Positions 1 to 64,000 of a stretch of 64,000 bases of DNA are shown one piece after another (position 1 is the stretch's first letter; every line of letters starts with the position of its first letter). The position numbers and the translations under genes are program-made. Below the pieces are notes generated by a model. The model saw only the letters and a program-made list of their open reading frames with translations, did not search any database and had not been told where the DNA came from. This DNA is from an uncultured Flavobacteriales bacterium (lineage in GTDB: Bacteria > Bacteroidota > Bacteroidia > Flavobacteriales_G > Salibacteraceae). The stretch spans positions 186,001 to 250,000 of the forward strand of contig CAJQLE010000003.1 of the NCBI GenBank assembly GCA_905479105.1. Direction: 5' to 3'.

Positions 1-1523
1 AGGAAAGGATGTGTGCTTAAATCGTAATCGATGCCTGCGTAATTGGCTTCGTCCAGTACGTAAAAAGGAGCTTGCGGAGTACCGTCATTTCTGAACAAGT
101 GAAGAATACCTTGATCGGTGCCAATCACCATGTCATTATCCCCATCATCGTCTAAATCTCCAAAAGTGGGATGAATGTAACCGTAGCCGTAAGTTTTGAG
201 ATTAGCAAAATTTTCATCTTGGAGCTTGTAAATGGCATTAGTCGAATCGCCAACGTTTTCATAGAAAGTCAATGAAGCGGGAGCAGTTCCGCCATAGATG
301 GTGTAACCTTCATTACCTACTACAAGGTCTAATAGTTGGTCGCCATTCAGATCTACCATTGCCGGGAATGATCGTGCTCCTATATCTATCATTTCCCCAG
401 AGAAAAAACCAGCTGATTCAAGCTCAAAATTGGGATTCAGATTACTTCCAGTATTCCTATAATACCAATCAACTTCCTTGGTTATGGAAGTGTCAAAAAA
501 GGAAGTGGCGCCATCAGTCAATTGATTGGGAGCGACCAGCATGTCGTTAATTCCATCGCCATCAACATCTTCTATGTATGCTGCGGGAATATTTGGTAAA
601 ATGACGGGTTGGTTATAAGCAGGAAATGTGGTGTCTGAAAGTGTTAGATCTATTTCTGCGTCAACATTATCCATGACGTTAATAAGGCTGCGGAGGTATG
701 GATTGTAAGAATCGCCCGTTAAAAGGTCTTTAATGCCATCATTGTTTAAATCAAGAGAAGTAAGCGTTGTGCCTCCATGTCGTTGTCTTTGACTAGCAGC
801 TCTTCCTGTATCGCACACATATTCCGTCCAACCTGTTTGAGAAATATATTCTCGCACATGACCCCAACAAGGATTCACGAGTCTATATTTTAGGCTATCA
901 GCAGTGCCGTAAAGATCCATTGATTGATTTTCGATATAGAGCAAAACAAAAGGGGTAAGATCTACTTGACCTTGCACTAGCACATCTAAATCCCCATCCC
1001 CATCAAAGTCGCTAATAGCTGGTAAATCATTACTTGGAACTGTAAAGTAGAGTGAGCTAGCTCCCAGCCTTGAGTAGGTAAGGCTTTGTTTTATAAGTTC
1101 AAACTTCAATGCCGTATCGCTGATATTTCGATGTACATCAAATCCGAAATTATTGTATCCAGAGGAAAAGATGTCTTTTTTTCCATCACCATCATAATCT
1201 CTAAAAAGCACGAAGCTGCCGTCAAGCTTAGGTAGTAATTTGTGACTAGTCATATCCGCTGAAAAACCTCCATTGGCGTCACGCAAAAAAATGCGAGTCA
1301 CCTCGCCATCACGCTCAAAGGCATAGAAATCATTCAACCCATCTATGTTTACATCAAGAGATGAAAATTGAGGATTATTCAATCCACCAGCCCAAGGAAA
1401 ATTGAGTGTGTCTGTCCCATGAACTACAGCAATTTGATCTAGATGCTTGAAACCAAGGTTAAATTGAGCCTTCGCAGCTGCCACTAGCAGTAAAATTGAC
1501 AACAGACCAAACAGCTTTTTCAT
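1..1523 (-). CDS. Secreted FG-GAP/VCBS-repeat protein (3' end beyond the left edge)
   Basis: About 507 residues are visible and the frame stays open to base 1, so the C-terminus lies outside the window. The ATG at 1521-1523 begins a signal peptide (MKKLFGLLSILLLVAAAKAQ). The rest is a series of repeats carrying calcium-binding-type acidic loops: DYDGDGKKD, DFDGDGDLD, DVDGDGIND, DLNGDQLLD and DLDDDGDND. This is the FG-GAP/VCBS beta-propeller pattern of secreted adhesins and surface proteins. A C-terminal T9SS sorting domain is expected from the family and neighbours but is not visible. The gene is divergent from the outer-membrane protein gene at 1614. The repeat fold is clear; ligand and function are unknown. 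Confidence 0.85.
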   Translation of the reverse strand, partial: MKKLFGLLSILLLVAAAKAQFNLGFKHLDQIAVVHGTDTLNFPWAGGLNNPQFSSLDVNIDGLNDFYAFERDGEVTRIFLRDANGGFSADMTSHKLLPKLDGSFVLFRDYDGDGKKDIFSSGYNNFGFDVHRNISDTALKFELIKQSLTYSRLGASSLYFTVPSNDLPAISDFDGDGDLDVLVQGQVDLTPFVLLYIENQSMDLYGTADSLKYRLVNPCWGHVREYISQTGWTEYVCDTGRAASQRQRHGGTTLTSLDLNNDGIKDLLTGDSYNPYLRSLINVMDNVDAEIDLTLSDTTFPAYNQPVILPNIPAAYIEDVDGDGINDMLVAPNQLTDGATSFFDTSITKEVDWYYRNTGSNLNPNFELESAGFFSGEMIDIGARSFPAMVDLNGDQLLDLVVGNEGYTIYGGTAPASLTFYENVGDSTNAIYKLQDENFANLKTYGYGYIHPTFGDLDDDGDNDMVIGTDQGILHLFRNDGTPQAPFYVLDEANYAGIDYDLSTHPF

Positions 1524-1613
1524 ACTTGAAAGACGTAAAATTAAAATGCTTCGTTGTATTCCATCACTCACAACAAAATGCATCACGTACATTTGTCCCC
1601 CAAGATAAAAATT

Positions 1614-2330
1614 ATGCTTCGAGTTTACGGTTTAGTCCTTGTTTTAGTTTGTCTTTCCAATGTTGGTTTTTCACAGGAAGACCCATCTATTGATTCAGCT
1701 GCAGCCGAGATGGTGGAAGAGGATAAAGTCAAGCATCAAGACTTGTTTTACATTGATTTAAATTGGGACCGTCTCTTGGGAGTTTCTGCTCCTATTGAGC
1801 AAAAGTGGTTTGGAAGAGGCATTGGCTTGGGGTTACTTTACGATCAACCTCTTAATAAAAATGGAAATGTGAGTGTTGCCGCAGGTGTTGATTTCACTTC
1901 GCACAACTATTATATGAATTCTATTGCCACACGATTCAAGGGCCCAAATAATTGCTATACAGACTTCAGCATTGTGAGAGATTCTGTTTATACGAGAGGG
2001 AAAATTTCAGTGAACTATGTCGATATTCCCTTCGAATTGAGGTTTCGATTAAATCCAGATAAGAATGGGAATCGCTGGAAGTTGGCTCTAGGAGGGAAAG
2101 TTGGTTATAAGATCCAAGCTCATGAGAAGATCATCAATAATCAAGACATTAAAATCAAAACGTATGATTACCCGCATATTACGCGATTACGCTATGGACT
2201 GAGCGGCCGTGTAGGTTATGGCAGTATTATGCTTTCGGCATTTTATTCTTTGACCCCATTTTTTGATGAAGACCACAGTATCAATCAATACAACACGTTT
2301 ACGCTTGGTGTAACGATCGTTCCGTTTTAA
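1614..2330 (+). CDS. Outer-membrane beta-barrel protein (PorT-like/OmpW-size barrel)
   Basis: This protein of 238 residues has a signal peptide (MLRVYGLVLVLVCLSNVGFSQ). The body alternates short amphipathic strands rich in Gly and aromatic residues (GIGLGLLYDQP, LRFRLNPD, LALGGKVGYKI, YGLSGRVGYGS) and ends in a terminal strand with a C-terminal Phe (FTLGVTIVPF), as in 8-strand outer-membrane barrels. I place the start at the third in-frame ATG (1614) because it leads directly into the signal peptide; in-frame ATGs at 1554 and 1578 would add a charged extension before it. The barrel resembles the PF13568 family, which includes PorT, but I see nothing that identifies it as PorT. Role in the envelope unknown. 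Confidence 0.75.
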   Translation: MLRVYGLVLVLVCLSNVGFSQEDPSIDSAAAEMVEEDKVKHQDLFYIDLNWDRLLGVSAPIEQKWFGRGIGLGLLYDQPLNKNGNVSVAAGVDFTSHNYYMNSIATRFKGPNNCYTDFSIVRDSVYTRGKISVNYVDIPFELRFRLNPDKNGNRWKLALGGKVGYKIQAHEKIINNQDIKIKTYDYPHITRLRYGLSGRVGYGSIMLSAFYSLTPFFDEDHSINQYNTFTLGVTIVPF

Positions 2331-2439
2331 CTTTTCCTTCATTTTCAGTTAAACCTTTTTTCGTCTTTTCATAACGCTGAGCTAAGCAAGAATTTACACT
2401 ATGCTTTGACTTTTGCCTCAAACAAAATCAAAGTATATT

Positions 2440-4695
2440 ATGAAAAGAATTTACCTATCCATTTCATGCCTAATGTTAAGTGCCATTGGCCTTGCTCAAG
2501 TTTCTCTTGATCATGTGTCAACACACTTTACAAATTTGTATGACGAGAGCGCTGCAGAAATCGTAACCTACGATGCAGGTTCTCAAAAAATATTTTTTAG
2601 CAACGCTTTTGACAACAGTGTTGGGATTTTAGATTTCTCTGATCCAACTAACCTTTCACTTCTTTCTACAATCAATCTTAACCCTTATGGAGACGGTGTA
2701 AACAGCGTAAGTGCATTTGACGGAATGCTTGCTGTTGCTGTTGAAGTTGATGGTGAGCCAGGTATGGTAGTATTTTTTGATCATGACGGGAACTTCCAAT
2801 CTCAGGTTGAGGTGGGTTATTTGCCGGATATGCTCGCATTTTCTCATGACGGAAACAAAGTAGTTGTAGCGTGTGAGGGTGAACCTGCAAGTGATTATCT
2901 AATGGACCCAGTAGGGTCAGTTGCCATCATTGATGTGTCAGGTGGTGTTGCTTCTGTTACTCAAGGCGATGTTACCATTACTGAAATTGGTTCTTACACT
3001 GGCTCATTGAACGGTGTGCGAATTTTTGGTCCAGAAGCGATTTATGCTTTTGAAGAGACATTTCAAGACACGGCAATGGAGCTGAATCAATTTGTGACTT
3101 TCAATGAATTGAGCGCTGGTCCATGGTACTATGACAGTTTCATGGACGATTATTTTGCTGAAGCCAATGGTTTTGGTGATGATACTGCAAGCATCGATTG
3201 GTTGATTTCAGATTTAATCGACATCACCAATTTCACTGACGCTTCTGTTTCTTTCTATTCTGCAAAGAACTTTTCTGGTGGTTCTATGGACTTCTTAGTT
3301 TCTGATGATTATGATGGAATGGGAGACCCTACCACTGCAACGTGGGATACATTAACTGCTATGGCAGCTTGGTCGCCAGGTGGATACCTTGACACCAACT
3401 CAGGCGACATCAGCTTATCTTCTTACATCGGATCTGAAATTGCTGTAGCTTTCTTATATAAGTCTACTGGAAACGGTGGAGGAAACGGAGCACTTTGGCA
3501 AATTGACGATATCGTTGTTGCAGGATCTCATAGCGATGCCAGCAATTTTGAGCCAGAATATGTGGCCATTTCAGCAGATAACAGCACAGCTTTCGTTTCT
3601 CTTCAAGAAAACAATGCCGTTGCTGTCGTTAACTTGAGCAATGGAAACATCACCGACATTTTGCCTTTAGGTTGGAAAGATCATTCAGTAGATGGAAATG
3701 GTTTAGATGCAAGTGATAAAGATGATGAGGTGAACATCACTACTTATCCTTTTAGAGGCCTTTACCTTCCTGATGCTATTGCCACTGTGAATATTGCAGG
3801 AACTGATTATATCATTACCGCTAATGAGGGAGATGCGCGCGATTATGATGCATATTCTGAAGAAGAGCGTTTGAAAGATGTAGACTTAGATCCAACTGCA
3901 TTTCCTGATGCTGCAACGTTGCAAGCTGACGAGAATGGCGGACGAATTAACATCACCACCTCTATGGGCGATACTGATGGTGACGGTGATTTCGATGAGA
4001 TTTACACCTACGGAGCGCGCTCTTTCACAATTTGGGACGCAAGTGGAAACGTGGTGTTCGATTCAGGCGATGACTTTGAGCAAATTACAGCAACTGAATA
4101 TCCTGCTGATTTCAATAGTGGAAACGATGAAAACGATGATTTTGAAGGTCGTTCTGACAATAAAGGACCAGAGCCTGAGGCTGTCGAAATAGCTACAATT
4201 GGAGATAAAGTGTATGCATTTATTGGCCTAGAGCGAATTGGTGGTGTGATGATGTATGACATCACAGATCCTGCAAATGCAACTTTTGTAACTTACGTAA
4301 ACAACCGCGACTTTTCTGTAATGGATCCTGAGACCAATGCAATTGGCGATTTAGGATGTGAAGATGTATTGTTCATTGACAGTGCATCAAGCGCTGATGG
4401 AAACTACTACATCGTTACTTCAAACGAAGTGAGCGGTACAGTTTCTGTTTTTCAAATCAATGGAGTAGTGGGAACAAAGGACATTGACAATGCTACGAAA
4501 TGGGCGCTTTACCCAAATCCAGCTAACGATGTTATTAAGCTTTCAGTAAAAGGCAACTATCGCATCACTGACCTTTCTGGTCGTGTGATGGGAGTTGTTT
4601 CTAACACCAATACGGTAGATGTTTGTTCTTACAATGCTGGAGTTTACTTCATCAGCAATAATGAAGGAGAGACCAAATCATTTATTAAGAACTAA
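2440..4695 (+). CDS. Choice-of-anchor I family protein with inserted choice-of-anchor J-like domain and T9SS sorting domain
   Basis: A secreted protein of 751 residues. The ATG at 2440 gives the signal peptide MKRIYLSISCLMLSAIGLAQ; a TTG at 2413 in frame is less likely. The main body is a WD/lactonase-like beta-propeller typical of the choice-of-anchor I family (YLPDMLAFSHDGNKVVVACE, then ITANEGDARDYD and KGPEPEAVEI). An insertion at about residues 205-365 looks like a separate jelly-roll module (choice-of-anchor J-like: FTDASVSFYSAKNF, LWQIDDIVV). The last about 70 residues form a type A T9SS sorting domain (YPNPANDVIKL to the Lys-Asn end), so export through T9SS and surface attachment are expected. 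The substrate is unknown; the 'choice-of-anchor' name refers only to the variable C-terminal anchoring. Confidence 0.85.
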   Translation: MKRIYLSISCLMLSAIGLAQVSLDHVSTHFTNLYDESAAEIVTYDAGSQKIFFSNAFDNSVGILDFSDPTNLSLLSTINLNPYGDGVNSVSAFDGMLAVAVEVDGEPGMVVFFDHDGNFQSQVEVGYLPDMLAFSHDGNKVVVACEGEPASDYLMDPVGSVAIIDVSGGVASVTQGDVTITEIGSYTGSLNGVRIFGPEAIYAFEETFQDTAMELNQFVTFNELSAGPWYYDSFMDDYFAEANGFGDDTASIDWLISDLIDITNFTDASVSFYSAKNFSGGSMDFLVSDDYDGMGDPTTATWDTLTAMAAWSPGGYLDTNSGDISLSSYIGSEIAVAFLYKSTGNGGGNGALWQIDDIVVAGSHSDASNFEPEYVAISADNSTAFVSLQENNAVAVVNLSNGNITDILPLGWKDHSVDGNGLDASDKDDEVNITTYPFRGLYLPDAIATVNIAGTDYIITANEGDARDYDAYSEEERLKDVDLDPTAFPDAATLQADENGGRINITTSMGDTDGDGDFDEIYTYGARSFTIWDASGNVVFDSGDDFEQITATEYPADFNSGNDENDDFEGRSDNKGPEPEAVEIATIGDKVYAFIGLERIGGVMMYDITDPANATFVTYVNNRDFSVMDPETNAIGDLGCEDVLFIDSASSADGNYYIVTSNEVSGTVSVFQINGVVGTKDIDNATKWALYPNPANDVIKLSVKGNYRITDLSGRVMGVVSNTNTVDVCSYNAGVYFISNNEGETKSFIKN

Positions 4696-4716
4696 GCTGA
4701 CCTTCATAGTTGATTA

Positions 4717-4749
4717 CACCCCGCTTGCCTTTGGTGAGTGGGGCTTTTT
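4717..4749 (+). terminator. Rho-independent terminator after the choice-of-anchor I gene
   Basis: CCCCGCT (4719-4725) pairs with AGTGGGG (4737-4743) with one G-T wobble, followed by a run of five T. It lies 22 nt after the stop codon of the upstream gene. Confidence 0.75.
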
Positions 4750-4840
4750 GTGTCCTGAATAAACAATTTAATGGACAGAACCTTAACAGAAACACATAAA
4801 TGAAGTTCCGATGGGTAAATATGGTTTCGGGGTGCTTGGG

Positions 4841-5329
4841 TTAATTATCAGCTTTCACAAACTTCGAAAGGATTTCCTTCAAGCCATTAGGTCGTTGTGT
4901 TCCTAGAGTAACCACCTGACCATCTTTGGTTTCAAATTCTACACACCAATGCCCATAGGTAAAAAAGCGCTGGCTGTTTTTCTTGTGTAAGTTGAACATT
5001 GGCCGATTTAAAAGGAACTTTGAATAAGGTTTTACTTCAACATATTTGATGCCGTCAAGGTCCATCTCCACTTTCTTGAAAGTCATCGGGCCAATCAATG
5101 TCAACTTTGATCCATCTAATCGGGTTTCTAGATGCTGGATTAGCAATGATGCTATAGATAGCACCAAAATGACGATGGCCAGTAAAAGAAAAGTTTCTTT
5201 CATTTGGTCGTCCACTTCAGACAAGAAGTACACGGCAAGGCAAAACAAAGCAATGACTGTTCTGCGTATGATGCCGAATCGGTTGTAACCGAGGTATTGT
5301 TTTTCGCTGTAATCGTGTTTAGTTGCCAT
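4841..5329 (-). CDS. Small membrane protein with two TM helices and a cytosolic PH-like C-terminal part
   Basis: A protein of 162 residues. I choose the ATG at 5327-5329 (MATKHDYSEK), which overlaps the tilS stop by 11 bp; an in-frame start at 5392 would run 74 bp into tilS. Two hydrophobic helices follow (about residues 22-39 and 46-69: TVIALFCLAVYFLSEV and TFLLLAIVILVLSIASLL) with a very short loop between them. The remaining about 85 residues look like a single beta-rich domain (LTLIGPMTFKKVEMDLDGIK, HWCVEFETKDGQVVTLGTQR), resembling the bacterial PH-domain membrane-protein architecture. It is the last gene of the minus-strand run that includes hemH-pabB-tilS. I do not recognise a named family; function unknown. 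Confidence 0.7.
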   Translation of the reverse strand: MATKHDYSEKQYLGYNRFGIIRRTVIALFCLAVYFLSEVDDQMKETFLLLAIVILVLSIASLLIQHLETRLDGSKLTLIGPMTFKKVEMDLDGIKYVEVKPYSKFLLNRPMFNLHKKNSQRFFTYGHWCVEFETKDGQVVTLGTQRPNGLKEILSKFVKADN

Positions 5330-6623
5330 AGCGTCCGAAAGATAAGGAAAGAATTTGCGAAGTCTTAGCATCAATTTTACACCAGTCTGCAATTTGAACT
5401 TCAGGTATCCAACAAATTCTACCGTCTGAAGTTTTTAAGACGTACATTTCTTTCAATTGGGCAGGTCCAAATCCCTTTTCTTTTAAAAATTTCCTCACAT
5501 CTACTTTATAGTCTAAACCAAGGGGTTGAAAAACGTCTTCAGATTCTATCATAGTGAGGGTTAACGGAAAGGAAATTGCCTTTGAGTCAAGACTTGCAGT
5601 ATGCTCGCTGCCTAAGTTCATCACTCCATTATAATCTTTTGAAACCACTTCTATGAACACACTTCCATTGTTGAATTCGCCAACATGGGTTATAATTATT
5701 GTTTCGTTTTTTGCGCCATCTTTTAGAATAACATCCACTGCATTTTTGCGCAAAATGGCTTCATATCTTGGTGATTCAATCTTCTTTCCCGCTTCGCTTG
5801 CTTTCAACAAATCTTCACACTGAGTGCGGTTAAAACCGAATGGACGCAAAGCGTGATAGAGCCAAGTGGCTGTGGATTCGGTGGGTAAAGTTTGTAAATC
5901 AATTGAGTAGTTTGAGCCAATGTTGTTGCGCAGTTTGTCGGCCATAGCAGTCATTGCCATGGCATCTTCCTTTAAGTTTTGGAAACTGGTCGAGAGTTTC
6001 TTGTCAGCATTCGGATCCAATGAATCGAGCATAGGAATCAGATGGTGACGTATGCGATTGCGCAGATAAGCATCTGTTTCATTGGAGGCATCATCACGAT
6101 ATGGTAAATGATACTTTTGAGCGTAGTTGGTGATTTCTTTCCGATTTGCCCATAAAAGCGGACGAACTATGTTGTCTCTCTTCACCGGAATCCCTTGCAG
6201 ACCATAAATCCCTGTTCCTCTTAATAGATTTATGAAAAAACTCTCGGCATTGTCCTCTGCATGATGTGCTGTGGCAACCTTAGAATAGCTGAATTCGTTG
6301 CACAAACTGTCAAACATTCTATAACGCTCCTCTCGCGCGGCCTCTTGGATGTTGAGCTGAGGAGTTAAGTCCCATTGCACTTCTTGTGAATGAACTTTCA
6401 CCTTGAGCAACGCACCGAATTCATCCACTGTTTTAGCATCTAAATCAGAGTCTTTACCCCGCAGCATATAGTTCATATGTGCAATACCAATATTAAACCC
6501 AGCCTCGTGAAGTAAATTGGCTAATACCATGCTATCTCTTCCTCCACTTACTGCAACCAATACTCTATCATCTTTCGATATAAGATCATGCAGTTGGCAG
6601 AATTCAAGAAGCTGTTTTTTCAT
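5319..6623 (-). CDS. tilS: tRNA(Ile)-lysidine synthase TilS
   Basis: At 434 residues this is normal length for TilS. The enzyme ligates lysine onto C34 of tRNA-Ile(CAU) with ATP, changing its codon reading from AUG to AUA; it is essential in most bacteria. The PP-loop of the ATP-pyrophosphatase fold is plain at residues 26-31 (SGGRDS), followed by AHMNYMLRG, the GTGIYGLQGI segment and RNRIRHHLIPML, all TilS signatures. A C-terminal TilS_C-like region (about 360-434) is present. The ATG at 6621-6623 lies 20 bp inside the 3' end of pabB, so the two are translationally coupled. Confidence 0.95.
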   Translation of the reverse strand: MKKQLLEFCQLHDLISKDDRVLVAVSGGRDSMVLANLLHEAGFNIGIAHMNYMLRGKDSDLDAKTVDEFGALLKVKVHSQEVQWDLTPQLNIQEAAREERYRMFDSLCNEFSYSKVATAHHAEDNAESFFINLLRGTGIYGLQGIPVKRDNIVRPLLWANRKEITNYAQKYHLPYRDDASNETDAYLRNRIRHHLIPMLDSLDPNADKKLSTSFQNLKEDAMAMTAMADKLRNNIGSNYSIDLQTLPTESTATWLYHALRPFGFNRTQCEDLLKASEAGKKIESPRYEAILRKNAVDVILKDGAKNETIIITHVGEFNNGSVFIEVVSKDYNGVMNLGSEHTASLDSKAISFPLTLTMIESEDVFQPLGLDYKVDVRKFLKEKGFGPAQLKEMYVLKTSDGRICWIPEVQIADWCKIDAKTSQILSLSFGRYGN

Positions 6624-7929
6624 CCTTCAAAGGTAGAAAGGTAGTATTGGATTGTGTGAAATGCTTTTGAACCAATTCTAGCAGCGGTGTCACCTTTACC
6701 ATGCACTCCTCATATTCGGCTTCGGGATCTGACAAATCAGTGATTCCTCCTCCTGCATGGCAAGACAAGTACTTGTTTTCTTCGTTATAAATTAGACTTC
6801 TAATTACCACATTGAAATCTGCGCTTCCATCAGGTTGGATGAAACCAATTGTTCCGCTGTATATTCCTCTTTTACTATGCTCTAGCTCCTCCAGAATATG
6901 CATTGCTCGAACCTTCGGAGCTCCAGTCATGCTGCCCATCGGAAACGCTTTAAGCAGAGCGGTTATAATGGGCGTATTTGGCTTCAATTCTGCTGTTACC
7001 GTAGAATACATTTGATGCACTCTTGTGTAGCTTTCGATGCGATAAAGTTCTGGTACTTTAACGGATGCCTTAGTTGCAAAATGAGAGAGATCATTCCGCA
7101 CTAAATCAACAATCATAACATTTTCACGCCTTTCTTTTTCTGAAGTGCGCAGCGCTTCTTTATTTGCAGCATCTATTATCGCGTCATTCGATCTTGGCGC
7201 TGTTCCCTTCATAGGTTGCGATGTGATGATGTTATCTTTCACCTTTAAAAATCGCTCAGGACTGAAACTTATAACTGCTTTTTTACCGGTTTTATAAAAC
7301 ACGGAAAATGGATTTTGCATTGCGGCAAACCCTTCATTAAACAATGTGGCGCTTGACACCGAAACACCTTCCCAATAAAACTCTTGACAGAAGTTGGCTT
7401 GGTAAATATTACCTCTTTGAATGTGCGTTTTAAGTGTGACTAAATGATTGAGGTACTCTGCCTTTTTCACTCTTTGATTTACTGAAATGCGCTCGCCTGG
7501 AATTGCTTTTATCTGCTGACCAATGATGGCATCAAGGCATTGCCGAATATATTGCTCTCCTGTTCGGTTTTTGTGAAATGAGAAGGTCGCTTCATCTTCT
7601 TTGAGAGTAATTATCACTTCAGGAACAAAGAAGGCTAACTCAGGAAAACCCAGATGGTCTTCATTGTTCGAATGCAATAGCTCTAGTTGATTCTTGACAT
7701 CATAGTTGAGATGGCAAAACAGCAGATCATTGGTGTTCTGAAAAAAGTCTTTTGCCTTTTCAAGACCTGTTTCCTCAAAAGATTCATACTCTCCGAAACC
7801 TGCCAATAAGCTTCCATCTATTTGCCAACCTTTTCCTCTGAAGCACATTGCTAACTCCTCTTGCTCCAGCCAAAGACAAAGCTTGTCAGAGAAATCATGG
7901 TCAACCTGAAATGATAGGCTGCTCCGCAT
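6604..7929 (-). CDS. pabB: Aminodeoxychorismate synthase component I (PabB)
   Basis: A chorismate-binding enzyme of 441 residues. It converts chorismate with ammonia to 4-amino-4-deoxychorismate on the way to p-aminobenzoate and folate. The C-terminal chorismate-binding core is intact (ENVMIVDLVRNDLSHFA, GSMTGAPKVRAM, YSGTIGFIQPDG, CHAGGGIT). The PMKGT motif puts Lys at residue 241 where TrpE anthranilate synthases have Ala (PIAGT), and this supports PabB over TrpE. No glutamine amidotransferase partner (pabA) or pabC is adjacent. The gene sits two bases after hemH and overlaps tilS by 20 bp, so hemH-pabB-tilS are probably co-transcribed. Confidence 0.9.
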   Translation of the reverse strand: MRSSLSFQVDHDFSDKLCLWLEQEELAMCFRGKGWQIDGSLLAGFGEYESFEETGLEKAKDFFQNTNDLLFCHLNYDVKNQLELLHSNNEDHLGFPELAFFVPEVIITLKEDEATFSFHKNRTGEQYIRQCLDAIIGQQIKAIPGERISVNQRVKKAEYLNHLVTLKTHIQRGNIYQANFCQEFYWEGVSVSSATLFNEGFAAMQNPFSVFYKTGKKAVISFSPERFLKVKDNIITSQPMKGTAPRSNDAIIDAANKEALRTSEKERRENVMIVDLVRNDLSHFATKASVKVPELYRIESYTRVHQMYSTVTAELKPNTPIITALLKAFPMGSMTGAPKVRAMHILEELEHSKRGIYSGTIGFIQPDGSADFNVVIRSLIYNEENKYLSCHAGGGITDLSDPEAEYEECMVKVTPLLELVQKHFTQSNTTFLPLKDEKTAS

Positions 7930-7931
7930 AG

Positions 7932-8939
7932 TTAGTGTGTTTTCACTAAGTCTTCTAAGGCTTCAATCCACAACGGATGATCGTTTAAACTCTCTACCAA
8001 TTGTACTTTTTCACCACCGTGTTCTTCAAAAATCTCTTGGTATTCCTCACCAATCTCGATGGTTGTTTCTAGGCAATCTGCAACAAATGCAGGCGAGAAT
8101 ACGAGTAGTTTCTTAGCGCCTTTTTTGGCTTGTTCTTCTACTACTTTATCGCTGAATGGCTCTAACCAATTTTTATCCAATCGAGATTGGAAACAGACGG
8201 TGTAGCGGTCTTCAGGAATACCCAAAGCAGCAGTCAATAATCGTGTAGTAGCAAAGCAAGTGGCCTTGTAGCAGAATTTATTCTCTTCGGTGAGCTCCGT
8301 CTCGCAATGCTTTTCATTACAAGGACCCTCGTCATATACTTTATCTACATGTCGTTCTGGTAAGCCATGATACGAGAATAATACATGATCATAATCTTGC
8401 CAATTATATTTCTTACCACGTTCAACAAAGGCGTTGATGAATCCTTGATGATCCCAGTATTGACTGATAAATGATAGTTCAGGAATAACCCACCACTTTC
8501 TTATTACATCCATTACCTCTTGTAAAGCCGATCCAGTGCTAGCAGAAGCGTAATGAGGAAACAATGGAAGAACGATGATTTTGCGTGGATTGGACTTTCT
8601 GATCTTTTCTAGAACAGAAGGCACACTTGGATTTTTATAACGCATGGCCAATTCTACATCATAGTCTTCACCAAGCTTTTCTTGCAATAGATGCTTGACA
8701 TTTTCTCCATGAAGAATAATTGGGGATCCTTTTTCAGTCCATAATGATTTATAAATTTTGGCGCTTTTTGGCGCTCTAAATGGCACAATGATCAGATTCA
8801 CCAAAAATTTTCTCAATAACCAAGGAATGTCAATAACCCGTGGGTCATTCAAGAATTGTGATAGGTAACTTCTTACATCTGAGACGCTTGGGCTGTCAGG
8901 AGTTCCTAGATTTACTAATAATACGGTTGCTTTCTTCAT
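7932..8939 (-). CDS. hemH: Ferrochelatase HemH
   Basis: Of normal length at 335 residues, this enzyme inserts Fe2+ into protoporphyrin IX as the last step of the classical protoporphyrin branch of heme synthesis. The N-terminus has the typical LLVNLGTPDSPSVSDVRSYL segment, the catalytic His is in SYHGLPERH (His191), and the second metal/proton relay region is near VFSPAFVADCLETTIEIGEE. Four cysteines (CNEKHC, FCYKATC, about residues 207-228) resemble the Cys-rich stretch seen in some ferrochelatases, but no iron-sulfur cluster can be asserted. It lies 15 nt after the membrane protein gene and 2 nt before pabB. Confidence 0.95.
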   Translation of the reverse strand: MKKATVLLVNLGTPDSPSVSDVRSYLSQFLNDPRVIDIPWLLRKFLVNLIIVPFRAPKSAKIYKSLWTEKGSPIILHGENVKHLLQEKLGEDYDVELAMRYKNPSVPSVLEKIRKSNPRKIIVLPLFPHYASASTGSALQEVMDVIRKWWVIPELSFISQYWDHQGFINAFVERGKKYNWQDYDHVLFSYHGLPERHVDKVYDEGPCNEKHCETELTEENKFCYKATCFATTRLLTAALGIPEDRYTVCFQSRLDKNWLEPFSDKVVEEQAKKGAKKLLVFSPAFVADCLETTIEIGEEYQEIFEEHGGEKVQLVESLNDHPLWIEALEDLVKTH

Positions 8940-8954
8940 TCTATAAAATTCTAC

Positions 8955-11204
8955 TTACTTAACAACGGTTGATTCAATAGGTTGGTAATATCGATTATTG
9001 AGATTCAATTTCCCCGGCTTAAGCACATTGAGATTACTTGGTTTGAATAATATTTCATCAATGAGCACTTTCATCGAGGGGCCATCACGGTGCAAAAGAA
9101 CTTCAAAATCGCTTTGATTCGTTTGCGGAGTAAACGGATAACTAACAAGCGCCCATTCCCCGATAATTGCCGTTATATGGTCCCCAATTTCTGTAGCTTC
9201 AAATAGTAACTCATCATCGTTTTTCCGTTCCCAAAACCATATTTGTGTGTTCACGGCATGCTGATCACCAGCGTAAACCCAAAAGCTTAATTCATAGCGT
9301 TGGATACTGTCAATATATGTTCCTCTCGGTAGCAAGGGAAACCAATTCATACGGACAAATTCCTTGGCTCCGATGCCGTTAAAGGCTCTGTTAGTTTTTA
9401 ATGAATCCAGATCTAGACTATTAAAATAGATATACTTATCGGAAATAAATGTGATCGGATTGTTTAATCTAAAACTAGAATCAGTCATTGATTTTGCGAA
9501 ATCTGTATTCATCTCAACTAAATCATTTAGAGTCTTGGCGTGCAAATCAAAAAGCTGGTAGCCATCCTGCTCAAAGACAAAAGTTGCAGAGGCCACTAAT
9601 TTCGTTTGATGATAGGGTAATTCGATATTCGGATCGATCATCAAAAGCCAATGCTCATTTTCATGCTGATTGACAATTTCTGAGGGCACCAATCGCTCTC
9701 CTACAAGTGAAACGGTTTGCAATGATTGCGATAGAGAAGTTCGACTCATTTGAACAGAAACCAATGGTAAACCACTCGCGAAGCTCAGTGCCATAGAAGA
9801 GGTCATGATTGGCAGTGTCTCCACAGTTCTGAAATTCTCAGAACCTGTATGATAAAAGGGTAGTGGCAGGATAGCTGAGAAACTACTAAAGTCTTGATCT
9901 CTCCATACATTATTTGCAAATTGGTCACTACCGTCTTGAGTCAGTTCATTCACTTCTCGAGAAAAGTAGGCTCCTTCAGAAAAGAGGATTAGCAGAGCGA
10001 ATAGAGAAGCTGTGATTGCCGCCTTTGATTTGGTTTTTAAGTAGTGCGATATGGTTACCGCAGCAAATAGATTCAGTGCATAGAAGAATACAAAGGTGAA
10101 GCGGCCGATTCCTCTGAATTGACGAAGGGGACCGGCTTCTTCCAATAAATGCTCAAAGCGCCAATGTGTGAAAGGGAGGCCAAGAGCAAGAAATAATACA
10201 GGCAATGATGCAATTAGGGCTATAAAAGCAAAAGTAAAAGTGTTGCTTGACCGCATTTTTTTTGACAAAAACCAAGCGACTAATCCTAGAAGAGAACAGA
10301 TAATTCCAAACGCTCCAACGTAGAAATTACCCTCTTGAGCAGGTTGGTATATTCCTTCGATGTTCTTGTAAAAAAATGCTCCATGAGGTAAATCAAGGGG
10401 TATAAAAACGGAGGATAAAGTAGCGCGATAAAAGAGGTATCCATAAGGCACATCCGGTCTGTCACCTACTGTGTCTGTAATCCACATCAGTCCTTGAAAA
10501 ACGATAAGTGGAATTGCAGGAATAAGGACTGCATAAAGCCAAGCTTTGAAGTTTAATAGTTGGCCATTTTTTACAAGCATCAATACCAAATAAACGCCAG
10601 CAAATAAAGAGAGCATTACTAGGAAATAGGGGTGAATAAACCCCGCCAGTAATGGAAAAATTGCAAGCCACCATTTCGATTTAGTTGAATAGAATTTCCA
10701 AGCGGCAAAAAGCATAAGAGGAATGATTATTCCATGCGCAAGCGAATAGTGGCCTTTAAGCCTCATCCATTGGGGAGAAAGAAAGATTATTCCAATACTC
10801 GCAAAAATTGAAAACCAGTCTTGACCGCCTGTAGTCTGCAATATTTTAAATAGAAAATATGCACCACCTAGAAACGATAGCAAAAGGATAATTGGAAGCA
10901 GGAACGACAAATGATCGGCAATTGGGAAAACCCAATTGAGTATTTTCAAAAAAGCTGCCAGCAGGGGTTGATTATCGGTATACATCACGTGCTCGCCAAA
11001 CGGATAATTCATACCATCAAACCACCAAAAAGATGCACTATGCTTAATATGAAATGCTAGTGTGAAAAAGTTCTTGGCGCCATCCTCGCTTTCTCCCATA
11101 AGCTGACTGGTCCATTTCAACAATGCACTGCCATGAAATAGGATTGCCGTTGTGATAAAAACAACAATGAAGGCAGCGTTTGTTATGGAGGTTTTAGAGC
11201 GCAC
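8955..11204 (-). CDS. Large polytopic membrane protein, GT-C glycosyltransferase-like
   Basis: A protein of 749 residues with a GTG start. About 11-13 hydrophobic helices fill residues 10-425 and are followed by a soluble domain of about 320 residues. The first extracytoplasmic loop holds an acidic motif (GESEDGAK, about residues 37-44), as expected for a GT-C fold polyprenyl-phosphate-dependent glycosyltransferase, and helix-flanking motifs such as GLPFTHWRFEHLL and RQFRGIGRF fit that superfamily. The soluble C-terminal part (about 560-749) looks like a carbohydrate-binding jelly roll (SFWVYAGDQHAVNTQIWFW). A role in glycosylating a surface protein or polysaccharide is an inference; I cannot name the family. 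It begins the hemH-pabB-tilS run. Confidence 0.75.
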   Translation of the reverse strand: MRSKTSITNAAFIVVFITTAILFHGSALLKWTSQLMGESEDGAKNFFTLAFHIKHSASFWWFDGMNYPFGEHVMYTDNQPLLAAFLKILNWVFPIADHLSFLLPIILLLSFLGGAYFLFKILQTTGGQDWFSIFASIGIIFLSPQWMRLKGHYSLAHGIIIPLMLFAAWKFYSTKSKWWLAIFPLLAGFIHPYFLVMLSLFAGVYLVLMLVKNGQLLNFKAWLYAVLIPAIPLIVFQGLMWITDTVGDRPDVPYGYLFYRATLSSVFIPLDLPHGAFFYKNIEGIYQPAQEGNFYVGAFGIICSLLGLVAWFLSKKMRSSNTFTFAFIALIASLPVLFLALGLPFTHWRFEHLLEEAGPLRQFRGIGRFTFVFFYALNLFAAVTISHYLKTKSKAAITASLFALLILFSEGAYFSREVNELTQDGSDQFANNVWRDQDFSSFSAILPLPFYHTGSENFRTVETLPIMTSSMALSFASGLPLVSVQMSRTSLSQSLQTVSLVGERLVPSEIVNQHENEHWLLMIDPNIELPYHQTKLVASATFVFEQDGYQLFDLHAKTLNDLVEMNTDFAKSMTDSSFRLNNPITFISDKYIYFNSLDLDSLKTNRAFNGIGAKEFVRMNWFPLLPRGTYIDSIQRYELSFWVYAGDQHAVNTQIWFWERKNDDELLFEATEIGDHITAIIGEWALVSYPFTPQTNQSDFEVLLHRDGPSMKVLIDEILFKPSNLNVLKPGKLNLNNRYYQPIESTVVK

Positions 11205-11400
11205 TAACGTGGTTAAATCTTCGCGAAGCTAAGTTATCGCGGAGTTTATCGGGACTTTTATAGTTCGGTATTTGTTGGGGATAGTATATAGACAAAGTCT
11301 TAAAATACCTTATTCAATGGCCTATCATCCGATGGCGAAAGCAACTTATATTATCTTCATCGTCTTGAAAACGATCCGAATAATTAGAAAAATAGATTTT

Positions 11401-12021
11401 ATGCAAATGTTTAAGAAAGCAATTGGAGCGGCACTAATGTCCCTAACATTAATGTTGAGTGCCTTGAATACTCAAGCGCAAGAAAAAGTGAATATCGGAG
11501 ATATGATTCCGATGATGAGCTATAAAATGATGGATGTTTCTGGTGAGAAGTTTAATCTTAGAGAACTCAATAAGGATCAAGGATTACTTGTTATTTTTTC
11601 ATGCAATACATGTCCATTTGTAATTCAGTGGGAAGATCGTTACAACGAATTGAAAGATATGTGCGCAGCTAACGACATCGGAATGGTGCTTGTAAATAGC
11701 AATGAGGCAAAGCGCTCTGGTGATGATTCATTTGAAAAAATGCAGGCAAAGGCAGAGAAAGAAGGATATAAAATGCATTATGTAGTGGATGAGAATCATC
11801 AATTGGCAGATGCGTTTGGTGCAGCTACTACGCCACATATATTTTTATTCAACACGGATGCGAAATTGGCTTATCGTGGCCTTATTGATGACAATGGGAA
11901 AGACAAGAGCGCAGTTACTCAGCCATATTTAAAGAACGCTATTTCAGCTATGGTAGCGGGCGAAAAAATCAATCCAGAAGTGACTAAATCGATTGGCTGC
12001 AGTATCAAGAGAACACTCTAA
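11401..12021 (+). CDS. Exported thioredoxin-family protein (AhpC/TSA-like fold)
   Basis: A protein of 206 residues. The ATG at 11401 (or 11407) leads into a signal peptide ending LSALNTQAQ; the in-frame region upstream of it reads as untranslated. The thioredoxin fold carries the redox pair C68-x-x-C71 in FSCNTCPFVIQWEDRY, then a cis-Pro loop (ATTPHIFLF). It is a periplasmic redoxin-type protein of a subtype common in Bacteroidota. It probably reduces or oxidises thiols outside the cytoplasm; the partner is unknown. It stands alone and is closed by a strong terminator. Confidence 0.85.
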   Translation: MQMFKKAIGAALMSLTLMLSALNTQAQEKVNIGDMIPMMSYKMMDVSGEKFNLRELNKDQGLLVIFSCNTCPFVIQWEDRYNELKDMCAANDIGMVLVNSNEAKRSGDDSFEKMQAKAEKEGYKMHYVVDENHQLADAFGAATTPHIFLFNTDAKLAYRGLIDDNGKDKSAVTQPYLKNAISAMVAGEKINPEVTKSIGCSIKRTL

Positions 12022-12041
12022 TTTTAGAAAACAATACAATA

Positions 12042-12073
12042 GAAAGGCGATCCGTGTGGGTCGCCTTTTTTTA
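12042..12073 (+). terminator. Rho-independent terminator after the thioredoxin-like gene
   Basis: AAAGGCGA (12043-12050) pairs perfectly with TCGCCTTT (12061-12068), and a T tract follows. Located 22 nt after the stop codon. Confidence 0.85.
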
Positions 12074-12122
12074 TTTCATTGCAGTGTGAGCAGGCATCTT
12101 TTTATTTGCACTCTGAAATGAA

Positions 12123-13412
12123 ATGAAAATGAAAAAGCTGCGCGTTTTATTGCTTGGTGGAGGAGGAAGAGAACATGCAGTGGCATGGAAAATTTCTCAA
12201 AGTGAAATGTTGGATCAATTGTTTGTTGCGCCAGGTAATGGAGGAACGCAGGAGATTGCTACTAATCTAGCGTTCAGCGAGACAGATTTCGAAGCATTAA
12301 AAAGTGCGTTGCTCGACCATAAAATTGATTTGGTTGTAGTTGGCCCTGAAGCCCCCTTAGTTCTTGGAGTGCGTGAATTTATTGAGCAAGATGCGGAAAT
12401 AGGTCATGTCAAAATAGTTGGGCCAGGTAAAGTAGGTGCTCAACTAGAAGGAAGTAAGAGCTTTTCAAAACAATTCATGGAACGACACAACATCCCTACA
12501 GCGCGTTTTGGAGAGTTTAATGCTTCTCAATTAGATGAGGCTGTGAAGTTTTTGGACAGTTTTAATCCTCCATATGTCATAAAAGCGGATGGATTAGCAG
12601 CTGGGAAAGGTGTTTTGATCATTGATGATAAACAAGAGGCAGCAGACTCTCTGAAGGAAATGCTTCTTGATGGGAAATTTGGCGATGCCGGAACGAAGGT
12701 GGTTATTGAAGAGTTCCTTTCAGGTATTGAACTTTCAGTTTTTGTATTGACCGATGGAAAAGATTATGTGATTCTTCCAGAAGCAAAAGACTATAAGAGG
12801 ATTGGAGAAGGTGATCAAGGTTTGAATACTGGTGGTATGGGATCAATTTCCCCCGTTTCTTTTGCGAAAGGAGCATTTATGGATAAGGTTATTGATCGGG
12901 TTGTAAAACCCACCGTGAGCGGATTAAAGAAGGAAGGAATTGCTTACAATGGCTTCATTTTCATTGGTCTTATGAACGTTAATGGTGAACCTCAGGTGAT
13001 TGAATACAATTGCCGATTGGGAGATCCAGAAACCGAGAGCGTAATGCCAAGAATAAAAAGTGACTTCTTGAATGTACTTTGGAATTGCGGTAAAGGTGAA
13101 ATAGCCGGAAGTGAACTTTTAATTGATGATCGAACAGCAGCCTGTGTTATGGCGGTTTCAGGTGGTTACCCAGAAAGCTATGAAAAAGGGAAAGAAATAA
13201 AAGGCTTGAGTAATGTAGATGGAACACTAATTTTTCATGCGGGAACCAAGTCAAATGATGGAAAAATCATAACAAGTGGGGGCAGAGTAATCGCTTTTAC
13301 ATCCTTGGCAGAAAACCTTGAGGATGCCCTTTCAAAAACGTATGAAAGCATTTCGAAGATTGACTTCGAAAAGATGTATTACAGGAAGGATATAGGGTTT
13401 GACCTAAATTAA
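12123..13412 (+). CDS. purD: Phosphoribosylamine-glycine ligase PurD
   Basis: At 429 residues it is of standard length. It catalyses ATP-dependent ligation of glycine to 5-phosphoribosylamine, the second step of IMP synthesis. The N-terminal motif LLLGGGGREHAVAWK and the ATP-grasp elements PYVIKADGLAAGKGV, LPEAKDYKR and EYNCRLGDPETE are all present, as is the GGMG loop (NTGGMGSISP). Two in-frame ATGs (12123, 12129) are equally possible. The de novo purine gene purQ lies 1.3 kb downstream on the same strand. The gene converges with a small minus-strand gene, with only 5 nt between the stop codons. Confidence 0.96.
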   Translation: MKMKKLRVLLLGGGGREHAVAWKISQSEMLDQLFVAPGNGGTQEIATNLAFSETDFEALKSALLDHKIDLVVVGPEAPLVLGVREFIEQDAEIGHVKIVGPGKVGAQLEGSKSFSKQFMERHNIPTARFGEFNASQLDEAVKFLDSFNPPYVIKADGLAAGKGVLIIDDKQEAADSLKEMLLDGKFGDAGTKVVIEEFLSGIELSVFVLTDGKDYVILPEAKDYKRIGEGDQGLNTGGMGSISPVSFAKGAFMDKVIDRVVKPTVSGLKKEGIAYNGFIFIGLMNVNGEPQVIEYNCRLGDPETESVMPRIKSDFLNVLWNCGKGEIAGSELLIDDRTAACVMAVSGGYPESYEKGKEIKGLSNVDGTLIFHAGTKSNDGKIITSGGRVIAFTSLAENLEDALSKTYESISKIDFEKMYYRKDIGFDLN

Positions 13413-13417
13413 GCGAA

Positions 13418-13600
13418 TTAACGCAACGTTCCGTTTTTGTCCGCCTCTTTATTAAAGTCGCTCATTTTTTTGACCCAAATCACCATAAGAATGGCGATTA
13501 TTCCAATTATCATCCAGTTAAAACCGTTTTCCAAAAAACGAAGGATCGCGAAAGAATCCGTGAATAATTGTCCAATTGCGTCTACAAACTCTGCATCCAT
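13418..13600 (-). CDS. Small single-TM protein resembling DUF6341
   Basis: A protein of 60 residues with one clear helix (about 27-43: GFNWMIIGIIAILMVIW), preceded by an acidic amphipathic segment and followed by a charged tail (VKKMSDFNKEADKN). This layout, and the neighbourhood with purD and a DUF6427-like membrane protein, match the small DUF6341-type proteins of Flavobacteriia as I remember them. That is from memory, not from a search. The plus-strand frame over the same bases is less protein-like. No function known. Confidence 0.6.
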   Translation of the reverse strand: MDAEFVDAIGQLFTDSFAILRFLENGFNWMIIGIIAILMVIWVKKMSDFNKEADKNGTLR

Positions 13601-13681
13601 GATTTTAAACTTTACGCAAATCTAAAAAACGGATCAATACTGAGGTATGGTCATTTAAGTTTGTAGTTCAAAATATTTCAA

Positions 13682-14626
13682 TTGCTTAAAGCGCTTTTAA
13701 AAAATGACCGATTAATAATTCTCATTTCTCCGCTGATTCTGTTGGCAGGAGTGGTGGGTAAATTGGTCAGTGGTTTAGAGCCTTTGCATGCCGACTCAAT
13801 TTTCTATTTGGCTTTTATTCAATCATGGCCTACTTGGCTAAATTATATCCTAGGTGCTGTTTTTGCCTTAATCGCTGGATTTATAGCAAATCAAACAATT
13901 CAGAATCTGGGTGTACTTGGAAGGATTTCGAATCTTCCGAATTTACTAGTGGTTCTTCTCTTTTTTATACTGCCAGATCGAGGTAACTTCTTCTATTTAT
14001 GGGTTATCTTTTTTCTTCAATTAGCAGTATTAAGATGGGTTGAACAAATACCTGACGAGCAAAAAAAAATCCAATTATTTGTTTTCAATGCGTCTTTGGT
14101 GATTGGGATTATGTTATTACTGCAGTCATGGTCTGTCCTTTATTTTGTTTTGGTTTTTCAATCATTGGCAGCCGTTGGTATGGTAACGCTGCGAAGATTA
14201 ATCATCGGTGTTTTGGGTTTGGTATTACCGTTTTATTTCTATGCTTCCTTTCAATATATCACTTCAGGGCTGCTGAAAGTTCCTTCATTTGACATTATGC
14301 TCACTGGGCTTTTATTTCCATTTGATTGGCAATCTCTCTTAGCTTTAGTATTCGTGGCCTTCTTGTTGCTTATGGCGTTAAGTTCTTTGTTTGCCACATC
14401 GGGGTCTAGTACGCTTCGTGTGAGAAGAAGGTGGATGATAGTTGTTTCGTACCTCTTTATTACTGCTTTTATTGCTCTAAACAGCGGCTTTATAGATATG
14501 GCCATATTTATGATCTTGCCTTCTGCTATTGTCTTTTCTAGAGTGCTTATGACGATGAAGAATCAACTATTAGGCAACCTTTACCTGATTATCTTTTTCA
14601 TAATACTTTTCTTATACAATACATAG
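13682..14626 (+). CDS. Polytopic membrane protein resembling DUF6427
   Basis: A protein of 314 residues that is almost entirely hydrophobic, with about 9-10 transmembrane helices and short polar loops. The frame has a stop (TAG) at 13664-13666 and no ATG before the first helix, so translation probably starts at the TTG at 13682 (MLKALLKNDRLIILISPLIL). Size, topology and the position between a DUF6341-like gene and purQ suggest the DUF6427 family of Flavobacteriia, whose function is unknown. No catalytic motif is visible. Confidence 0.7.
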   Translation: MLKALLKNDRLIILISPLILLAGVVGKLVSGLEPLHADSIFYLAFIQSWPTWLNYILGAVFALIAGFIANQTIQNLGVLGRISNLPNLLVVLLFFILPDRGNFFYLWVIFFLQLAVLRWVEQIPDEQKKIQLFVFNASLVIGIMLLLQSWSVLYFVLVFQSLAAVGMVTLRRLIIGVLGLVLPFYFYASFQYITSGLLKVPSFDIMLTGLLFPFDWQSLLALVFVAFLLLMALSSLFATSGSSTLRVRRRWMIVVSYLFITAFIALNSGFIDMAIFMILPSAIVFSRVLMTMKNQLLGNLYLIIFFIILFLYNT

Positions 14627-14648
14627 CGCTTCGACTATCAACTATTGC

Positions 14649-14656
14649 TATTTTTG
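14649..14656 (+). promoter_or_regulatory. Possible -7 promoter element upstream of purQ
   Basis: TATTTTTG fits the Bacteroidota -7 consensus TAnnTTTG and ends 13 nt before the purQ start. I see no convincing TTG at the -33 spacing, so this is tentative. Confidence 0.35.
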
Positions 14657-14669
14657 AGCCTTAATTGAC

Positions 14670-15368
14670 ATGCAAATGAAGTTTGGAGTAATTACTTTCC
14701 CAGGTTCTAATTGTGATCAGGACATGATTTACGTTTTGGAGACCATAATGGGACAGGAAGTAGAGAAGTTATGGCACAAGGATCACGATCTTAAAGGATG
14801 CGAGTTTATAGTCCTTCCAGGTGGATTTTCTTATGGTGATTATCTCAGGTCAGGCGCAATAGCCCAGTTTTCTCCAATTATGAAAGAAGTAATTGAGTTT
14901 GCGAAAAATGGAGGTTATGTTTTTGGAGTATGCAATGGCTTTCAAATATTATGCGAGGCTGGTTTATTACCAGGAACTCTCCAGCACAATAATAACAGGC
15001 AGTTCATCTGCAAGAATGTTTATCTAAAAACTGAGAGCAGCAATTCTTTGATAACGAGAAGTATAACAGAAGGAAGCGTGTTGAAGATTCCGATCGCGCA
15101 TGGGGAAGGAAATTATTTTGATAAGCCAGAAGCCATTCAGAAATTGGAGGATAATGATCAAGTATTGTTCAGATACTCTACTCAAGATGGGGAAGTGAAT
15201 GATGCTGCTAATCCTAATGGAGCTGTTAACAATATCGCTGGAATCTGCAATGAGCAAAGGAATGTGTTTGGTATGATGCCACACCCAGAGAGAGCTTCAG
15301 ATGCTGATTTGGGCAATGAAGACGGCAGAGCGATTTTTGAGTCAATCTTGTCCGAAGTTATTGCTTAG
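14670..15368 (+). CDS. purQ: Phosphoribosylformylglycinamidine synthase subunit PurQ
   Basis: The glutaminase subunit, 232 residues, of the small (PurS/PurL/PurQ) FGAM synthase. It releases ammonia from glutamine for conversion of FGAR to FGAM. The triad glutaminase nucleophile is Cys88 in FGVCNGFQIL, the His/Glu pair is in MMPHPERASD, and the oxyanion segment is LPGGFSYGDYLRSGAIA. A separate purQ is somewhat notable because many Bacteroidota carry a single long PurL with a fused glutaminase domain; here the enzyme must be of the three-subunit type unless this copy is redundant. Start ATG 14670 or 14676. Confidence 0.95.
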   Translation: MQMKFGVITFPGSNCDQDMIYVLETIMGQEVEKLWHKDHDLKGCEFIVLPGGFSYGDYLRSGAIAQFSPIMKEVIEFAKNGGYVFGVCNGFQILCEAGLLPGTLQHNNNRQFICKNVYLKTESSNSLITRSITEGSVLKIPIAHGEGNYFDKPEAIQKLEDNDQVLFRYSTQDGEVNDAANPNGAVNNIAGICNEQRNVFGMMPHPERASDADLGNEDGRAIFESILSEVIA

Positions 15369-15454
15369 GTTATAGATTTAGAATTTTTGTAAATTGATAA
15401 AGATTAGAACTTTATAATTGACGTATTGTTTCTAATTGAAAACCGATAGTTGGT

Positions 15455-17404
15455 ATGTCTGAATCATCTTTTCCTGCTGGAGAATTTTTATCTCAAATCA
15501 CTTATCCTAAGGACTTAAGGGAGAATTTTTCTGTGGAACAATTGCCCCAAGTTTGTGACGAACTACGTGATTTTATTATCGATGTTGTATCTCAAAAGGG
15601 AGGTCACTTTGGCGCTAGTCTGGGCGTTGTAGAGTTGACCGTTGCTCTTCACTATGCTTTTAACACCCCAGAAGACCGGCTAGTGTGGGACGTTGGACAC
15701 CAAGCTTACGGACATAAGATACTTACAGGTAGACGCGAGGTTTTTCACACGAATAGAAAATATGGAGGCATTAGCGGATTTCCTAAAATCACGGAAAGTG
15801 AATACGACACTTTCGGAGTAGGCCATTCTTCTACCTCAATTTCTGCGGCACTTGGTATGGCTGTTGCTTCGAAGTTTAAAGGAGACGAAAACAGACAGCA
15901 CGTAGCGATTATCGGTGACGGGGCCATGACGGCTGGTTTGGCCTTTGAAGGGTTGAATCATGCAGGAGTTGAAAACAGCAATTTATTGGTTGTGCTCAAT
16001 GATAATTGCATGAGCATCGATCCTAATGTTGGAGCTTTAAAAGATTATTTAACGGATATAACTACATCTCATACTTACAATAAAGTGAAAGACGAGGTCT
16101 GGCACTTATTAGGCAAGGTGAGTAAATTTGGTCCTTCTGCAAGAGAAATAGTTCAGAAAGTAGAGCAAAGCATAAAGTCTACTCTCTTGAGTCATTCAAA
16201 CATGTTTGAGAGTCTGAACTTCAGGTATTTTGGGCCAATTGATGGACATGATGTAATTCACTTGACCAAGGTTTTAGAAGACCTAAGAGATATTCCTGGG
16301 CCTAAAATTTTACATTGTATTACCACCAAGGGTAAAGGTTATGCACCTGCGGAGGCTGGGTCTCCTACGAAGTGGCACGCTCCAGGTATTTTTAATAAGG
16401 ATACTGGTGAGATTATTAAGGTAACACCAAATAATCCACAACCGCCAAAATACCAAGAGGTGTTTGGTCACACTATTGTTGAACTAGCTGAGAAGAATGA
16501 GAAGATAATGGGTGTGACTCCAGCGATGCCTTCTGGAAGTTCATTGAATATAATGATGAAGGCGATGCCAGATAGAGCTTTTGACGTTGGAATTGCGGAG
16601 CAACATGCTGTGACATTTAGCGCAGGTCTGGCATCTCAGGGTTTGGTTCCTTTCTGCAACATTTACTCATCATTCATGCAACGGGCTTATGATCAAGTAG
16701 TGCATGATGTTGCGATTCAAAATTTGCATGTGGTATTTTGTTTAGATCGGGCTGGATTTGCAGGTGATGACGGACCTACGCATCATGGTGTATATGACAT
16801 TTCCTACATGCGCTGTATTCCAAATTTGATCGTTTCAGCTCCTATGAACGAAGAGGAATTGCGAAACTTGATGTACACTGCCCAATTGGATGAGACTAAT
16901 GCTCCATTCGTGATACGATACCCTCGCGGTCAAGGAGTTATGCCTGAGTGGAAAACACCAATGAAAAAAGTAAAAATTGGTTCAGGGAGAAAAGTAATTT
17001 CTGGAACTGATATCGCGATTTTAACTTTTGGTCATCCAGGTAATTTGGCCGTTGCAGCTGTCGAGCAGTTAAAGAAAAAAGGAATTTCTGCCGCTTTGTA
17101 TGACATGCGTTTTGTAAAGCCATTGGATGAAGTAATGCTTCACGAGGTGTTTGGAAAATTTGATCACGTTATCACCGTAGAGGATGGATGTGTTCAGGGA
17201 GGTTTTGGAAGTGCTGTATTGGAGTTTATGGTGGATCATGGATATAAGTCGAAGGTTGTTAGACTAGGTATTCCAGATCGTATCGTTGAGCACGGTTCTC
17301 AAGCACAGCTTTGGGCTGAATGTGGATTTGATGCTGATGGCATTCAAAAAGCTGTAGAAAAAATATTGGCTTCGGCTGCCGGTAAAAAGAGCAATATAGC
17401 TTGA
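15455..17404 (+). CDS. dxs: 1-deoxy-D-xylulose-5-phosphate synthase Dxs
   Basis: A thiamine-diphosphate transketolase-like enzyme of 649 residues. It condenses pyruvate and glyceraldehyde 3-phosphate to DXP, the first step of the MEP isoprenoid pathway. Features in order: VSQKGGHFGASLGVVELTVA, VWDVGHQAYGHKILTGR, the ThDP motif from GDGAMTAG to NDN, then the pyrimidine domain (DVGIAEQHAVTFSAGLA) and AGFAGDDGPTHHG, and a transketolase C-terminal domain. No MEP-pathway partner is adjacent. It is terminated by a hairpin shared with the convergent accC. Confidence 0.96.
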   Translation: MSESSFPAGEFLSQITYPKDLRENFSVEQLPQVCDELRDFIIDVVSQKGGHFGASLGVVELTVALHYAFNTPEDRLVWDVGHQAYGHKILTGRREVFHTNRKYGGISGFPKITESEYDTFGVGHSSTSISAALGMAVASKFKGDENRQHVAIIGDGAMTAGLAFEGLNHAGVENSNLLVVLNDNCMSIDPNVGALKDYLTDITTSHTYNKVKDEVWHLLGKVSKFGPSAREIVQKVEQSIKSTLLSHSNMFESLNFRYFGPIDGHDVIHLTKVLEDLRDIPGPKILHCITTKGKGYAPAEAGSPTKWHAPGIFNKDTGEIIKVTPNNPQPPKYQEVFGHTIVELAEKNEKIMGVTPAMPSGSSLNIMMKAMPDRAFDVGIAEQHAVTFSAGLASQGLVPFCNIYSSFMQRAYDQVVHDVAIQNLHVVFCLDRAGFAGDDGPTHHGVYDISYMRCIPNLIVSAPMNEEELRNLMYTAQLDETNAPFVIRYPRGQGVMPEWKTPMKKVKIGSGRKVISGTDIAILTFGHPGNLAVAAVEQLKKKGISAALYDMRFVKPLDEVMLHEVFGKFDHVITVEDGCVQGGFGSAVLEFMVDHGYKSKVVRLGIPDRIVEHGSQAQLWAECGFDADGIQKAVEKILASAAGKKSNIA

Positions 17405-17430
17405 TAAGCAGAAAGAAATAAAGACAAAAA

Positions 17431-17467
17431 AAAGCCCCAATTAGATTTCTAATAGGGGCTTTTTTTT
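17431..17467. terminator. Bidirectional terminator between dxs and accC
   Basis: AGCCCCAATTAG and CTAATAGGGGCT form a 12-bp stem with one mismatch, with an A run on the left and a T run of eight on the right. This lets it work for dxs (plus) and for accC (minus), which converge here. Confidence 0.9.
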
Positions 17468-17479
17468 GTTTGAAATATT

Positions 17480-18832
17480 TTAGGACATCAGATCCTTTTT
17501 GAAATCCCATTCCTCTAAGAACTTCGTTGTGATTTTACCATCTCTAAACTTTGGCTGTTTCATCAATTGTTGATGAAATGGAATGGTTGTTTTCACTCCT
17601 TCAATGATGTATTCGCCTAACGCTCTTTCCATCTTTGTTATGGCCTCTTCTCGTGTTTGAGCTACTGTAATCAGCTTAGCAATCATTGAGTCATAGAAAG
17701 GAGGAATAACGTATCCTGCGTAAACGTGTGTGTCTATTCTTATTCCATGTCCACCAGGTTCGTGATATTCAGTGATCTTACCTGGGCTCGGACGGAAATC
17801 ATTCAACGGATCTTCAGCGTTGATACGACATTGAATAGCATGTCCTATTGGCTCGTAGTTTTTACCACTAATCGGAATGCCAAATGCAATCTTTATTTGT
17901 TCTTTAATAAGGTCATAATTGATTACTTCTTCGGTAATGGTATGCTCTACTTGAATCCTTGTATTCATTTCCATGAAGTAAAAATTGCGGTCCTTATCCA
18001 CAAGAAATTCTACAGTGCCAACTCCTTCGTAACGAACAGCTTTACCAGCCTTAATAGCTGCTTCACCCATTTTCTTTCTAAGTTCCTTCGTCATGAAAGG
18101 TGAAGGAGTTTCTTCAACAAGCTTTTGATGTCTTCTTTGAACAGAACAATCACGCTCTGATAAATGGCACACTTTGCCTTGTTGATCTCCTGCAATTTGA
18201 ATTTCAATGTGACGAGGTTCTACGATGAATTTCTCCATGTACATCCCATCGTTTCCGAAAGCCGCTAAAGCCTCTTTACGAGCAGAACTCCATGCTGTTT
18301 TCACTTCTTCATCATTGATGCACATTCGCATACCTTTTCCACCACCACCGGCAGTAGCTTTCATGATGACGGGGTAGCCAATTTCTTTTGCAACTTTAAG
18401 AGCGTCATCAAGTGATTTAAGTAAACCTGCCGACCCTGGAATAGTAGGTACTCCAGCATCATTCATTGTTTTTTTAGCGTTTGATTTATCACCCATTCCT
18501 TCGATCTGCTCTGGAAGAGCACCAATGAATTTGATGCCGTTTTCTTGACAGATTTTGGAAAATTTGGCATTTTCTGAGAGGAAGCCATATCCAGGGTGGA
18601 TGGCATCTGAGTTAGTTATTTCAGCTGCTGCAATGATGCTTGGAATCTTCAAATAGGATTCGCTGCTGGCTGCAGGGCCAATACAAACTGCTTCGTCTGC
18701 AAAGCGAACGTGCAAACTGTCCGCATCTGCTTTAGAATAAACCGCTACGGTTTTAATTCCCATCTCTCGGCAAGTGCGAATGATACGCAATGCTATCTCC
18801 CCGCGATTTGCGATTAATATTTTGTTGAACAT
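17480..18832 (-). CDS. accC: Acetyl-CoA carboxylase biotin carboxylase subunit AccC
   Basis: The 450-residue biotin carboxylase subunit uses ATP and bicarbonate to carboxylate the biotin on AccB, giving malonyl-CoA synthesis its first half-reaction. Motifs: [21 protein letters not shown] at the N-terminus (quoted in part: [15 protein letters not shown]), [11 protein letters not shown], the ATP-grasp loop [28 protein letters not shown], and [15 protein letters not shown] with the catalytic EMN..R residues. It is last in the pdxA-DUF177-rpmF-plsX-fabH-accB-accC run. The carboxyltransferase subunits accA/accD are not in the window. Confidence 0.97.
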
Positions 18833-18867
18833 ATACTTTCTAAGATTTTATGATTCTAATTATTGTC

Positions 18868-19368
18868 TTACGAAGGATCAACAAGAAAAAGAGGTTGGTC
18901 GTATTCAACAGGAGAAGCATCATCTGCCAAAATCTTAATAATCTTACCTGAAATTTCAGCTTCGATTTCATTGAATAACTTCATAGCTTCAATAATGCAA
19001 ATCACTTTACCAGAGCTAATGTCATCACCTACGTTCACAAAAGAATCAGATTCTGGATTTGCAGAGCGATAGAAAGTTCCAATCATAGGAGATTTAATCG
19101 TCACATATTTATTATCATCACCATTTCCTTTGCTAGCTTGATTTCCAGCTGCTTCTTGAGCAGCAGGAGCTGGTGCGGCATATGCAGGAGCGGGTGCCAT
19201 TTGCTGTGGCATGTAGTTTTGCTGAGGAACAGCAACCATTTGAGTTGTTGGGTCACCAGCTTTATTTGTTTTGATATTGATTTTGAAATCCTTTGTCTCA
19301 AGCTCTACTTCGTTCACACCTGATTTAGATACAAACTTGATTAACGATTGTATTTGACTAATATCCAT
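18868..19368 (-). CDS. accB: Biotin carboxyl carrier protein AccB
   Basis: A carrier of 166 residues: an N-terminal domain (1-35), an Ala/Pro/Gln-rich flexible linker (about 40-82), then the biotinyl domain. The biotinylated lysine is Lys130 in EAMKLFNEIE; the more usual sequence is EAMKLMNEI, so Met to Phe after the lysine-leucine is a mild variation. The thumb region of bacterial AccB is recognisable (IGTFYRSANPESDSFVNVGD). It lies 35 nt upstream of accC, as expected for an accBC pair. Confidence 0.95.
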   Translation of the reverse strand: MDISQIQSLIKFVSKSGVNEVELETKDFKINIKTNKAGDPTTQMVAVPQQNYMPQQMAPAPAYAAPAPAAQEAAGNQASKGNGDDNKYVTIKSPMIGTFYRSANPESDSFVNVGDDISSGKVICIIEAMKLFNEIEAEISGKIIKILADDASPVEYDQPLFLVDPS

Positions 19369-19423
19369 ATGGGTTTATTTTTAAGGGAATACTAAAGTAA
19401 ATTAATATAAGTGATCAGCAAGA

Positions 19424-20422
19424 TTATGAAGGATCATATGCCCATTTGAGGTAAACAGCCCCCCAGGTAAATCCTCCTCCAAATGCTGAAAGAATAATGT
19501 TGTCTCCTTTGTGGAGTTGTTTTTCCCAGTCTGCTAAGCAGAGTGGAATGGTGCCATTGGTGGTGTTTCCATATCGATCAATATTGATCATCACTTTTTC
19601 TTTTCCAACGCCCATTCTCTTTGCAGTAGCATCAATGATTCTGAGATTTGCTTGATGGGGAACCAGCCAAGCAATATCATCTGCTGTAAGTTCATTGCGC
19701 TGCATGATTTCATAGCTCACATCGGCCATTTTTGAAACAGCAAATTTGAATACTGTTTTTCCTTCTTGAAAAACGTAATGCTCTCTGCGTTCTATAGTAC
19801 CTGCAGTAGCAGGACGCTCAGATCCGCCAGCTTTTTGATGTAGGAATTCTTCTCCGGCACCATCGCTTTTTAAAATAGCGTCTTGGATACCATTTCCACT
19901 TTCATCTGCTTCCAGAAGAACAGCGCCAGCACCATCTCCGAAAATGATACAAGTAGCTCTATCTGTATAATCAATAATAGATGACATTTTATCCGCCCCT
20001 ATTACGACTACTTTTTTGTGGGTTCCGCTTTCTACGAACTTAGATCCAGTGGTCAATCCATAAATGAATCCAGAGCAGGCTGCGTTCAAATCGAAGCCAA
20101 AGGCATTGTTCATTCCAACTTTTCTGCTTACAATATTTGCAGAGGCTGGAAATACTTTATCTGGCGTTACGGTGCAAAAAATTACGAGATCAATCTCTTC
20201 AGGACCAATACCTCTTTTTTCAAGGAGTCTTTCAACAGCTACTTTAGCCATCTCAGTTACTCCTTTATCTTCTCCTTTTAATAGTCTTCTTTCTTTTATT
20301 CCTGTTCGGCTTACAATCCACTCATCATTGGTTTCAACCAATTTCTCGAGCTCCTCGTTCGATAAAATATAATCAGGAACATACGATGCAACCGCAGTGA
20401 TAGCAGCGTTAATTTTTGTCAT
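19424..20422 (-). CDS. fabH: 3-oxoacyl-ACP synthase III FabH
   Basis: A 332-residue condensing enzyme that starts fatty acid synthesis by joining an acyl-CoA to malonyl-ACP. Catalytic triad Cys116 (NAACSGFIYG), His256 (LVPHQANLRI) and Asn286 (RYGNTTNGTIPL) is complete. The Asn motif is usually GNTSAAS and here reads GNTTNGT. The family's start (ITAVASYVPDYILSNEELE) and WIVSRTGIKERR are clear. In Bacteroidota FabH often primes branched-chain fatty acids, but substrate preference cannot be read from the sequence. Confidence 0.96.
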   Translation of the reverse strand: MTKINAAITAVASYVPDYILSNEELEKLVETNDEWIVSRTGIKERRLLKGEDKGVTEMAKVAVERLLEKRGIGPEEIDLVIFCTVTPDKVFPASANIVSRKVGMNNAFGFDLNAACSGFIYGLTTGSKFVESGTHKKVVVIGADKMSSIIDYTDRATCIIFGDGAGAVLLEADESGNGIQDAILKSDGAGEEFLHQKAGGSERPATAGTIERREHYVFQEGKTVFKFAVSKMADVSYEIMQRNELTADDIAWLVPHQANLRIIDATAKRMGVGKEKVMINIDRYGNTTNGTIPLCLADWEKQLHKGDNIILSAFGGGFTWGAVYLKWAYDPS

Positions 20423-20428
20423 AGGGTT

Positions 20429-21373
20429 CTACTTAAACACTTTTCTGATTCGATCTGCTAATTTAGCTTCAGCAGTATCAACAGAAAGCTTAATCATATT
20501 TTTCACGGCATTCGCATTAGAAATACCGTGTCCAATGATAACATTTCCATTCACACCAAGCACAGGTGTGCCGCCATAAATTTCATAATTAAAGCGTTCA
20601 AAGTATTCGTCTTTGATGCCTCTCTTGCGAATAAGTGTATAAAGTGCTTCAGCTTGCTTAAGTATTACGTTACCAGTGAATCCATCACAAACAACTACGT
20701 CAGCTTTTCCATTGAAAAGATCACGACCTTCAATGTTTCCAATGAAGTTATACTCTTGAGAATCTTTCATCAATTGATGGGCAGCTTGAGTAAGCATATT
20801 GCCTTTTTCTTCTTCCTCGCCAATATTGATCAATCCAACTTTTGGATCTTTGATATTATAGATTTGCTCGGCTAAAATGCTACCTAAAACACCAAACTGG
20901 TATAAAACGTCTGCCTTACAGTCAGAATTTATTCCAACATCTAGCATGATGCTCATCCCACCATCTAAAATCGGAAGAGCCGTTGTGATACAAGGTCTGA
21001 TTACTCCGGGAATAGTTCTGATAGTGTACATCGCAGCAACAAGCATAGCTCCTGTATTGCCTGTACTTGAAAAGGCTTGAATGCTATCTTCTTGTAGAGA
21101 TTTGAAACCTAGACCAATAGAAGAGTTTGGTTTTTTAAGAAAAGCCTTGGCTGGATGCTCACTCATCGAGATATTCTCGGTGGTGTGAACTATTTCAAAC
21201 TCGTCTTTCGATTTTCCATTTGACTCCAGAATAGATTCAATGGATGCTCCATCACCAAATAGGACAATAGAAGCCCTGTCACCAAGATCTTCTTTCGCAG
21301 CAATTGCGCCAAGAACATTCGCGTCAGGGGCGAAATCTCCGCCTAAAACATCAAGGCCTACCTTCATGGCCAT
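20429..21373 (-). CDS. plsX: Phosphate acyltransferase PlsX
   Basis: An enzyme of 314 residues that makes acyl-phosphate from acyl-ACP for the PlsX/PlsY route of phospholipid synthesis. The start MAMKVGLDVLGGDFAPDANV is the family signature (DxxGGDxAP), with GNTGAMLVAAM, LDVGINSDCKADVLYQFGVL, INIGEEEEKG and VVCDGFTGNVILK following. It is adjacent to fabH (6 nt) and rpmF (6 nt), the classical rpmF-plsX-fabH order. Confidence 0.96.
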   Translation of the reverse strand: MAMKVGLDVLGGDFAPDANVLGAIAAKEDLGDRASIVLFGDGASIESILESNGKSKDEFEIVHTTENISMSEHPAKAFLKKPNSSIGLGFKSLQEDSIQAFSSTGNTGAMLVAAMYTIRTIPGVIRPCITTALPILDGGMSIMLDVGINSDCKADVLYQFGVLGSILAEQIYNIKDPKVGLINIGEEEEKGNMLTQAAHQLMKDSQEYNFIGNIEGRDLFNGKADVVVCDGFTGNVILKQAEALYTLIRKRGIKDEYFERFNYEIYGGTPVLGVNGNVIIGHGISNANAVKNMIKLSVDTAEAKLADRIRKVFK

Positions 21374-21379
21374 CTGATG

Positions 21380-21571
21380 TTAGGCCATTGATTCTTTCTC
21401 CATCACAACTCTACCCTTATAGTAAAGTTTTCCTTCGTACCAATGTGCCCTGTGAAATAAATGAGGCTGACCAGTAGTCGGACAAGTGGCAATTGTCGGT
21501 AACTCAGCTTTGTAGTGAGTTCTTCTCTTGTCTCTTCTCGTTTTCGAGATTTTTCGTTTAGGATGTGCCAT
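21380..21571 (-). CDS. rpmF: 50S ribosomal protein L32
   Basis: A basic protein of 63 residues with the L32 signature [17 protein letters not shown] and a retained C-terminal segment ([18 protein letters not shown]). It has a single Cys in CPTTG rather than a four-Cys zinc ribbon, so it is a zinc-independent (C-minus) L32. It is located 10 nt after the DUF177 gene, the pairing seen in most bacteria. Confidence 0.96.
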
Positions 21572-21581
21572 TTTACAAGCT

Positions 21582-22100
21582 TTAGTTTTTAAATTTTTTG
21601 AGCGCCTCCCATCTTGGGTCTAACTCATTGTCTTTCTTTTCTTCTTCTTCTTCAGATACTTCTTCTAAATATCTTAACACAGCAGGGTCACATTTACCCT
21701 CTTCATGAACCACTCTTGTCGGCACGCCAACTATAATGTATTCATACATAAACTGACCAAGATCTATCGAAGTGTCATTTTCCTTTAAGAAAATTACTTC
21801 ATCATCTGTAAAGTCAGATTCTTCTGCAAATCTAACGACCAAATTGTTCTCGACACTCAAGTCAATTTGCAGTTCTTCTCCGCATCGATCGCAAATCGTT
21901 TTAATGTTGCCATCGATTTCGAAATCGAAGCTCATCAAACGTTCTTGTTTATTCAGATAAACAAGAACAGAACAGTTTACCTCATTAAAATCAGTTGATC
22001 CTTGAGTCTCGAAAAGCGATGTATCAACTTGATAGTTGAATTCATGCTTGCCAATTGCCAGGTTCACAAAATTAAGATCGTATGAATATTTAGGTTTCAA
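21582..22100 (-). CDS. DUF177/YceD family protein
   Basis: A protein of 172 residues with the DUF177 core ([20 protein letters not shown], then [19 protein letters not shown] and [21 protein letters not shown]) and an acidic C-terminal tail ([19 protein letters not shown]). YceD-type proteins lie next to rpmF in most bacteria and are connected with 23S rRNA and ribosome maturation; the exact role here is not readable from sequence. A promoter motif immediately upstream suggests that it heads the transcript running to accC. Confidence 0.9.
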
Positions 22101-22122
22101 AGAGCCATCTAAAAAAGGGTTG

Positions 22123-22130
22123 CAAATGTA
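22123..22130 (-). promoter_or_regulatory. Promoter -7 element for the DUF177-rpmF-plsX-fabH-accBC run
   Basis: On the minus strand this reads TACATTTG followed by CAACCC, matching the Bacteroidota -7 consensus TAnnTTTG. It lies 22 nt upstream of the DUF177 ATG, in the 72-nt gap after pdxA. No good -33 TTG is visible, so only the -7 part is supported. Confidence 0.55.
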
Positions 22131-22172
22131 ATGAATACCTTGAAAAATAAGCGAGTATTATTATTTTCAGGA

Positions 22173-23216
22173 TCATTTAGAAATAGAAAGCGGATTTGAA
22201 GAGATTTCTCGATAGTGTGTTCGCTCATTGGCGATGTCGCAAGCGGTTAAAATTGCTTGTCGTAATGAGACTTCTGACGCAATGCCTTTTCCAGCTATAT
22301 CATAAGCAACACCATGGTCTGGAGATGTTCTGACGATAGGCAGTCCGGCTGTAAAATTAACACCTTCCTCAAATGCTAAAGCTTTAAAAGGGGCTAAACC
22401 TTGATCGTGATACATGGCCAAAACACCATCGAAATTTTTTCTGTTTGGTGATCCAAAAAACCCGTCTGCCGCAAAAGGTCCGAAGGTTAGAATGCCCTCT
22501 TCTTTCGATTTTTCAATGGCTGGAGAGATGATTCTAGACTCCTCTTCACCTAATAATCCGCTATCTCCATTATGAGGGTTCAATCCTAAAACAGCGATTT
22601 TAGGTCGGTGAATCCCAAAATCTTGTGTCAATGACTTTGCGAATACTTGAAGCTTGGTAAGTATCAAGTCCTTCGTTATATGGGAAGCAACTTGCTCTAA
22701 GGGAAGGTGACCTGTCACCAGAGCTACGCGCAATTCATTATGAACCAGGATCATTAAAGGATTGTCTTCATTGGCATAAGCGGCCAAGAATTCAGTGTGT
22801 CCTGGAAAGTTGAACTCTTCTGACTGGATGTTCTTTTTATTAATAGGAGCAGTCACTAGAACATCAATTTTAGTTGATGCAATATCTTCAACGGCAGCTT
22901 TTAAAGATTTGAATGCGTATTCACCTCCAGCAGAAGTGGAATGACCGAATTCTAGTTTTACTTCATCTTTCCAAACGTTTAGGACATTTACTTTATTGGC
23001 ATCCGCGTTTTCAGCGGCATCAATTGAATGAAAATGGAAGCCATCAAGTTTTAATTCATGCTTCTGTTGTTTTACTAGTCCTTCTGAAGCATAAATTATC
23101 GGAGTGCAATGTTCGTAAACCCTAGAATCTGAAAGCGCCTTCAAAATAATCTCTATCCCTATGCCGTTTATATCTCCACAGGTTATACCTACCCTCAGTT
23201 TCTTATGCCTACTCAT
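22173..23216 (-). CDS. pdxA: 4-hydroxythreonine-4-phosphate dehydrogenase PdxA
   Basis: A dehydrogenase of 347 residues for the DXP-dependent pyridoxal phosphate pathway; it oxidises 4-phosphohydroxy-L-threonine. Conserved features: VGITCGDINGIGIEIILKAL, the metal-binding His in FPGHTEFLA, LALVTGH-type segment LRVALVTGHLPL, LGLNPHNGD, and MYHDQGLAPFKALAF, then RTSPDHGVAYDIAG. The upstream gap (about 135 nt) separates it from a divergent T9SS gene. Grouping with DUF177/rpmF is a common Bacteroidota order. Confidence 0.96.
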   Translation of the reverse strand: MSRHKKLRVGITCGDINGIGIEIILKALSDSRVYEHCTPIIYASEGLVKQQKHELKLDGFHFHSIDAAENADANKVNVLNVWKDEVKLEFGHSTSAGGEYAFKSLKAAVEDIASTKIDVLVTAPINKKNIQSEEFNFPGHTEFLAAYANEDNPLMILVHNELRVALVTGHLPLEQVASHITKDLILTKLQVFAKSLTQDFGIHRPKIAVLGLNPHNGDSGLLGEEESRIISPAIEKSKEEGILTFGPFAADGFFGSPNRKNFDGVLAMYHDQGLAPFKALAFEEGVNFTAGLPIVRTSPDHGVAYDIAGKGIASEVSLRQAILTACDIANERTHYREISSNPLSISK

Positions 23217-23351
23217 ACGTTAAATTATTACACCGAATTCTTATCCTTTCAACATTTGTCAAGCCAAAATGTATTACTTTGAATTACGGTGATCAAAGGT
23301 ATGAATAGCAGTTACAACGAAACACATCATTTTAACGTCTTCAATGTTGTC

Positions 23352-26084
23352 ATGAAGAAGTCTATGCGTGCTTTGCTTTTGTTGTTTTCTATTCTATATG
23401 TGAGCGGTGCTTTTGCCACGCACAATAGAGCAGGAGAGATCATTTATTCACGCGTAAATTCTACCAATCCATTTTTATACGAGATTTCGATCGTCACTTA
23501 CACTAAAACAGGTGGACAAAGTGATGCGGCTGATAGGTGCGATCTTGAGTTGTTTTTTGGTGATGGGTCAAGTGCTGTTGTAAGTCGAGTAAATGGACCA
23601 CTAAATCAGGGTTGTGACCCTGGAGTTGGTGTCGGTGAGATGATTGCCAATCAAACACGCTTTAACGTTTACACTACAACACATGAATTTCCTGGAGCTG
23701 GCGCGTATAAGCTTAGCATGGAAGATCCAATGAGAAATGGAGGTGTTTTGAATATTCCTAATTCTGATAACGTGCCGTTCTATCTTGAAAGTTATCTGAC
23801 AATAGATATCGCAACTGGTGGAAATAGGGCGCCAATCCTTCAAAATCCGCCTATTGATAATGGGTGTGTCGGGATTCCTTTTTACCATAATCCAGGTGCA
23901 GTGGATGAAGATGGTGATAGTCTTGTGTATTCCATTATCGCAAGCAGGTCTTTTAGTGGTCAGCAGATTTCAGGATATCAATTTCCAGATAATGTTGAGC
24001 CCGGATTGAATAACGTGATGTCTATTGATCCGAACACAGGAACACTTTCTTGGATCTCGCCTCAAACCGCTGGAGAGTATAATGTCGCTGTTTTGATTGA
24101 AGAGTATAGAACAAACCCAAATAGTGGAGCCGTGTTCAAAGTGGGTTCGATTATGAGGGATATGCAAATTGATGTCGGAAATTGCCCTCCTAATTCTCCG
24201 CCAGATATTCGATTGGACGATTACGCATGTGTTACTGCAGGTTCCATTTTGGAGAGAACTGCAGTAGCAACTGATGCCGAAGGAGATCGTTTGAATTTAT
24301 CTGCCGTAGGATTCCCTCTTGATGAAGGAAACGGAGGATCGTTAGGGCCGGCAGATAGTGTCACTGGAATTCCCCCGATTGAATTAATTTTTCGCTGGCA
24401 AACGTCATGTGAATTTGTTAGAAAATCACCTTATTGGGTTTACTTTAAAGCGAAGGAAGACGAAGGTCTAGCATCGGATTTAGTGTTTTTTAAAACCTTA
24501 GAGATAGAGGTGAAGTCTCCCGAAGTTGAAATTACATCTGTGTCGCCTCAAGGAACTAGCCTGATAGTTAATTGGACGAGAGCAATATGCGATCAAGCCA
24601 CTGGGTATGATATATATCGATACAATGATAGTTTAGGCTATCAGGCACCAGAGTGTGTTACTGGAGTGCCAAGTGAATTGGGTTATAGATTAATAGGAAG
24701 CGTAAATAGTCTTGAAACAACCAATTTTAATGATGATGATAGGGGAAGGGGACTCATTCATGGTCAGCGGTATTGCTATATAATAGTGACCACATTTGCT
24801 GATGGTTCAGAAAGCTATCCATCTCAAGAAGCCTGTGGGAAGCTTATTAGAGATGTACCGATTCTTAATAAAGTTTCAGTAAACTCTACAAATGCTGAAA
24901 ATGGTAGTGATAGTATTGCCTGGTATAAACCTGTAGAGATGAGGCTGAATTTATTTGGTCCTCCTTATCAGTACAAGTTATCAAGAGCTGAAAGTGAAAA
25001 TGGACCTTTTGAAGTGGTATACATAAGCATAGAATCAAATGATCCTTTCTCATTGGATACTTTGTATGAGGATAATGGTTTAAATACCCTTGAAAACCAA
25101 TATTACTATTCGATTGAAATGCTTAGCGGACCAAACAAGGTTTCAATAGGTCGCTCGGTTTCAGCAGCGTCCATTTACCTGTCATCTGAGTCAAGTGATA
25201 ATACCTTGACACTTAGTTGGAGTTTAGATGTGCCTTGGAAAAATAATGAATATGTGGTCTACAGATTTTCTAATGATCCAGATTCGCTAGAGAAATTCTT
25301 TGTCTTAGATACTGTTAAAGGAACCTCCTACACTGATACTCGACTTGCCAATTTATTCGAGTACAGGTACTTTGTTAAATCAATTGGCGGGTATACTGCT
25401 GAAGACTTAAATGGAGTGCTGGTAAATTGGTCTCAGATTCATACAGGGATTCCGATAGATAATGAACCGCCATGTATTCCTCCAGATTTATTGATTGAAG
25501 GAGATTGTGATTTGGAGCAAACATATATCAGTTGGTCGAATCCAAATGATAACTGCGAAGACACTGATGATGTCATTGGATATCGAGTTTATTATTCCCC
25601 ATTCTTAGGACAGGGTCTTTCTTTATTGGAGGAGATAAATGATCCAAATCAAAGTGAGTTTGTGAAAGAAAGCGAGGGTTCAATTGCAGGTTGTTATGCA
25701 TTAGTGGCAGTTGACAGCTTTGATAATGAAAGCGCAAGGACGCAAGCGCTTTGTGTTGATAATTGTCCTTTATATGAATTGCCGAATGTATTTAGTCCTG
25801 GAAATGACAATGTGAATGACTTGTTTATTCCATTCCCATATAAGTTCGTGGAAAGTATCGACTTAGTGGTATATAACCGTTGGGGAGTGGAGGTTTTTTC
25901 TTCTCAAGACCCTGATATCAATTGGGATGGCACAGAACAGAGGTCTGGGAAGCCACTGCCATCAGGAGTGTATTTTTATGTTTGTCAAGTAAATGAAATT
26001 CGTCTAACCGGAATTGAAAGTCGAGAGCTTAAAGGCTCTTTGCATTTGATTCGTGAAGGTGAAGACGAACCACCAGCATATTAA
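23352..26084 (+). CDS. Gliding-motility-associated surface protein with fibronectin-III-like modules and T9SS type B sorting domain
   Basis: A secreted protein of 910 residues. The ATG at 23352 leads into a signal peptide (MKKSMRALLLLFSILYVSGA); a GTG at 23289 in frame is less likely. The N-terminal module (THNRAGEIIYSRVNSTNPFL, then LFFGDGSS, DEDGDSLVYSI) is one repeatedly found in Bacteroidota surface proteins. Central fibronectin-III-like repeats (YDIYRYNDS, YKLSRAE, YVVYRFSND, YRVYYSPFLG) follow. The last about 95 residues are the type B gliding-motility sorting domain (LPNVFSPGNDNVNDLFIPF, YNRWGVEVF, NWDGTEQRSGKPLPSGVY). It probably acts at the cell surface; specific ligand unknown. The stop is 8 nt before ribE, so they may be co-transcribed. 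Confidence 0.88.
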   Translation: MKKSMRALLLLFSILYVSGAFATHNRAGEIIYSRVNSTNPFLYEISIVTYTKTGGQSDAADRCDLELFFGDGSSAVVSRVNGPLNQGCDPGVGVGEMIANQTRFNVYTTTHEFPGAGAYKLSMEDPMRNGGVLNIPNSDNVPFYLESYLTIDIATGGNRAPILQNPPIDNGCVGIPFYHNPGAVDEDGDSLVYSIIASRSFSGQQISGYQFPDNVEPGLNNVMSIDPNTGTLSWISPQTAGEYNVAVLIEEYRTNPNSGAVFKVGSIMRDMQIDVGNCPPNSPPDIRLDDYACVTAGSILERTAVATDAEGDRLNLSAVGFPLDEGNGGSLGPADSVTGIPPIELIFRWQTSCEFVRKSPYWVYFKAKEDEGLASDLVFFKTLEIEVKSPEVEITSVSPQGTSLIVNWTRAICDQATGYDIYRYNDSLGYQAPECVTGVPSELGYRLIGSVNSLETTNFNDDDRGRGLIHGQRYCYIIVTTFADGSESYPSQEACGKLIRDVPILNKVSVNSTNAENGSDSIAWYKPVEMRLNLFGPPYQYKLSRAESENGPFEVVYISIESNDPFSLDTLYEDNGLNTLENQYYYSIEMLSGPNKVSIGRSVSAASIYLSSESSDNTLTLSWSLDVPWKNNEYVVYRFSNDPDSLEKFFVLDTVKGTSYTDTRLANLFEYRYFVKSIGGYTAEDLNGVLVNWSQIHTGIPIDNEPPCIPPDLLIEGDCDLEQTYISWSNPNDNCEDTDDVIGYRVYYSPFLGQGLSLLEEINDPNQSEFVKESEGSIAGCYALVAVDSFDNESARTQALCVDNCPLYELPNVFSPGNDNVNDLFIPFPYKFVESIDLVVYNRWGVEVFSSQDPDINWDGTEQRSGKPLPSGVYFYVCQVNEIRLTGIESRELKGSLHLIREGEDEPPAY

Positions 26085-26092
26085 AGAATTAG

Positions 26093-26686
26093 ATGTTTAC
26101 AGGAATTATTGAAGCTTTAGGGCGAATCGAGAAGATAGAAAAAGAGGGTTCAAATATTAATTACTGGGTTTCCACTCCATTTTTTAATGAATTAAAAGTC
26201 GATCAAAGTGTGGCACATAGTGGCGTTTGTTTGACCGTTGTTGAGCTGAAAGATGGATGGCACAAGGTCACTGCCATAGATGAGACGTTGAAGAAAACTA
26301 GTTTGAGTGCATGGGAGAAAGGAGGGTTTGTGAATCTTGAAAGGTGTTTGTCTGCATCTGGCCGGTTTGATGGTCATATTGTTCAAGGCCATGTGGATCA
26401 AACGGCAAAGGTCGTTTCGATTGAGGATGTCGAAGGCTCGTGGAATTTCCGGATTGAATTTGATCAACCTGAAGATGCATTAGTCGTCTCTAAAGGAAGT
26501 ATATCAATCAATGGTGTCAGTCTAACTGTTGTTGAAGCTTCACAACAATTCTGCTCGGTTTCAATTATCCCGTTTACCTATAATCATACCATGTTCAAGT
26601 ATCTTACAATTGGAGATAAAGTGAATATTGAGTTTGATATTTTAGGAAAGTATGTTCTCGAAGCACAAAGACGAATTAGAGCGTAG
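26093..26686 (+). CDS. ribE: Riboflavin synthase RibE (alpha subunit)
   Basis: A protein of 197 residues with two tandem lumazine-binding domains: N-terminal domain start MFTGIIEALGRIEKIEKEG, then SVAHSGVCLTVVEL, and the second copy GHIVQGHVDQTAKV with SKGSISINGVSLTVVEA. It dismutates 6,7-dimethyl-8-ribityllumazine to riboflavin. The ATG at 26093 follows the previous stop by 8 nt. Other rib genes are not in the window, and no FMN riboswitch is visible upstream. Confidence 0.95.
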   Translation: MFTGIIEALGRIEKIEKEGSNINYWVSTPFFNELKVDQSVAHSGVCLTVVELKDGWHKVTAIDETLKKTSLSAWEKGGFVNLERCLSASGRFDGHIVQGHVDQTAKVVSIEDVEGSWNFRIEFDQPEDALVVSKGSISINGVSLTVVEASQQFCSVSIIPFTYNHTMFKYLTIGDKVNIEFDILGKYVLEAQRRIRA

Positions 26687-26767
26687 AAAGAATTAATTAT
26701 AGAGCCTAATAGTTTCTCCATTACAGCCTTAAATTTCATGTATTTTCGCAGCCAATTTTTTTAGTGC

Positions 26768-28555
26768 ATGAAGCACATTAGAAACTTCTGTATAATAGCT
26801 CATATCGATCATGGAAAGAGCACTCTTGCCGATCGTCTTTTACAAGTTACAGGCACTGTAAGTGAACGTGATTTGAAAGAGCAGACCCTCGATGATATGG
26901 ATATTGAGAGAGAGCGAGGTATTACGATAAAGAGCCATGCGATCCAGATGGATTATAAACTCAATGGTGAGCAGTATGTGCTTAACTTAATTGATACTCC
27001 GGGTCACGTTGATTTTTCATATGAAGTTTCTCGCGCAATTGCTGCTTGCGAAGGTGCTCTGCTCCTAGTGGATGCTACGCAAGGTATTGAGGCGCAAACT
27101 ATTTCTAATCTTTATTTGGCGATGGAACATGATCATGTGATCATACCTGTGTTGAATAAAATGGATTTGCCTTCAGCAATGCCCGAAGAGGTCAAGGACC
27201 AAATGGTGGAATTGCTCGGCTGTGAAAGAGATGAAATCATAAGTGCAAGTGGTAAAACAGGTGAAGGAGTAGATGCTTTATTGGCTGCCATTATTGATAG
27301 AATTCCAGCTCCCAAAGGAGATCCGAATGCACCACTTCAAGCATTAATTTTTGATAGTGTTTTTAATCCCTTTAGAGGAGTTATTGCATACTTCCGAATC
27401 ATGAACGGAACACTTCGTGAAAAAGATTTGGTCAAGTTTTATTACACCAATAAAAAATATATTTCTGAGGAGATTGGTGTTTTACGCATGAAACCTGAAA
27501 AGAAAAAGGAAATTTCGGCTGGTAATGTAGGTTATATAATCTCGGGTATCAAGCAAGCTAAGGAGATCAAAGTGGGTGATACACTTACACATTTTGAGAA
27601 ACCGTGTTCGGAAGCGATTGATGGATTTGAGAACGTGAAGCCGATGGTTTTTGCGGGAATTTTTCCTGTTGAAACTGATGATTTTGAGGAGTTAAGAGAC
27701 GCAATGGATAAACTCCAGTTGAATGATGCTTCTTTGACATTTGAACCGGAATCATCAGCGGCACTTGGTTTTGGTTTTCGATGTGGCTTCTTAGGTATGC
27801 TTCATATGGAAATCGTTCAAGAACGCCTTGAACGTGAGTTTGATATGACGGTGATAACCACGGTTCCTAACGTATCTTATTTTGCAACGACCACGGATCA
27901 GCAGCGTTTAGTGGTGAATAACCCGTCTGATTTCCCTGATCCATCGCGATTAGAATCAGTGGAAGAGCCATTTATTAATGCCCAGATTATTACCAAGTCA
28001 GATTACGTAGGTTCAGTAATGAATCTTTGTATTGAAAAGCGAGGAGCGCTTAAAAACCAAGTTTATTTGACCTCTGATCGTGTTGAGATGTCTTTTGAGA
28101 TGCCACTGGCTGAGATCGTTTTTGATTTTTACGATCGGTTAAAGTCTATTTCTAAGGGTTATGCTTCGTTTGACTATCATCCAATAGGCTATCATGTTTC
28201 TAATCTAGTGAAAATGGATATCCTTCTCAACGGTGATCAGGTTGATGCGTTAAGCGCACTGATTCATAAGGATAATGCGTTTCATCTAGGCAAAAAGATT
28301 TGTTTAAAGCTCAAGGAGTTAATACCGCGTCAACAATTCGAAATCGCTATTCAAGCTGGTATTGGGGCTAAAATAGTAGCTCGCGAAACAGTCAAAGCAC
28401 TTCGTAAAGATGTTACGGCAAAGTGCTATGGTGGAGATATTAGCCGTAAACGTAAGTTACTAGAGAAGCAGAAAAAAGGAAAGAAAAAGATGAAGCAAAT
28501 TGGAAATGTGGAAATTCCACAACAAGCTTTCTTGGCTGTTTTGAAGCTGGATTAG
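26768..28555 (+). CDS. lepA: Elongation factor 4 (LepA)
   Basis: A translational GTPase of 595 residues. G motifs: G1 [15 protein letters not shown]2/G3 [12 protein letters not shown] and [16 protein letters not shown]4 NKMDLPSA, G5 SGKTGEG. The LepA-specific C-terminal domain ([53 protein letters not shown]) is complete. It is a ribosome-associated GTPase that promotes back-translocation or ribosome assembly. The start at 26768 follows a 81-nt gap with an AT-rich leader. Confidence 0.96.
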
Positions 28556-28705
28556 TAATTTGAGATTTCTATTTTTTACAAAGGTTTCTATTTCATCTTT
28601 TTTCTAAAAAATCTTTGATCTCAACCCAACCTTATTCGTTAAATCTGCGTGAATCACCTTGATTATGCGGAACAAGCGCATTTTCCCTTTAAATTTGAGT
28701 TTGAA

Positions 28706-31700
28706 ATGAAATTTACTATGCACCTATTTACCCGATTTTTCGTTATTGCAGTTATTGCTTTGTTCAGCACATTGATGTATTCAGTGGATTCAAAAGCGCA
28801 ATCTGTAAGTATTACAAGTGTTGATGTTTTGAATGAGTCTTGCGCTGGACTATCTGATGGGCAGATTACAATCAACAAAGCTGGAGGAACAGGTCCTTTT
28901 GGATTCTATATCGTTTTCTTTAATGGGACTTCACTAGATACAATAACGCAGATTTCCAATGTATTCCCGAATTTGGCAGCCACAAACTATGACACATATG
29001 TTGTTGATAGTAATGATCTTACAAAAGATTCTGTGACATCAGTTAATGTCATTCAAGGAAATAACTTTATTTTTTTAGCCTTTAGTAATATTTTACCTGC
29101 TTGTGATACACTATGCAATGGACGAGCTTCTGCTTTAACTTTTGGCGGAACAAATCCAAAAACATATTTATGGGATGACGGGTCGACTGCAGGCCCAACC
29201 AATAACGCACTCTGCGGAGGAGTTAGAGCTGTCACTGTAACTGAGTCAGGTGGTTGCGAAGCAACTAGTTCAATAGTTATTCCCGATGGCCCAGCCATTT
29301 ATGCGGTGCTTGACTCAACAAGTGATGCATCCTGCAATGGTGCAAATGATGGGCGAGCTTATTTCACTCCTCATGGTGGTTACGGACCGTCAACTTCCAC
29401 GGCTAGCTATGTCATTGATCAAACCCAAAATTCTTTCGAACCATATGATACAGCATTCACGGGCGGAACGCTTGTTACTTTGACTGATGATCAAGTTTCG
29501 GCAAGTCTGCCTATCGGATTTAGCTTTGAGTTTTTCGGCAATACATACACTAATTTCAGAATTTCATCAAATGGCTTTATTACTTTCTCGGGCAGTTCTA
29601 ATAATGGTTGCTGTGCGGGACAGAATATTCCTGCAGTAGGTCTTCCGAATGATTTAATAGCGGGTTATTGGGAAGATTTAAATCCAGCTGCAGGGGGTAG
29701 AATAGAATTTTATACCATGGGAGCCGGATCTAATGAAGCACTCGTTGTTAATTTTCTTGAGGTTCCTCATTTTGGTGGAGGGAATCTTGTAACGTTTCAG
29801 ATAGTGCTTTATGAAACATCCAATATCATTCAAATTTTTGGATTGGATCTTAATTCTAACGGAGGTGATCATACTCAAGGTGTCGAGAACAATGCTGGAA
29901 CGGTTGGTTTTACGGGCTCAGGCAGAAATGCTGCGGATTGGTCAGCTGCTAATGACTACATCGCATTTATTCCTGAATCTCAAAACTTCACTTACAACTG
30001 GTCGTCTATCGGATCTGGCACTTCGGCCACCAACTTAACAGCTGGAAATTATATTGTTACCATAACAGATACGAGAAGTTGTAATGATACTATTCAGTTT
30101 CAAATTGCGGAGCCATCACCAATCGTTATTGATACAGTTCTAACACAACCATCTTGTGCTGGAAATGCAGATGGAGCTATTACTGCTTCCGCAACCGGAT
30201 CAAACGGTGGCCCTTTCACGTTTGCCTGGAGTACAGGGGCGACCACTGCGACAATAACTGGTCTCACCGCGGGAACTTATACTGTAACGGCAACAGATGT
30301 CACAGGATGTGCAAACTCTTTGGCAGCTGCGTTGACCGACCCAGCTGCTGTGGCTGCTTCAATTAATCTGGACAATGATGTTAGCTGTTTCGGAGGAGCT
30401 GATGGTCAATTGACTGCAAATGGAGCTGGTGGAAGCCCTGGTTATACATTCTTATGGACGACAGGCTCGACCAATCAAACTATTTCTTCACTGATAGCCG
30501 GAAATTATACTGTAACTGTTACAGATATTAATGGTTGTACGGATACTACATCACAAGTGGTTTCTCAACCACCAACATTGGTAACGGTAACGACTTCCTC
30601 AACGGCTGTGAGCTGCTTTGGTGGGAATGATGGAACTGCCACTGCGAATAATGCAACAGGTGGAACACCAGGTTATACTTATTTGTGGAATACGGGCGCA
30701 ACAAGTCAAACGATTAATACCCTGATTGCAGGAACTTATATAGTGACAGCCACAGATGCTAATGGATGTACCGATACTGCTCATGCAATCGTTGGACAAC
30801 CCGCAACAGGAGTTGATGTGACTGTAAACTTAGTCACTGACGTTTCGTGCAATGGATTAACGGATGGAGGAATTACTATTAATAATCCTACAGGTGGAAC
30901 ACCACCATATACTTTTTTATGGTCAAACGGATCTACATCACAGAACTTAAGTGGTGTAGGAACTGGAACATACATTGTCACAGCAACAGATGCTGGTGGA
31001 TGTACAGATACTGTTTCTGCCTTTGTAGATGAGCCAGCAATATTGGCTGTGGACACCACATCAACTACTCAACCAACATGTGCTGGGAGTACAAATGGAT
31101 CAATAACTATTGCCGCTACTGGAGGAACAGCACCAGTAACGTTCTTGTGGAGTACTGGTTCTACTGCGACAACCGTTAACGGGCTGGTTGCAGGAATCTA
31201 TACTGTGACGGCTACTGATGTTAACGGATGTACAGATAATCTTTCAGTGACGTTAGTGGATGGACCAGGTGTTACAGCAGATGTTTCTCCGTTTGATCCC
31301 ACGTGTGCAGGCGAAAATTCAGGTTCTGCAATTGGCGGAGTCATCTCTGGAACAGGAACGCTGCCATTCAGTTATGCATGGTCAACAGGTGCTTCAAATC
31401 AGTTTTTAACTGGACTTACAGCAGGTACTTATACCTTGACTGTCACTGATGGTGCTGGATGTCAAGACGATACTACGTTTACTCTGATTGATCCACTTGC
31501 GGTTATTGCAACTATCATTGATTCAATCAATCCTACGTGTGCAAATAACGATGGATCTACCCAAGCCCTTGGGACAGGTGGTTCGGGAGCGTTGACTTAC
31601 GCTTGGAGTAATGGTGGTAACACTGCATTAATTTCCAATTTATCAGCCGCGACTTACACGGTAACCGTAACTGACGCTAATGGATGTTTTGACACAGCTA

Positions 31701-34700
31701 ACGTTGTGTTGGATGTAGCTCCGTTGCTTACCGCGAATGGAGTTCTTATTGCTAACGAAACTTGTATAACGAATGACGGGTCTGCTTCAGTTGCCGTTGT
31801 TGGCGGAACGGTTCCTTTCACATTTGCTTGGACAGGAGGTGGAAATACACAAACCATCATTAATCTTGCCGCAGGAACTTACACTGCAACTGTTACGGAT
31901 GCAAATAACTGTTCGGATACAGCTCAAGTAATTGTGGCTGATAGTTGTGCCTGCAATTGGACTGCATCTGGCGTTTTAGTGAATGATGCCCTATGTAATG
32001 GTGAGAATTCAGGAAATGGGACTACAACTAACACGGGTGCGACCGCTCCGATTACTTACCTGTGGTCTGATGGAAGCACAAATGATTCGCTTATTAATGC
32101 TCCTGCTGGAACTTACATTGTTACTCTAACAGATGCAAATGGCTGTACTGATACAGCATCGGTAATTATCAACGAGCCAACTATACTGTCAGCTACAGTA
32201 TATACACCTCCAGTTATTCCTGGATTTACATATATTGGTGAAAATGGAAATCAGTTTATCTATTACCACGCGGCATCTGAAACATGGACGGCAGCAAGGG
32301 CAACTTCTGTGGCTGCTGGTGGAGATTTGATCGTTATTAGTGATGCTGTTGATCAAGCTTATTATAGTTCTGTCCTACCAGGTAATAGTTGGATTGGACT
32401 AACAGATGAAGTATTAGAAGGAACTTATGTTTGGGTTGATGGAACTGTGGCTACTTTCTTCAATTGGAATGCAGGTGAGCCAAACAATTTTGGAGGCGAT
32501 GAAGATTATATTCACTTTACTGGAGCCAACGATTTTTGGAATGACCTCGCTGGTTTCCAAGTAAGACCATATGGAATGGTCATCGATAAATCATCATTAA
32601 ACCTCAATAACGTTACATGTAATGGAGGTAATGATGGCTCTGCTGTGATAACAGGTGCTGGAGGATCATTACCATATACCTATGCATGGAGCAATGGTGC
32701 TATAACAGATACAATTACTGGACTTACTGCAGGAACTTATATCGGTACTATTACAGATAATAACGGATGTACAGCTGTTGACACAGCGGTTATTTCAGAG
32801 CCTGCACCTATTGTATTCAATGGCTTTACAGGAATAACAAATCCAAGTTGTGATGATGCTTGTGATGGAGCTGCTGCTGCCTCTGCAACTGGAGGTGTTG
32901 CTCCTTTAACCTACGCTTGGAGTTCAGGCTCTGCATCAGCTACTGCTACTTCACTTTGTGGAGGAGGCCATACGGTGACTATCACAGATGCTAACGGATG
33001 TGATACCGTTCAAATGGTTGCATTAGTAGAGCCACCAGTCATTTATGCGGTGGTGGATAGCACCGATAGCGCAAGCTGCAATGGAGTAGCTGATGGAGCG
33101 GCCTATTTGTCTGGTTATGGTGGTACTGTAGCCCCAACCAATACTTCTGAGTATGTGATCGATCAAACCGAAGGAGCATATGAACCATATCCTCAAGGAC
33201 GTCCTTGGAATGCACATAATTACAAAACGGTCACCCTCCAAGATGACGCTAATTCTGATACGACTAACATTTTTGGAGGTGCTAACTTCAGTTTCTTTGG
33301 AAACAACCATACTGACTTTGTCATGAGCTCTCAAGGCTTTATTTCTTTTGACCTAACATTAGCCAATGTGGTTAGTCCAGGTCAATTCTCTAATAGTTTG
33401 GCCTTGCCAAGTGCTGCTGCGAATCAACCAAATAATATTATTGCTGCGTTTTGGGAAGATCTTGACCCGAGCGTTGGAAACGCCACTATAGAAACTTATT
33501 TAATTGGAACAGTCCCTAACCGAATAAGGGTTGTTAATTACATTAATGTTGACCACTTTTTAAATGCGACAAATGGTTCTGGAGATATAAGCACATTTCA
33601 AATAGTACTTTATGAATCTTCTAATATTATTCAGATTCATTCCGAAGTGCTCGATCCTGACCTAGGGGGTCTGCATGTTCAAGGAATTGAGAACGCTACA
33701 GGAACAGTAGCTTATACGCCATCTGGAAGGAATAATACTAACTTCAGTGCTACTAACGACTACGTTGCATTCATTCCGAAAACACAAAACTTTAATTACA
33801 CATGGTCTAGTGTTGGCACGGGAGCTTCTTCCTCAGTGCTTCCTGCTGGAAACTATACGGTAACTGTTGCTGATGGAATTTGCAACGATGTTGTCAATTT
33901 CACGATTGATGAGCCCGCTTCTTTATTAGCTTCTATTACTTCTAGTGTCGCACCAACTTGTTTTGGTGGTTCTGATGGACAAGCAACAGTAGCGCCTTCG
34001 GGCGGTGACGCTCCATATACATTCCTTTGGACGAGCGGTGAGACTACTGCTACAGCATTAGGTTTGAGCGTAGGACTGAATACTGTAACTGTTACAGATG
34101 CAAACGGCTGCACTCAAACAGCGAGTACTACATTACCAAATGGAGCAGCAATTAATGTTGGAATTGCTTCAACGAATAGTTTCTGTTTTGTTTGTACAGG
34201 AACCGCAACTGCTACTGTTGTTGGGGCATTATCTCCATTCACATATAGTTGGAGTACTGGAGTGGTTAATAATGTTGCATCCACATCAAATCAACTTACA
34301 GCCTTATGTTCTGGTCCTTATGGTGTTACAGTTACAGATGCCAACGGTTGTGTGGACTCAAATGCCACAAATGTCAGTGATAATTTTGTTCCTAATGTTA
34401 CGATTACAGTGACCCCAGCCAGTTGTGCCAATACTTGCGATGGAACAGCAGATGCTAATTATACATGTTTCTTTGGATGTCAGCCATATAGATGGTATAG
34501 TGGACTGGATACTACTAACCTTATAGGTACTGGAGATCTTATTACAGGTCTTTGTCCTGGAACATATTTAGGAAGACTTACTACTAACTTCGGATGTGAT
34601 GGTTATGATACGATAATTATCAACGCTCCAGCACCTATAATTCTTGTTATGGATTCCATCGATGCGACCTGTGGAGCGGCTAATGGAATTGCAACTGTTA

Positions 34701-37700
34701 ATGCTTCAGGTGGTTCCGCTCCTTACACATACTTGTGGAGCAATGGAGGGACTGCAGATACAATTACTGGACTCATAGCGGGAACGTATATTGTAACAGT
34801 AACGGACAATAATCTTTGCGCAGATACTGCTCAAGTTATTGTGAATGCACCTTCATCCTTAGTTGCGTCAATCATTAATCCAATTAATGCATTATGTGAT
34901 GGTTCAACCAATGGTTCGGCTGAAGCTCAAGGTTCATTAGGAACTGCACCTTACACCTTCCTGTGGGATAATGGTGAAACTTCTTCAATTGCCGTGGCGC
35001 TTGATTCAGGAACCCATTGCGTTACAGTTACCGATGCTATTGGATGTGCAGATACAGCTTGTATAAGTATTACGGATCCTGATCAAATCACCTTTTTATT
35101 TACTGAAACTCCTATTTCATGCGGAGGTGCTGGAAATGATGGTGCGCTTACCGTAGCTTCTATTGGTGGCACTGGTGTACATACCTATTTATGGAATACT
35201 GGAGCTGCAGGGAATTCAATTACAGGTTTGGTGACTGGCACTTACACAGTGACAGCAACTGATGCCAACGGGTGTCAGAATAGTGAATCTTACACCATGG
35301 ATCCTCCAGGAAACTTCACAGTTGCAATGGTTGATAGCTTAGATATAGATTGTTTTGGAAATAATAATGGTGAGGCTGAAGTTCAAGCAATAACAGGTGG
35401 GTCAGGATCATATTCTTTCCTATGGGATAATGGTTCTACTACCAATATTGTCACAAACTTGACCTCTGGCCTTCACTCAGTTACAGTTACAGACCTAATC
35501 ACCACTTGCTTGGATACAGCGTCAGTTACTATTGACGAGCCAACACAATTGATAGCGTCTATTGATTCTAGCGTTGATAACCTTTGCTTCAATGGAACGG
35601 ATGGCTCAGCTGCTGGATCTGGAAGTGGTGGAACACCACCTTATACATTGACGTGGTCAAATGGAGATGTGGGAGTTTTGGCAGATTCATTACCAGCTGG
35701 AATGGTTACAGTTACAGTTACAGATGCAAATGGGTGTACTGATACGGACCAAATAATGATTGGTCAACCAGCTACAGGTTTAGAGGCCTCAGTTGTGGTA
35801 AACGCTCAGCCATTGTGTGCCGGAGATAGCGCGACCATTACTGCCTCTGCAATTGGTGGAAGTGGAGTCTATGCTTTCTTATGGCCTAATGGCGCAACTA
35901 CAACAACTGTTTTACTTCCTGCAGGATCATATTGTTTGACAGTAACTGACGGAGGAGTCTGTGAGGATACAGCCTGTGTTACAATCATTGATCCACTTCC
36001 TGTTATCGCTACTGTAACCATTATCACGCCTGCTTGTCCAAGTGGAAATGACGGTACACTTACACTAGCAGGTTCTGGAGGAGATGGAGGTCCTTATACT
36101 TATCTATGGGATGATGCTTCTACGAATCCGACTCGTACAAATCTTACGGCTGGCACATACTTTTTTACAATAACGGATGCTAGTGGATGTTCAGGAAACT
36201 CTTCTGCAATTCTTGTTGATCCAGCTGGCATGACAGCTACATTCCCTACTACAACTATTTCCTCCTGTGGAACTTGCAACGGAACAGCTACTGTAAGTAT
36301 TGCAAACGGAACAGCGCCTTATACCTTTGCTTGGTCTAGTGGATCTGCAACGGCAAATGGTTCGAGTCTATGTTCAGGATCTAATTCTGTTACAGTTACT
36401 GATGCCAATGGTTGTATAGATACTTTCTTCGTGAATATTGGAAGTATAGGTGCAGATACGGTTGTGGCAACTGTTGTTAATAATGTCACTTGCAATGGTG
36501 GTGTTGATGGATCAGCATTAGCAACGTATGTCTGCAACGTTGCTCCATGTACAATTGCTTGGATTGATTCAGCAACCAACAATAATGTTGGTAATGCAGA
36601 TCTAGCTACTGGTTTGAGCGCGGGCACATACTACGCTCAATTAACGAATGATTCAGGTTGTATAGGTTTAGATACGATAACTATTACAGAACCAACACCA
36701 GTAGTAGGTTCTACTACTTTTATCTCTAGCGTTTCTTGCCCTGGAGGTAATGATGGATCAGCCTCAGTTTCTGCCACAGGTGGTTCACCGGGTTATACCT
36801 TCTTATGGGATAACGGTGAAACAAATGCTACAGCCATTGCACTTGGTGTTGGAACGCATTGCGTTACTGTCACCGATACACTTGGATGCACTGATACGGC
36901 ATGTGTAAACATTGGTGAGCCTGCCAACGGTGTATCGGTAACGGCAAGTATCGTGACTGGGCTCTTGTGTAATGGCGGTAATAATGGTTCGGTAACTGCG
37001 GTTGGCTCAGGTGGGACAGCTCCTTATTCATTCACTTGGAATGGAGCTATTGTTTCTACAACGCTGAATAACTTGTCTGCTGGCTCTTACATTGTAGAGA
37101 TAACGGATGCAGGCGGTTGTACAAGTCTAGACACTGTTGTCCTTATTGATCCAATTGCGATCACCGGAGCGTTCTCTGGTGTTTTTGATCCATCTTGTTT
37201 CGGTGAAACAAATGGTTCGGCCACATTAACTGGGAGTGGGGGAACAGGTCCTTACACTTATCTGTGGGCATCTGGAAACACCAATCAAACTGAAACAGGA
37301 TTGACTGCAGGACAGCATTGTGTTGATATCACGGATGCGAATGGTTGTACAGAACAATTCTGTGTTACTTTGATTGACCCAGCGCCTATCACGAATACGT
37401 TCACTGCAATAACCGGTTCTAGCTGCACAGTATGCGATGGAACGGCAACTGCCAATCCGCTTCCTGCTGCTGGTGCTCCTTATACCTTCTTATGGAATAA
37501 CGGACAAACCACAGCAACCAACGATTCACTTTGTGCAGGAATTAATCAAGTAACAATTACGGATGCTTCAGGCTGTGAGTTTATCGACAATGTGCCAATC
37601 AATGCAAACGGTGCTGACCTTGTTTCAGCCGACAGTATTGATGCTTCTTGCGGAAACTGTGACGGTTTAGTATTCGCAACGTACACATGTACAACAGCTC

Positions 37701-40700
37701 CTTGCACCTTAGAATGGACTGACCTTGGATCTGGTTTAGTAATTGGAACAACGGATACAATATTCAATTTATGTGCTGGATCTTACAGTATAGAATTGAC
37801 AAATGGTGCGGCCTGTATTTCTTCAGACATTGTTTCTGTGAACGTTCCTGATCTTATTGATCCTAATGAAATAATTACAGACGCTTCTTGCTTCGGTTCT
37901 TGTGATGGTGCAATTGCACTAGCTCCAACTGGAGGATCTGGTGTATTCACATTTGCTTGGAGTAATGGTCCAACTTCATCAAATAACACAGGTTTGTGTG
38001 CTGGAGATTATACAGTCACAATAAGTGATGGTGCAGGTTGCGATTCCATAACAACATTCACCATTGACCAACCAAGTGAAATCACTCTTGATAGTACAGT
38101 GGTTGATGCATCTTGTTCTGGCATATGCGATGGATCAATTGCAATCATTGCTTCTGGAGGCGCGGGAGGTTATTCCTTCAATTGGAGTCCAGTTCCTGGA
38201 AATGGAAATGGATTGTCATTGGCTTCTGGCTTATGTGCAGGAACGTATTTCTTAACGGTTACTGATGCGAATGGATGTACAACCCTTGACACATTTAACA
38301 TAGGGCAGCCAGCAGCTATTGTGCAGAATGCGGTAACTGTAAATGGTGCTACTTGTGGAGTATGCGATGGATCGATTATTCCAACAATAACTGGTGGAGC
38401 TGGAGGCTTTACTTATGCATGGTCTACCGGTGCCATTTCAGATACCTTAGGATCTCTTTGCTTCGGCTTCTATGATGTAACAGTGACAGATGCTGCAGGT
38501 TGTTTCGAAGTATTCGGATACCCAGTATCTGAAACTACTGGTCCAGCAATTACGCTGACTTCTACAAATACTTCAGCGAGTGGGGTGTGTGATGGAACAG
38601 CAACGGTCAACTCAGGTGTATCTCCGTTGACCTACTTATGGTCAAATGGTGATGTGACTCAAACGACAAGTAACTTGTGTGCAGGATTCTATATTGTCAC
38701 TGTAACTGATGTCAATGGATGTAATACAGTAGACACAATTACAATCACAGAACCAGATGCTCTTGATGTAACATTTGGTGTTACTGAAATAACGTGTGCT
38801 GGAAACGGATGTGATGCAGAAATTCTAGCAATTGTAACTGGCGGAGTTAGCCCATACATATTTGCTTGGTCTAATGGAGCAACGACTGAATTGATCACTG
38901 GACTTTGCGCTGATACTTACGTATTGACAGTTACGGATGATAATGGTCAGGTGCTGATTGATTCAGTAACTATAACTGATCCACAGCCATTTATAATTGT
39001 GTCTGTTGCTAACGATGTGTCTTGTCCTGGTGAGTGTGATGGAAACATTTCAATGACTGTATCTGGTGGTAATCCGCCTTACACTATTCTTTGGAATACA
39101 GGTGATACCACACTTGCAATTACTGACCTGTGTGGCGGTAACTACAGCGTGACAATTACAGACACGGCTGGCTGTTCTGATAGTTTAGACTTCATTATTG
39201 ATGATCCAGCACCAATTGTTGGAAATGTTGTTTCTCAAGTGGAACCAGATTGTCAAGTGAATAATGGTTCAATTACAGTTTCTGCTTCTGGTGGAAATGG
39301 AGGCCCTTACGCTTACGAATGGCTAGATGCTTTAGGAAACGCATTAATTCCTGCTCAAACAGATAGTGTTGCTTCTAACTTATTTGCCGGTATCTATGGT
39401 GTAAGAATAGTTGATGTGAATGGTTGTATAGACACCACAGGCATCATTCTTAATAATTTGAACGCACCAGTGATTGATCTTGATCTATTGGTTGACGTAA
39501 GTTGTTTCGGGGAATGTGATGGAGCTATCAATACTACAATATCAGGTGGTGTTGCTCCTTATAACATCCTCTGGTCTAATGGCGACACAACGGATGATAT
39601 CGATTCACTTTGTGCTGGAGATGACACCATTGCTGTGGTTGATGCTAACTTGTGTGCTTCATTTAATATCTATACGATATCGCAACCTACAGAAATCACG
39701 ATTGCCGCAATTGATGTAACTGATGTTACGTGTGGAGCTGATTGCGATGGTATCATTGATATCAGTATCGCTGGTGGCACCGAGCCTTATGTATTTGCTT
39801 GGAGCAATGGCAGCACTGATAGCACGATTACTGGACTTTGTGCAGGTGATTATACACTTACAGTTACGGATGGAAATGGATGTATATTCATTACAACTGA
39901 AACGGTTGGTGGTCCTTCTCCTTTGGTCATTACACTTGACTCAATTGATGATGCAACTTGTACGAACACAGGTGATGGAGCGGTTCAAATCACTGTTACA
40001 GGTGGTTCAGCTCCCTACACATACAATTGGATAAGTGATACAACTTCTATCTTGACTAGCTCTGATTTAAGTGGAGTATTGGCGGGCAATTACACCCTCA
40101 TAGTAACTGACGTGAATGGATGTACCCTAGCTGATACGTTCACCATCGATGCTGAATTCTTTGTTGATGTAATTGCAATGGACGATATTGAAGTGTGTCC
40201 ATTTACAAACCAAGTTCCTATTACAGGAACTAACACGGGTGCTTCATCTGTAAGATGGTTGAACCTAAATGGCGTTGTAGCAGCTTCAGGTAACTCACTA
40301 GTTGTAAATACAACTTCACAGACGACAACGTACATCTATGAAGGTGTAAATGGAGTTTGTGTTGATCGAGACACAGTCAACATTACTTGGGCTCCAGGTC
40401 CTGGAATTGATGCTGGTCCTGATAAGTCGATTGTTCCAGGTGATATAACATCAATTGGAGGTGCTCCAACCGCGAGAGCCGGAATTGAAGTTATATGGAC
40501 ACCAGCTCAGGATTTAACGAGTATTACGGAATACAATCCTCAAGCTAACCCATTGGAGACAATCACATACTATGTAAGCGCAACTGATCCTGATGGATGT
40601 TTCGGAATAGATAGTGTCACCATAACGGTAGAAGAGTTAGTTGATCCTGTAGGTGGATTCTCTCCAAATGGAGATGGTGTGAATGACTTCTTCCTGATCG

Positions 40701-40909
40701 ATCGAATTGGTGACTACCCGAATGCGATAGTTCAGATATTCAATCGATGGGGTAACTTAATTTACGAGTCATCCGCTGGATATACTAATCCTTGGAATGG
40801 TAAGCATAACGGCAAAGAATTGACCGTTGGAACTTACTACTACGTAATTGATCTGAAGGATGATCAAGTGAAAAACTTAGTTACTGGACCAGTTACGATT
40901 CTTAAATAA
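28706..40909 (+). CDS. Giant SprB-like repeat adhesin (about 4070 residues) with T9SS type B sorting domain
   Basis: About 4067 residues from the ATG at 28706 (28718 is also possible); either leads into a signal peptide (LFTRFFVIAVIALFSTLMYS). By eye I count about 42 SprB-type repeats of roughly 80-95 residues, each with a Cys-x-G...DG start, a GG-x-PYTYxWSNG core and a TVTDANGC end. Three modules break the run: two copies of a nidogen-like domain (29408-29990 and 33152-33790) and one C-type lectin-like domain (32221-32590). The C-terminus has Ig/PKD-like domains, then the gliding-motility type B sorting signal (SPNGDGVNDFFLID, IFNRWGNLIYES, PWNGKHNGKELTVGTYYY). SprB of Flavobacterium is a cell-surface adhesin moved by the gliding motor; here adhesion and carbohydrate binding are inferred from the domains. 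sprF follows directly. Confidence 0.92.
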   Translation: MKFTMHLFTRFFVIAVIALFSTLMYSVDSKAQSVSITSVDVLNESCAGLSDGQITINKAGGTGPFGFYIVFFNGTSLDTITQISNVFPNLAATNYDTYVVDSNDLTKDSVTSVNVIQGNNFIFLAFSNILPACDTLCNGRASALTFGGTNPKTYLWDDGSTAGPTNNALCGGVRAVTVTESGGCEATSSIVIPDGPAIYAVLDSTSDASCNGANDGRAYFTPHGGYGPSTSTASYVIDQTQNSFEPYDTAFTGGTLVTLTDDQVSASLPIGFSFEFFGNTYTNFRISSNGFITFSGSSNNGCCAGQNIPAVGLPNDLIAGYWEDLNPAAGGRIEFYTMGAGSNEALVVNFLEVPHFGGGNLVTFQIVLYETSNIIQIFGLDLNSNGGDHTQGVENNAGTVGFTGSGRNAADWSAANDYIAFIPESQNFTYNWSSIGSGTSATNLTAGNYIVTITDTRSCNDTIQFQIAEPSPIVIDTVLTQPSCAGNADGAITASATGSNGGPFTFAWSTGATTATITGLTAGTYTVTATDVTGCANSLAAALTDPAAVAASINLDNDVSCFGGADGQLTANGAGGSPGYTFLWTTGSTNQTISSLIAGNYTVTVTDINGCTDTTSQVVSQPPTLVTVTTSSTAVSCFGGNDGTATANNATGGTPGYTYLWNTGATSQTINTLIAGTYIVTATDANGCTDTAHAIVGQPATGVDVTVNLVTDVSCNGLTDGGITINNPTGGTPPYTFLWSNGSTSQNLSGVGTGTYIVTATDAGGCTDTVSAFVDEPAILAVDTTSTTQPTCAGSTNGSITIAATGGTAPVTFLWSTGSTATTVNGLVAGIYTVTATDVNGCTDNLSVTLVDGPGVTADVSPFDPTCAGENSGSAIGGVISGTGTLPFSYAWSTGASNQFLTGLTAGTYTLTVTDGAGCQDDTTFTLIDPLAVIATIIDSINPTCANNDGSTQALGTGGSGALTYAWSNGGNTALISNLSAATYTVTVTDANGCFDTANVVLDVAPLLTANGVLIANETCITNDGSASVAVVGGTVPFTFAWTGGGNTQTIINLAAGTYTATVTDANNCSDTAQVIVADSCACNWTASGVLVNDALCNGENSGNGTTTNTGATAPITYLWSDGSTNDSLINAPAGTYIVTLTDANGCTDTASVIINEPTILSATVYTPPVIPGFTYIGENGNQFIYYHAASETWTAARATSVAAGGDLIVISDAVDQAYYSSVLPGNSWIGLTDEVLEGTYVWVDGTVATFFNWNAGEPNNFGGDEDYIHFTGANDFWNDLAGFQVRPYGMVIDKSSLNLNNVTCNGGNDGSAVITGAGGSLPYTYAWSNGAITDTITGLTAGTYIGTITDNNGCTAVDTAVISEPAPIVFNGFTGITNPSCDDACDGAAAASATGGVAPLTYAWSSGSASATATSLCGGGHTVTITDANGCDTVQMVALVEPPVIYAVVDSTDSASCNGVADGAAYLSGYGGTVAPTNTSEYVIDQTEGAYEPYPQGRPWNAHNYKTVTLQDDANSDTTNIFGGANFSFFGNNHTDFVMSSQGFISFDLTLANVVSPGQFSNSLALPSAAANQPNNIIAAFWEDLDPSVGNATIETYLIGTVPNRIRVVNYINVDHFLNATNGSGDISTFQIVLYESSNIIQIHSEVLDPDLGGLHVQGIENATGTVAYTPSGRNNTNFSATNDYVAFIPKTQNFNYTWSSVGTGASSSVLPAGNYTVTVADGICNDVVNFTIDEPASLLASITSSVAPTCFGGSDGQATVAPSGGDAPYTFLWTSGETTATALGLSVGLNTVTVTDANGCTQTASTTLPNGAAINVGIASTNSFCFVCTGTATATVVGALSPFTYSWSTGVVNNVASTSNQLTALCSGPYGVTVTDANGCVDSNATNVSDNFVPNVTITVTPASCANTCDGTADANYTCFFGCQPYRWYSGLDTTNLIGTGDLITGLCPGTYLGRLTTNFGCDGYDTIIINAPAPIILVMDSIDATCGAANGIATVNASGGSAPYTYLWSNGGTADTITGLIAGTYIVTVTDNNLCADTAQVIVNAPSSLVASIINPINALCDGSTNGSAEAQGSLGTAPYTFLWDNGETSSIAVALDSGTHCVTVTDAIGCADTACISITDPDQITFLFTETPISCGGAGNDGALTVASIGGTGVHTYLWNTGAAGNSITGLVTGTYTVTATDANGCQNSESYTMDPPGNFTVAMVDSLDIDCFGNNNGEAEVQAITGGSGSYSFLWDNGSTTNIVTNLTSGLHSVTVTDLITTCLDTASVTIDEPTQLIASIDSSVDNLCFNGTDGSAAGSGSGGTPPYTLTWSNGDVGVLADSLPAGMVTVTVTDANGCTDTDQIMIGQPATGLEASVVVNAQPLCAGDSATITASAIGGSGVYAFLWPNGATTTTVLLPAGSYCLTVTDGGVCEDTACVTIIDPLPVIATVTIITPACPSGNDGTLTLAGSGGDGGPYTYLWDDASTNPTRTNLTAGTYFFTITDASGCSGNSSAILVDPAGMTATFPTTTISSCGTCNGTATVSIANGTAPYTFAWSSGSATANGSSLCSGSNSVTVTDANGCIDTFFVNIGSIGADTVVATVVNNVTCNGGVDGSALATYVCNVAPCTIAWIDSATNNNVGNADLATGLSAGTYYAQLTNDSGCIGLDTITITEPTPVVGSTTFISSVSCPGGNDGSASVSATGGSPGYTFLWDNGETNATAIALGVGTHCVTVTDTLGCTDTACVNIGEPANGVSVTASIVTGLLCNGGNNGSVTAVGSGGTAPYSFTWNGAIVSTTLNNLSAGSYIVEITDAGGCTSLDTVVLIDPIAITGAFSGVFDPSCFGETNGSATLTGSGGTGPYTYLWASGNTNQTETGLTAGQHCVDITDANGCTEQFCVTLIDPAPITNTFTAITGSSCTVCDGTATANPLPAAGAPYTFLWNNGQTTATNDSLCAGINQVTITDASGCEFIDNVPINANGADLVSADSIDASCGNCDGLVFATYTCTTAPCTLEWTDLGSGLVIGTTDTIFNLCAGSYSIELTNGAACISSDIVSVNVPDLIDPNEIITDASCFGSCDGAIALAPTGGSGVFTFAWSNGPTSSNNTGLCAGDYTVTISDGAGCDSITTFTIDQPSEITLDSTVVDASCSGICDGSIAIIASGGAGGYSFNWSPVPGNGNGLSLASGLCAGTYFLTVTDANGCTTLDTFNIGQPAAIVQNAVTVNGATCGVCDGSIIPTITGGAGGFTYAWSTGAISDTLGSLCFGFYDVTVTDAAGCFEVFGYPVSETTGPAITLTSTNTSASGVCDGTATVNSGVSPLTYLWSNGDVTQTTSNLCAGFYIVTVTDVNGCNTVDTITITEPDALDVTFGVTEITCAGNGCDAEILAIVTGGVSPYIFAWSNGATTELITGLCADTYVLTVTDDNGQVLIDSVTITDPQPFIIVSVANDVSCPGECDGNISMTVSGGNPPYTILWNTGDTTLAITDLCGGNYSVTITDTAGCSDSLDFIIDDPAPIVGNVVSQVEPDCQVNNGSITVSASGGNGGPYAYEWLDALGNALIPAQTDSVASNLFAGIYGVRIVDVNGCIDTTGIILNNLNAPVIDLDLLVDVSCFGECDGAINTTISGGVAPYNILWSNGDTTDDIDSLCAGDDTIAVVDANLCASFNIYTISQPTEITIAAIDVTDVTCGADCDGIIDISIAGGTEPYVFAWSNGSTDSTITGLCAGDYTLTVTDGNGCIFITTETVGGPSPLVITLDSIDDATCTNTGDGAVQITVTGGSAPYTYNWISDTTSILTSSDLSGVLAGNYTLIVTDVNGCTLADTFTIDAEFFVDVIAMDDIEVCPFTNQVPITGTNTGASSVRWLNLNGVVAASGNSLVVNTTSQTTTYIYEGVNGVCVDRDTVNITWAPGPGIDAGPDKSIVPGDITSIGGAPTARAGIEVIWTPAQDLTSITEYNPQANPLETITYYVSATDPDGCFGIDSVTITVEELVDPVGGFSPNGDGVNDFFLIDRIGDYPNAIVQIFNRWGNLIYESSAGYTNPWNGKHNGKELTVGTYYYVIDLKDDQVKNLVTGPVTILK
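28800..40150 (+). repeat. Array of about 42 divergent SprB-type coding repeats
   Basis: Repeats of about 240-290 bp lie within the giant gene, each beginning with a Cys-x-G...DG unit and ending with T-D-A/x-N-G-C. The copies are well diverged at DNA level, and no two neighbouring copies look near-identical. The first three copies are more degenerate. The repeat count is a visual count from translation. Confidence 0.85.
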
Positions 40910-40918
40910 TTGAAAACT

Positions 40919-41863
40919 ATGAGATTTATGAAAAAGCTCATCGCGATATCCATTGTCCTGATTGCCTTTACGCAAGCTAAAGCTCAACAGCTAGAGCAGT
41001 GGACACAGTTCTTTTTGAATGAATACATGGTTAATCCAGCTGTGTCAGGAACGGAAGATTACTTTCAAGCCAATGCGCTATATCGCGATCAATGGGTCGG
41101 AATTCAGGATGCGCCTCGCACGTATTATTTAAGTGTTCAAGGACCAATCGTTAAGCAAACAATGGGAATAGGTGGAACCATTTTCAGCGATGTAGTAGGT
41201 CAAACCCGCAGAAACGGTTTTCAAGCATCTTATGCCTACCATTTGAAGGTTTCTGAAGATTACAAATTGAGTTTTGCTTTATCCACGGGTATGCTTCAGT
41301 TTGCGATTGATGGAAGCAAGATTGATTTGGATCAAGCGAATGATATTGCATTGAGCAGTGGTTTGATGTCCTTGTGGTCATTAGACTTTGGTTCGGGTGT
41401 GCGTTTCTCTGCTAAGAATTGGCATGCTGGTATTTATGTACCTCAAATTGCAGGATTGAAAGCACAGTTTTTCAATGACTACTCTGAGACGGAAAGCGTG
41501 TTAGCGCGTCACTATTATATCAATGGAGGTTATCGATATGACTTTGATGATACATGGGCCATTGATGCGAACTTCTTAGGTAAGATTGTGGGTTCAATTG
41601 ATATTTACGATACGCAGGTAAGAGGAATCTACAAAGACATGGTTTGGTTAGGTTCATCCATTCGATATGCTTTTGTATCCGGAGCTTCGGTGCAAGCAAT
41701 AGGATTCATGACAGGATATCAGTTTGAGAACAACTTAAGTATAGGATATGCATACGACTTGAATGTTGGAAAAATTGGAGCAGCCACTTCTGGCTCACAT
41801 GAGATAGTGCTGGGAATAAGGTTTAATAAACCGAATAAAGCACCGCTAATTCCTGCAGAATAA
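40919..41863 (+). CDS. sprF: PorP/SprF family T9SS-associated outer-membrane protein
   Basis: A protein of 314 residues (ATG 40919, or 40928 four codons on); signal peptide LIAISIVLIAFTQAKAQ. The start of the mature protein, QQLEQWTQFFLNEYMVNPAVSG, and the following glycine-rich barrel strands (QASYAYHLKVSEDYKLSFAL, YINGGYRYDFDDTW, FMTGYQFENNLSIGYAYDL) are hallmarks of the PorP/SprF family. SprF is needed for surface delivery of SprB in F. johnsoniae. The start lies 9 nt after the SprB-like stop, so the pair is one unit. A perfect terminator follows. Confidence 0.93.
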   Translation: MRFMKKLIAISIVLIAFTQAKAQQLEQWTQFFLNEYMVNPAVSGTEDYFQANALYRDQWVGIQDAPRTYYLSVQGPIVKQTMGIGGTIFSDVVGQTRRNGFQASYAYHLKVSEDYKLSFALSTGMLQFAIDGSKIDLDQANDIALSSGLMSLWSLDFGSGVRFSAKNWHAGIYVPQIAGLKAQFFNDYSETESVLARHYYINGGYRYDFDDTWAIDANFLGKIVGSIDIYDTQVRGIYKDMVWLGSSIRYAFVSGASVQAIGFMTGYQFENNLSIGYAYDLNVGKIGAATSGSHEIVLGIRFNKPNKAPLIPAE

Positions 41864-41866
41864 AAC

Positions 41867-41890
41867 AAACCCCGCTCATGCGGGGTTTTT
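41867..41890 (+). terminator. Rho-independent terminator after sprF
   Basis: AAACCCCGC and GCGGGGTTT form a perfect 9-bp stem around a TCAT loop (41876-41879), and the stem's own T run continues. Starts 4 nt after the stop codon. Confidence 0.92.
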
Positions 41891-41896
41891 ACTTTA

Positions 41897-41904
41897 TACT
41901 TTTG
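41897..41904 (+). promoter_or_regulatory. Possible promoter -7 element for the MBL-rhodanese gene
   Basis: TACTTTTG matches TAnnTTTG and lies 21 nt upstream of the start ATG. The -33 position falls in the sprF terminator and shows no clear TTG, so confidence is limited. Confidence 0.4.
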
Positions 41905-41925
41905 CCGTTACCAAACTTAAAGGTT

Positions 41926-43314
41926 ATGTACATAGAACAGCTTTACACCGGTTGCTTAGCTGAAGCAGCATACTATATAGAGTCTAATGGCGAAGCAGCC
42001 ATCATAGATCCGTTAAGAGAAACGGAGCCTTACTTACAAAAAGCGCAAGAGCGCGGAGCAAAAATCAAATACATATTCGAAACACATTTTCATGCTGACT
42101 TCGTAAGTGGTCATTTAGACCTAGCTGCTAAAACTGGAGCGCCAATCGTTTACGGACCAACGGCTGAAACAGATTTTGTTATTATTAAAGCGACAGATGG
42201 TCAAATCTTCGAGCTCGGATCACTCAAAATAAAGCTGCTTCATACACCAGGACATACTCCAGAATCGAGTTGCTATTTGTTGTTTGATCAAAACGGAAAA
42301 GAACATTCTATCTATACCGGTGACACACTCTTTATAGGTGATGTTGGAAGACCAGATTTAGCCCAAAAAGGTGGCGAGATGACTGCTGAAGACATGGCGG
42401 CAACACTTTATGATTCGTTGCACAATAAGATCATGACCTTGCCAGATGATATTACTGTGTATCCAGCGCATGGTGCAGGATCAGCGTGTGGAAAAAACAT
42501 GTCTAGCGAAACTTCGGCTTTACTCGGAGATCAGAAACAAACCAATTATGCATTGGGTAATTTGACCAAAGAAGAGTTTGTGAAGGAATTGACTACAGGA
42601 ATATTACCTGCGCCTCAATACTTTGCTAAAGCAGCAGCTCAGAATAAGAAAGGCTACAAATCCATTGATGATGTTTTTGAAAGTTCAATGAATGCCATGT
42701 CAATAGAGCAGATGCTTGAAGCTCAGAACAAAGGAGTGATGGTGCTCGATACGCGTAAAGAAGGCGAGTTTAGCGATGGCCATATTCCGAATGCGTGGTA
42801 CATCGGATTGCATGGGCAGTTTGCACCGTGGGCAGGAGCATTGATTGTGGATATGCATCAACCCATAGTTATTGTTGCGGAAGAAGGTAAAGAACAAGAA
42901 GCCATTATGCGTTTAGCCCGTGTGGGTTATGATAATGTGATTGGATATCTTGAAGGTGGTTATGCAGCTTATGCAGCTTCTGGAAAAGCAGTGAGTGTGG
43001 TTCCATCCATTACGCCAGAAGAGTTTAAAGCCAATGCACCAGAAGGTCAAGTGTTGGATGTGCGCAAGCCATCAGAATATGACAATTGCCATATAGAGAA
43101 TGCACAGCTGTTGACACTCGATTACCTCAATGAGCATTTAGATGAGGTCAACAAAGACAAACCATACGTCATTCATTGTAAAGGAGGATATCGTTCTGTC
43201 ATAGCTTGGAGTATTCTCGCTTCTAAGGGCTTTAAGAATATTACAGATATCAAGAAAGGCTTTGATGGATTAAAGGCTGCTGGCGTGCCTTATGTGCAGC
43301 CTGAGATGGCTTAA
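41926..43314 (+). CDS. MBL-fold hydrolase fused to two rhodanese domains (persulfide dioxygenase-like)
   Basis: A protein of 462 residues. The ATG at 41926 has AAAGG just upstream. The metallo-beta-lactamase half resembles ETHE1/persulfide dioxygenases: H54, H56, D58 and H63 in HFHADFVSGH, then LLHTPGHTPESSCYLL, and TGDTLFIGDVGRPDL. The second half has two rhodanese modules. The first (about 270-360: VMVLDTRKEGEF) lacks a catalytic Cys, while the second carries the active-site loop HCKGGYRS. Related enzymes oxidise glutathione persulfide and handle sulfane sulfur; here sulfide detoxification is an inference from family. It overlaps the convergent deacetylase gene by 4 bp. Confidence 0.88.
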   Translation: MYIEQLYTGCLAEAAYYIESNGEAAIIDPLRETEPYLQKAQERGAKIKYIFETHFHADFVSGHLDLAAKTGAPIVYGPTAETDFVIIKATDGQIFELGSLKIKLLHTPGHTPESSCYLLFDQNGKEHSIYTGDTLFIGDVGRPDLAQKGGEMTAEDMAATLYDSLHNKIMTLPDDITVYPAHGAGSACGKNMSSETSALLGDQKQTNYALGNLTKEEFVKELTTGILPAPQYFAKAAAQNKKGYKSIDDVFESSMNAMSIEQMLEAQNKGVMVLDTRKEGEFSDGHIPNAWYIGLHGQFAPWAGALIVDMHQPIVIVAEEGKEQEAIMRLARVGYDNVIGYLEGGYAAYAASGKAVSVVPSITPEEFKANAPEGQVLDVRKPSEYDNCHIENAQLLTLDYLNEHLDEVNKDKPYVIHCKGGYRSVIAWSILASKGFKNITDIKKGFDGLKAAGVPYVQPEMA

Positions 43315-43925
43315 AGTTGAATAGGCTCCATGCAGAAGCCTTTATCACGATAAAATGCTAGACTTAATCTCAAGGCCTCGATGATTCGGGGCTTTGCTTT
43401 TTCATTGTCATGAAAAACAATGATGCTTCCTGCTTTTACTTTTTTGGTGGCGAACGCAAAGCACTGCTCACTTGAATAGCTGGCATCAAAGTCGGCACTT
43501 AGATCGCTCCACATGATGAGTTTATATTCCTTTTTCAAGGCTTTTGCCTGCGACAAAGTGATTTCACCATAAGGCGGCCGCAATAGGTTAGAGCTAATAA
43601 CCTCTGCGGATGCTTTAATATCTGCGAAATACACTTCATCTTTTGTTTTCCATCCGCTTATATGAGAATTGCTGTGCAATCCAATGGCGTGACCAGCATT
43701 TGTAATTCGCTCTACAATGTCTGGATATCTACGCACGTTTTCGCCCACCAAAAAGAATGTAGCCTTTGCTTCATATTCATCTAAAAGGTCCAACACCTCT
43801 AAGGTGATCTCAGGATGCGGCCCATCATCAAACGTGAGATAGATGGCATTTCGATCATTGGGAAGATCAAAAATGAAATCCTTGGCTAAGGGCTTTACAA
43901 CAGAAGGGATATGTTTTAAATACAA
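43311..43925 (-). CDS. Polysaccharide deacetylase (NodB homology) family protein
   Basis: A protein of 204 residues that appears to start at a TTG (43923-43925); I see no ATG before the conserved part. NodB motifs: TFDDGPHPE with Asp33/Asp34, the metal-binding pair His84 and His88 (HSNSH), the catalytic-site motif RPPYG, and a C-terminal IVFHDNEKA. No signal peptide is visible, which is normal for a short form of the family but leaves the location open. Family members de-N-acetylate chitin oligomers, peptidoglycan or xylan; the substrate here is unknown. It is transcribed divergently from tRNA-Gln. Confidence 0.88.
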   Translation of the reverse strand: MYLKHIPSVVKPLAKDFIFDLPNDRNAIYLTFDDGPHPEITLEVLDLLDEYEAKATFFLVGENVRRYPDIVERITNAGHAIGLHSNSHISGWKTKDEVYFADIKASAEVISSNLLRPPYGEITLSQAKALKKEYKLIMWSDLSADFDASYSSEQCFAFATKKVKAGSIIVFHDNEKAKPRIIEALRLSLAFYRDKGFCMEPIQL

Positions 43926-43937
43926 AAGATAAATTGG

Positions 43938-43970
43938 TTGGCTGCAAAAATGAAATCTTTTTTACATTTG
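43938..43970 (+). promoter_or_regulatory. Promoter of tRNA-Gln
   Basis: TTG at 43938-43940, then 22 nt, then TACATTTG at 43963-43970: a full match to the Bacteroidota primary-sigma promoter layout. Transcription would start a few bases before the tRNA at 43988. Confidence 0.7.
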
Positions 43971-43987
43971 CGCTCCTTTTAATAGGA

Positions 43988-44059
43988 TGCCCCATCGTCT
44001 AATTGGCAGGACAGCGGTTTTTGGTACCGTCAGTCAAGGTTCGAGTCCTTGTGGGGCAA
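43988..44059 (+). tRNA. tRNA-Gln (anticodon TTG)
   Basis: Full cloverleaf: acceptor TGCCCCA (43988-43994) with TGGGGCA (44052-44058), D arm with GTCT/GGAC, anticodon stem GCGGT/ACCGT (one G-T) around loop TTTTGGT with anticodon TTG, and T arm CAAGG/CCTTG around TTCGAGT. The discriminator is A and CCA is not encoded. It decodes CAA and CAG glutamine codons. Confidence 0.95.
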
Positions 44060-44073
44060 CTTTTAAGCATATT

Positions 44074-44106
44074 AAACCCTTAACTATTAACTAGTTAAGG
44101 GTTTTT
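44074..44106 (+). terminator. Rho-independent terminator after tRNA-Gln
   Basis: AAACCCTTAACTA and TAGTTAAGGGTTT form a perfect 13-bp stem (44074-44086 with 44092-44104) around a 5-nt loop, followed by more T. It lies 14 nt after the tRNA. Confidence 0.9.
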
Positions 44107-44183
44107 CTTTTTATTTAGTTCAGTTTTTTGACCAGTTTTTTGCTTTTTGGCATTTATAATGTTCCACAAGAACAGTTATCTTT

Positions 44184-44204
44184 CAATCCTCAATCCTCAA
44201 TCCT
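44184..44204. repeat. Tandem heptamer CAATCCT x3
   Basis: Three perfect consecutive copies of CAATCCT (44184-44190, 44191-44197, 44198-44204), followed by a partial copy CAATGG. A microsatellite of unknown role. Confidence 0.85.
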
Positions 44205-44322
44205 CAATGGTCAAACTTTGCAAGGGGCGACCGCTCTTTTTTTGTTTAAGGACTTTACTTTTTGGTTTTGTTTCATAGGCATATTTTGAATTATAGGTTG
44301 TGCGTTGGATAAAAATAAATGT

Positions 44323-44341
44323 GTGCCGATGCAGTCGGCAC
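44323..44341 (+). other. Isolated hairpin in intergenic DNA
   Basis: GTGCCGA and TCGGCAC form a perfect 7-bp stem around TGCAG, followed by TCTTTTG. It could be a weak terminator for a decayed or unidentified transcript. Confidence 0.4.
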
Positions 44342-44467
44342 TCTTTTGTTTGTGTGTTGGGTTTTGATCATTTCCTCGGGTTTGTAGTCTCTCAAAATTA
44401 GAGTGTTGTCTCTCCGTGACCTAGAGAAAATGTTGAATTTAACGTTAAGGTTTTTATTTTTCATAGC

Positions 44468-44616
44468 AGATAACGTTCCTGGCTATGAACGTTACTGGCT
44501 ATGGCTAGTACGGCATTTTGAAAACGTTTCCGCCCGCCAACTGGTGGGTGGTTATTGAAAGTACAAAATATTATTTTTTACTTTCAAACCGGCATTAGCT
44601 AAAGCCGCTGTTGTGC
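44468..44616 (-). other. attC-like site A (distal end of the array, after the Fic gene)
   Basis: Outer boxes are AGATAAC (44468-44474) and GTTGTGC (44610-44616). Inner arms GGCTATGGCTAGTACGG (44497-44513) and CCGGCATTAGCTAAAGCC (44589-44606) pair with a few mismatches and one extrahelical base. The left arm carries a tandem 16-bp duplication with one mismatch (44472-44487, 44488-44503). The loop holds further hairpins (CCCGCC/GGTGGG). It starts 13 nt after the Fic stop codon. Confidence 0.6.
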
Positions 44617-44629
44617 ACCGTATTTATTA

Positions 44630-45586
44630 TTATTTCAAGTGATAAGTTGTCAATCTTTTATCGCCTGATTTTGAGAATAACCCTTTTTCAATTCCAGTTT
44701 TTAAGTCTCTACTGGCTGAAGCACTGCTTAATTGCTTGAAGACTTGCATATAGTCTTTTCTGGTAAATGAGTCCATCTTTAGAGAGCAGAAGTGTTGTAG
44801 TCTATTTTCCTGTGTCATATTCACAGATACAGAATTTCCAATTAATTCTGCTAGGGTGTCATTTACAACGGAAAGCATATATTCAATGAATTCAGTCGAT
44901 TTTCCTGTTTTGTCACAGATGGAGAGTACTTTGTAATAGTCTTCTTGTGACTTTGATATTAATGTTTCAAAGGGTAAATATTGAAACACAGGATATTTTG
45001 ACATTAATATTATTGTTTGCCATAATCGCCCCATTCTGCCGTTTCCGTCTGTAAAAGGATGGATAAATTCCATTTCGTAGTGGAAAACGCAACTTTTTAT
45101 TAAAGTGATTTCCTCGTCATTTTTTAAGTAATCAAAAAGGTCTTTCATTAAATATTGGACATTTTCAGATGGAGGTGCCAAGTGCTCAATTTTAGAACCT
45201 TTTACAATACCCACTCCTTCTTTTCGAAATGCTCCTGGATTATCTATTAATCCTTCCATTAGTGTCTTGTGAGCTTTTAAAAAGGAGTTAATTGAATCAA
45301 CTTTATAGTCAATTATCGACTCGTAAACTTTTATGGCATTTTGAACTTCTTTGATGTCTTTTGATGGGCCAATCACTCTTTTATTTTCGAGTATTGCGGT
45401 TATTTGCTGTTCTGTTAGAGTGTTGCCTTCAATCTGCAAAGAAGAGTGAATCGTTTTGATTTGATTTTGTTTTCGAAGGCTAGGGGAGGACTTTATTAAA
45501 AATGAAGCATTTACTTCTCCAATTTTCTCGGAGACACTAGTAATTAGTCCTAAAATCTTAGTATTAATTTCATAGGGAGGCTTCAT
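44630..45586 (-). CDS. Fic family AMP-transferase-type protein, self-inhibited class
   Basis: A protein of 318 residues from the ATG at 45584-45586; an in-frame TTG at 45610 is unlikely. The Fic active-site loop HPFTDGNGRMGR (His at 176, Asn of GNGR) is complete, so it should transfer AMP or another phosphate-linked moiety to a target Ser/Thr/Tyr. The motif SLQIEGN at residues 49-55 matches the inhibitory helix (S/T)xxxE(G/N), placed N-terminal as in class II Fic proteins, so no separate antitoxin is needed. A winged-helix-like C-terminus (about 260-318: FTRKDYMQVFKQLSSASA, then KGLFSKSGDKRLTTY) follows. It forms the last cassette of the array. Target unknown. Confidence 0.9.
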   Translation of the reverse strand: MKPPYEINTKILGLITSVSEKIGEVNASFLIKSSPSLRKQNQIKTIHSSLQIEGNTLTEQQITAILENKRVIGPSKDIKEVQNAIKVYESIIDYKVDSINSFLKAHKTLMEGLIDNPGAFRKEGVGIVKGSKIEHLAPPSENVQYLMKDLFDYLKNDEEITLIKSCVFHYEMEFIHPFTDGNGRMGRLWQTIILMSKYPVFQYLPFETLISKSQEDYYKVLSICDKTGKSTEFIEYMLSVVNDTLAELIGNSVSVNMTQENRLQHFCSLKMDSFTRKDYMQVFKQLSSASASRDLKTGIEKGLFSKSGDKRLTTYHLK

Positions 45587-45651
45587 AATAGTATCATTTG
45601 ATAGTATCAAAGATAGGTTTTCTATGAAATTGGTCGGCTTTTTAATATGGT

Positions 45652-45703
45652 GTACAACGGTCTGGCTAAACTGCGTTTTAATGCAGTTTAGGTGGTGTTA
45701 GCA
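45652..45703 (-). other. attC-like site B (after the T9SS-protein cassette gene)
   Basis: Boxes GTACAAC (45652-45658) and GTTAGCA (45697-45703). Inner arms CTAAACTGC and GCAGTTTAG pair perfectly around a short loop, and unpaired spacers (GGTCTGG; GTG) separate them from the outer boxes, as in attC structures. It begins 4 nt after the stop of the minus-strand T9SS gene. At 52 bp it is the shortest site of the array. Confidence 0.7.
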
Positions 45704-45707
45704 AACG

Positions 45708-46397
45708 TTATTCTTTTAAAATCTTAGTGTTTACGATGTCATTATTTTGGTTAAAAACTCTCACCAGATAGACGCCAGATGGATAATCACTAATATTTAA
45801 TGCATATGTTCTGGAATTTAAATCCTTTTTAAATATTAGCCTACCAGTTATACTAAATAGTTCTATTTTTAAAAGTTGACCTTTATCTAAGCTTATATTT
45901 ATTACATCACTTGATGGATTTGGAAATACACTTGCAGTGGTAGGTTCGATATCATCAATACCTACTGTATTTGTTACATCTACACCTACATTACCGTAAA
46001 CAAATTCCCATCTTGCAGTAAAAACACCCGGAGTAATTTCAGTCACTTCCCAATATAATTTATCTTCTATCAAACATGCAATTCCAGCCGAGTCATTTGT
46101 TAAAAGTGCAGTAACATTCATTGTATCGGTAAGAGGAATATTATGATAAAACAAAAAATCACTGTTATTAGTTAAAGTATCGTCTGCAATAATATTAGCT
46201 TGAGAATCTGTAATCTCCCACACAATAACATTTTCACTTTGTGGCCAAGTTAAATAGTGACCGGGATGATATAATTTAACCAAACCAGTATCAGATACAT
46301 TAACTATTAAGTTCATCATGCCGCAACTAACTTGTGCTTGTGTTGTTTGAGTTAGCCCTGAAGCAATAATTAAAGAAAGTAGAATTTTTTTCATCAC
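45708..46397 (-). CDS. Small secreted protein with T9SS type A sorting domain (cassette gene)
   Basis: A protein of 229 residues. Signal peptide MMKKILLSLIIASGLTQTTQ. A middle part of about 120 residues contains no motif I recognise (VIVWEITDSQANIIADDTL, WEVTEITPGVFTARWEFVYG). The last about 75 residues are a type A T9SS sorting domain (SVFPNPSSDVINISL, LFSITGRLIFKKDL, YPSGVYLVRVFN). It should be exported and tethered or released at the surface. A single-gene cassette; function unknown. Confidence 0.8.
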   Translation of the reverse strand: MMKKILLSLIIASGLTQTTQAQVSCGMMNLIVNVSDTGLVKLYHPGHYLTWPQSENVIVWEITDSQANIIADDTLTNNSDFLFYHNIPLTDTMNVTALLTNDSAGIACLIEDKLYWEVTEITPGVFTARWEFVYGNVGVDVTNTVGIDDIEPTTASVFPNPSSDVINISLDKGQLLKIELFSITGRLIFKKDLNSRTYALNISDYPSGVYLVRVFNQNNDIVNTKILKE

Positions 46398-46484
46398 TTT
46401 GTTTTCTTAAAGTTCAAACATATCATTTTTATTTGGAGACATCAATAATTCCATATTTCAGGACAAGACAATGCTATTAATGTT

Positions 46485-46680
46485 TGCTAACGTTTACCTA
46501 TGTTTAGTACGGATTTACAAAGAGCAAAACCCTCAATAACGCACATAGCCTAAAGTTAATATTTTGTTTTTAAATTATTCTTGTTTTAAACACCAAATTT
46601 AAGTTTAGGCGGACTTTCTATGGAATACAGAACTTTCAATTTAGCGCTGAGTTCCGTATTAAATATAGAAATTGTTATGC
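46485..46680 (-). other. attC-like site C (after the lipoprotein-esterase cassette gene)
   Basis: Boxes TGCTAAC (46485-46491) and GTTATGC (46674-46680). Inner arms CTATGTTTAGTACGGA (46498-46513) and TCCGTATTAAATATAG (46653-46668) pair at 14 of 16 positions. The loop is long (about 140 nt), so this is larger than most attC sites. It starts 11 nt after the stop of the minus-strand esterase. Confidence 0.65.
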
Positions 46681-46691
46681 ACTTTTATTCT

Positions 46692-47567
46692 TTATCTCAA
46701 TCCATTTATGTCATATCGTGATACAAAATTCCAAACCAATTCAGATGTGTTCTGACCTTGAAAAGTTGCGCTAAACCAAACATGGTCTCCGCCAATGTAT
46801 TTGTAATGCTCAACAGTAACTAAGCTATCTCCTTGATCATAAACATAATGTTCAATATTGTTGTCACTTGTTACTGTTGGGGTTAAAACTGTATTATTGA
46901 AATTAATCCAATGGTCCAACGTGCTTTGAGCAGAGTTCCAGTCACTATTCCCATTATAGGGAAGAACACCATCAGAGGTTCCGTGAAGATGCACTACCGG
47001 CATTGGATGACTTGTAGGTTCAGTACAATCTAACATAACTCCTGAAACAGATGCTACCGCAGCAATTAAATCACTTTTATAGTTCGCAAGTCCATATGCC
47101 ATCATGCCTCCGTTTGAGTATCCAGCAGCATAAATTCTCTCCATATCTATATTATACTGAGATGAGATTTCAGTTATCATAGATTCAATAAATCCAAAAT
47201 CATCAGCATTACTTTTATTGTCTCCTCCTAATGGACAAGCGTTCCAATGAGATAAACCATCTAAACAGCTACCTTGAGGATAGATTAAAATAAAAGTGTC
47301 AGCTTCTGCCAATGAGCGCATATCTGCTTCTTGCATATAATCACTTGCACTACCACCAAACCCATGAAAATTCAGCATTAGTGGAACAGAAGATGTTCCA
47401 TCATAAGAGTTTGGTATATACAACACATATTCTCTGTTGATACCGTCATGAACTATGGTCTGTGCGTTAGTATTTGAGTAACATTCCTCTGGGTTTTTAT
47501 TATCATCTTTTTTACAACTGCTTAGAATTGATAATAAAATGGTAAATAGTAAAATTGCTTTTTTCAT
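46692..47567 (-). CDS. Lipoprotein alpha/beta hydrolase, LpqC/feruloyl-esterase/PHB-depolymerase-like (cassette gene)
   Basis: A protein of 291 residues. Lipoprotein signal peptide with lipobox LSSC (Cys18). The esterase core shows LMLNFHGFGGSASDY (oxyanion hole), the nucleophile Ser151 in AAGYSNGGMMAY, ASVSGVM and the catalytic His in GGDHVWF. This fits the LpqC/PHB-depolymerase esterase family acting on polymers or feruloyl esters outside the cell. It resembles the neighbouring cassette esterase, sharing the C-terminal motif FVSRYDINGL. The cassette ends in site C. Confidence 0.85.
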   Translation of the reverse strand: MKKAILLFTILLSILSSCKKDDNKNPEECYSNTNAQTIVHDGINREYVLYIPNSYDGTSSVPLMLNFHGFGGSASDYMQEADMRSLAEADTFILIYPQGSCLDGLSHWNACPLGGDNKSNADDFGFIESMITEISSQYNIDMERIYAAGYSNGGMMAYGLANYKSDLIAAVASVSGVMLDCTEPTSHPMPVVHLHGTSDGVLPYNGNSDWNSAQSTLDHWINFNNTVLTPTVTSDNNIEHYVYDQGDSLVTVEHYKYIGGDHVWFSATFQGQNTSELVWNFVSRYDINGLR

Positions 47568-47608
47568 TATACAGTTCTTTAATTTTTTTAACTCCTATTT
47601 CTTTTTGT

Positions 47609-47675
47609 GCATAACGGTTCGTGTATGGTGTCGTAGCAACCCGAAGGGGGCTATGCACTATACACATTGTTATGC
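47609..47675 (-). other. attC-like site D (between the two esterase cassettes)
   Basis: Boxes GCATAAC (47609-47615) and GTTATGC (47669-47675) are perfect complements. Inner arms GTGTATGGTG (47621-47630) and CACTATACAC (47656-47665) pair with one G-T, separated from the boxes by unequal spacers (5 and 3 nt). The loop holds a CCC/GGG hairpin (AACCCGAAGGGGG). At 67 bp it is the most typical attC in the array. It starts 4 nt after the stop of the second esterase. Confidence 0.75.
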
Positions 47676-47679
47676 ACTT

Positions 47680-48810
47680 TTATTTTGTTTTTATCAGCCT
47701 TGTGGATTGATTTTCAATATTCAAAATATAAACATTAGGAGCTAAAAAAGATAAATCGATTATACTTATTTGAGAATTCAGAACTCCACTCAACACCAAT
47801 TCTCCAATTGGATTGTATAATCTAAATTCCTTTTCCTCCGCTAACCCCAGATCTATCGTTAGCTCTGTATTAACAGGGTTTGGATAAACCCTATAATTTT
47901 CCAGCATACTATTATTTTCATGTATTGAAGTTGTCGCACATCCAATTAAACCGTTTATGTCATAACGAGAAACAAATTGCCAAATCTCTTCATTCGCATC
48001 AATCGTCATATTCCCAAAACTCCCAGGCCAATCGTGTCCTCCGCCTATCACTTTTAGTTCCTCTACATAGGCACAACCTGATGAAGTGGACCAAGTATAT
48101 CGCTCAACACTTGGACTTACAGCACTCATGGTGGCAGTTGTGTCACAATTGTTACGCGTTGCCCAATATCTATGTGTTGCTGCTGCGGAAATATAATATT
48201 CTATACCCCCAAAAACGATTCCATTGTATGGTGAAACCAAGTCATTCGTACCAAGTATTGTAAGAACTCCAGTGGGATGCACCGGAGAGCAAAAACTATT
48301 TGGATTGGTTTGCATGGTTCTGGCTACCGGAGCTATAGCTGCAATTCTGTTATTGAGCTTACATCCAAGTTCAAAGGCCATATCTCCTCCTAAGGAATAC
48401 CCACAAGCATATATTCTGTGCTGGTCTATTTGATAATTACTAGCAATCGTATCTATCAATGAACTAAAAAAGGGCACATCATCAAAAGTACCTGGGACTT
48501 TAGGAATCCAGTTAAAAGAGTTTCCGTCACTTGGGTCAGGACGTGCTTGGGGATAAACTAGAATAAAATCAGCAGTGTCGGCAATAGGTCGCATGTCAGC
48601 AGATACTTGCCAAGCGGAATTTGTACCACCTCCTCCATGTAAATTAAATAGCAAAGGAAAATTTGTAGTTCCATCATAACTTGCTGGAACATAAATGCTA
48701 TATCCTCTTGTTAAGCCATCATTCTGTATGGTTTGGCTAATAAATGTTTGGGAGTACCCTGAGGTAAATAAGGCTGTTGTCGCCAGAATGGAGATAAGTA
48801 TTTTTTTCAT
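47680..48810 (-). CDS. Secreted alpha/beta hydrolase, feruloyl-esterase/LpqC-like, with T9SS type A sorting domain (cassette gene)
   Basis: A protein of 376 residues. Signal peptide MKKILISILATTALFTSGYS. The catalytic domain (about 30-290) has LLFNLHGGGGTNSAW (oxyanion hole), nucleophile Ser139 in ACGYSLGGDMAFELG, and the His region VIGGGHDWPGS. A type A sorting domain ends it (YRVYPNPVNTELTIDL). It resembles the adjacent lipoprotein esterase (shared FVSRYDINGL), but this one is T9SS-exported and the neighbour is lipid-anchored. It is the first cassette next to the recombinase gene. Confidence 0.85.
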   Translation of the reverse strand: MKKILISILATTALFTSGYSQTFISQTIQNDGLTRGYSIYVPASYDGTTNFPLLFNLHGGGGTNSAWQVSADMRPIADTADFILVYPQARPDPSDGNSFNWIPKVPGTFDDVPFFSSLIDTIASNYQIDQHRIYACGYSLGGDMAFELGCKLNNRIAAIAPVARTMQTNPNSFCSPVHPTGVLTILGTNDLVSPYNGIVFGGIEYYISAAATHRYWATRNNCDTTATMSAVSPSVERYTWSTSSGCAYVEELKVIGGGHDWPGSFGNMTIDANEEIWQFVSRYDINGLIGCATTSIHENNSMLENYRVYPNPVNTELTIDLGLAEEKEFRLYNPIGELVLSGVLNSQISIIDLSFLAPNVYILNIENQSTRLIKTK

Positions 48811-48862
48811 TTTTTTTTATTATTTACTGAAGTAAATCCGGTTTATCCTACTTTTTAATTGT

Positions 48863-48893
48863 GCATAACAATTGTAAATAGTGATAGTCACTA
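48863..48893 (-). other. Half site E (attI-like candidate) between the recombinase gene and the first cassette
   Basis: GCATAAC (48863-48869), then a spacer and the inverted repeat TAGTGA-TAG-TCACTA (48879-48893). On the minus strand it ends with GTTATGC, which matches the R' box of the first cassette's site D. It resembles one arm of site D (shared GTGCATAACAAT on the plus strand versus the minus strand of D), but the second outer box is missing. The place beside the recombinase 3' end suggests an attachment site. Confidence 0.5.
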
Positions 48894-48902
48894 ATATATT
48901 TT

Positions 48903-50120
48903 TTACTGATCATCACCTATAAGTCTTGTTGGTGTTGTGTTTGAGTCAATTATTCTGTCTAATGGGTTGATGATTCCAGCCAGATTCCTGTTGGTAACAT
49001 GGGTGTAAATCTGAGTGGTTTCTAAAGATTTATGACCTAATAATGCCTGGATGATTTTTACATCTGTTCCATTATCCATTAAGTGGGTGGCAAAACTATG
49101 CCGAAGCACGTGCGGAGTCACATCCGCTAAGTTCACTCGCTTGCTCATGTCTTTTACTACTTTACCTACCGAGTTGTCACTATACTTCGTTCGTTTTGGG
49201 TTTTCTAAAAACCAATATTTCGGATGATACAAATCCAAATACCGATGTATGGCCGAAGCCATATGCTTACTTAAAATCGTAACACGGTCTTTTTTACCCT
49301 TAGCACCTCTAATGTTGATCTGCGCTCGATCAATATCTATGTCTTGAATTCTTAAATTGGTCAACTCGCTTCTTCGCATGCCAGTAGAGTAAAGCATAGC
49401 AATAATCATTTGATGCTTCACATTAGTAGTAGAGCCAATCATCCGCGCAACATCCTGCTCTGAGATAATCCTTGGCAACTTTTCTTCCTTTCGCGGTCTG
49501 TCTAGCCAATACTTTTTCTTTTCTAAGCCCAATACATGCTCATAATAAAACTTGATGGCATTGATGGCTTGATTATGTGTGCTTTGTGATACTTGGTTTG
49601 CCTGCACTAAGTTATTCATGTATTTTTTAATCTCCTCTTCGCTTACATCTTTTGGATGCTTCGGGTGAACATAGCGCATAAATTTGAGAAACATACCTGA
49701 ATAAGTATTGACAGTGCTTTGACTGTAGCGTCTTATTAATAGGGTTTCTTTATACTCATCAGGCACTCTTAGTGTTGACACGGGTTTTTCTGCTGAGGCA
49801 ACAGCTTGAGGCATTTTATAATTTGAAATGCGGGCTTTATATGCAATCTTAAAATGCTTTTCCTCAGAAGGTGAAAGCAATCCATTGATTTCCCTGTAGT
49901 CTAACCAAGCTTTGTCTTTAAAGGCATGTTTGATTTTTTCAATCGTCTCGTTTTTATCCTCCAAATACCAGCAATGGTGTGTTTTTGAATAGGTGGCGCC
50001 AAGGGTTTTGGCCTCTTGTTTTAATGCATTGCTGAATGGAAAAAACAATCCCAGACGAAACTTGTCTCGATGAAAAACCCTTCTGATTTTAACATCTATT
50101 TGACCTGAATTAGCCTCCAT
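48903..50120 (-). CDS. Tyrosine recombinase/integrase with extra N-terminal domain
   Basis: A protein of 405 residues. Complete catalytic set: Arg249 (STGMRRSELTNL), Lys274 (RGAKGKKDRV), His337-x-x-Arg340 (TPHVLRHSFATHL), His363 (LLGHKSLETTQ) and Tyr372 (IYTHVTNRNLAG). A SAM-like core-binding domain occupies about 118-205 (RRYSQSTVNTYSGMFLKFMR). Residues 1-95 are an additional domain with aromatic-rich FGLFFPFSN-like and HHCWYLEDKNE segments, which I associate with a Bacteroidota-specific recombinase group. The tail YTHVTNRNLAGIINPLD resembles the end of integron integrases (THVLNRGG..SPLD), but the IntI-specific insertion between catalytic motifs is absent. It is likely the enzyme that moves the adjacent cassettes. 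It has its own promoter. Confidence 0.88.
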   Translation of the reverse strand: MEANSGQIDVKIRRVFHRDKFRLGLFFPFSNALKQEAKTLGATYSKTHHCWYLEDKNETIEKIKHAFKDKAWLDYREINGLLSPSEEKHFKIAYKARISNYKMPQAVASAEKPVSTLRVPDEYKETLLIRRYSQSTVNTYSGMFLKFMRYVHPKHPKDVSEEEIKKYMNNLVQANQVSQSTHNQAINAIKFYYEHVLGLEKKKYWLDRPRKEEKLPRIISEQDVARMIGSTTNVKHQMIIAMLYSTGMRRSELTNLRIQDIDIDRAQINIRGAKGKKDRVTILSKHMASAIHRYLDLYHPKYWFLENPKRTKYSDNSVGKVVKDMSKRVNLADVTPHVLRHSFATHLMDNGTDVKIIQALLGHKSLETTQIYTHVTNRNLAGIINPLDRIIDSNTTPTRLIGDDQ

Positions 50121-50127
50121 ATCCTAA

Positions 50128-50160
50128 CAAACATATAAAAAGTGACAGGTCAATTACAAA
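50128..50160 (-). promoter_or_regulatory. Promoter of the recombinase gene
   Basis: On the minus strand: TTTG (50157-50160), 21 nt, then TATGTTTG (50128-50135), a good Bacteroidota promoter. The -7 box ends only 7 nt before the ATG, so the mRNA is nearly leaderless unless another start is used. Confidence 0.6.
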
Positions 50161-50170
50161 AAGACACATA

Positions 50171-50200
50171 AAAAAAGCCCGTCCTTCAAAGACGGGCTTT
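50171..50200 (-). terminator. Rho-independent terminator after the T9SS gene at 50224
   Basis: AAAGCCCGTC (50174-50183) and GACGGGCTTT (50191-50200) form a perfect 10-bp stem with a 7-nt loop. On the minus strand a T run follows (A run at 50171-50176), which ends the gene at 50224 before the recombinase promoter. Confidence 0.9.
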
Positions 50201-50223
50201 CCAATTCTATTAAGTACAACGCA

Positions 50224-51021
50224 TTAGTCAATCACTTGCATGCGCTTGCTGTCTATCATCGCTCCATTCTCCCAAAGAGAGTAGAAGTAAATACCAGCTT
50301 CCAATTCACCGTTCATAGTGTATTGTCCTGAATTATTGTTCAATGAAACTTGATTCACCAATTTACCAGTCAAATCATGAAACTTTAAGATTCCGTTTGA
50401 AGAGGTCAATTGATAGTTGATCACCGTAAAATCCTTAGCAGGATTTGGTGCGTTTTGTGAAATACCGCTCGCATAAGCCGATGCAACATCATCCAACCCA
50501 AGTGGCACATATTGTCCGCCAATCAATTGGAAAGTGTCACCATTCACCACTATTACTGGAATGCCATCTACAAAACCTTCTATGGTGTCATTTGGAGCTG
50601 CCGCTTCTGTGCTCACATAAAAATTGCTGCATGTAAGGGTGTTTGCTGAATCGTTCACGTCAAATACGCAAAACTCGCTCACTCCAGCTCCAGAATCAGT
50701 CTTGACCAAAATGTGATGGAATATCTCAGACTCACCACTAGCGTCAACCACGATGTCGTTAAAGCGCTTAGTAGTTGGCCAGCAAATCAACGTACCTTCG
50801 CAGATGTAATCTTCCCAATTTTCTTCACCAACAAAATCAGCGGTCATACGCCATCTTAGGTTCAAATCATTGGCAGTATTGTTCACAATGTTGATGTCAA
50901 CATTCACGTCAGCACCCACTGTAGTATTAACGGCTGTGTCGTTTAAAATATCGAATGAAAAGTCTTGAGAGAAACCCAAAACTGGCAATATCATAAGGGC
51001 TAAAAAGTATATTTTCCTCAT
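50224..51021 (-). CDS. Secreted protein with T9SS type A sorting domain
   Basis: A protein of 265 residues. Signal peptide MRKIYFLALMILPVLGFSQ. The middle has a beta-sandwich look (VNVDINIVNNTANDLNLRWR, EIFHHILVKTDSGAG) with two cysteine pairs (CEGTLIC and CVFD/TLTC). The last about 75 residues form the sorting domain (ISQNAPNPAKDFTVINYQL, FHDLTGKLVNQVSL, LEAGIYFYSLWENGAM). Function unknown. It is closed by a strong terminator and marks the inner border of the island. Confidence 0.85.
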   Translation of the reverse strand: MRKIYFLALMILPVLGFSQDFSFDILNDTAVNTTVGADVNVDINIVNNTANDLNLRWRMTADFVGEENWEDYICEGTLICWPTTKRFNDIVVDASGESEIFHHILVKTDSGAGVSEFCVFDVNDSANTLTCSNFYVSTEAAAPNDTIEGFVDGIPVIVVNGDTFQLIGGQYVPLGLDDVASAYASGISQNAPNPAKDFTVINYQLTSSNGILKFHDLTGKLVNQVSLNNNSGQYTMNGELEAGIYFYSLWENGAMIDSKRMQVID

Positions 51022-51139
51022 AAGAATCTGCGTTTATCCTACGAATTTAAGTCATGGAAATGATTTTTCTAATCAAAAACGCTGGATTCTTGTTTGTTTA
51101 ACCATAATTCACGAATTTCAAAACAGTAAAGTATATCTT

Positions 51140-51147
51140 ACTTTTGA
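51140..51147 (+). promoter_or_regulatory. Possible promoter -7 element for the paa run
   Basis: TACTTTTG fits TAnnTTTG, 25 nt before the paaC start. The -33 region has no TTG at good spacing, so this is tentative. Confidence 0.45.
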
Positions 51148-51172
51148 ATGCGCTGAGAAAAATTAGAAAACT

Positions 51173-51931
51173 ATGAATCAGAATAAATCCCTCTACCATG
51201 CGGTGCTTCATCTTGGTGATAATGCGCTAATTCTTGGACATAGACTGTCAGAATGGTGTGGTCATGGTCCTGTGCTTGAGCAGGATATTGCCATGACAAA
51301 TATTTCTCTAGACCTTATCGGTCAAGCAAGAATGTACCTTGATTATGCAGGAAAGCTAACGGGCGAAAACAAGAATGAAGATGACCTCGCTTACCACAGA
51401 GATGGATTGGATTTTAAAAACTTTTTAATCACCGAGATTCCGAACGGTGATTTCGCAGACACCATTGCCCGCCAGTTCTTTTTTGATCAGTGGAATGTGC
51501 TTTACACAAAAGCATTGATGGAGTCAAAGGATGAAACATTGAGCGCCATAGCCCAAAAGGCACATAAAGAAGTTTCTTACCATCAGCGTTGGAGTTCTGA
51601 ATGGGTTGTTCGCCTAGGCGATGGCACAGCAGAAAGCAAAGAAAAAATGCAACGCGGCATTGATGATATGTGGATGTTTACAGGCGAAATGTTTACCCAA
51701 ACTGATGAAGAGAAAGCACTGGTAGCTGAAGAAATTTTGCCTGATGCGGCAGCGTTAAAAGCACAATGGGAAGAACAAATCAAGCGCTTAATTTCGGATG
51801 CTACGTTAGAAATGCCCACAGATGATTTCATGCAATCTGGCGGAAAAGAAGGTGTGCACACAGAATATTTAGGATTCATTTTGGCAGAGATGCAATACTT
51901 GCCGCGCGCTTATCCTGATGCGCAATGGTAA
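51173..51931 (+). CDS. paaC: Phenylacetyl-CoA epoxidase subunit PaaC
   Basis: A helical protein of 252 residues that structurally supports PaaA in the PaaABC(D)E ring epoxidase, which adds oxygen to phenylacetyl-CoA. Signature segments: LGHRLSEWCGHGPVLEQDIA, MTNISLDLIGQARMYLDYA, DFADTIARQFFFDQWNVLY, AHKEVSYHQRWSSEWVVRLG and YLGFILAEMQYLPRAYPDA. The catalytic subunit PaaA and PaaB, normally just upstream, are not present before it: a T9SS gene and the recombinase island occupy that place. paaD overlaps its end by 7 bp. Confidence 0.95.
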   Translation: MNQNKSLYHAVLHLGDNALILGHRLSEWCGHGPVLEQDIAMTNISLDLIGQARMYLDYAGKLTGENKNEDDLAYHRDGLDFKNFLITEIPNGDFADTIARQFFFDQWNVLYTKALMESKDETLSAIAQKAHKEVSYHQRWSSEWVVRLGDGTAESKEKMQRGIDDMWMFTGEMFTQTDEEKALVAEEILPDAAALKAQWEEQIKRLISDATLEMPTDDFMQSGGKEGVHTEYLGFILAEMQYLPRAYPDAQW

Positions 51932-52422
51932 CAGCTGAGTCGCTCATATCGCAAGCTTGGGAAGCCCTTAACAAAGTAGAAGATCCAGAAATTCCTGTGA
52001 TTTCCGTTGTTGAGCTCGGCATCGTAAGAGATGTGATTGAAAGCAATGGAGAGTTAGAGGTAAGCATCACACCAACGTATAGCGGTTGTCCTGCTACTCA
52101 GGTGATTGAAGAAATGGTGATTGAAGCATTGCAAAATGCCAAACTGGAGCCATTCAAAGTAAACACTGTTCTCAGTCCACCGTGGAGCACCGACTTGATT
52201 TCTGATGAAGGAAAACGCAAGCTCAAAGAATATGGCATTGCGCCACCTGAAGACGAATTGGTGGATAAAAAAGCCTTGATGGGTGAAGAAAGACAAGTCA
52301 CCTGCCCAAATTGTGGAAGCAACAATACGCTCATGGTTAGTCAGTTTGGGTCAACGCCTTGCAAGTCACATTTCAAGTGCAAAGAATGCCTAGAGCCGTT
52401 CGATTACTTTAAATGCTTGTAA
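51925..52422 (+). CDS. paaD: Phenylacetate degradation protein PaaD
   Basis: A protein of 165 residues. N-terminal DUF59/MIP18-type domain (EALNKVEDPEIPVISVVELG, TPTYSGCPATQVIEEMV) and a C-terminal zinc-ribbon with paired cysteines (CPNCG, CKSHFKCKEC, FKCL). PaaD is thought to help assemble or load metal in the epoxidase. The start ATG at 51925 overlaps paaC, showing tight translational coupling. Confidence 0.93.
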   Translation: MVTAESLISQAWEALNKVEDPEIPVISVVELGIVRDVIESNGELEVSITPTYSGCPATQVIEEMVIEALQNAKLEPFKVNTVLSPPWSTDLISDEGKRKLKEYGIAPPEDELVDKKALMGEERQVTCPNCGSNNTLMVSQFGSTPCKSHFKCKECLEPFDYFKCL

Positions 52423-52476
52423 GCATACCCCAGAAATCCTCCACATTCCTTTACTTTGGGCCAAACTTTAAAGTAC

Positions 52477-53259
52477 ATGGAATCCAATACAATTTCATTT
52501 GAAATCATTGATTCAGTAGCCAAAATTGCGCTGAACAGACCCGATGTATTCAACAGTTTCAACAAAGACATGGCCATGGCCTTTCAAGCCGCGTTGGACC
52601 GGTGCGAGACAGATGCTTCTGTGCGCGCCATTTACCTCACAGGATCAGGAAAAGCCTTTTGCGCTGGACAAGATTTGAGCGAAGTCATCGATCCTAAAGG
52701 GCCAGGCATTGAGCGCATTGTTGAAGATCATTACAATCCCATTATTCTTAGGTTAAGAAAAATTGAAAAACCCATCGTGTGCGCTGTAAATGGCGTAGCG
52801 GCAGGTGCTGGAGCCAATATTGCTTTGGCGTGTGATGTAGTGGTTGCAAAAGAATCATGTGCATTTATTCAGGCGTTTAGCAGCATCGGATTGATACCAG
52901 ATTCGGGCGGAACTTACTTCCTACCGCGATTGATCGGAATGCAAAAAGCATCAGCATTGATGATGTTGGCCGATAAAATTGGAGCAGCCGAAGCAGCGCA
53001 AATGGGAATGATTTACAAAAGCATTGCAGACGATCAGTTTGAAGAACAATCATGGGCACTGGCGCTTAAATTGGCGAGTAGACCAACGGTTGGTTTAGGC
53101 CTCACCAAGCGATTGCTCAACGAAAGCTATCAAAATACATTGGTAGAACAGTTGAAGCGCGAAGGCGATGAGCAAATCGCAGCGGCTTCTTCTAAAGATT
53201 ACAAAGAAGGCGTGCAAGCCTTTTTAGAAAAGAGAAAACCAACATTTACCGGAGAATAG
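52477..53259 (+). CDS. paaG: Enoyl-CoA hydratase/isomerase PaaG-like
   Basis: A crotonase-fold protein of 260 residues, ATG at 52477 (a TTG at 52456 is in frame). Features: ALNRPDVFNSFNKDM, the oxyanion-hole segments GSGKAFCAGQDLSE and GVAAGAGANIALACD, and the PaaG-typical FSSIGLIPDSGGTYFLPRL. PaaG isomerises the ring epoxide of phenylacetyl-CoA to the oxepin form. It fits between paaD and paaH; a general enoyl-CoA hydratase (PaaF) cannot be fully excluded by eye. Confidence 0.85.
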   Translation: MESNTISFEIIDSVAKIALNRPDVFNSFNKDMAMAFQAALDRCETDASVRAIYLTGSGKAFCAGQDLSEVIDPKGPGIERIVEDHYNPIILRLRKIEKPIVCAVNGVAAGAGANIALACDVVVAKESCAFIQAFSSIGLIPDSGGTYFLPRLIGMQKASALMMLADKIGAAEAAQMGMIYKSIADDQFEEQSWALALKLASRPTVGLGLTKRLLNESYQNTLVEQLKREGDEQIAAASSKDYKEGVQAFLEKRKPTFTGE

Positions 53260-53268
53260 ATTTGTGAT

Positions 53269-54435
53269 ATGAAAATGGAGATTGGAATTATTGGTGCAGG
53301 AACAATGGGAAGCGGCATTGCCCAAGTTGCTGCTCAAGCAGGTCATAAAGTGTGGTTGTTTGATACCAATCATGCGGCATTAGAAAAAGCAGAGCAGAAC
53401 TTGAAAAAGGTGATGAACCGTCTGGTTGAAAAAGGAAGAAAAACGCAGGAAGAAGCCAATGAAATAATCGGTCTGGTTCACACCACATTAAATTACAGCT
53501 CGTTCAACGATTGTGGTTTGGTCATTGAAGCGATTGTCGAGAATGTGGAGGTGAAAAAGAAAGTCTTCAAATGCTTGGAAGAAGAAGTTGCTGATGACTG
53601 CATTTTGGCCTCAAACACCAGTTCATTATCCATTGCATCCATCGCGGCATCATGCGAAAAATCTGACCGCGTTATCGGCATTCATTTTTTCAATCCAGCG
53701 CCTTTAATGCCTTTGGTCGAAATTATTCCTGCGGTGCAAACCAGCGCTAAAACCTTGCAACAGGCCAAGGATATGATCGACAGTTGGGGAAAGAAAACGG
53801 TGATTGCAAAAGACACTCCGGGCTTTATCGTAAATCGCGTTGCACGGCCATTTTATGGCGAGGCAATCCGCATTTATGAAGAAGGAATCGCAGACATGGC
53901 TACCATTGATTGGGCTATGAAGGAAATTGGCGGATTTAAAATGGGGCCGTTTGAGTTGATGGATTACATCGGAAACGACATCAATTACACCGTTACGGAA
54001 ACCGTTTGGACAGCCTTTTACTATGACCCGCGTTACAAACCGTCATTCACCCAAAAACGCATGATGGAAGCCGGTTACCTTGGCAGAAAAACGGGCAAAG
54101 GTTATTACGATTACTCTGAAGGTGCTGAAGCACCAACTCCAGAAACCAACAAAGTGGTGGGCGAAGCCATCGTTTGGCGCATAGTAATCATGTTGATCAA
54201 CGAAGCGGCTGATGCCTTGCATTTGGGCGTTGCTTCTCGAGATGATATTGATTTGGCAATGACCAAGGGCGTAAACTATCCAAAAGGTTTGCTGCAATGG
54301 GCCGATGAAAAAGGAATTCAAGAAGTGTTGGACGGGCTAGATAAGTTGTACTTAGCTTACCACGAAGAGCGTTACAGAGCAAGTGTGTTGTTGAGACAAT
54401 ACGCTGCGTTTAAGCGCAAGTTTTATCGAGATTAA
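53269..54435 (+). CDS. paaH: 3-hydroxyacyl-CoA dehydrogenase PaaH-like
   Basis: An NAD-dependent dehydrogenase of 388 residues. The Rossmann motif is GIIGAGTMGSGIAQVAAQAG, followed by VIEAIVENVEVKKKVFKCLE, ASNTSSLSIASIA, GIHFFNPAPLMPLVEII with the catalytic His, and DTPGFIVNRVARPFYGEA. It is longer than minimal HBDs (about 285) and has a second C-terminal helical domain. In the phenylacetate route it oxidises 3-hydroxyadipyl-CoA-type intermediates. It is 9 nt after paaG. The 3' end overlaps the convergent dacB by 4 bp. Confidence 0.9.
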   Translation: MKMEIGIIGAGTMGSGIAQVAAQAGHKVWLFDTNHAALEKAEQNLKKVMNRLVEKGRKTQEEANEIIGLVHTTLNYSSFNDCGLVIEAIVENVEVKKKVFKCLEEEVADDCILASNTSSLSIASIAASCEKSDRVIGIHFFNPAPLMPLVEIIPAVQTSAKTLQQAKDMIDSWGKKTVIAKDTPGFIVNRVARPFYGEAIRIYEEGIADMATIDWAMKEIGGFKMGPFELMDYIGNDINYTVTETVWTAFYYDPRYKPSFTQKRMMEAGYLGRKTGKGYYDYSEGAEAPTPETNKVVGEAIVWRIVIMLINEAADALHLGVASRDDIDLAMTKGVNYPKGLLQWADEKGIQEVLDGLDKLYLAYHEERYRASVLLRQYAAFKRKFYRD

Positions 54436-55859
54436 TGCTCAATAACAGCCTCCATCAAGGTTTCTACTTTCTTCATGATTTCTGATTTTCGATCTTCATC
54501 ATAATCGTTCATCATCAAGCAAAAAGCAATGGTTTCTCCGTACTTGTTTTTGACATAGCCGGCATAATTGCGCACACCGTTCATCGTGCCACTTTTGCCC
54601 ATGATATTTCCCGCAGCTATTCCAGATTTGAAGTAATACTTGAACGTTCCAGATTGTCCTCCAACCGCTAAGGTCGATTGAAAATCTTCCTTCAAAGGAC
54701 TTCTGTACATAACGGATAGCAAATCAATCATCACCTGAGGCGTCATTCTGTTCATCGGTGAAACACCGCTTCCATCTAAGAACCGATTTCCCTGATGGCG
54801 TATTTTGTTCTTCGTCAAAAAGGCTTCAAGTGATTGAATTCCTCCTTCTACCGATTTGAGTTCTTGAGCAGTGTCAGAAATAAGGTTGAGCGCTTCAGCA
54901 TACAGGTTGATGCTTTGTTTGTTTGTCACGTTAATGATTTCCTTCAATGAAGGAGAAGAGAGATCAATCAATGTTTTCGCACTGGCATATTCAATGTGCG
55001 CATAATTCCGCTGAATAGCTATGTTTTTTAGTCCGAGCAACTTCTCTAAATGCTTCGCATAAGACTGCACCGGATCAGGATCTGAAATCTTCACCGTAAA
55101 GCGGTCTTTATGCGCTGGAATGCTGCCTTTTCCATAGATGGTGTTTCCTTTTGGGGCGCTGTAAAACCAAGCGTTGTCTTTGTTTTCTGTGGATGCTTTA
55201 ATGTCTACATCCAACGTATACGGACTATCACTTGGCCAGCTGTCAGCCAACATTACATCGGTTCCAGCTTGTCCGCTTCTCAGGTCTAAATTGATGGTGT
55301 TGTCAGCCCACATAAAAGCAGTTGGTGTAGCACCAAAGTAATTGCCCATGTCTTCCCAAACCCATCCACTTGGCGTGGTATGCTCTGTGTAGATTGAAAG
55401 GTCAAAAACAAGTTTTCCAGTGATCGATTTTATTCCAGCCTTTGTGGCGGCTTCTTTTATGGCTTGATCATGATTTTGATTGGGGAAATACTTTGAGTTA
55501 AAAGTTGGATCACCTCCTCCATAAATCACGATATCTCCGTGCAATATTCCTTCAATGATTTCGCCCGTGTAAGCAATGCGCGTTTTAAATCGATAGTCGT
55601 TTCCTAGCGTTGAAAATGCATTGCTGGTGGTCAACAATTTTTGAATCGAAGCGGGAATCATCGCTCTGTAGCTGTTGAATTCTGCTATTATGCCACCATT
55701 ATCCAGATTAACGGCTACGAAGCCTACTTCACCGTGTTTAAGTCCTGGATCTTGGCGCAAGCGCTGCAATTCTACTTCGGCAGTGGATAAAGAACGGTCT
55801 TGAGCAATGGCGTTTAAACTAAGCAATGCCAGCAAGAAAATGGAAAGATGTTTCATCAC
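54432..55859 (-). CDS. dacB: D-alanyl-D-alanine carboxypeptidase/endopeptidase (PBP4, S13 family)
   Basis: A protein of 475 residues with signal peptide MMKHLSIFLLALLSLNAIAQ. S13 motifs: Ser71-x-x-Lys74 (SIQK in MIPASIQKLL), the SxN motif (KQSINLYAEALN), and KSG in the third motif (GNIMGKSGTMNG). It trims the D-Ala-D-Ala ends or cross-links of peptidoglycan in the periplasm. It sits on the minus strand between paaH and paaI, which breaks the otherwise continuous plus-strand paa run. Confidence 0.94.
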   Translation of the reverse strand: MMKHLSIFLLALLSLNAIAQDRSLSTAEVELQRLRQDPGLKHGEVGFVAVNLDNGGIIAEFNSYRAMIPASIQKLLTTSNAFSTLGNDYRFKTRIAYTGEIIEGILHGDIVIYGGGDPTFNSKYFPNQNHDQAIKEAATKAGIKSITGKLVFDLSIYTEHTTPSGWVWEDMGNYFGATPTAFMWADNTINLDLRSGQAGTDVMLADSWPSDSPYTLDVDIKASTENKDNAWFYSAPKGNTIYGKGSIPAHKDRFTVKISDPDPVQSYAKHLEKLLGLKNIAIQRNYAHIEYASAKTLIDLSSPSLKEIINVTNKQSINLYAEALNLISDTAQELKSVEGGIQSLEAFLTKNKIRHQGNRFLDGSGVSPMNRMTPQVMIDLLSVMYRSPLKEDFQSTLAVGGQSGTFKYYFKSGIAAGNIMGKSGTMNGVRNYAGYVKNKYGETIAFCLMMNDYDEDRKSEIMKKVETLMEAVIEH

Positions 55860-55914
55860 TTTACGGTATTGAAATTAGATTGTACGAATATTGTACCGCA
55901 TAATCCAACGATTC

Positions 55915-56337
55915 ATGAAAGACGAAAGTATTGCGAAAAAAGTAGTCGACAGAATGTTCAACAACGATCCATTCAGTCAGTGGCTTGGAATAGAGCGACT
56001 AGAAGATGGAGCGGGATGTTCAGTTCTAAAAATGACGATCAGAAAAGATATGCTCAACGGGTTTGATATTGCTCATGGAGGCATCACCTACTCTTTGGCA
56101 GATTCAGCGTTGGCATTTGCAAGCAATGGCCATGGCAGAATGGCGGTAAGTGTTGAAACCAGCATTTCGCATACAGAATCGCTGAAAGAGGGAGATGTGA
56201 TCACTGCGGTAGCAGAAGAGAAAAGCCTTTCCAATAAGATCGGAGTGTATCACATCACTATTACAAATCAAGAAAACAAGACAGTGGCGCTTTTCAAAGG
56301 CACAGTATATCGTACGGGAAAAGATTGGGAAGTTTAG
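55915..56337 (+). CDS. paaI: Hydroxyphenylacetyl-CoA thioesterase PaaI
   Basis: A hotdog-fold thioesterase of 140 residues, from the ATG at 55915 (a TTG at 55891 is in frame). The PaaI signature IAHGGITYSLADSALAFASN follows KDMLNGFD, with the catalytic Asp in the LADSA segment, and the strand NKIGVYHITITNQ. It clears dead-end CoA thioesters in phenylacetate breakdown. Length equals the family's usual about 140. Confidence 0.9.
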   Translation: MKDESIAKKVVDRMFNNDPFSQWLGIERLEDGAGCSVLKMTIRKDMLNGFDIAHGGITYSLADSALAFASNGHGRMAVSVETSISHTESLKEGDVITAVAEEKSLSNKIGVYHITITNQENKTVALFKGTVYRTGKDWEV

Positions 56338-56342
56338 AAGAA

Positions 56343-56374
56343 GAGTTGAAGAGTTGAAGAGTTGAAGAGTTGAA
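56343..56374. repeat. Tandem octamer GAGTTGAA x4
   Basis: Four perfect copies of GAGTTGAA (56343-56374) begin 5 nt after the paaI stop and lie upstream of the four-helix-bundle gene. The type recalls the direct repeats that often flank S23-type insertion genes in Bacteroidota. Confidence 0.9.
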
Positions 56375-56420
56375 GAAACGTATCAAGATAGGGTTTAGAG
56401 CGATGAAATAGGCAAATAAT

Positions 56421-56786
56421 ATGGAGCTGAAAGAACTTATTGCTTGGCAAAAGGCGCGAGATTTCAGGAATGAAATAAGTGCTTTTGCGAAAAAACTACC
56501 TCCAGATGAGAAGTATAAGCTTGCGGATCAGATGATTCGTGCATCAAGATCAATCTCTGCTAACATAGCCGAAGGGCACGGTCGGTTTCATTATCAAGAA
56601 AATATTCAGTTTTGCAGGCAGGCGAGAGGATCGCTAGTTGAGGTTTTTGATCACTTAACTGTAGCTTTGGATGAAAATTATTTAAGTGCTGAAGAGTTTG
56701 ATAGACTCTTGAATTTGCACATTGAGTTGAAAAAAATTATCAATGGATACATCAAGTATCTGCAAACACGAAAAAGTGCAGGTTGA
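56421..56786 (+). CDS. Four-helix-bundle protein (S23/IVP-like)
   Basis: A protein of 121 residues, starting MELKELIAWQKARDFRNEI, with the family signatures ADQMIRASRSISANIAEGHG and FCRQARGSLVEVFDHL. The family (TIGR02436-type) was first found in 23S rRNA intervening sequences of Leptospira; here it is chromosomal and not in an rRNA gene. It lies between paaI and paaJ, following a tandem repeat, and looks inserted into the paa operon. Function unknown. Confidence 0.93.
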   Translation: MELKELIAWQKARDFRNEISAFAKKLPPDEKYKLADQMIRASRSISANIAEGHGRFHYQENIQFCRQARGSLVEVFDHLTVALDENYLSAEEFDRLLNLHIELKKIINGYIKYLQTRKSAG

Positions 56787-56821
56787 AGCGCTCTTCACCA
56801 ATTAACTTTTTAACTAAGAAT

Positions 56822-58030
56822 ATGAGAGATGCTTTTATAGTTGACGCAATACGCACCCCAATTGGGAAATTTCAAGGAACACTTTCAGCTGTTCGCACTG
56901 ATGATTTAGCTGCGTTGGTCATCAAAGAATTAATGAACAGGAACACTTCCGTTGATTGGAATGCGGTTGATGATGTTATCCTTGGTTGTGCCAATCAAGC
57001 GGGTGAAGACAATAGAAACGTAGCGCGTATGGCTTTGCTATTGGCCGGAATGCCTTGGAAAGTGCCAGGCGAAACGGTGAATAGACTATGCAGCTCGGGA
57101 ATGAGTGCCGCAGTGCATGCCAGAAGAGCCATATCAGCTAACGAAGGCGATTTATTTGTTACGGGTGGAGTAGAAAATATGACCCGTGGACCTTGGGTGA
57201 TGAGTAAAAGCGCAAGTGCATACGGAAACGACAGCAAAATGTATGATTCAAGCTTCGGCTGGCGATTTGTTAATCCGAAAATGAAAGAATTATATGGCAC
57301 CCATGCCATGGGAGAAACTGCCGAGAATTTGGTCGATCAATTTGGAGTGAGCCGAGAAGATCAAGACAAGTTTGCATTGTGGAGCCAGCAAAAAGCAACT
57401 GCTGCTCAAAAGAGTGGTCGCTTGGCGGAAGAGATTATTGCAGTGGAAATTCCACGTAGAAAACAAGATGCATTGATCTTTGATCAAGATGAGTTTATTA
57501 AGCCAACCAGCACGATGGAAGGATTGGCAAAGTTGCGCGCAGCATTTAGAAAGGAAGGTGGAAGCGTAACGGCTGGAAATTCTTCAGGATTGAATGATGG
57601 GGCAGGAGCTATGTTGATTGCCAGCGAAGACGGATTGAAGCAACACAGCCTTACTCCAATGGCGCGCATCGTGTCATCAGGAGTTTCTGGCGTTGAGCCT
57701 CGCATTATGGGAATCGGGCCAGTAGAAGCATCTAAATTGGCGCTGAAAAGAGCGGGATTAACCCTGAATGATATGGACATCCTTGAATTTAACGAAGCAT
57801 TTGCCGTACAAACATTATCGTGCACAAGAGCATTGGGTATTGCAGATGACGATGCTCGAATCAATCCAAATGGCGGAGCTATTGCTATTGGCCATCCTCT
57901 AGGAATGACTGGATCAAGAATTCTGCAATCCGCAGCCATTGAATTGCACAAGCAGAATAAGAAGTATGCGCTAGTGGCGATGTGCATTGGCGTTGGTCAA
58001 GGTTATGCAACAATTATAGAACGCGTTTAA
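56822..58030 (+). CDS. paaJ: Acetyl-CoA acyltransferase (thiolase) PaaJ/PcaF-like
   Basis: A thiolase of 402 residues. Start ATG 56822 is preferred over an upstream in-frame ATG at 56783, which overlaps the four-helix gene. Active-site Cys90 (RLCSSGMSAA), His in GGAIAIGHPLGMTGSR, and the second Cys in MCIGVGQGYATII. Context in the paa cluster suggests it cleaves 3-oxoadipyl-CoA and 3-oxo-5,6-dehydrosuberyl-CoA to acetyl-CoA plus succinyl-CoA; PaaJ and PcaF cannot be separated by eye. Its TAA overlaps the era ATG (TAATG). Confidence 0.88.
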   Translation: MRDAFIVDAIRTPIGKFQGTLSAVRTDDLAALVIKELMNRNTSVDWNAVDDVILGCANQAGEDNRNVARMALLLAGMPWKVPGETVNRLCSSGMSAAVHARRAISANEGDLFVTGGVENMTRGPWVMSKSASAYGNDSKMYDSSFGWRFVNPKMKELYGTHAMGETAENLVDQFGVSREDQDKFALWSQQKATAAQKSGRLAEEIIAVEIPRRKQDALIFDQDEFIKPTSTMEGLAKLRAAFRKEGGSVTAGNSSGLNDGAGAMLIASEDGLKQHSLTPMARIVSSGVSGVEPRIMGIGPVEASKLALKRAGLTLNDMDILEFNEAFAVQTLSCTRALGIADDDARINPNGGAIAIGHPLGMTGSRILQSAAIELHKQNKKYALVAMCIGVGQGYATIIERV

Positions 58031-58908
58031 TGGCACATCACTCAGGCTTTGTAAATATTATCGGGAATCCCAACGTAGGGAAATCATCCTTGCTCAACGA
58101 GTTTGTTGGTGAGAAACTGGCCATTATCAATGCGAAGGCACAAACTACGAGGCATCGCATTTTCGGTATTTACAATGATGAGGAATACCAAATCGTATTT
58201 TCTGATTTGCCTGGAGTGATAAAGCCCGCTTACAAAATGCAGGAAAGCATGATGGGATTTGTAAAGGAAGCTCTACAAGATGCCGACTTGTTTCTTTTTA
58301 TCGCTGAATTGGGCGAGCGTGAATTCAAAGACGAACGCATCCTTCAAAAACTTCAAGAAGCTGAAGAGCCATTGTATGTAGTGGTCAATAAAATAGATTT
58401 AGGGAATCAGGCAGCTTTAGACGCTGAAATGGCTTATTGGGCGGAGATTTTCCCTAAAGCGAAGAAGATATTCCCGATTTCTGTGACAGAGAAATTCAAC
58501 GTTCAAGAGTTGTTTCGCTCTATTAAATCTGAAATTCCAGAAGGTCCAGAATGGTTTCCTAAAGATCAACTGTCTGATAAAAATGATCGCTTCATCATTT
58601 CAGAAATTGTGCGAGAGAAAATCTTGACTAATTTTCAGCAAGAGATTCCGTATTCAGTGGAAGTAGTGGTGGAGGGCTTTCAAGAAGAGCCAGACATCAT
58701 TCGTGCCCGAGCAGTAATCATTGTAGCGCGCGATTCTCAAAAGAACATCATCATCGGAAAAGGTGGGTCAATGATCAAGAAATTTGGGACTCAAGCCCGC
58801 AAATCAATGGAGGCTTATTACGGTAAGAAAGTCTTCTTAGAAACCTTTGTTAAGGTGGATAAAGATTGGAGAAATGATGATCGAAAATTGAAGAAATACG
58901 GTTATTGA
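58030..58908 (+). CDS. era: GTPase Era
   Basis: A protein of 292 residues. G1 IIGNPNVGKSSLLNEFVGEK-type Walker A, effector region TTRHRIFGIY, G3 variant DLPG (DxxG), G4 NKID and SVT in the G5 region. The C-terminal KH domain is complete (IVARDSQKNIIIGKGGSMIK, then FGTQARKSMEAYYGKK). Era binds 16S rRNA 3' end and guides 30S assembly. The ATG overlaps the paaJ stop, so it continues the paa transcript. Confidence 0.95.
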   Translation: MAHHSGFVNIIGNPNVGKSSLLNEFVGEKLAIINAKAQTTRHRIFGIYNDEEYQIVFSDLPGVIKPAYKMQESMMGFVKEALQDADLFLFIAELGEREFKDERILQKLQEAEEPLYVVVNKIDLGNQAALDAEMAYWAEIFPKAKKIFPISVTEKFNVQELFRSIKSEIPEGPEWFPKDQLSDKNDRFIISEIVREKILTNFQQEIPYSVEVVVEGFQEEPDIIRARAVIIVARDSQKNIIIGKGGSMIKKFGTQARKSMEAYYGKKVFLETFVKVDKDWRNDDRKLKKYGY

Positions 58909-59825
58909 TTTGCTCCGAGTCCTATTGGCAAAACGAACGTACCATTAGTCATTCTCGCGATTTCGCTTCCATTCGATAGCAAGCAATTAAACTCGGCTTC
59001 AACTTTTATACTTCTTCTTTCCGAATTAGATGAGAAAGGATCGATGTATTCCTCCACGCTTAGCACCCTGAAGCTCGAAATTGAATCTTGATCGGCCAGT
59101 ATTGATTTCCAGATTTTACCATTCTGATCAGTGTATTCGATCTCAATTTCGCCTAAATCATCACCCAATTCTCCAGGAACAATCACAGTCTGAATTTCAA
59201 TACTCTTGCTAAAGTTGATGGCGCAAGCCGAAGAGTTTTGAGCGAAAAGCTGATTCCAACTGCTACTTGCTCGGCAGTTTCCGGTCTGAATGTTTAATTG
59301 GATTTCATCAACGCCATCTGCGGGAACACTATCATAGTAATAAGTTACTTCTGATGAGGATGCTGGACTACCTGATTCAAAGGTCCAAGCATAATCATAC
59401 GAACTTCCACCGGAGGCAATTGCCTTATAATTCAATTGCAATGAATCAATGATTTTAGCTTTAATGTCACAGTCGCAACCGTGATTCGGTAAATAAACGG
59501 TGTCTGCAATACTTGATGAACATCCTGATGCGTAGATCACTTCAAGTGACACTGGAAATTTGGTGAAATCATCAGATGCCGAAAACTCTAGTTCAACAGA
59601 TTCTGTAGTGTGGGTGACTCCTTCGATTGTCCATTGATAGCTCGATACAGCAGCACTCGGCTCTGCTTGAAGCGTTACATTATACACTTGCTGCGTTTCA
59701 GTGTTAAATGCATATCGATATTGCGGATTGCTCTCTAAAACGGTTTCGTTTAAGCTCGGATTGCTTTTGTCATTGCTTCTCCATCTAAAGATGAATTCTG
59801 AAGCGCAGTTGGAGCAAGGCACCAT
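58902..59825 (-). CDS. Secreted-type PKD-like protein, probably 5'-truncated
   Basis: A protein of 307 residues from the ATG at 59823-59825, but no signal peptide follows. In frame and upstream of this ATG, up to a TAG at 59877-59879, the translation GSFETDSLGVVFYAGE continues the protein smoothly, so the current N-terminus is probably not the original one. Domains: a PKD/Ig-like part (YQWTIEGVTHTTESVELEF) and Cys-rich strands (NHGCDCDIKAKII). No T9SS sorting domain is seen at the C-terminus (ends LGANQ). It overlaps era by 7 bp. It may be a fragment of a former surface-protein gene or a decaying pseudogene. Confidence 0.6.
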   Translation of the reverse strand: MVPCSNCASEFIFRWRSNDKSNPSLNETVLESNPQYRYAFNTETQQVYNVTLQAEPSAAVSSYQWTIEGVTHTTESVELEFSASDDFTKFPVSLEVIYASGCSSSIADTVYLPNHGCDCDIKAKIIDSLQLNYKAIASGGSSYDYAWTFESGSPASSSEVTYYYDSVPADGVDEIQLNIQTGNCRASSSWNQLFAQNSSACAINFSKSIEIQTVIVPGELGDDLGEIEIEYTDQNGKIWKSILADQDSISSFRVLSVEEYIDPFSSNSERRSIKVEAEFNCLLSNGSEIARMTNGTFVLPIGLGANQ

Positions 59826-59911
59826 CTCACCGGCATAGAATACAACCCCTAAAGAGTCCGTTTCAAACGAGCCCTCCTATCCTTGTTAGTGGTTGCTTTT
59901 CAAAGGCATCA

Positions 59912-61777
59912 TTATTCTTTTACAAGAATTTGATGCTGCACTCCATTTTCATTTTGAATTTCAACAATGTATTGCCCTGATGCTAGACCAGAAAGGTCAA
60001 GATTCAATACGTTGCTTGCAACTCTTGTTTGAATCATTTGCTCTCCTAATACTGAGTAGATAACTACACTCTGAATTTGGTTTTCGCTTTGAATAGAAAG
60101 TTGATTCTGAGCTGGATTAGGGAACATTTTCGCATTGTTCAATTCAATAGACTCAACTCCTGTTGGCGTTGCTGGCTTGATAAACTCTCCGAATACTAAA
60201 AAGTTAGCGTTTTCAAACCCTTGAGCTTCTTCGTTCAGCATGAAAATGTGCGGATATGAAGTCTTGTTTAAAATGTCAACATACATTTTATAATCTCCAT
60301 ACGCCAAGTTAGTCATGTCGAAGTTTCCTTCAGCATCAGTCTTAGTGAAAGCTACAACGTTATCATCCATATCGGTAATGAATACTTGAGCATTGGCTAC
60401 AGGATCTCCTTCACCGCGATTTCCTCCAGATAGAACAGAACCTCCAACAAAGCCTGGTCCTCCAGTGTTCGTTCCAGCAAGTAGAGAGAAGTCTAGGTTG
60501 TAAATGTTTGAATTACCCACAACAATAGCATTGGCTTGAGACCATAATGCAGCACTGTCATAATACGTTGGGATGTAGGATGCATACATTGGGTGAGCTG
60601 GCAATAAAGCCGCTTTCACATAGTAAGTGCCAGGACAAGCTTGGAAATAATATGCTCCAATGCTGTCAAGAACAACACTATCAACAGCAGAAAGTACTCC
60701 ACCATTTTCTTCGATTAAATAAACAACGGCAGGAGCATCTTGAGTGATAAATCCACTGATGTAAGCGCAAGTAAACGCTGAGATTGTAGCTGAAGTAACT
60801 TGAGTACATCCAGAAACCGCATCTGTAATAGTTACAGTATACGTTCCAGGGCACAAGCTTGACTGATTAGCGCTCGTAGAACCGTTGCTCCAAGAATAAG
60901 TAAATGATCCGTTACCACCAGTTACTGATAAACCAATTTCACCGTCACAACATGAAACGCAAGTTTCATTTATCGTGCTAATTGAAGGAACAATTGCATT
61001 TTCGAAATTGATCTCGACAGTGTCAGAACCTGTACATCCGTTTGCATCAGTTGCCGTCACAATGTATTGACCTGATGTCGTTGGGTAGATTGTGCTTCCC
61101 ATTGCACCAGTATTCCAAATATAACTTGCTCCGCCTCCGCTGAGTGATGCTGTTAGCGATACTGAATCATTTGCGCAAGGAGTTAGGCTGCTCGCTGCAA
61201 TGGTAACTGGAACATTTCCTCCGACTCCGTTTACTGTCGTTGTTGCTACTTCGCTATCTCCATTGGCATCCGTAACGGTTACCGAATAATTTCCAGCACA
61301 TAGACCTGTAACAGTTTGAGAAGTCATAGCAGAAGACCATGTGTAAGAATAAGGAGCTACACCATTTCCACCAGGATAAACGGTGGCAGTACCATTGCAC
61401 GATCCACAGGTAGTTGGTGACGATGCAATAGAATCGATGGTAGTTACGCTAGTTCCGCTAATAACAACATTAATACAGTTGCTGTCGACACAGTTCCATA
61501 AACTATCATTCCATGTTACACAAACTGTATATGTGCCAGGATTTGAAAAAGTTGACATAATGGAGGTGGTTGTGTCATACGTAAATCCAGATGAAGGTGA
61601 GCCACCAGGAATAGTCCAAGTAAAAACACCATTGTTGCTGGTGTTTCCACCTCCCCAAAAGTTAATGCTGTCTCCAGCATTTGCGGTGGTAGTTGATGCC
61701 TGTATGTTTATAGGGCATTGGCTATATCCTGCGAAGGATAAGGCGGTTAATGCTAAAATTGATAAAATTCGTTTCAT
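59912..61777 (-). CDS. T9SS type A protein with SprB-type repeats
   Basis: A protein of 621 residues. Signal peptide MKRILSILALTALSFAGYSQ. A PKD-like domain (about 25-105), then three to four SprB-like repeats (TTCGSCNGTATV...YTWSSAM, LTPCANDSVSLTASLSGGG, ETCVSCCDGEIGLSVTGG), a carboxypeptidase regulatory-like domain (about 430-515: NAQVFITDMDDNVVAFTKTD) and a type A sorting domain (NAKMFPNPAQNQLSIQ). It shares repeat type with the giant adhesin but ends in a type A signal instead of type B. It is divergent from der and upstream of the truncated gene at 58902. Confidence 0.9.
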   Translation of the reverse strand: MKRILSILALTALSFAGYSQCPINIQASTTTANAGDSINFWGGGNTSNNGVFTWTIPGGSPSSGFTYDTTTSIMSTFSNPGTYTVCVTWNDSLWNCVDSNCINVVISGTSVTTIDSIASSPTTCGSCNGTATVYPGGNGVAPYSYTWSSAMTSQTVTGLCAGNYSVTVTDANGDSEVATTTVNGVGGNVPVTIAASSLTPCANDSVSLTASLSGGGASYIWNTGAMGSTIYPTTSGQYIVTATDANGCTGSDTVEINFENAIVPSISTINETCVSCCDGEIGLSVTGGNGSFTYSWSNGSTSANQSSLCPGTYTVTITDAVSGCTQVTSATISAFTCAYISGFITQDAPAVVYLIEENGGVLSAVDSVVLDSIGAYYFQACPGTYYVKAALLPAHPMYASYIPTYYDSAALWSQANAIVVGNSNIYNLDFSLLAGTNTGGPGFVGGSVLSGGNRGEGDPVANAQVFITDMDDNVVAFTKTDAEGNFDMTNLAYGDYKMYVDILNKTSYPHIFMLNEEAQGFENANFLVFGEFIKPATPTGVESIELNNAKMFPNPAQNQLSIQSENQIQSVVIYSVLGEQMIQTRVASNVLNLDLSGLASGQYIVEIQNENGVQHQILVKE

Positions 61778-61861
61778 GATTTAAAATTGTTAGTGATTTA
61801 CTCCCCTACACGAAGATGAAGATCAGATTGTTTGGTCGCCTTGAATTTTTTTTCAAAACCA

Positions 61862-61896
61862 TTGACATCAAAGGGGTTAAAAGAAGTCTACCTTTG
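61862..61896 (+). promoter_or_regulatory. Promoter of der
   Basis: TTG (61862-61864), 24 nt, then TACCTTTG (61889-61896) with following CACC. The -7 box ends 8 nt before the der ATG, so the transcript is nearly leaderless. Confidence 0.55.
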
Positions 61897-61904
61897 CACC
61901 TTCA

Positions 61905-63206
61905 ATGGCATTAGTAGCAATCATAGGAAGACCAAATGTGGGCAAATCCACACTCTTCAATAGACTTATAGGAAGACGTCAAGCAATTGTTGACGAATAT
62001 TCAGGCGTTACGCGCGATAGGCATTACGGAAAATCAGATTGGGGAGGGCGTGAGTTCTCTTTGATTGATACCGGAGGTTTCGTTAAAGAAACAGATGATG
62101 TGTTTGAAAAGGAAATCGCCAAGCAAGTCAAGATCGCTATGGAAGAGGCGACTTTAATCTTGTTTGTTTGCGATTCAAAACACGGAGTCAATGATCTCGA
62201 TAGAGATGTGGCTAGATTGCTTCGTCAAAGCAATAAGCCAGTAATGATGGTCGCTAATAAGGTTGATAATCCGATAAATCATGCCGATAGTTTCGAATTT
62301 TATGAGTTAGGGTTTGACAAGATCTATCCAGTTTCTGCCGTTAATGGTGCAGGAACAGGCGACCTCTTAGATGACTTGATAGGATTGCTCCCTGAGGAGG
62401 AACCTGAAGATGAAAATGAACTACCAAGAATTTCAGTTGTCGGTCGTCCAAACGCGGGTAAGTCAAGTTTCGTAAATGCCCTTTTGGGTATCGATCGAAA
62501 TATTGTTACAGATATTGCAGGTACCACACGAGATACTATTGATACACACTATAATGCTTTTGGATTTGAGTTCACCCTGGTCGATACGGCAGGTATTCGT
62601 AAGAAAGCCAAAGTGCATGAAGATTTGGAGTTTTACTCAGTTATGCGCGCCATTAAGGCCATTGAGAGTTCGGATGTCTGCATATTAATGATCGATGCAA
62701 AAGAGGGTGTAGGTCAACAAGACTTGAATATTTTTGGATTGATCGATAAGAACCGAAAAGGGGTTGTGATATTGGTGAATAAGTGGGATTTGGTTGAAAA
62801 AGAAACCAATACTTCTAAAACTTTTGAAGATGAACTCCGAAAGAAATTGGCTCCTTTTGAAGACATTCCAATCATCTTTACTTCTGTGCTTCAAAAGCAA
62901 CGAATCCACAAAGCATTGCAAGAAGCCCTTGACGTATATAAGAGAAGAACACAGCGTATAAAGACCAATGCATTGAACGAGGTAATGCTGCCAATCATTG
63001 AGCAAACACCTCCTCCCGCAACAAAAGGAAAGTATATCAAGATCAAGTATGTGCAGCAACTGCCTACACATGCTCCTACGTTTGCTTTTTACTGCAATTT
63101 GCCTCAATACATTAAAGAACCATACAGGCGCTTCGTTGAGAATCAAATGCGAAAGCACTTTAACTTTAGCGGTGTTCCAATTCAGATTTTCTTTAGACAG
63201 AAATAG
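61905..63206 (+). CDS. der: Ribosome biogenesis GTPase Der (EngA)
   Basis: A protein of 433 residues with two tandem G domains. First: [28 protein letters not shown]. Second: [32 protein letters not shown]. The C-terminal KH-like domain ends [19 protein letters not shown]. It functions in 50S assembly. Era and der are often near neighbours in Bacteroidota; here two surface-protein genes lie between them. Confidence 0.96.
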
Positions 63207-63232
63207 GATTATAAGGATTGCTAACATTCATG

Positions 63233-63265
63233 TTGTGAAGGCAAAGCTTGTCTGCATTACTTTTG
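63233..63265 (+). promoter_or_regulatory. Promoter of the HYC_CC_PP gene
   Basis: TTG (63233-63235), 22 nt, TACTTTTG (63258-63265). The GTG start is 5 nt later (63270), so a leaderless or near-leaderless mRNA is likely. Confidence 0.6.
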
Positions 63266-63269
63266 TCTT

Positions 63270-63656
63270 GTGAAATTATCAGGGGTCATTCTAGCATTGT
63301 TTTACTTCATCAGCTCCATAGGCTATGGATTGGAAGTGCACTATTGCTTAGGAGAAATTTCTGATGTGAATTACGCCTTGTTTGATACGCATTGTGCTTG
63401 TGACGACTTGGTGAAAAAGCCAATCAAAGGATGCTGTGAAGAAAAATCGTTCTTCGTTCAGCTAGAAGAAGAGCATAGCACCCCAGCATTGATTGATGTG
63501 TCCAACACGGTTCTTCCACTAATTGCTTTATTCGACTGGGGTCCATTCAATATTGAACAAGATGTCAGCGTAAAAACATATACATTCTTAGATCGCGGAC
63601 CACCCAAGTCTGTAGATCGGGTAATCGAATATCACTCGCTAATAATTTACGGTTGA
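63270..63656 (+). CDS. HYC_CC_PP family small exported protein
   Basis: A protein of 128 residues with a GTG start and a hydrophobic N-terminus (VILALFYFISSIGYGLEVHYC). It has the family pattern: HYC near residue 25, a CxC/CC pair (HCACDDL; GCCEEKSF), and PP near the C-terminus (DRGPPKS). Such proteins typically lie next to heavy-metal or TonB-linked transport genes, and here a heavy-metal-associated domain gene follows. The paired cysteines suggest metal or redox binding; function unproven. Confidence 0.75.
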   Translation: MKLSGVILALFYFISSIGYGLEVHYCLGEISDVNYALFDTHCACDDLVKKPIKGCCEEKSFFVQLEEEHSTPALIDVSNTVLPLIALFDWGPFNIEQDVSVKTYTFLDRGPPKSVDRVIEYHSLIIYG

Positions 63657-63714
63657 GCGGTTTAACTTTCTTCAAAGGATTAAGCTTAAACACGTTTTAC
63701 ATAAATTATTAGTC

Positions 63715-64000
63715 ATGAAAAATTTAAAATATTTCCCCATTTTCTTTCTGTCATTATTCTCTCTTTCAGCAATTGCACAATCAACGGTGAAAGAAGATAC
63801 GCTCATCGTTAAAGGTATTTGCGGTATGTGCAAAGAGCGCATCGAAGAGGCCGCCTTTGGAAAGGGCGTAAAATTCGTGAGTTGGAATAAAGTGACAGAT
63901 GAATTGTCTGTTGCCTACAGATCCGACAAAACTTCTATTACAGAAATAGAAGATCGTATTCTGAATGCTGGACACAGCACTGCTGATCAAAAAGCACCAG
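63715..64000 (+). CDS. Exported heavy-metal-associated (HMA) domain protein, cut by the right edge
   Basis: 95 residues are visible. Signal peptide MKNLKYFPIFFLSLFSLSA, then an HMA fold with the metal-binding Cys pair (KGICGMCKERIEEAAFGKG) and the strand KFVSWNKVTDELSVAY, IEDRILNAGHSTADQKAP. It resembles the HMA domains of copper chaperones and P-type ATPases. It probably binds Cu or another soft metal outside the cytoplasm; the rest of the protein lies beyond the window. The preceding HYC_CC_PP gene supports a metal-handling module. Confidence 0.85.
   Translation, partial: MKNLKYFPIFFLSLFSLSAIAQSTVKEDTLIVKGICGMCKERIEEAAFGKGVKFVSWNKVTDELSVAYRSDKTSITEIEDRILNAGHSTADQKAP

Follow-up and report, generated by a model that had tools for sequence, protein, structure and literature searches.

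A giant SprB-repeat adhesin with a predicted C-type lectin domain, nested nidogen-like modules and a cysteine-free carrier

A giant adhesin encoded next to its own carrier

The window, by which we mean the whole 64-kb stretch of DNA analysed here, belongs to a draft genome of 2.79 Mb in 7 contigs from a marine bacterium of a gliding lineage and encodes a 4067-amino-acid (aa) SprB-repeat adhesin that carries a C-type lectin-like domain (CTLD) and two nidogen-like modules. Directly downstream lies the gene for a PorP/SprF-family carrier. Taken as a whole, the locus probably encodes a T9SS type B adhesin that binds glycans in a Ca2+-dependent manner and is statically anchored to the cell by its own carrier. 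Each part of this system is known in kind; the novelty lies in an EPN lectin without disulfides being joined to an SprB giant, in the loop in which modules are nested and in the carrier free of cysteines. The adhesin class itself is known, but the combination of a lectin with an SprB giant is new and well supported; in the open-access literature that we searched, the coverage of which is incomplete, we came across no previous description of an SprB-repeat protein with a C-type lectin. The main features of the locus are as follows.

28706..40909, + strand: giant SprB-repeat adhesin, 4067 aa (open reading frame and domain searches)
28706..28801, + strand: putative Sec signal peptide MKFTMHLFTRFFVIAVIALFSTLMYSVDSKAQ, read by eye from the sequence
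28838..40153, + strand: SprB repeat array, about 40 repeats (37 by Pfam; Pfam and repeat model)
40655..40873, + strand: T9SS type B sorting domain (CHU_C / TIGR04131; profile matches)
40910..41863, + strand: cognate PorP/SprF-family carrier, 317 aa, no cysteine (likely ATG 40919)

The adhesin frame is open from 28643, starts with the ATG at 28706 and ends with the stop at 40909. Pfam searches identified 37 SprB repeats (E 1e-232) and a C-terminal CHU_C type IX signal (E 1e-23), and the NCBIfam type B sorting domain TIGR04131 matched the C terminus with 60 bits (cut-off 35). Repeats were further delimited with a 76-position SprB model built from the repeats of the 64-kb window. The carrier frame starts at the base directly after the adhesin stop, and its product matched PorP/SprF with 230 bits against a cut-off of 90.55, so that both hallmarks of a T9SS type B substrate, a C-terminal TIGR04131 domain and an adjacent PorP/SprF gene, were found. 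Neither the adhesin C-terminal domain (CTD) nor the carrier had a useful relative in the PDB. We propose that the adhesin would be exported by Sec and then across the outer membrane by the T9SS, and that the downstream-encoded carrier would hold it on the cell surface.

Several other genes of the region and the genome were recorded alongside. Three genes upstream of the giant adhesin, a 931-aa T9SS type B protein (23289-26084, + strand; CHU_C, and TIGR04131 with 40.9 bits against 35) has no carrier gene directly beside it. Downstream of the locus are a polysaccharide deacetylase (43311-43925, − strand) and a Fic-domain protein (44630-45610, − strand), and a 621-aa protein with SprB-like repeats is encoded on the opposite strand at 59912-61777 (−). 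Outside the window, the same genome holds a second giant SprB-repeat frame of 4251 aa (G000:C4:463162-474432), which has no adjacent PorP/SprF match.

The carrier lacks the cysteines that link SprF to the gliding track

The whole carrier protein contains no cysteine and hence no twin tail cysteines, and tail cysteines were likewise absent from its orthologues in the genus. In Flavobacterium johnsoniae, the SprF tail cysteines C324 and C326 bond to GldK and are needed for linkage to the track, not for export; without them, SprB is exported and anchored and is mostly stationary, and gliding is lost, with residual short movements (PMC12635249). Because the carrier has no cysteine with which to link GldK, which in the same genome does contain cysteines, the adhesin is predicted to be fixed, by a rule that comes from one species. 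Type B adhesins of F. johnsoniae can be mobile or static, depending on CTD and shuttle, and the static substrates go with a PorE-like neighbour and the dynamic ones without (PMC12618676). No PorE-like gene was seen beside the carrier, which counts against a fixed adhesin, and this carrier family may couple to the track differently. On balance, our analysis makes static anchoring rather than gliding likely but not certain.

The alternative is a mobile gliding adhesin resembling F. johnsoniae SprB, in which the carrier would sit on the GldJ/GldK track through some other contact and the lectin would give traction on glycan-coated surfaces. Such an adhesin could draw on GldB, GldD and GldK, all over their cut-offs in the same genome, and on a GldJ-like protein with two matching pieces (384 and 73 bits against a cut-off of 458); it would agree with the SprB repeats and the type B CTD, with the missing PorE-like neighbour, as for the dynamic substrates of F. 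johnsoniae, and with the short movements that remain without SprF cysteines. We nevertheless regard it as unlikely, since neither the carrier nor its genus orthologues have cysteine tails, loss of the SprF cysteines immobilizes most SprB and abolishes gliding, and a better candidate exists in the carrier next to gldJ, the sole one of those found in this genome with two tail cysteines. None of these carriers shows the exact CXC tail. The initial annotation of this DNA had spoken of 'gliding-type' surface export; type B export by the T9SS is supported, whereas the gliding part of the proposal is weakened by the cysteine-free carrier. Static anchoring therefore remains our preferred reading in what follows.

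A disulfide-free C-type lectin-like domain within the repeat array

Our own repeat model places the lectin after the 12th repeat and before the 13th, as had been proposed, with its motifs at the expected places (WIGLTDE at residue 1229, EPNNF at 1258 and WND at 1278).

32180..32803, + strand: lectin cassette made up of the CTLD and one SprB repeat, which orthologues either have or lack as a whole (orthologue comparison)
32219..32593, + strand: CTLD, residues 1172-1296, no cysteine (Pfam, PDB matches, AlphaFold)
32615..32830, + strand: SprB repeat 13, mostly inside the lectin cassette (repeat model)

Lectin_C (PF00059) matched residues 1191-1282 with 33.4 bits against a cut-off of 22.6 (E 8e-8; 39.9 bits in the genome scan), and sequence matches in the PDB were to mannose receptors, CD23, DC-SIGN and mannose-binding proteins (MBPs). 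AlphaFold modelled the lectin with a pLDDT of about 90 (model residues 80-200), and the model superposed on CL-K1 with Z 21.7 and 1.1 Å over 120 residues, on human MBP with Z 20.3 and on many other CTLDs with Z 19-22, with Foldseek E values down to 3.5e-9. By profile and predicted fold, the region is a member of the CTLD superfamily. The C-terminal half aligns with an EPNN form of CD23, with E, N, E, N and D identical; from established knowledge of MBP-type lectins, we take E1258, N1260, E1266, N1279 and D1280 to be the Ca2+ ligands, and on this assignment all five ligands of the principal site are kept. Both things on which the initial annotation had made glycan binding depend, a confidently predicted lectin fold and calcium ligands, are thus present. 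Named relatives of the lectin region come from metagenome-assembled genomes (MAGs) labelled Flavobacteriales UBA4422 and Salibacteraceae.

Residues 1172-1296 contain zero cysteines, and the canonical animal disulfides C1-C4 and C2-C3 are missing; without them the lectin differs from the canonical animal form yet stays in the CTLD superfamily. Other T9SS proteins in the group contain lectins from this family that retain one cysteine pair (EDC...WND.xC). Judged by its EPN and WND motifs, the lectin would bind mannose-, glucose- or fucose-type sugars in a Ca2+-dependent manner. A eukaryotic or algal glycan had been suggested as its ligand; glycans of prey, of particles or of the cell's own exopolysaccharide fit the prediction equally well.

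Two nidogen-like modules are nested in SprB repeats and arose by block duplication

Two further modules interrupt the repeat array, each between two parts of one SprB repeat.

29102..29323, + strand: SprB repeat before nidogen-like module 1 (NIDO1); its best match among the 38 others is the repeat before module 2 (NIDO2)
29312..29398, + strand: NIDO1 carrier repeat, first part (model positions 1-22 of 76; repeat model)
29408..29989, + strand: NIDO1, residues 235-428, nested in an SprB repeat
29981..30139, + strand: NIDO1 carrier repeat, second part (model positions 19-72; repeat model)
33050..33142, + strand: NIDO2 carrier repeat, first part (model positions 1-20; repeat model)
33152..33787, + strand: NIDO2, residues 1483-1694, nested in an SprB repeat
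33785..33943, + strand: NIDO2 carrier repeat, second part (model positions 19-72; repeat model)

The two modules are real homologues, as had been noted, with 46% identity (E 4e-54) and shared motifs: YVIDQT at residues 235 and 1483, FFGN at 276 and 1530, WEDL at 322 and 1583 and TFQIVLYE at 363 and 1630. Their name was more difficult to place. Neither window copy matched Pfam NIDO (PF06119) at E 0.1, the profile was matched by 4 of the 19 family members, and only an orthologue in genome G019 passed its cut-off (26.7 against 25 bits). The module sequence had no match in the PDB, and Foldseek and VIA-align found no convincing structural relative of the model (best Z 4.6), which does not indicate a new fold. 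'Nidogen-like', as the modules had been called, is therefore a fair but distant name, supported by the G019 orthologue and not by the window copies or by structure. With a profile of the two copies, relatives were detected in 32 of the 42 genomes examined from the order, with eight matches in the adhesin's own genome.

The modules had been described as following an ASCNG repeat; they are instead nested inside a repeat. In each of the 17 nidogen-like carriers, the stretch that precedes the module corresponds to model positions 1-2 to about 20 (a few of these first halves are weak) and the sequence after it to positions 19-21 to about 72 of 76. Because the flanks match the two parts of the repeat model, the module is inserted in one loop of the SprB repeat, and these alignments place it at the same fixed loop in every relative examined. 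The repeat likewise resumes at position 19-20 in the other nidogen-like proteins of the same genome. AlphaFold gave low confidence to the SprB repeats around both modules, and the nesting is read from the sequence profiles alone.

In another genus, g5 (L036 and L037; genomes G013 and G014), an unrelated domain of about 200 aa occupies the same SprB loop, where the second half of the repeat alone was recognized. Orthologues in G028, G017, G026 and G022 (L070, L072, L071 and L033) have a further inserted domain of about 225 aa after NIDO2, TILTNDTSVCAG...TFPTPPDTSYWF, which the window protein lacks. It is plausible, though we put this forward tentatively, that the loop at about position 19-20 of 76 serves as a socket for varied binding domains and that larger cassettes come and go between repeats, which would re-arm a conserved locus across species.

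The spacing of the two modules, 3.74 kb, agrees with the earlier estimate of about 3.7 kb, and the proposal that a whole block was duplicated held up on comparison of the 39 repeats. The repeats directly before NIDO1 and NIDO2 are mutual best matches with a score of 180 (next best 127 and 167). The first halves of the two carrier repeats score 76 against each other and at most 50 against other repeats; for the second halves the mutual score is 136, and the best scores with other repeats are 116 and 105. The repeats after the modules show no comparable pairing. We therefore conclude that at least one repeat, the carrier repeat and the module were duplicated together. The duplication is old, because both copies have orthologues in other species.

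The lectin cassette varies at a conserved locus

Within the stretches compared, the order lepA, giant adhesin, carrier and MBL/rhodanese gene is conserved in other species of the genus. The lectin is present at the adhesin locus in four species (the window's genome, G018, G021 and G022) and absent from the adhesin orthologues in G027, G024, G028, G017, G026 and G019. In G027 the equivalents of repeats 12 and 14 adjoin, and the unit gained or lost is therefore residues about 1159-1366, the lectin with one repeat; G028, G017 and G026 are also without the cassette there. Many orthologues of the genus do without the lectin, which is therefore not central to the function of the adhesin. G017, G020, G024 and G027 carry a lectin in another T9SS protein. 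We dropped a rule of one lectin adhesin per genome, at either of two loci, because the N-terminal part of the second protein of the window's genome lies beyond the contig end.

Where the lectin is present, few if any segments of the protein are more conserved than it and its repeat. Lectin identity to that of the window is 93-94% in G018, 88-89% in G021 and 71-72% in G022, and the main repeat array is 83, 81 and 47% identical where the lectin is 94, 89 and 72%. Fourfold sites are saturated, with near-random identity everywhere (19-50%, against 33% expected), so that the conservation of the lectin points to purifying selection and not to recent sharing. Recent horizontal transfer of the cassette into G022 (72-78% identical, against 47% for the array) was rejected as unsupported, the fourfold sites being near random. 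The idea of a hypervariable, diversity-generating lectin was dismissed as well, given that hardly any part of the protein is better conserved. Another genus has a lectin with similar linkers (IPGF.YIGE ... GMVI.K) after an SprB repeat, which makes old inheritance followed by several losses the simplest reading, although the cassette may also have been gained by exchange. In genus g5 (L036 and L037; G013 and G014), a lectin 45% identical to that of the window follows a later repeat. NIDO1 of the G018 orthologue, which is otherwise 82% identical, is 48% identical to that of the window and 67% to that of G024 (L031 7440-8060), as if one module had been exchanged.

These comparisons, all made on draft genomes, bear on the idea that recombination between repeats adds and removes the lectin with its repeat, allowing species or strains to exchange binding modules on one adhesin. 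The clean absence of the unit in G027 and its absence in G028, G017 and G026 would fit, as would the scatter of lectin holders, which are not one clade on the carrier tree, and the different type of NIDO1 in G018. Synonymous sites are saturated and do not point to recent transfer, the pattern can also be accounted for by old inheritance and several losses, and the genomes are drafts; we thus consider such switching doubtful. Less probable still, the CTLD would serve a structural role or bind proteins, as in intimin and invasin, or bind ice, like type II antifreeze proteins, instead of acting as a sugar receptor: the fold is versatile, CTLDs without disulfides can also bind proteins, all cysteines are lost and the Ca2+-independent antifreeze protein 2zib is among the structural matches (Z 19.5), but the five principal Ca2+-site ligands (EPN ... 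ED ... WND, site 2) are kept in the lectins of G018, G021 and G022, EPN and WND also in another genus, and sugar-binding collectins and MBP are among the nearest solved structures.

Comparison with known adhesins

Like F. johnsoniae SprB/SprF, the window locus combines a giant SprB-repeat protein, a type B CTD and a carrier gene directly downstream; it differs in having a C-type lectin and two nested nidogen-like modules and in a carrier without the C-X-C tail that links SprF to GldK. With EPN-type C-type lectins (MBP, CD23, DC-SIGN and mannose receptor), the lectin shares the fold and all principal Ca2+-site ligands, but it is bacterial, has no disulfides and is embedded in a repeat stalk. 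RemA, whose lectin is presumably of the sea-urchin-egg-lectin type, is likewise a T9SS surface adhesin with a lectin domain in gliding-lineage Bacteroidota, although it has a type A CTD, a lectin of another family and no giant SprB array. RemA has been linked to galactose-containing EPS (PMC8481357, PMC12618676). The static adhesin and shuttle Fjoh_3952/Fjoh_3951 (PMC12618676) resemble the window pair in the type B CTD and the dedicated PorP/SprF carrier; their operon includes a PorE-like gene, unlike that seen here, and no lectin is reported there.

Proposed role and implications

We propose that the roughly 40 SprB repeats would form a long stalk displaying two nidogen-like modules, each inserted in a repeat loop, and, at the boundary of repeats 12 and 13, a Ca2+-dependent CTLD with a mannose-type EPN/WND site. 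Fixed in place by its carrier, the adhesin would attach the cell to glycans on other cells, particles or exopolysaccharide. SprB repeats themselves have no obvious binding site; the presence and absence of the cassette at one orthologous locus isolates a small lectin with a predicted calcium site. The cysteine-free carrier is a natural case in which to ask whether it is the SprF cysteines that set mobile adhesins apart from fixed ones, and the fixed insertion loop gives a guide to binding modules that lie hidden in other SprB proteins.

Follow-up and report, generated by a model that had tools for sequence, protein, structure and literature searches.

Two adjacent genes in this stretch encode esterases of one family that carry different export signals, which raises the question of whether one was copied from the other in place or whether each arrived separately. 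In the 64,000-nt window analyzed here (G000:C3:186001–250000, from a genome of 2.79 Mb that is 99.85% complete), the two genes, termed est1 (46692–47567) and est2 (47680–48810), belong to an array on the (−) strand that runs from a tyrosine recombinase (48903–50120) through est2, est1, and a small T9SS-tail protein (45708–46397) to a Fic-domain protein (44630–45610), with tRNA-Gln (43988–44060) on one side and a T9SS-tail gene (50224–51021) on the other. Elsewhere in the window, positions 28649–41863 hold a 4086-aa repeat protein and then a 317-aa protein, a pair that we tentatively liken to a gliding adhesin and its accompanying protein (SprB- and SprF-like). We propose, with a probability of roughly 85%, that the array is an integron-like platform and that est1 and est2 were captured separately, as ready-made cassettes, from a pool common to Bacteroidota families.

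A reading made from the sequence only had assigned both ORFs to the same esterase family, and this held: the coordinates were right, and the catalytic domains proved homologous, with 41% identity over 271 positions (164 bits, E 2e-54) and 43% in a separate search of the same genome. That search returned nine matches at E 1e-3 (est2, est1, and seven others that fall wholly or mostly in the T9SS tail) and no third esterase paralogue. A different protein in another part of the genome (L102, G000:C1:488001–508000, about 9885–10124) has a T9SS tail ~48% identical to that of est2, with no attC seen in its printed flank. Against NF050058 (type 1 scl-PHA depolymerase/CE1-like esterase; cut-off 150), est1 scored 162.5 bits and est2 136.7 bits, below the cut-off; PF10503 matched est1 (39.9 bits; cut-off 23) and was absent from the est2 profile matches at E 1e-3. 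The LpqC/feruloyl-esterase fold claimed earlier was borne out by an AF2 model of est2 (mean pLDDT 73.8, with five stretches below 50), which matched acetylxylan esterase 9j07 (Z 25.9, 2.7 Å over 251 residues) and the PHB-hydrolysing esterase 9byu (Z 25.6, 3.0 Å over 245). Since these are the nearest structures, the substrates of est1 and est2 are likely acylated polysaccharides or polyesters, as judged from the fold alone.

The catalytic triads, assigned by motif, are Ser151, Asp199, and His262 in est1 and Ser139, Asp190, and His259 in est2, with GYSNGG and GYSLGG, GTSD/GTND, and GGDH/GGGH all present; the GxSxG nucleophile motif occurred in 48/48 family rows. As esterases, the two are ordinary in kind. 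Both also contain FVSRYDINGL near the domain end (residue 281 of est1 and 279 of est2), as had been noticed from the sequence. This exact string was found in 6/48 family rows, every one in the est1 or est2 clade described below, and looser forms such as FFAKYDING were common across the rows, indicating a motif of the domain end rather than a sign of recent shared origin; we therefore rejected it as proof of recent kinship.

Specifically, est1 starts with a lipoprotein signal whose lipobox is LSSC with Cys18, and est2 joins a signal peptide and the esterase domain to a T9SS type A tail (TIGR04183, 30.0 bits, cut-off 23; PF18962, 35.3 bits, cut-off 27). The view that they differ in export route was correct as regards these signals, but not necessarily as regards the final location, since the est1 sequence LSSC18-K-K-D-D-N fits the surface-export motif C-X-K-(D/E)2-X, and an est1 relative in G386 has C-R-K-D-D-N at the same place. 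According to a study of Capnocytophaga canimorsus, this motif is optimal for surface lipoprotein export there, and the surface-lipoprotein signal deduced in the same source for Flavobacterium johnsoniae differs (SDDFE) (PMC5080379). Our prediction is lipoprotein export to the surface for est1 and T9SS export for est2, so that both may reach the cell surface.

The relationship between the two genes was addressed with relatives from 35 family genomes, 42 order genomes, and 395 class genomes (E 1e-75 or better for the class, with 29 of its 42 places used). Each esterase has close relatives in other genomes. Over the catalytic part, est2 is 98% identical to its relative in G032, 94% to that in G011, and 77% to that in G002; it shares 80% with G041a over the whole protein, 86.7% with L168, and 84.5% over 245 residues with L206 (uncultured Saprospiraceae), with the caution that G032 is listed at 7% contamination and has its est2 copy near a contig end and that the G011 copy is cut by a contig end. 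The nearest relatives of est1 are those in G386 (84%) and G003 (78%). In comparison, the identity of est1 to est2 (40.3%) did not exceed its identity to distant family members (G018a, 44.4%; G038a, 43.5%; G041b and G039a, 40.5%), the outcome under which, according to the sequence-only reading, no common origin of the pair would be indicated.

Three trees were built, with 26 rows (of 27, leaving out the fragment G040b), 21 rows (also without the long branches G004a, G004b, G019b, G023, and G034), and 49 rows (of 56, also without the broken G207; the 48-row motif set also lacks G343). All three placed est1 and est2 in separate, well-supported clades; in the 49-row tree, est1 fell in a seven-row clade with support of 98/88 and est2 in another seven-row clade with 100/99. 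Duplication of one esterase cassette within the array, followed by a swap of the export signal in one copy, could explain why the genes are adjacent, share the R box GTTATGCAC, and have FVSRYDINGL in common, and 5′ and attC modules did get exchanged among est2 copies (see below). Yet AU tests rejected an est1–est2 pair at p 1e-71 (21 rows) and 4e-11 (49 rows), which refutes such a duplication under the models used, and each gene has relatives elsewhere that are 75–98% identical to it and share its export type. The trees and AU tests thus reject in-array duplication with domain exchange, a scenario that we regard as extremely improbable. Between the two alternatives offered by the sequence-only reading, the evidence favors separate gain from a common pool and not in-array duplication: est1 and est2, each having its own close relatives elsewhere, were most likely gained separately and not copied from each other.

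The export type follows the subfamily. In the est1 clade, each of the seven rows received a lipoprotein call, and the T9SS motif was found in 5/7 rows of the est2 clade, the other two being G343 and G382a. These labels are regular-expression calls in the 49-row tree, in which G382a, G107, G245, and G160 were left without a label, and the "lipo" label of G343 is false, since its frame is broken and YPNP is visible downstream. The export type was therefore most likely set before capture, and no exchange in this array is needed to explain it. In the 49-row tree, the est1 and est2 clades meet with support of 94/81, which points to an old common ancestor, and G018a and G382a lie inside the joined group. 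That join, together with cassette copies from several genomes in both clades, would also suit an old duplication within the pool of cassettes, one that far predates the arrival of either gene in this genome. However, no attC was present in the flanks, as read, of G003, G102, G320, and G248 on the est1 side and of G002 on the est2 side, so the split may instead be chromosomal, and the position of G018a and G382a within the joined group also argues against a duplication in the pool. We consider it unlikely, although it deserves some weight. None of the nearest relatives outside the window (G003, G002, and G018a) showed an attC in the flank read, which indicates that not every family member travels as a cassette.

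Separate capture as cassettes presupposes recombination sites, and we found an inverted-repeat site 3′ of each of the four genes, all on the (−) strand. The est2 cassette starts at an attI-side R′ box, GTTATGCAC (48861–48869), which lies 33 nt after the integrase stop and pairs exactly with the R″ of est2. It is closed by attC1 (47607–47677), which extends from R″ GTGCATAAC to R′ GTTATGCAC; attC2 (46482–46682) closes the est1 cassette and runs from R″ GTGCATAAC to R′ GTTAGCAAAC. The third cassette, with the small T9SS-tail protein (TIGR04183, 46.4 bits), ends in attC3 (45649–45706), which includes a 24-bp core, TAAACTGCATTAAAACGCAGTTTA, and the fourth, with the Fic-domain protein (PF02661, 73.2 bits), in attC4 (44466–44619), whose left end and R′ are provisional. 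The R′/R″ pairs are therefore GTTATGCAC/GTGCATAAC for both est2 and est1, GTTAGCAAAC/GTTTGCTAAC for the T9SS gene, and, with one mismatch, GTTGTACACC/GGTGCACAAC for the Fic cassette, so that the R″ of attC4 pairs 9/10 with the cassette start. The earlier claim that est1 and est2 occupy adjoining cassettes with different attC sites was accurate: an attC-like site follows each, and the site bodies differ.

These palindromes might instead be terminators or repeats beside ordinary chromosomal insertions. Taken gene by gene, R′/R″ pairing reached 10/10 for the T9SS gene and 9/10 for est2, est1, and Fic, which overlaps the controls (3/39 at 9/10); this makes the single-gene test a moderate one, and the best pair for est1 is a chance tie. 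The weak folding of attC2 and attC4 points the same way. The three linked exact R′/R″ pairs, however, form the only chain of this length anywhere in the 64 kb, and reading either strand recovers it; block shuffling (one per strand) gave no chain of three and three chains of two, and the window holds one further, chance-like chain of two. The attC hallmark, R″ and R′ boxes around an imperfect hairpin with the bottom strand favored, was clear for attC1 (folding z of −5.1 as DNA for the window (+) strand, i.e., the cassette bottom strand, vs −4.1 for the other) and attC3 (z −2.9 vs −2.1). It was weaker for attC2 (z −2.3, with the outer stem formed in the MFE structure) and for attC4 (z −3.7, owed to inner hairpins and not to the R″–R′ stem). 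A mechanical attC scan of the window ranked attC1 first (31.4; one of three shuffles reached 31.1) and missed the other sites because their R′ belongs to the following cassette.

Homology to other genomes weighs more heavily against ordinary insertion, because its edges fall at GTT. The est2 region matched L168, a MAG titled Bacteroidetes bacterium bin.2, from exactly the GTT at 48869 to two bases past R″, and it matched G032 from est2 codon 24 across attC1 as far as the GTT in the R′ of that site. The T9SS cassette (window 45656–46496) was 99.6% identical over 756 bp in L177, from Vicingaceae bacterium AH-660-G13, with the homology carrying on in L144; one end of this homology is at GTT, and the other lies no more than five bases from it. 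In G386, the est1 copy is preceded by R′ GTTATGCAC and followed by R″ GTGCATAAC; its 5′ leader differs from that of est1, so the left edge of est1 is not fixed at base level. At the level of sequence, the edges of est2 (L168 and G032) and of the T9SS cassette (L177 and L144) indicate that such cassettes travel whole, with the GTT crossover point as their border.

Exact copies of the attC3 core occur in at least 115 stretches from the collection of genomes (loci L126–L250), the 80 listed titles being nearly all Bacteroidota, with one Balneolaceae and one Candidatus Aminicenantes MAG included; a slightly looser form occurred in 10/35 family genomes. At the expected spacing, AAC was present in 74/89 occurrences and GTT in 66/89. 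Pairing was analyzed at those 58 of the 89 that have the AAC at its expected position and 800 or more bases of upstream sequence, a set that includes attC3 of the window and a few near-duplicate records. An exact reverse complement of the 9-base R″ lay within 2.5 kb upstream at 24/58 of them vs 0/58 downstream and 0/58 with the R″ of another site, a result that counts against terminators or repeats. At 20 esterase loci, there were no chains of three (one after shuffling) and 20 chains of two (14 after shuffling), and in G041a, R″ no longer pairs with the upstream R′. No est2 relatives were found in viral contigs (tblastn), and a plasmid search gave 41 records, all below 60% identity (24–33% in the 20 listed). 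At L099 (G019:C12:5001–24069, near 9400–11400), we observed a lipoprotein esterase relative with a GTGCACAACAAAACC-like sequence just upstream, CACACAAC downstream, and an integrase fragment ~1 kb away, possibly another esterase cassette.

The tyrosine recombinase at the head of the array has a DUF5710-like N-terminal part and scored 233.5 bits against NF040815 (cut-off 220) and 223.6 bits against TIGR02249, below the cut-off of 265. Conserved blocks that are 66 residues apart in the integron integrase 2a3v are separated by 23 residues in this protein, meaning that the I-patch insert is absent, and ten array-type relatives share this compact form without the insert. Catalytic motif spacing was 63 residues in the window integrase and 63–65 in the 18 of 21 array-type proteins in which both motifs could be located, compared with 69–73 in the 6 of 20 Xer controls in which they could be located. 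TIGR02249 exceeded its cut-off in none of the 35 family genomes, nor in any of 14 control genomes, which leaves this count without a positive control. Cassettes were then looked for at the window integrase and at 20 of the 21 places that rank next in the integrase search (G032:C24 was left out), with 14 loci testable, i.e., having more than 1.5 kb of 3′ DNA. Exact cassette starts lay 24–80 nt after the integrase stop in 9/14 (window included), seven of them with two or more, while only 1/20 Xer controls, hand-picked as lower-scoring relatives, had an adjoining cassette. This difference also counts against ordinary insertions flanked by terminators or repeats, which we judge very improbable. 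Besides the window integrase, array-type integrases head cassette chains at L107, L110, L114, L116, L118, L122, L124, and L125; damaged relatives occur at L112, L114, and L115, with a stop, and at L124, as a fragment.

Domain exchange, invoked earlier to explain the different export signals, is needed nowhere between est1 and est2, but it does have a counterpart among copies of est2, in which the signal-peptide region and the attC body were exchanged. In G032, G041a, and G343, DNA homology to the window begins only at about codon 22–24, past the signal peptide, whereas L168 matches from the GTT on; the 5′ end of est2 thus looks as if it had been exchanged in these three. The signal-peptide end (window 48741–48810; L010, L252, and L273) differs in this way even though the catalytic part and the tail match well. 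The attC body of est2 is of one type in the window and G032 and of the 24-bp core type in G011, L168, L206, and G041a. The switch falls right at the R″ end and not at the usual GTT crossover (window 47607–47677; L086, L088, L168, L206, and L252), and it may be a trace of looser strand choice. An exchange in the proper orientation was seen only for est2, as five other homologous cassette pairs kept their body; among the other mismatches, L152 breaks before R″, and the rest were judged by reading to be ordinary R′ junctions.

Under the separate-capture reading, the platform would consist of the integrase, attI, and four co-oriented cassettes (est2, est1, the T9SS protein, and Fic), each closed by an attC. 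An incoming cassette would join attI or an attC at GTT and bring its own R″, a step in which the edges are observed and the recombination is deduced, as are the identity of the enzyme, the passage through a single-strand hairpin, and the order in which events took place. The trees and homology edges suggest that est1 and est2, as members of two old subfamilies of secreted CE1-like esterases, each arrived as a finished cassette in which the export signal was already present, the donor presumably being the pool shared by Bacteroidota families. The cell would thereby gain two outer-surface esterases by two predicted routes, that of a surface lipoprotein (est1) and that of T9SS export (est2). For the esterases, the analysis tells duplication apart from independent gain and implies that secreted enzymes can travel as complete cassettes with their export signal.

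We also lean, if slightly, toward the broader view that Bacteroidota hold a widespread and largely overlooked kind of integron, in which an I-patch-less integrase with a DUF5710-like N-terminus, co-oriented with its cassettes, drives attC arrays (one type with a 24-bp core identical across the phylum) and spreads surface and secreted enzymes between families and orders. The I-patch is the part of IntI that reads folded attC hairpins, so an enzyme lacking it must read attC in another way, which becomes a directly testable question. If such integrases head many attC arrays, this would explain why I-patch-based searches miss them. A review lists Bacteroidota among integron phyla (PMC8618304), and a Polaribacter phage is described as carrying attC sites, of which one was active with IntI1 (PMC9892861); such sites are hence not without precedent in this phylum. 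A study on attC sources names no Bacteroidetes model among its 11 taxa (PMC8352920), and according to a paper on archaeal integrons, the additional domain of IntI is unique and is required for recombination in integrons (PMC9668308). We found no PMC paper on an I-patch-less Bacteroidota integrase heading attC arrays, preprints and most subscription papers being outside the scope of that search.

Compared with known systems, the esterase domains resemble AoAXEB (9j07) and the PHB-hydrolysing esterase 8daj/9byu in fold over nearly the whole est2 domain (Z ~25) and in the GxSxG, Asp, and His motifs of est1 and est2; they differ in identity (25–28% in the structural alignments), in their bacterial surface signals, and in that est2 falls short of the NF050058 cut-off. 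The best solved relatives of the integrase are the XerA/XerC-like recombinases (4a8e and 5hxy; E ~4e-44), which share its compact catalytic domain, whereas 19/20 Xer relatives in the same genomes have no adjacent cassette array. With sedentary chromosomal integrons, the platform shares a terminal integrase with attI next to it, co-oriented cassettes of one gene each, matching R′/R″ boxes, the bottom-strand fold (attC1 and attC3), and GTT edges. It departs from them in that the integrase lacks the I-patch insert, has an N-terminal extension, and has the same orientation as the cassettes, so that attI lies past its 3′ end, and in that the R boxes follow ~NNMYAAC/GTTRK vs the classic RYYYAAC/GTTRRRY, which fits 4 and 3 of 55. 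Because the platform appears to work like an integron while lacking one defining trait, the I-patch, we regard it as a variant and not as a canonical integron.
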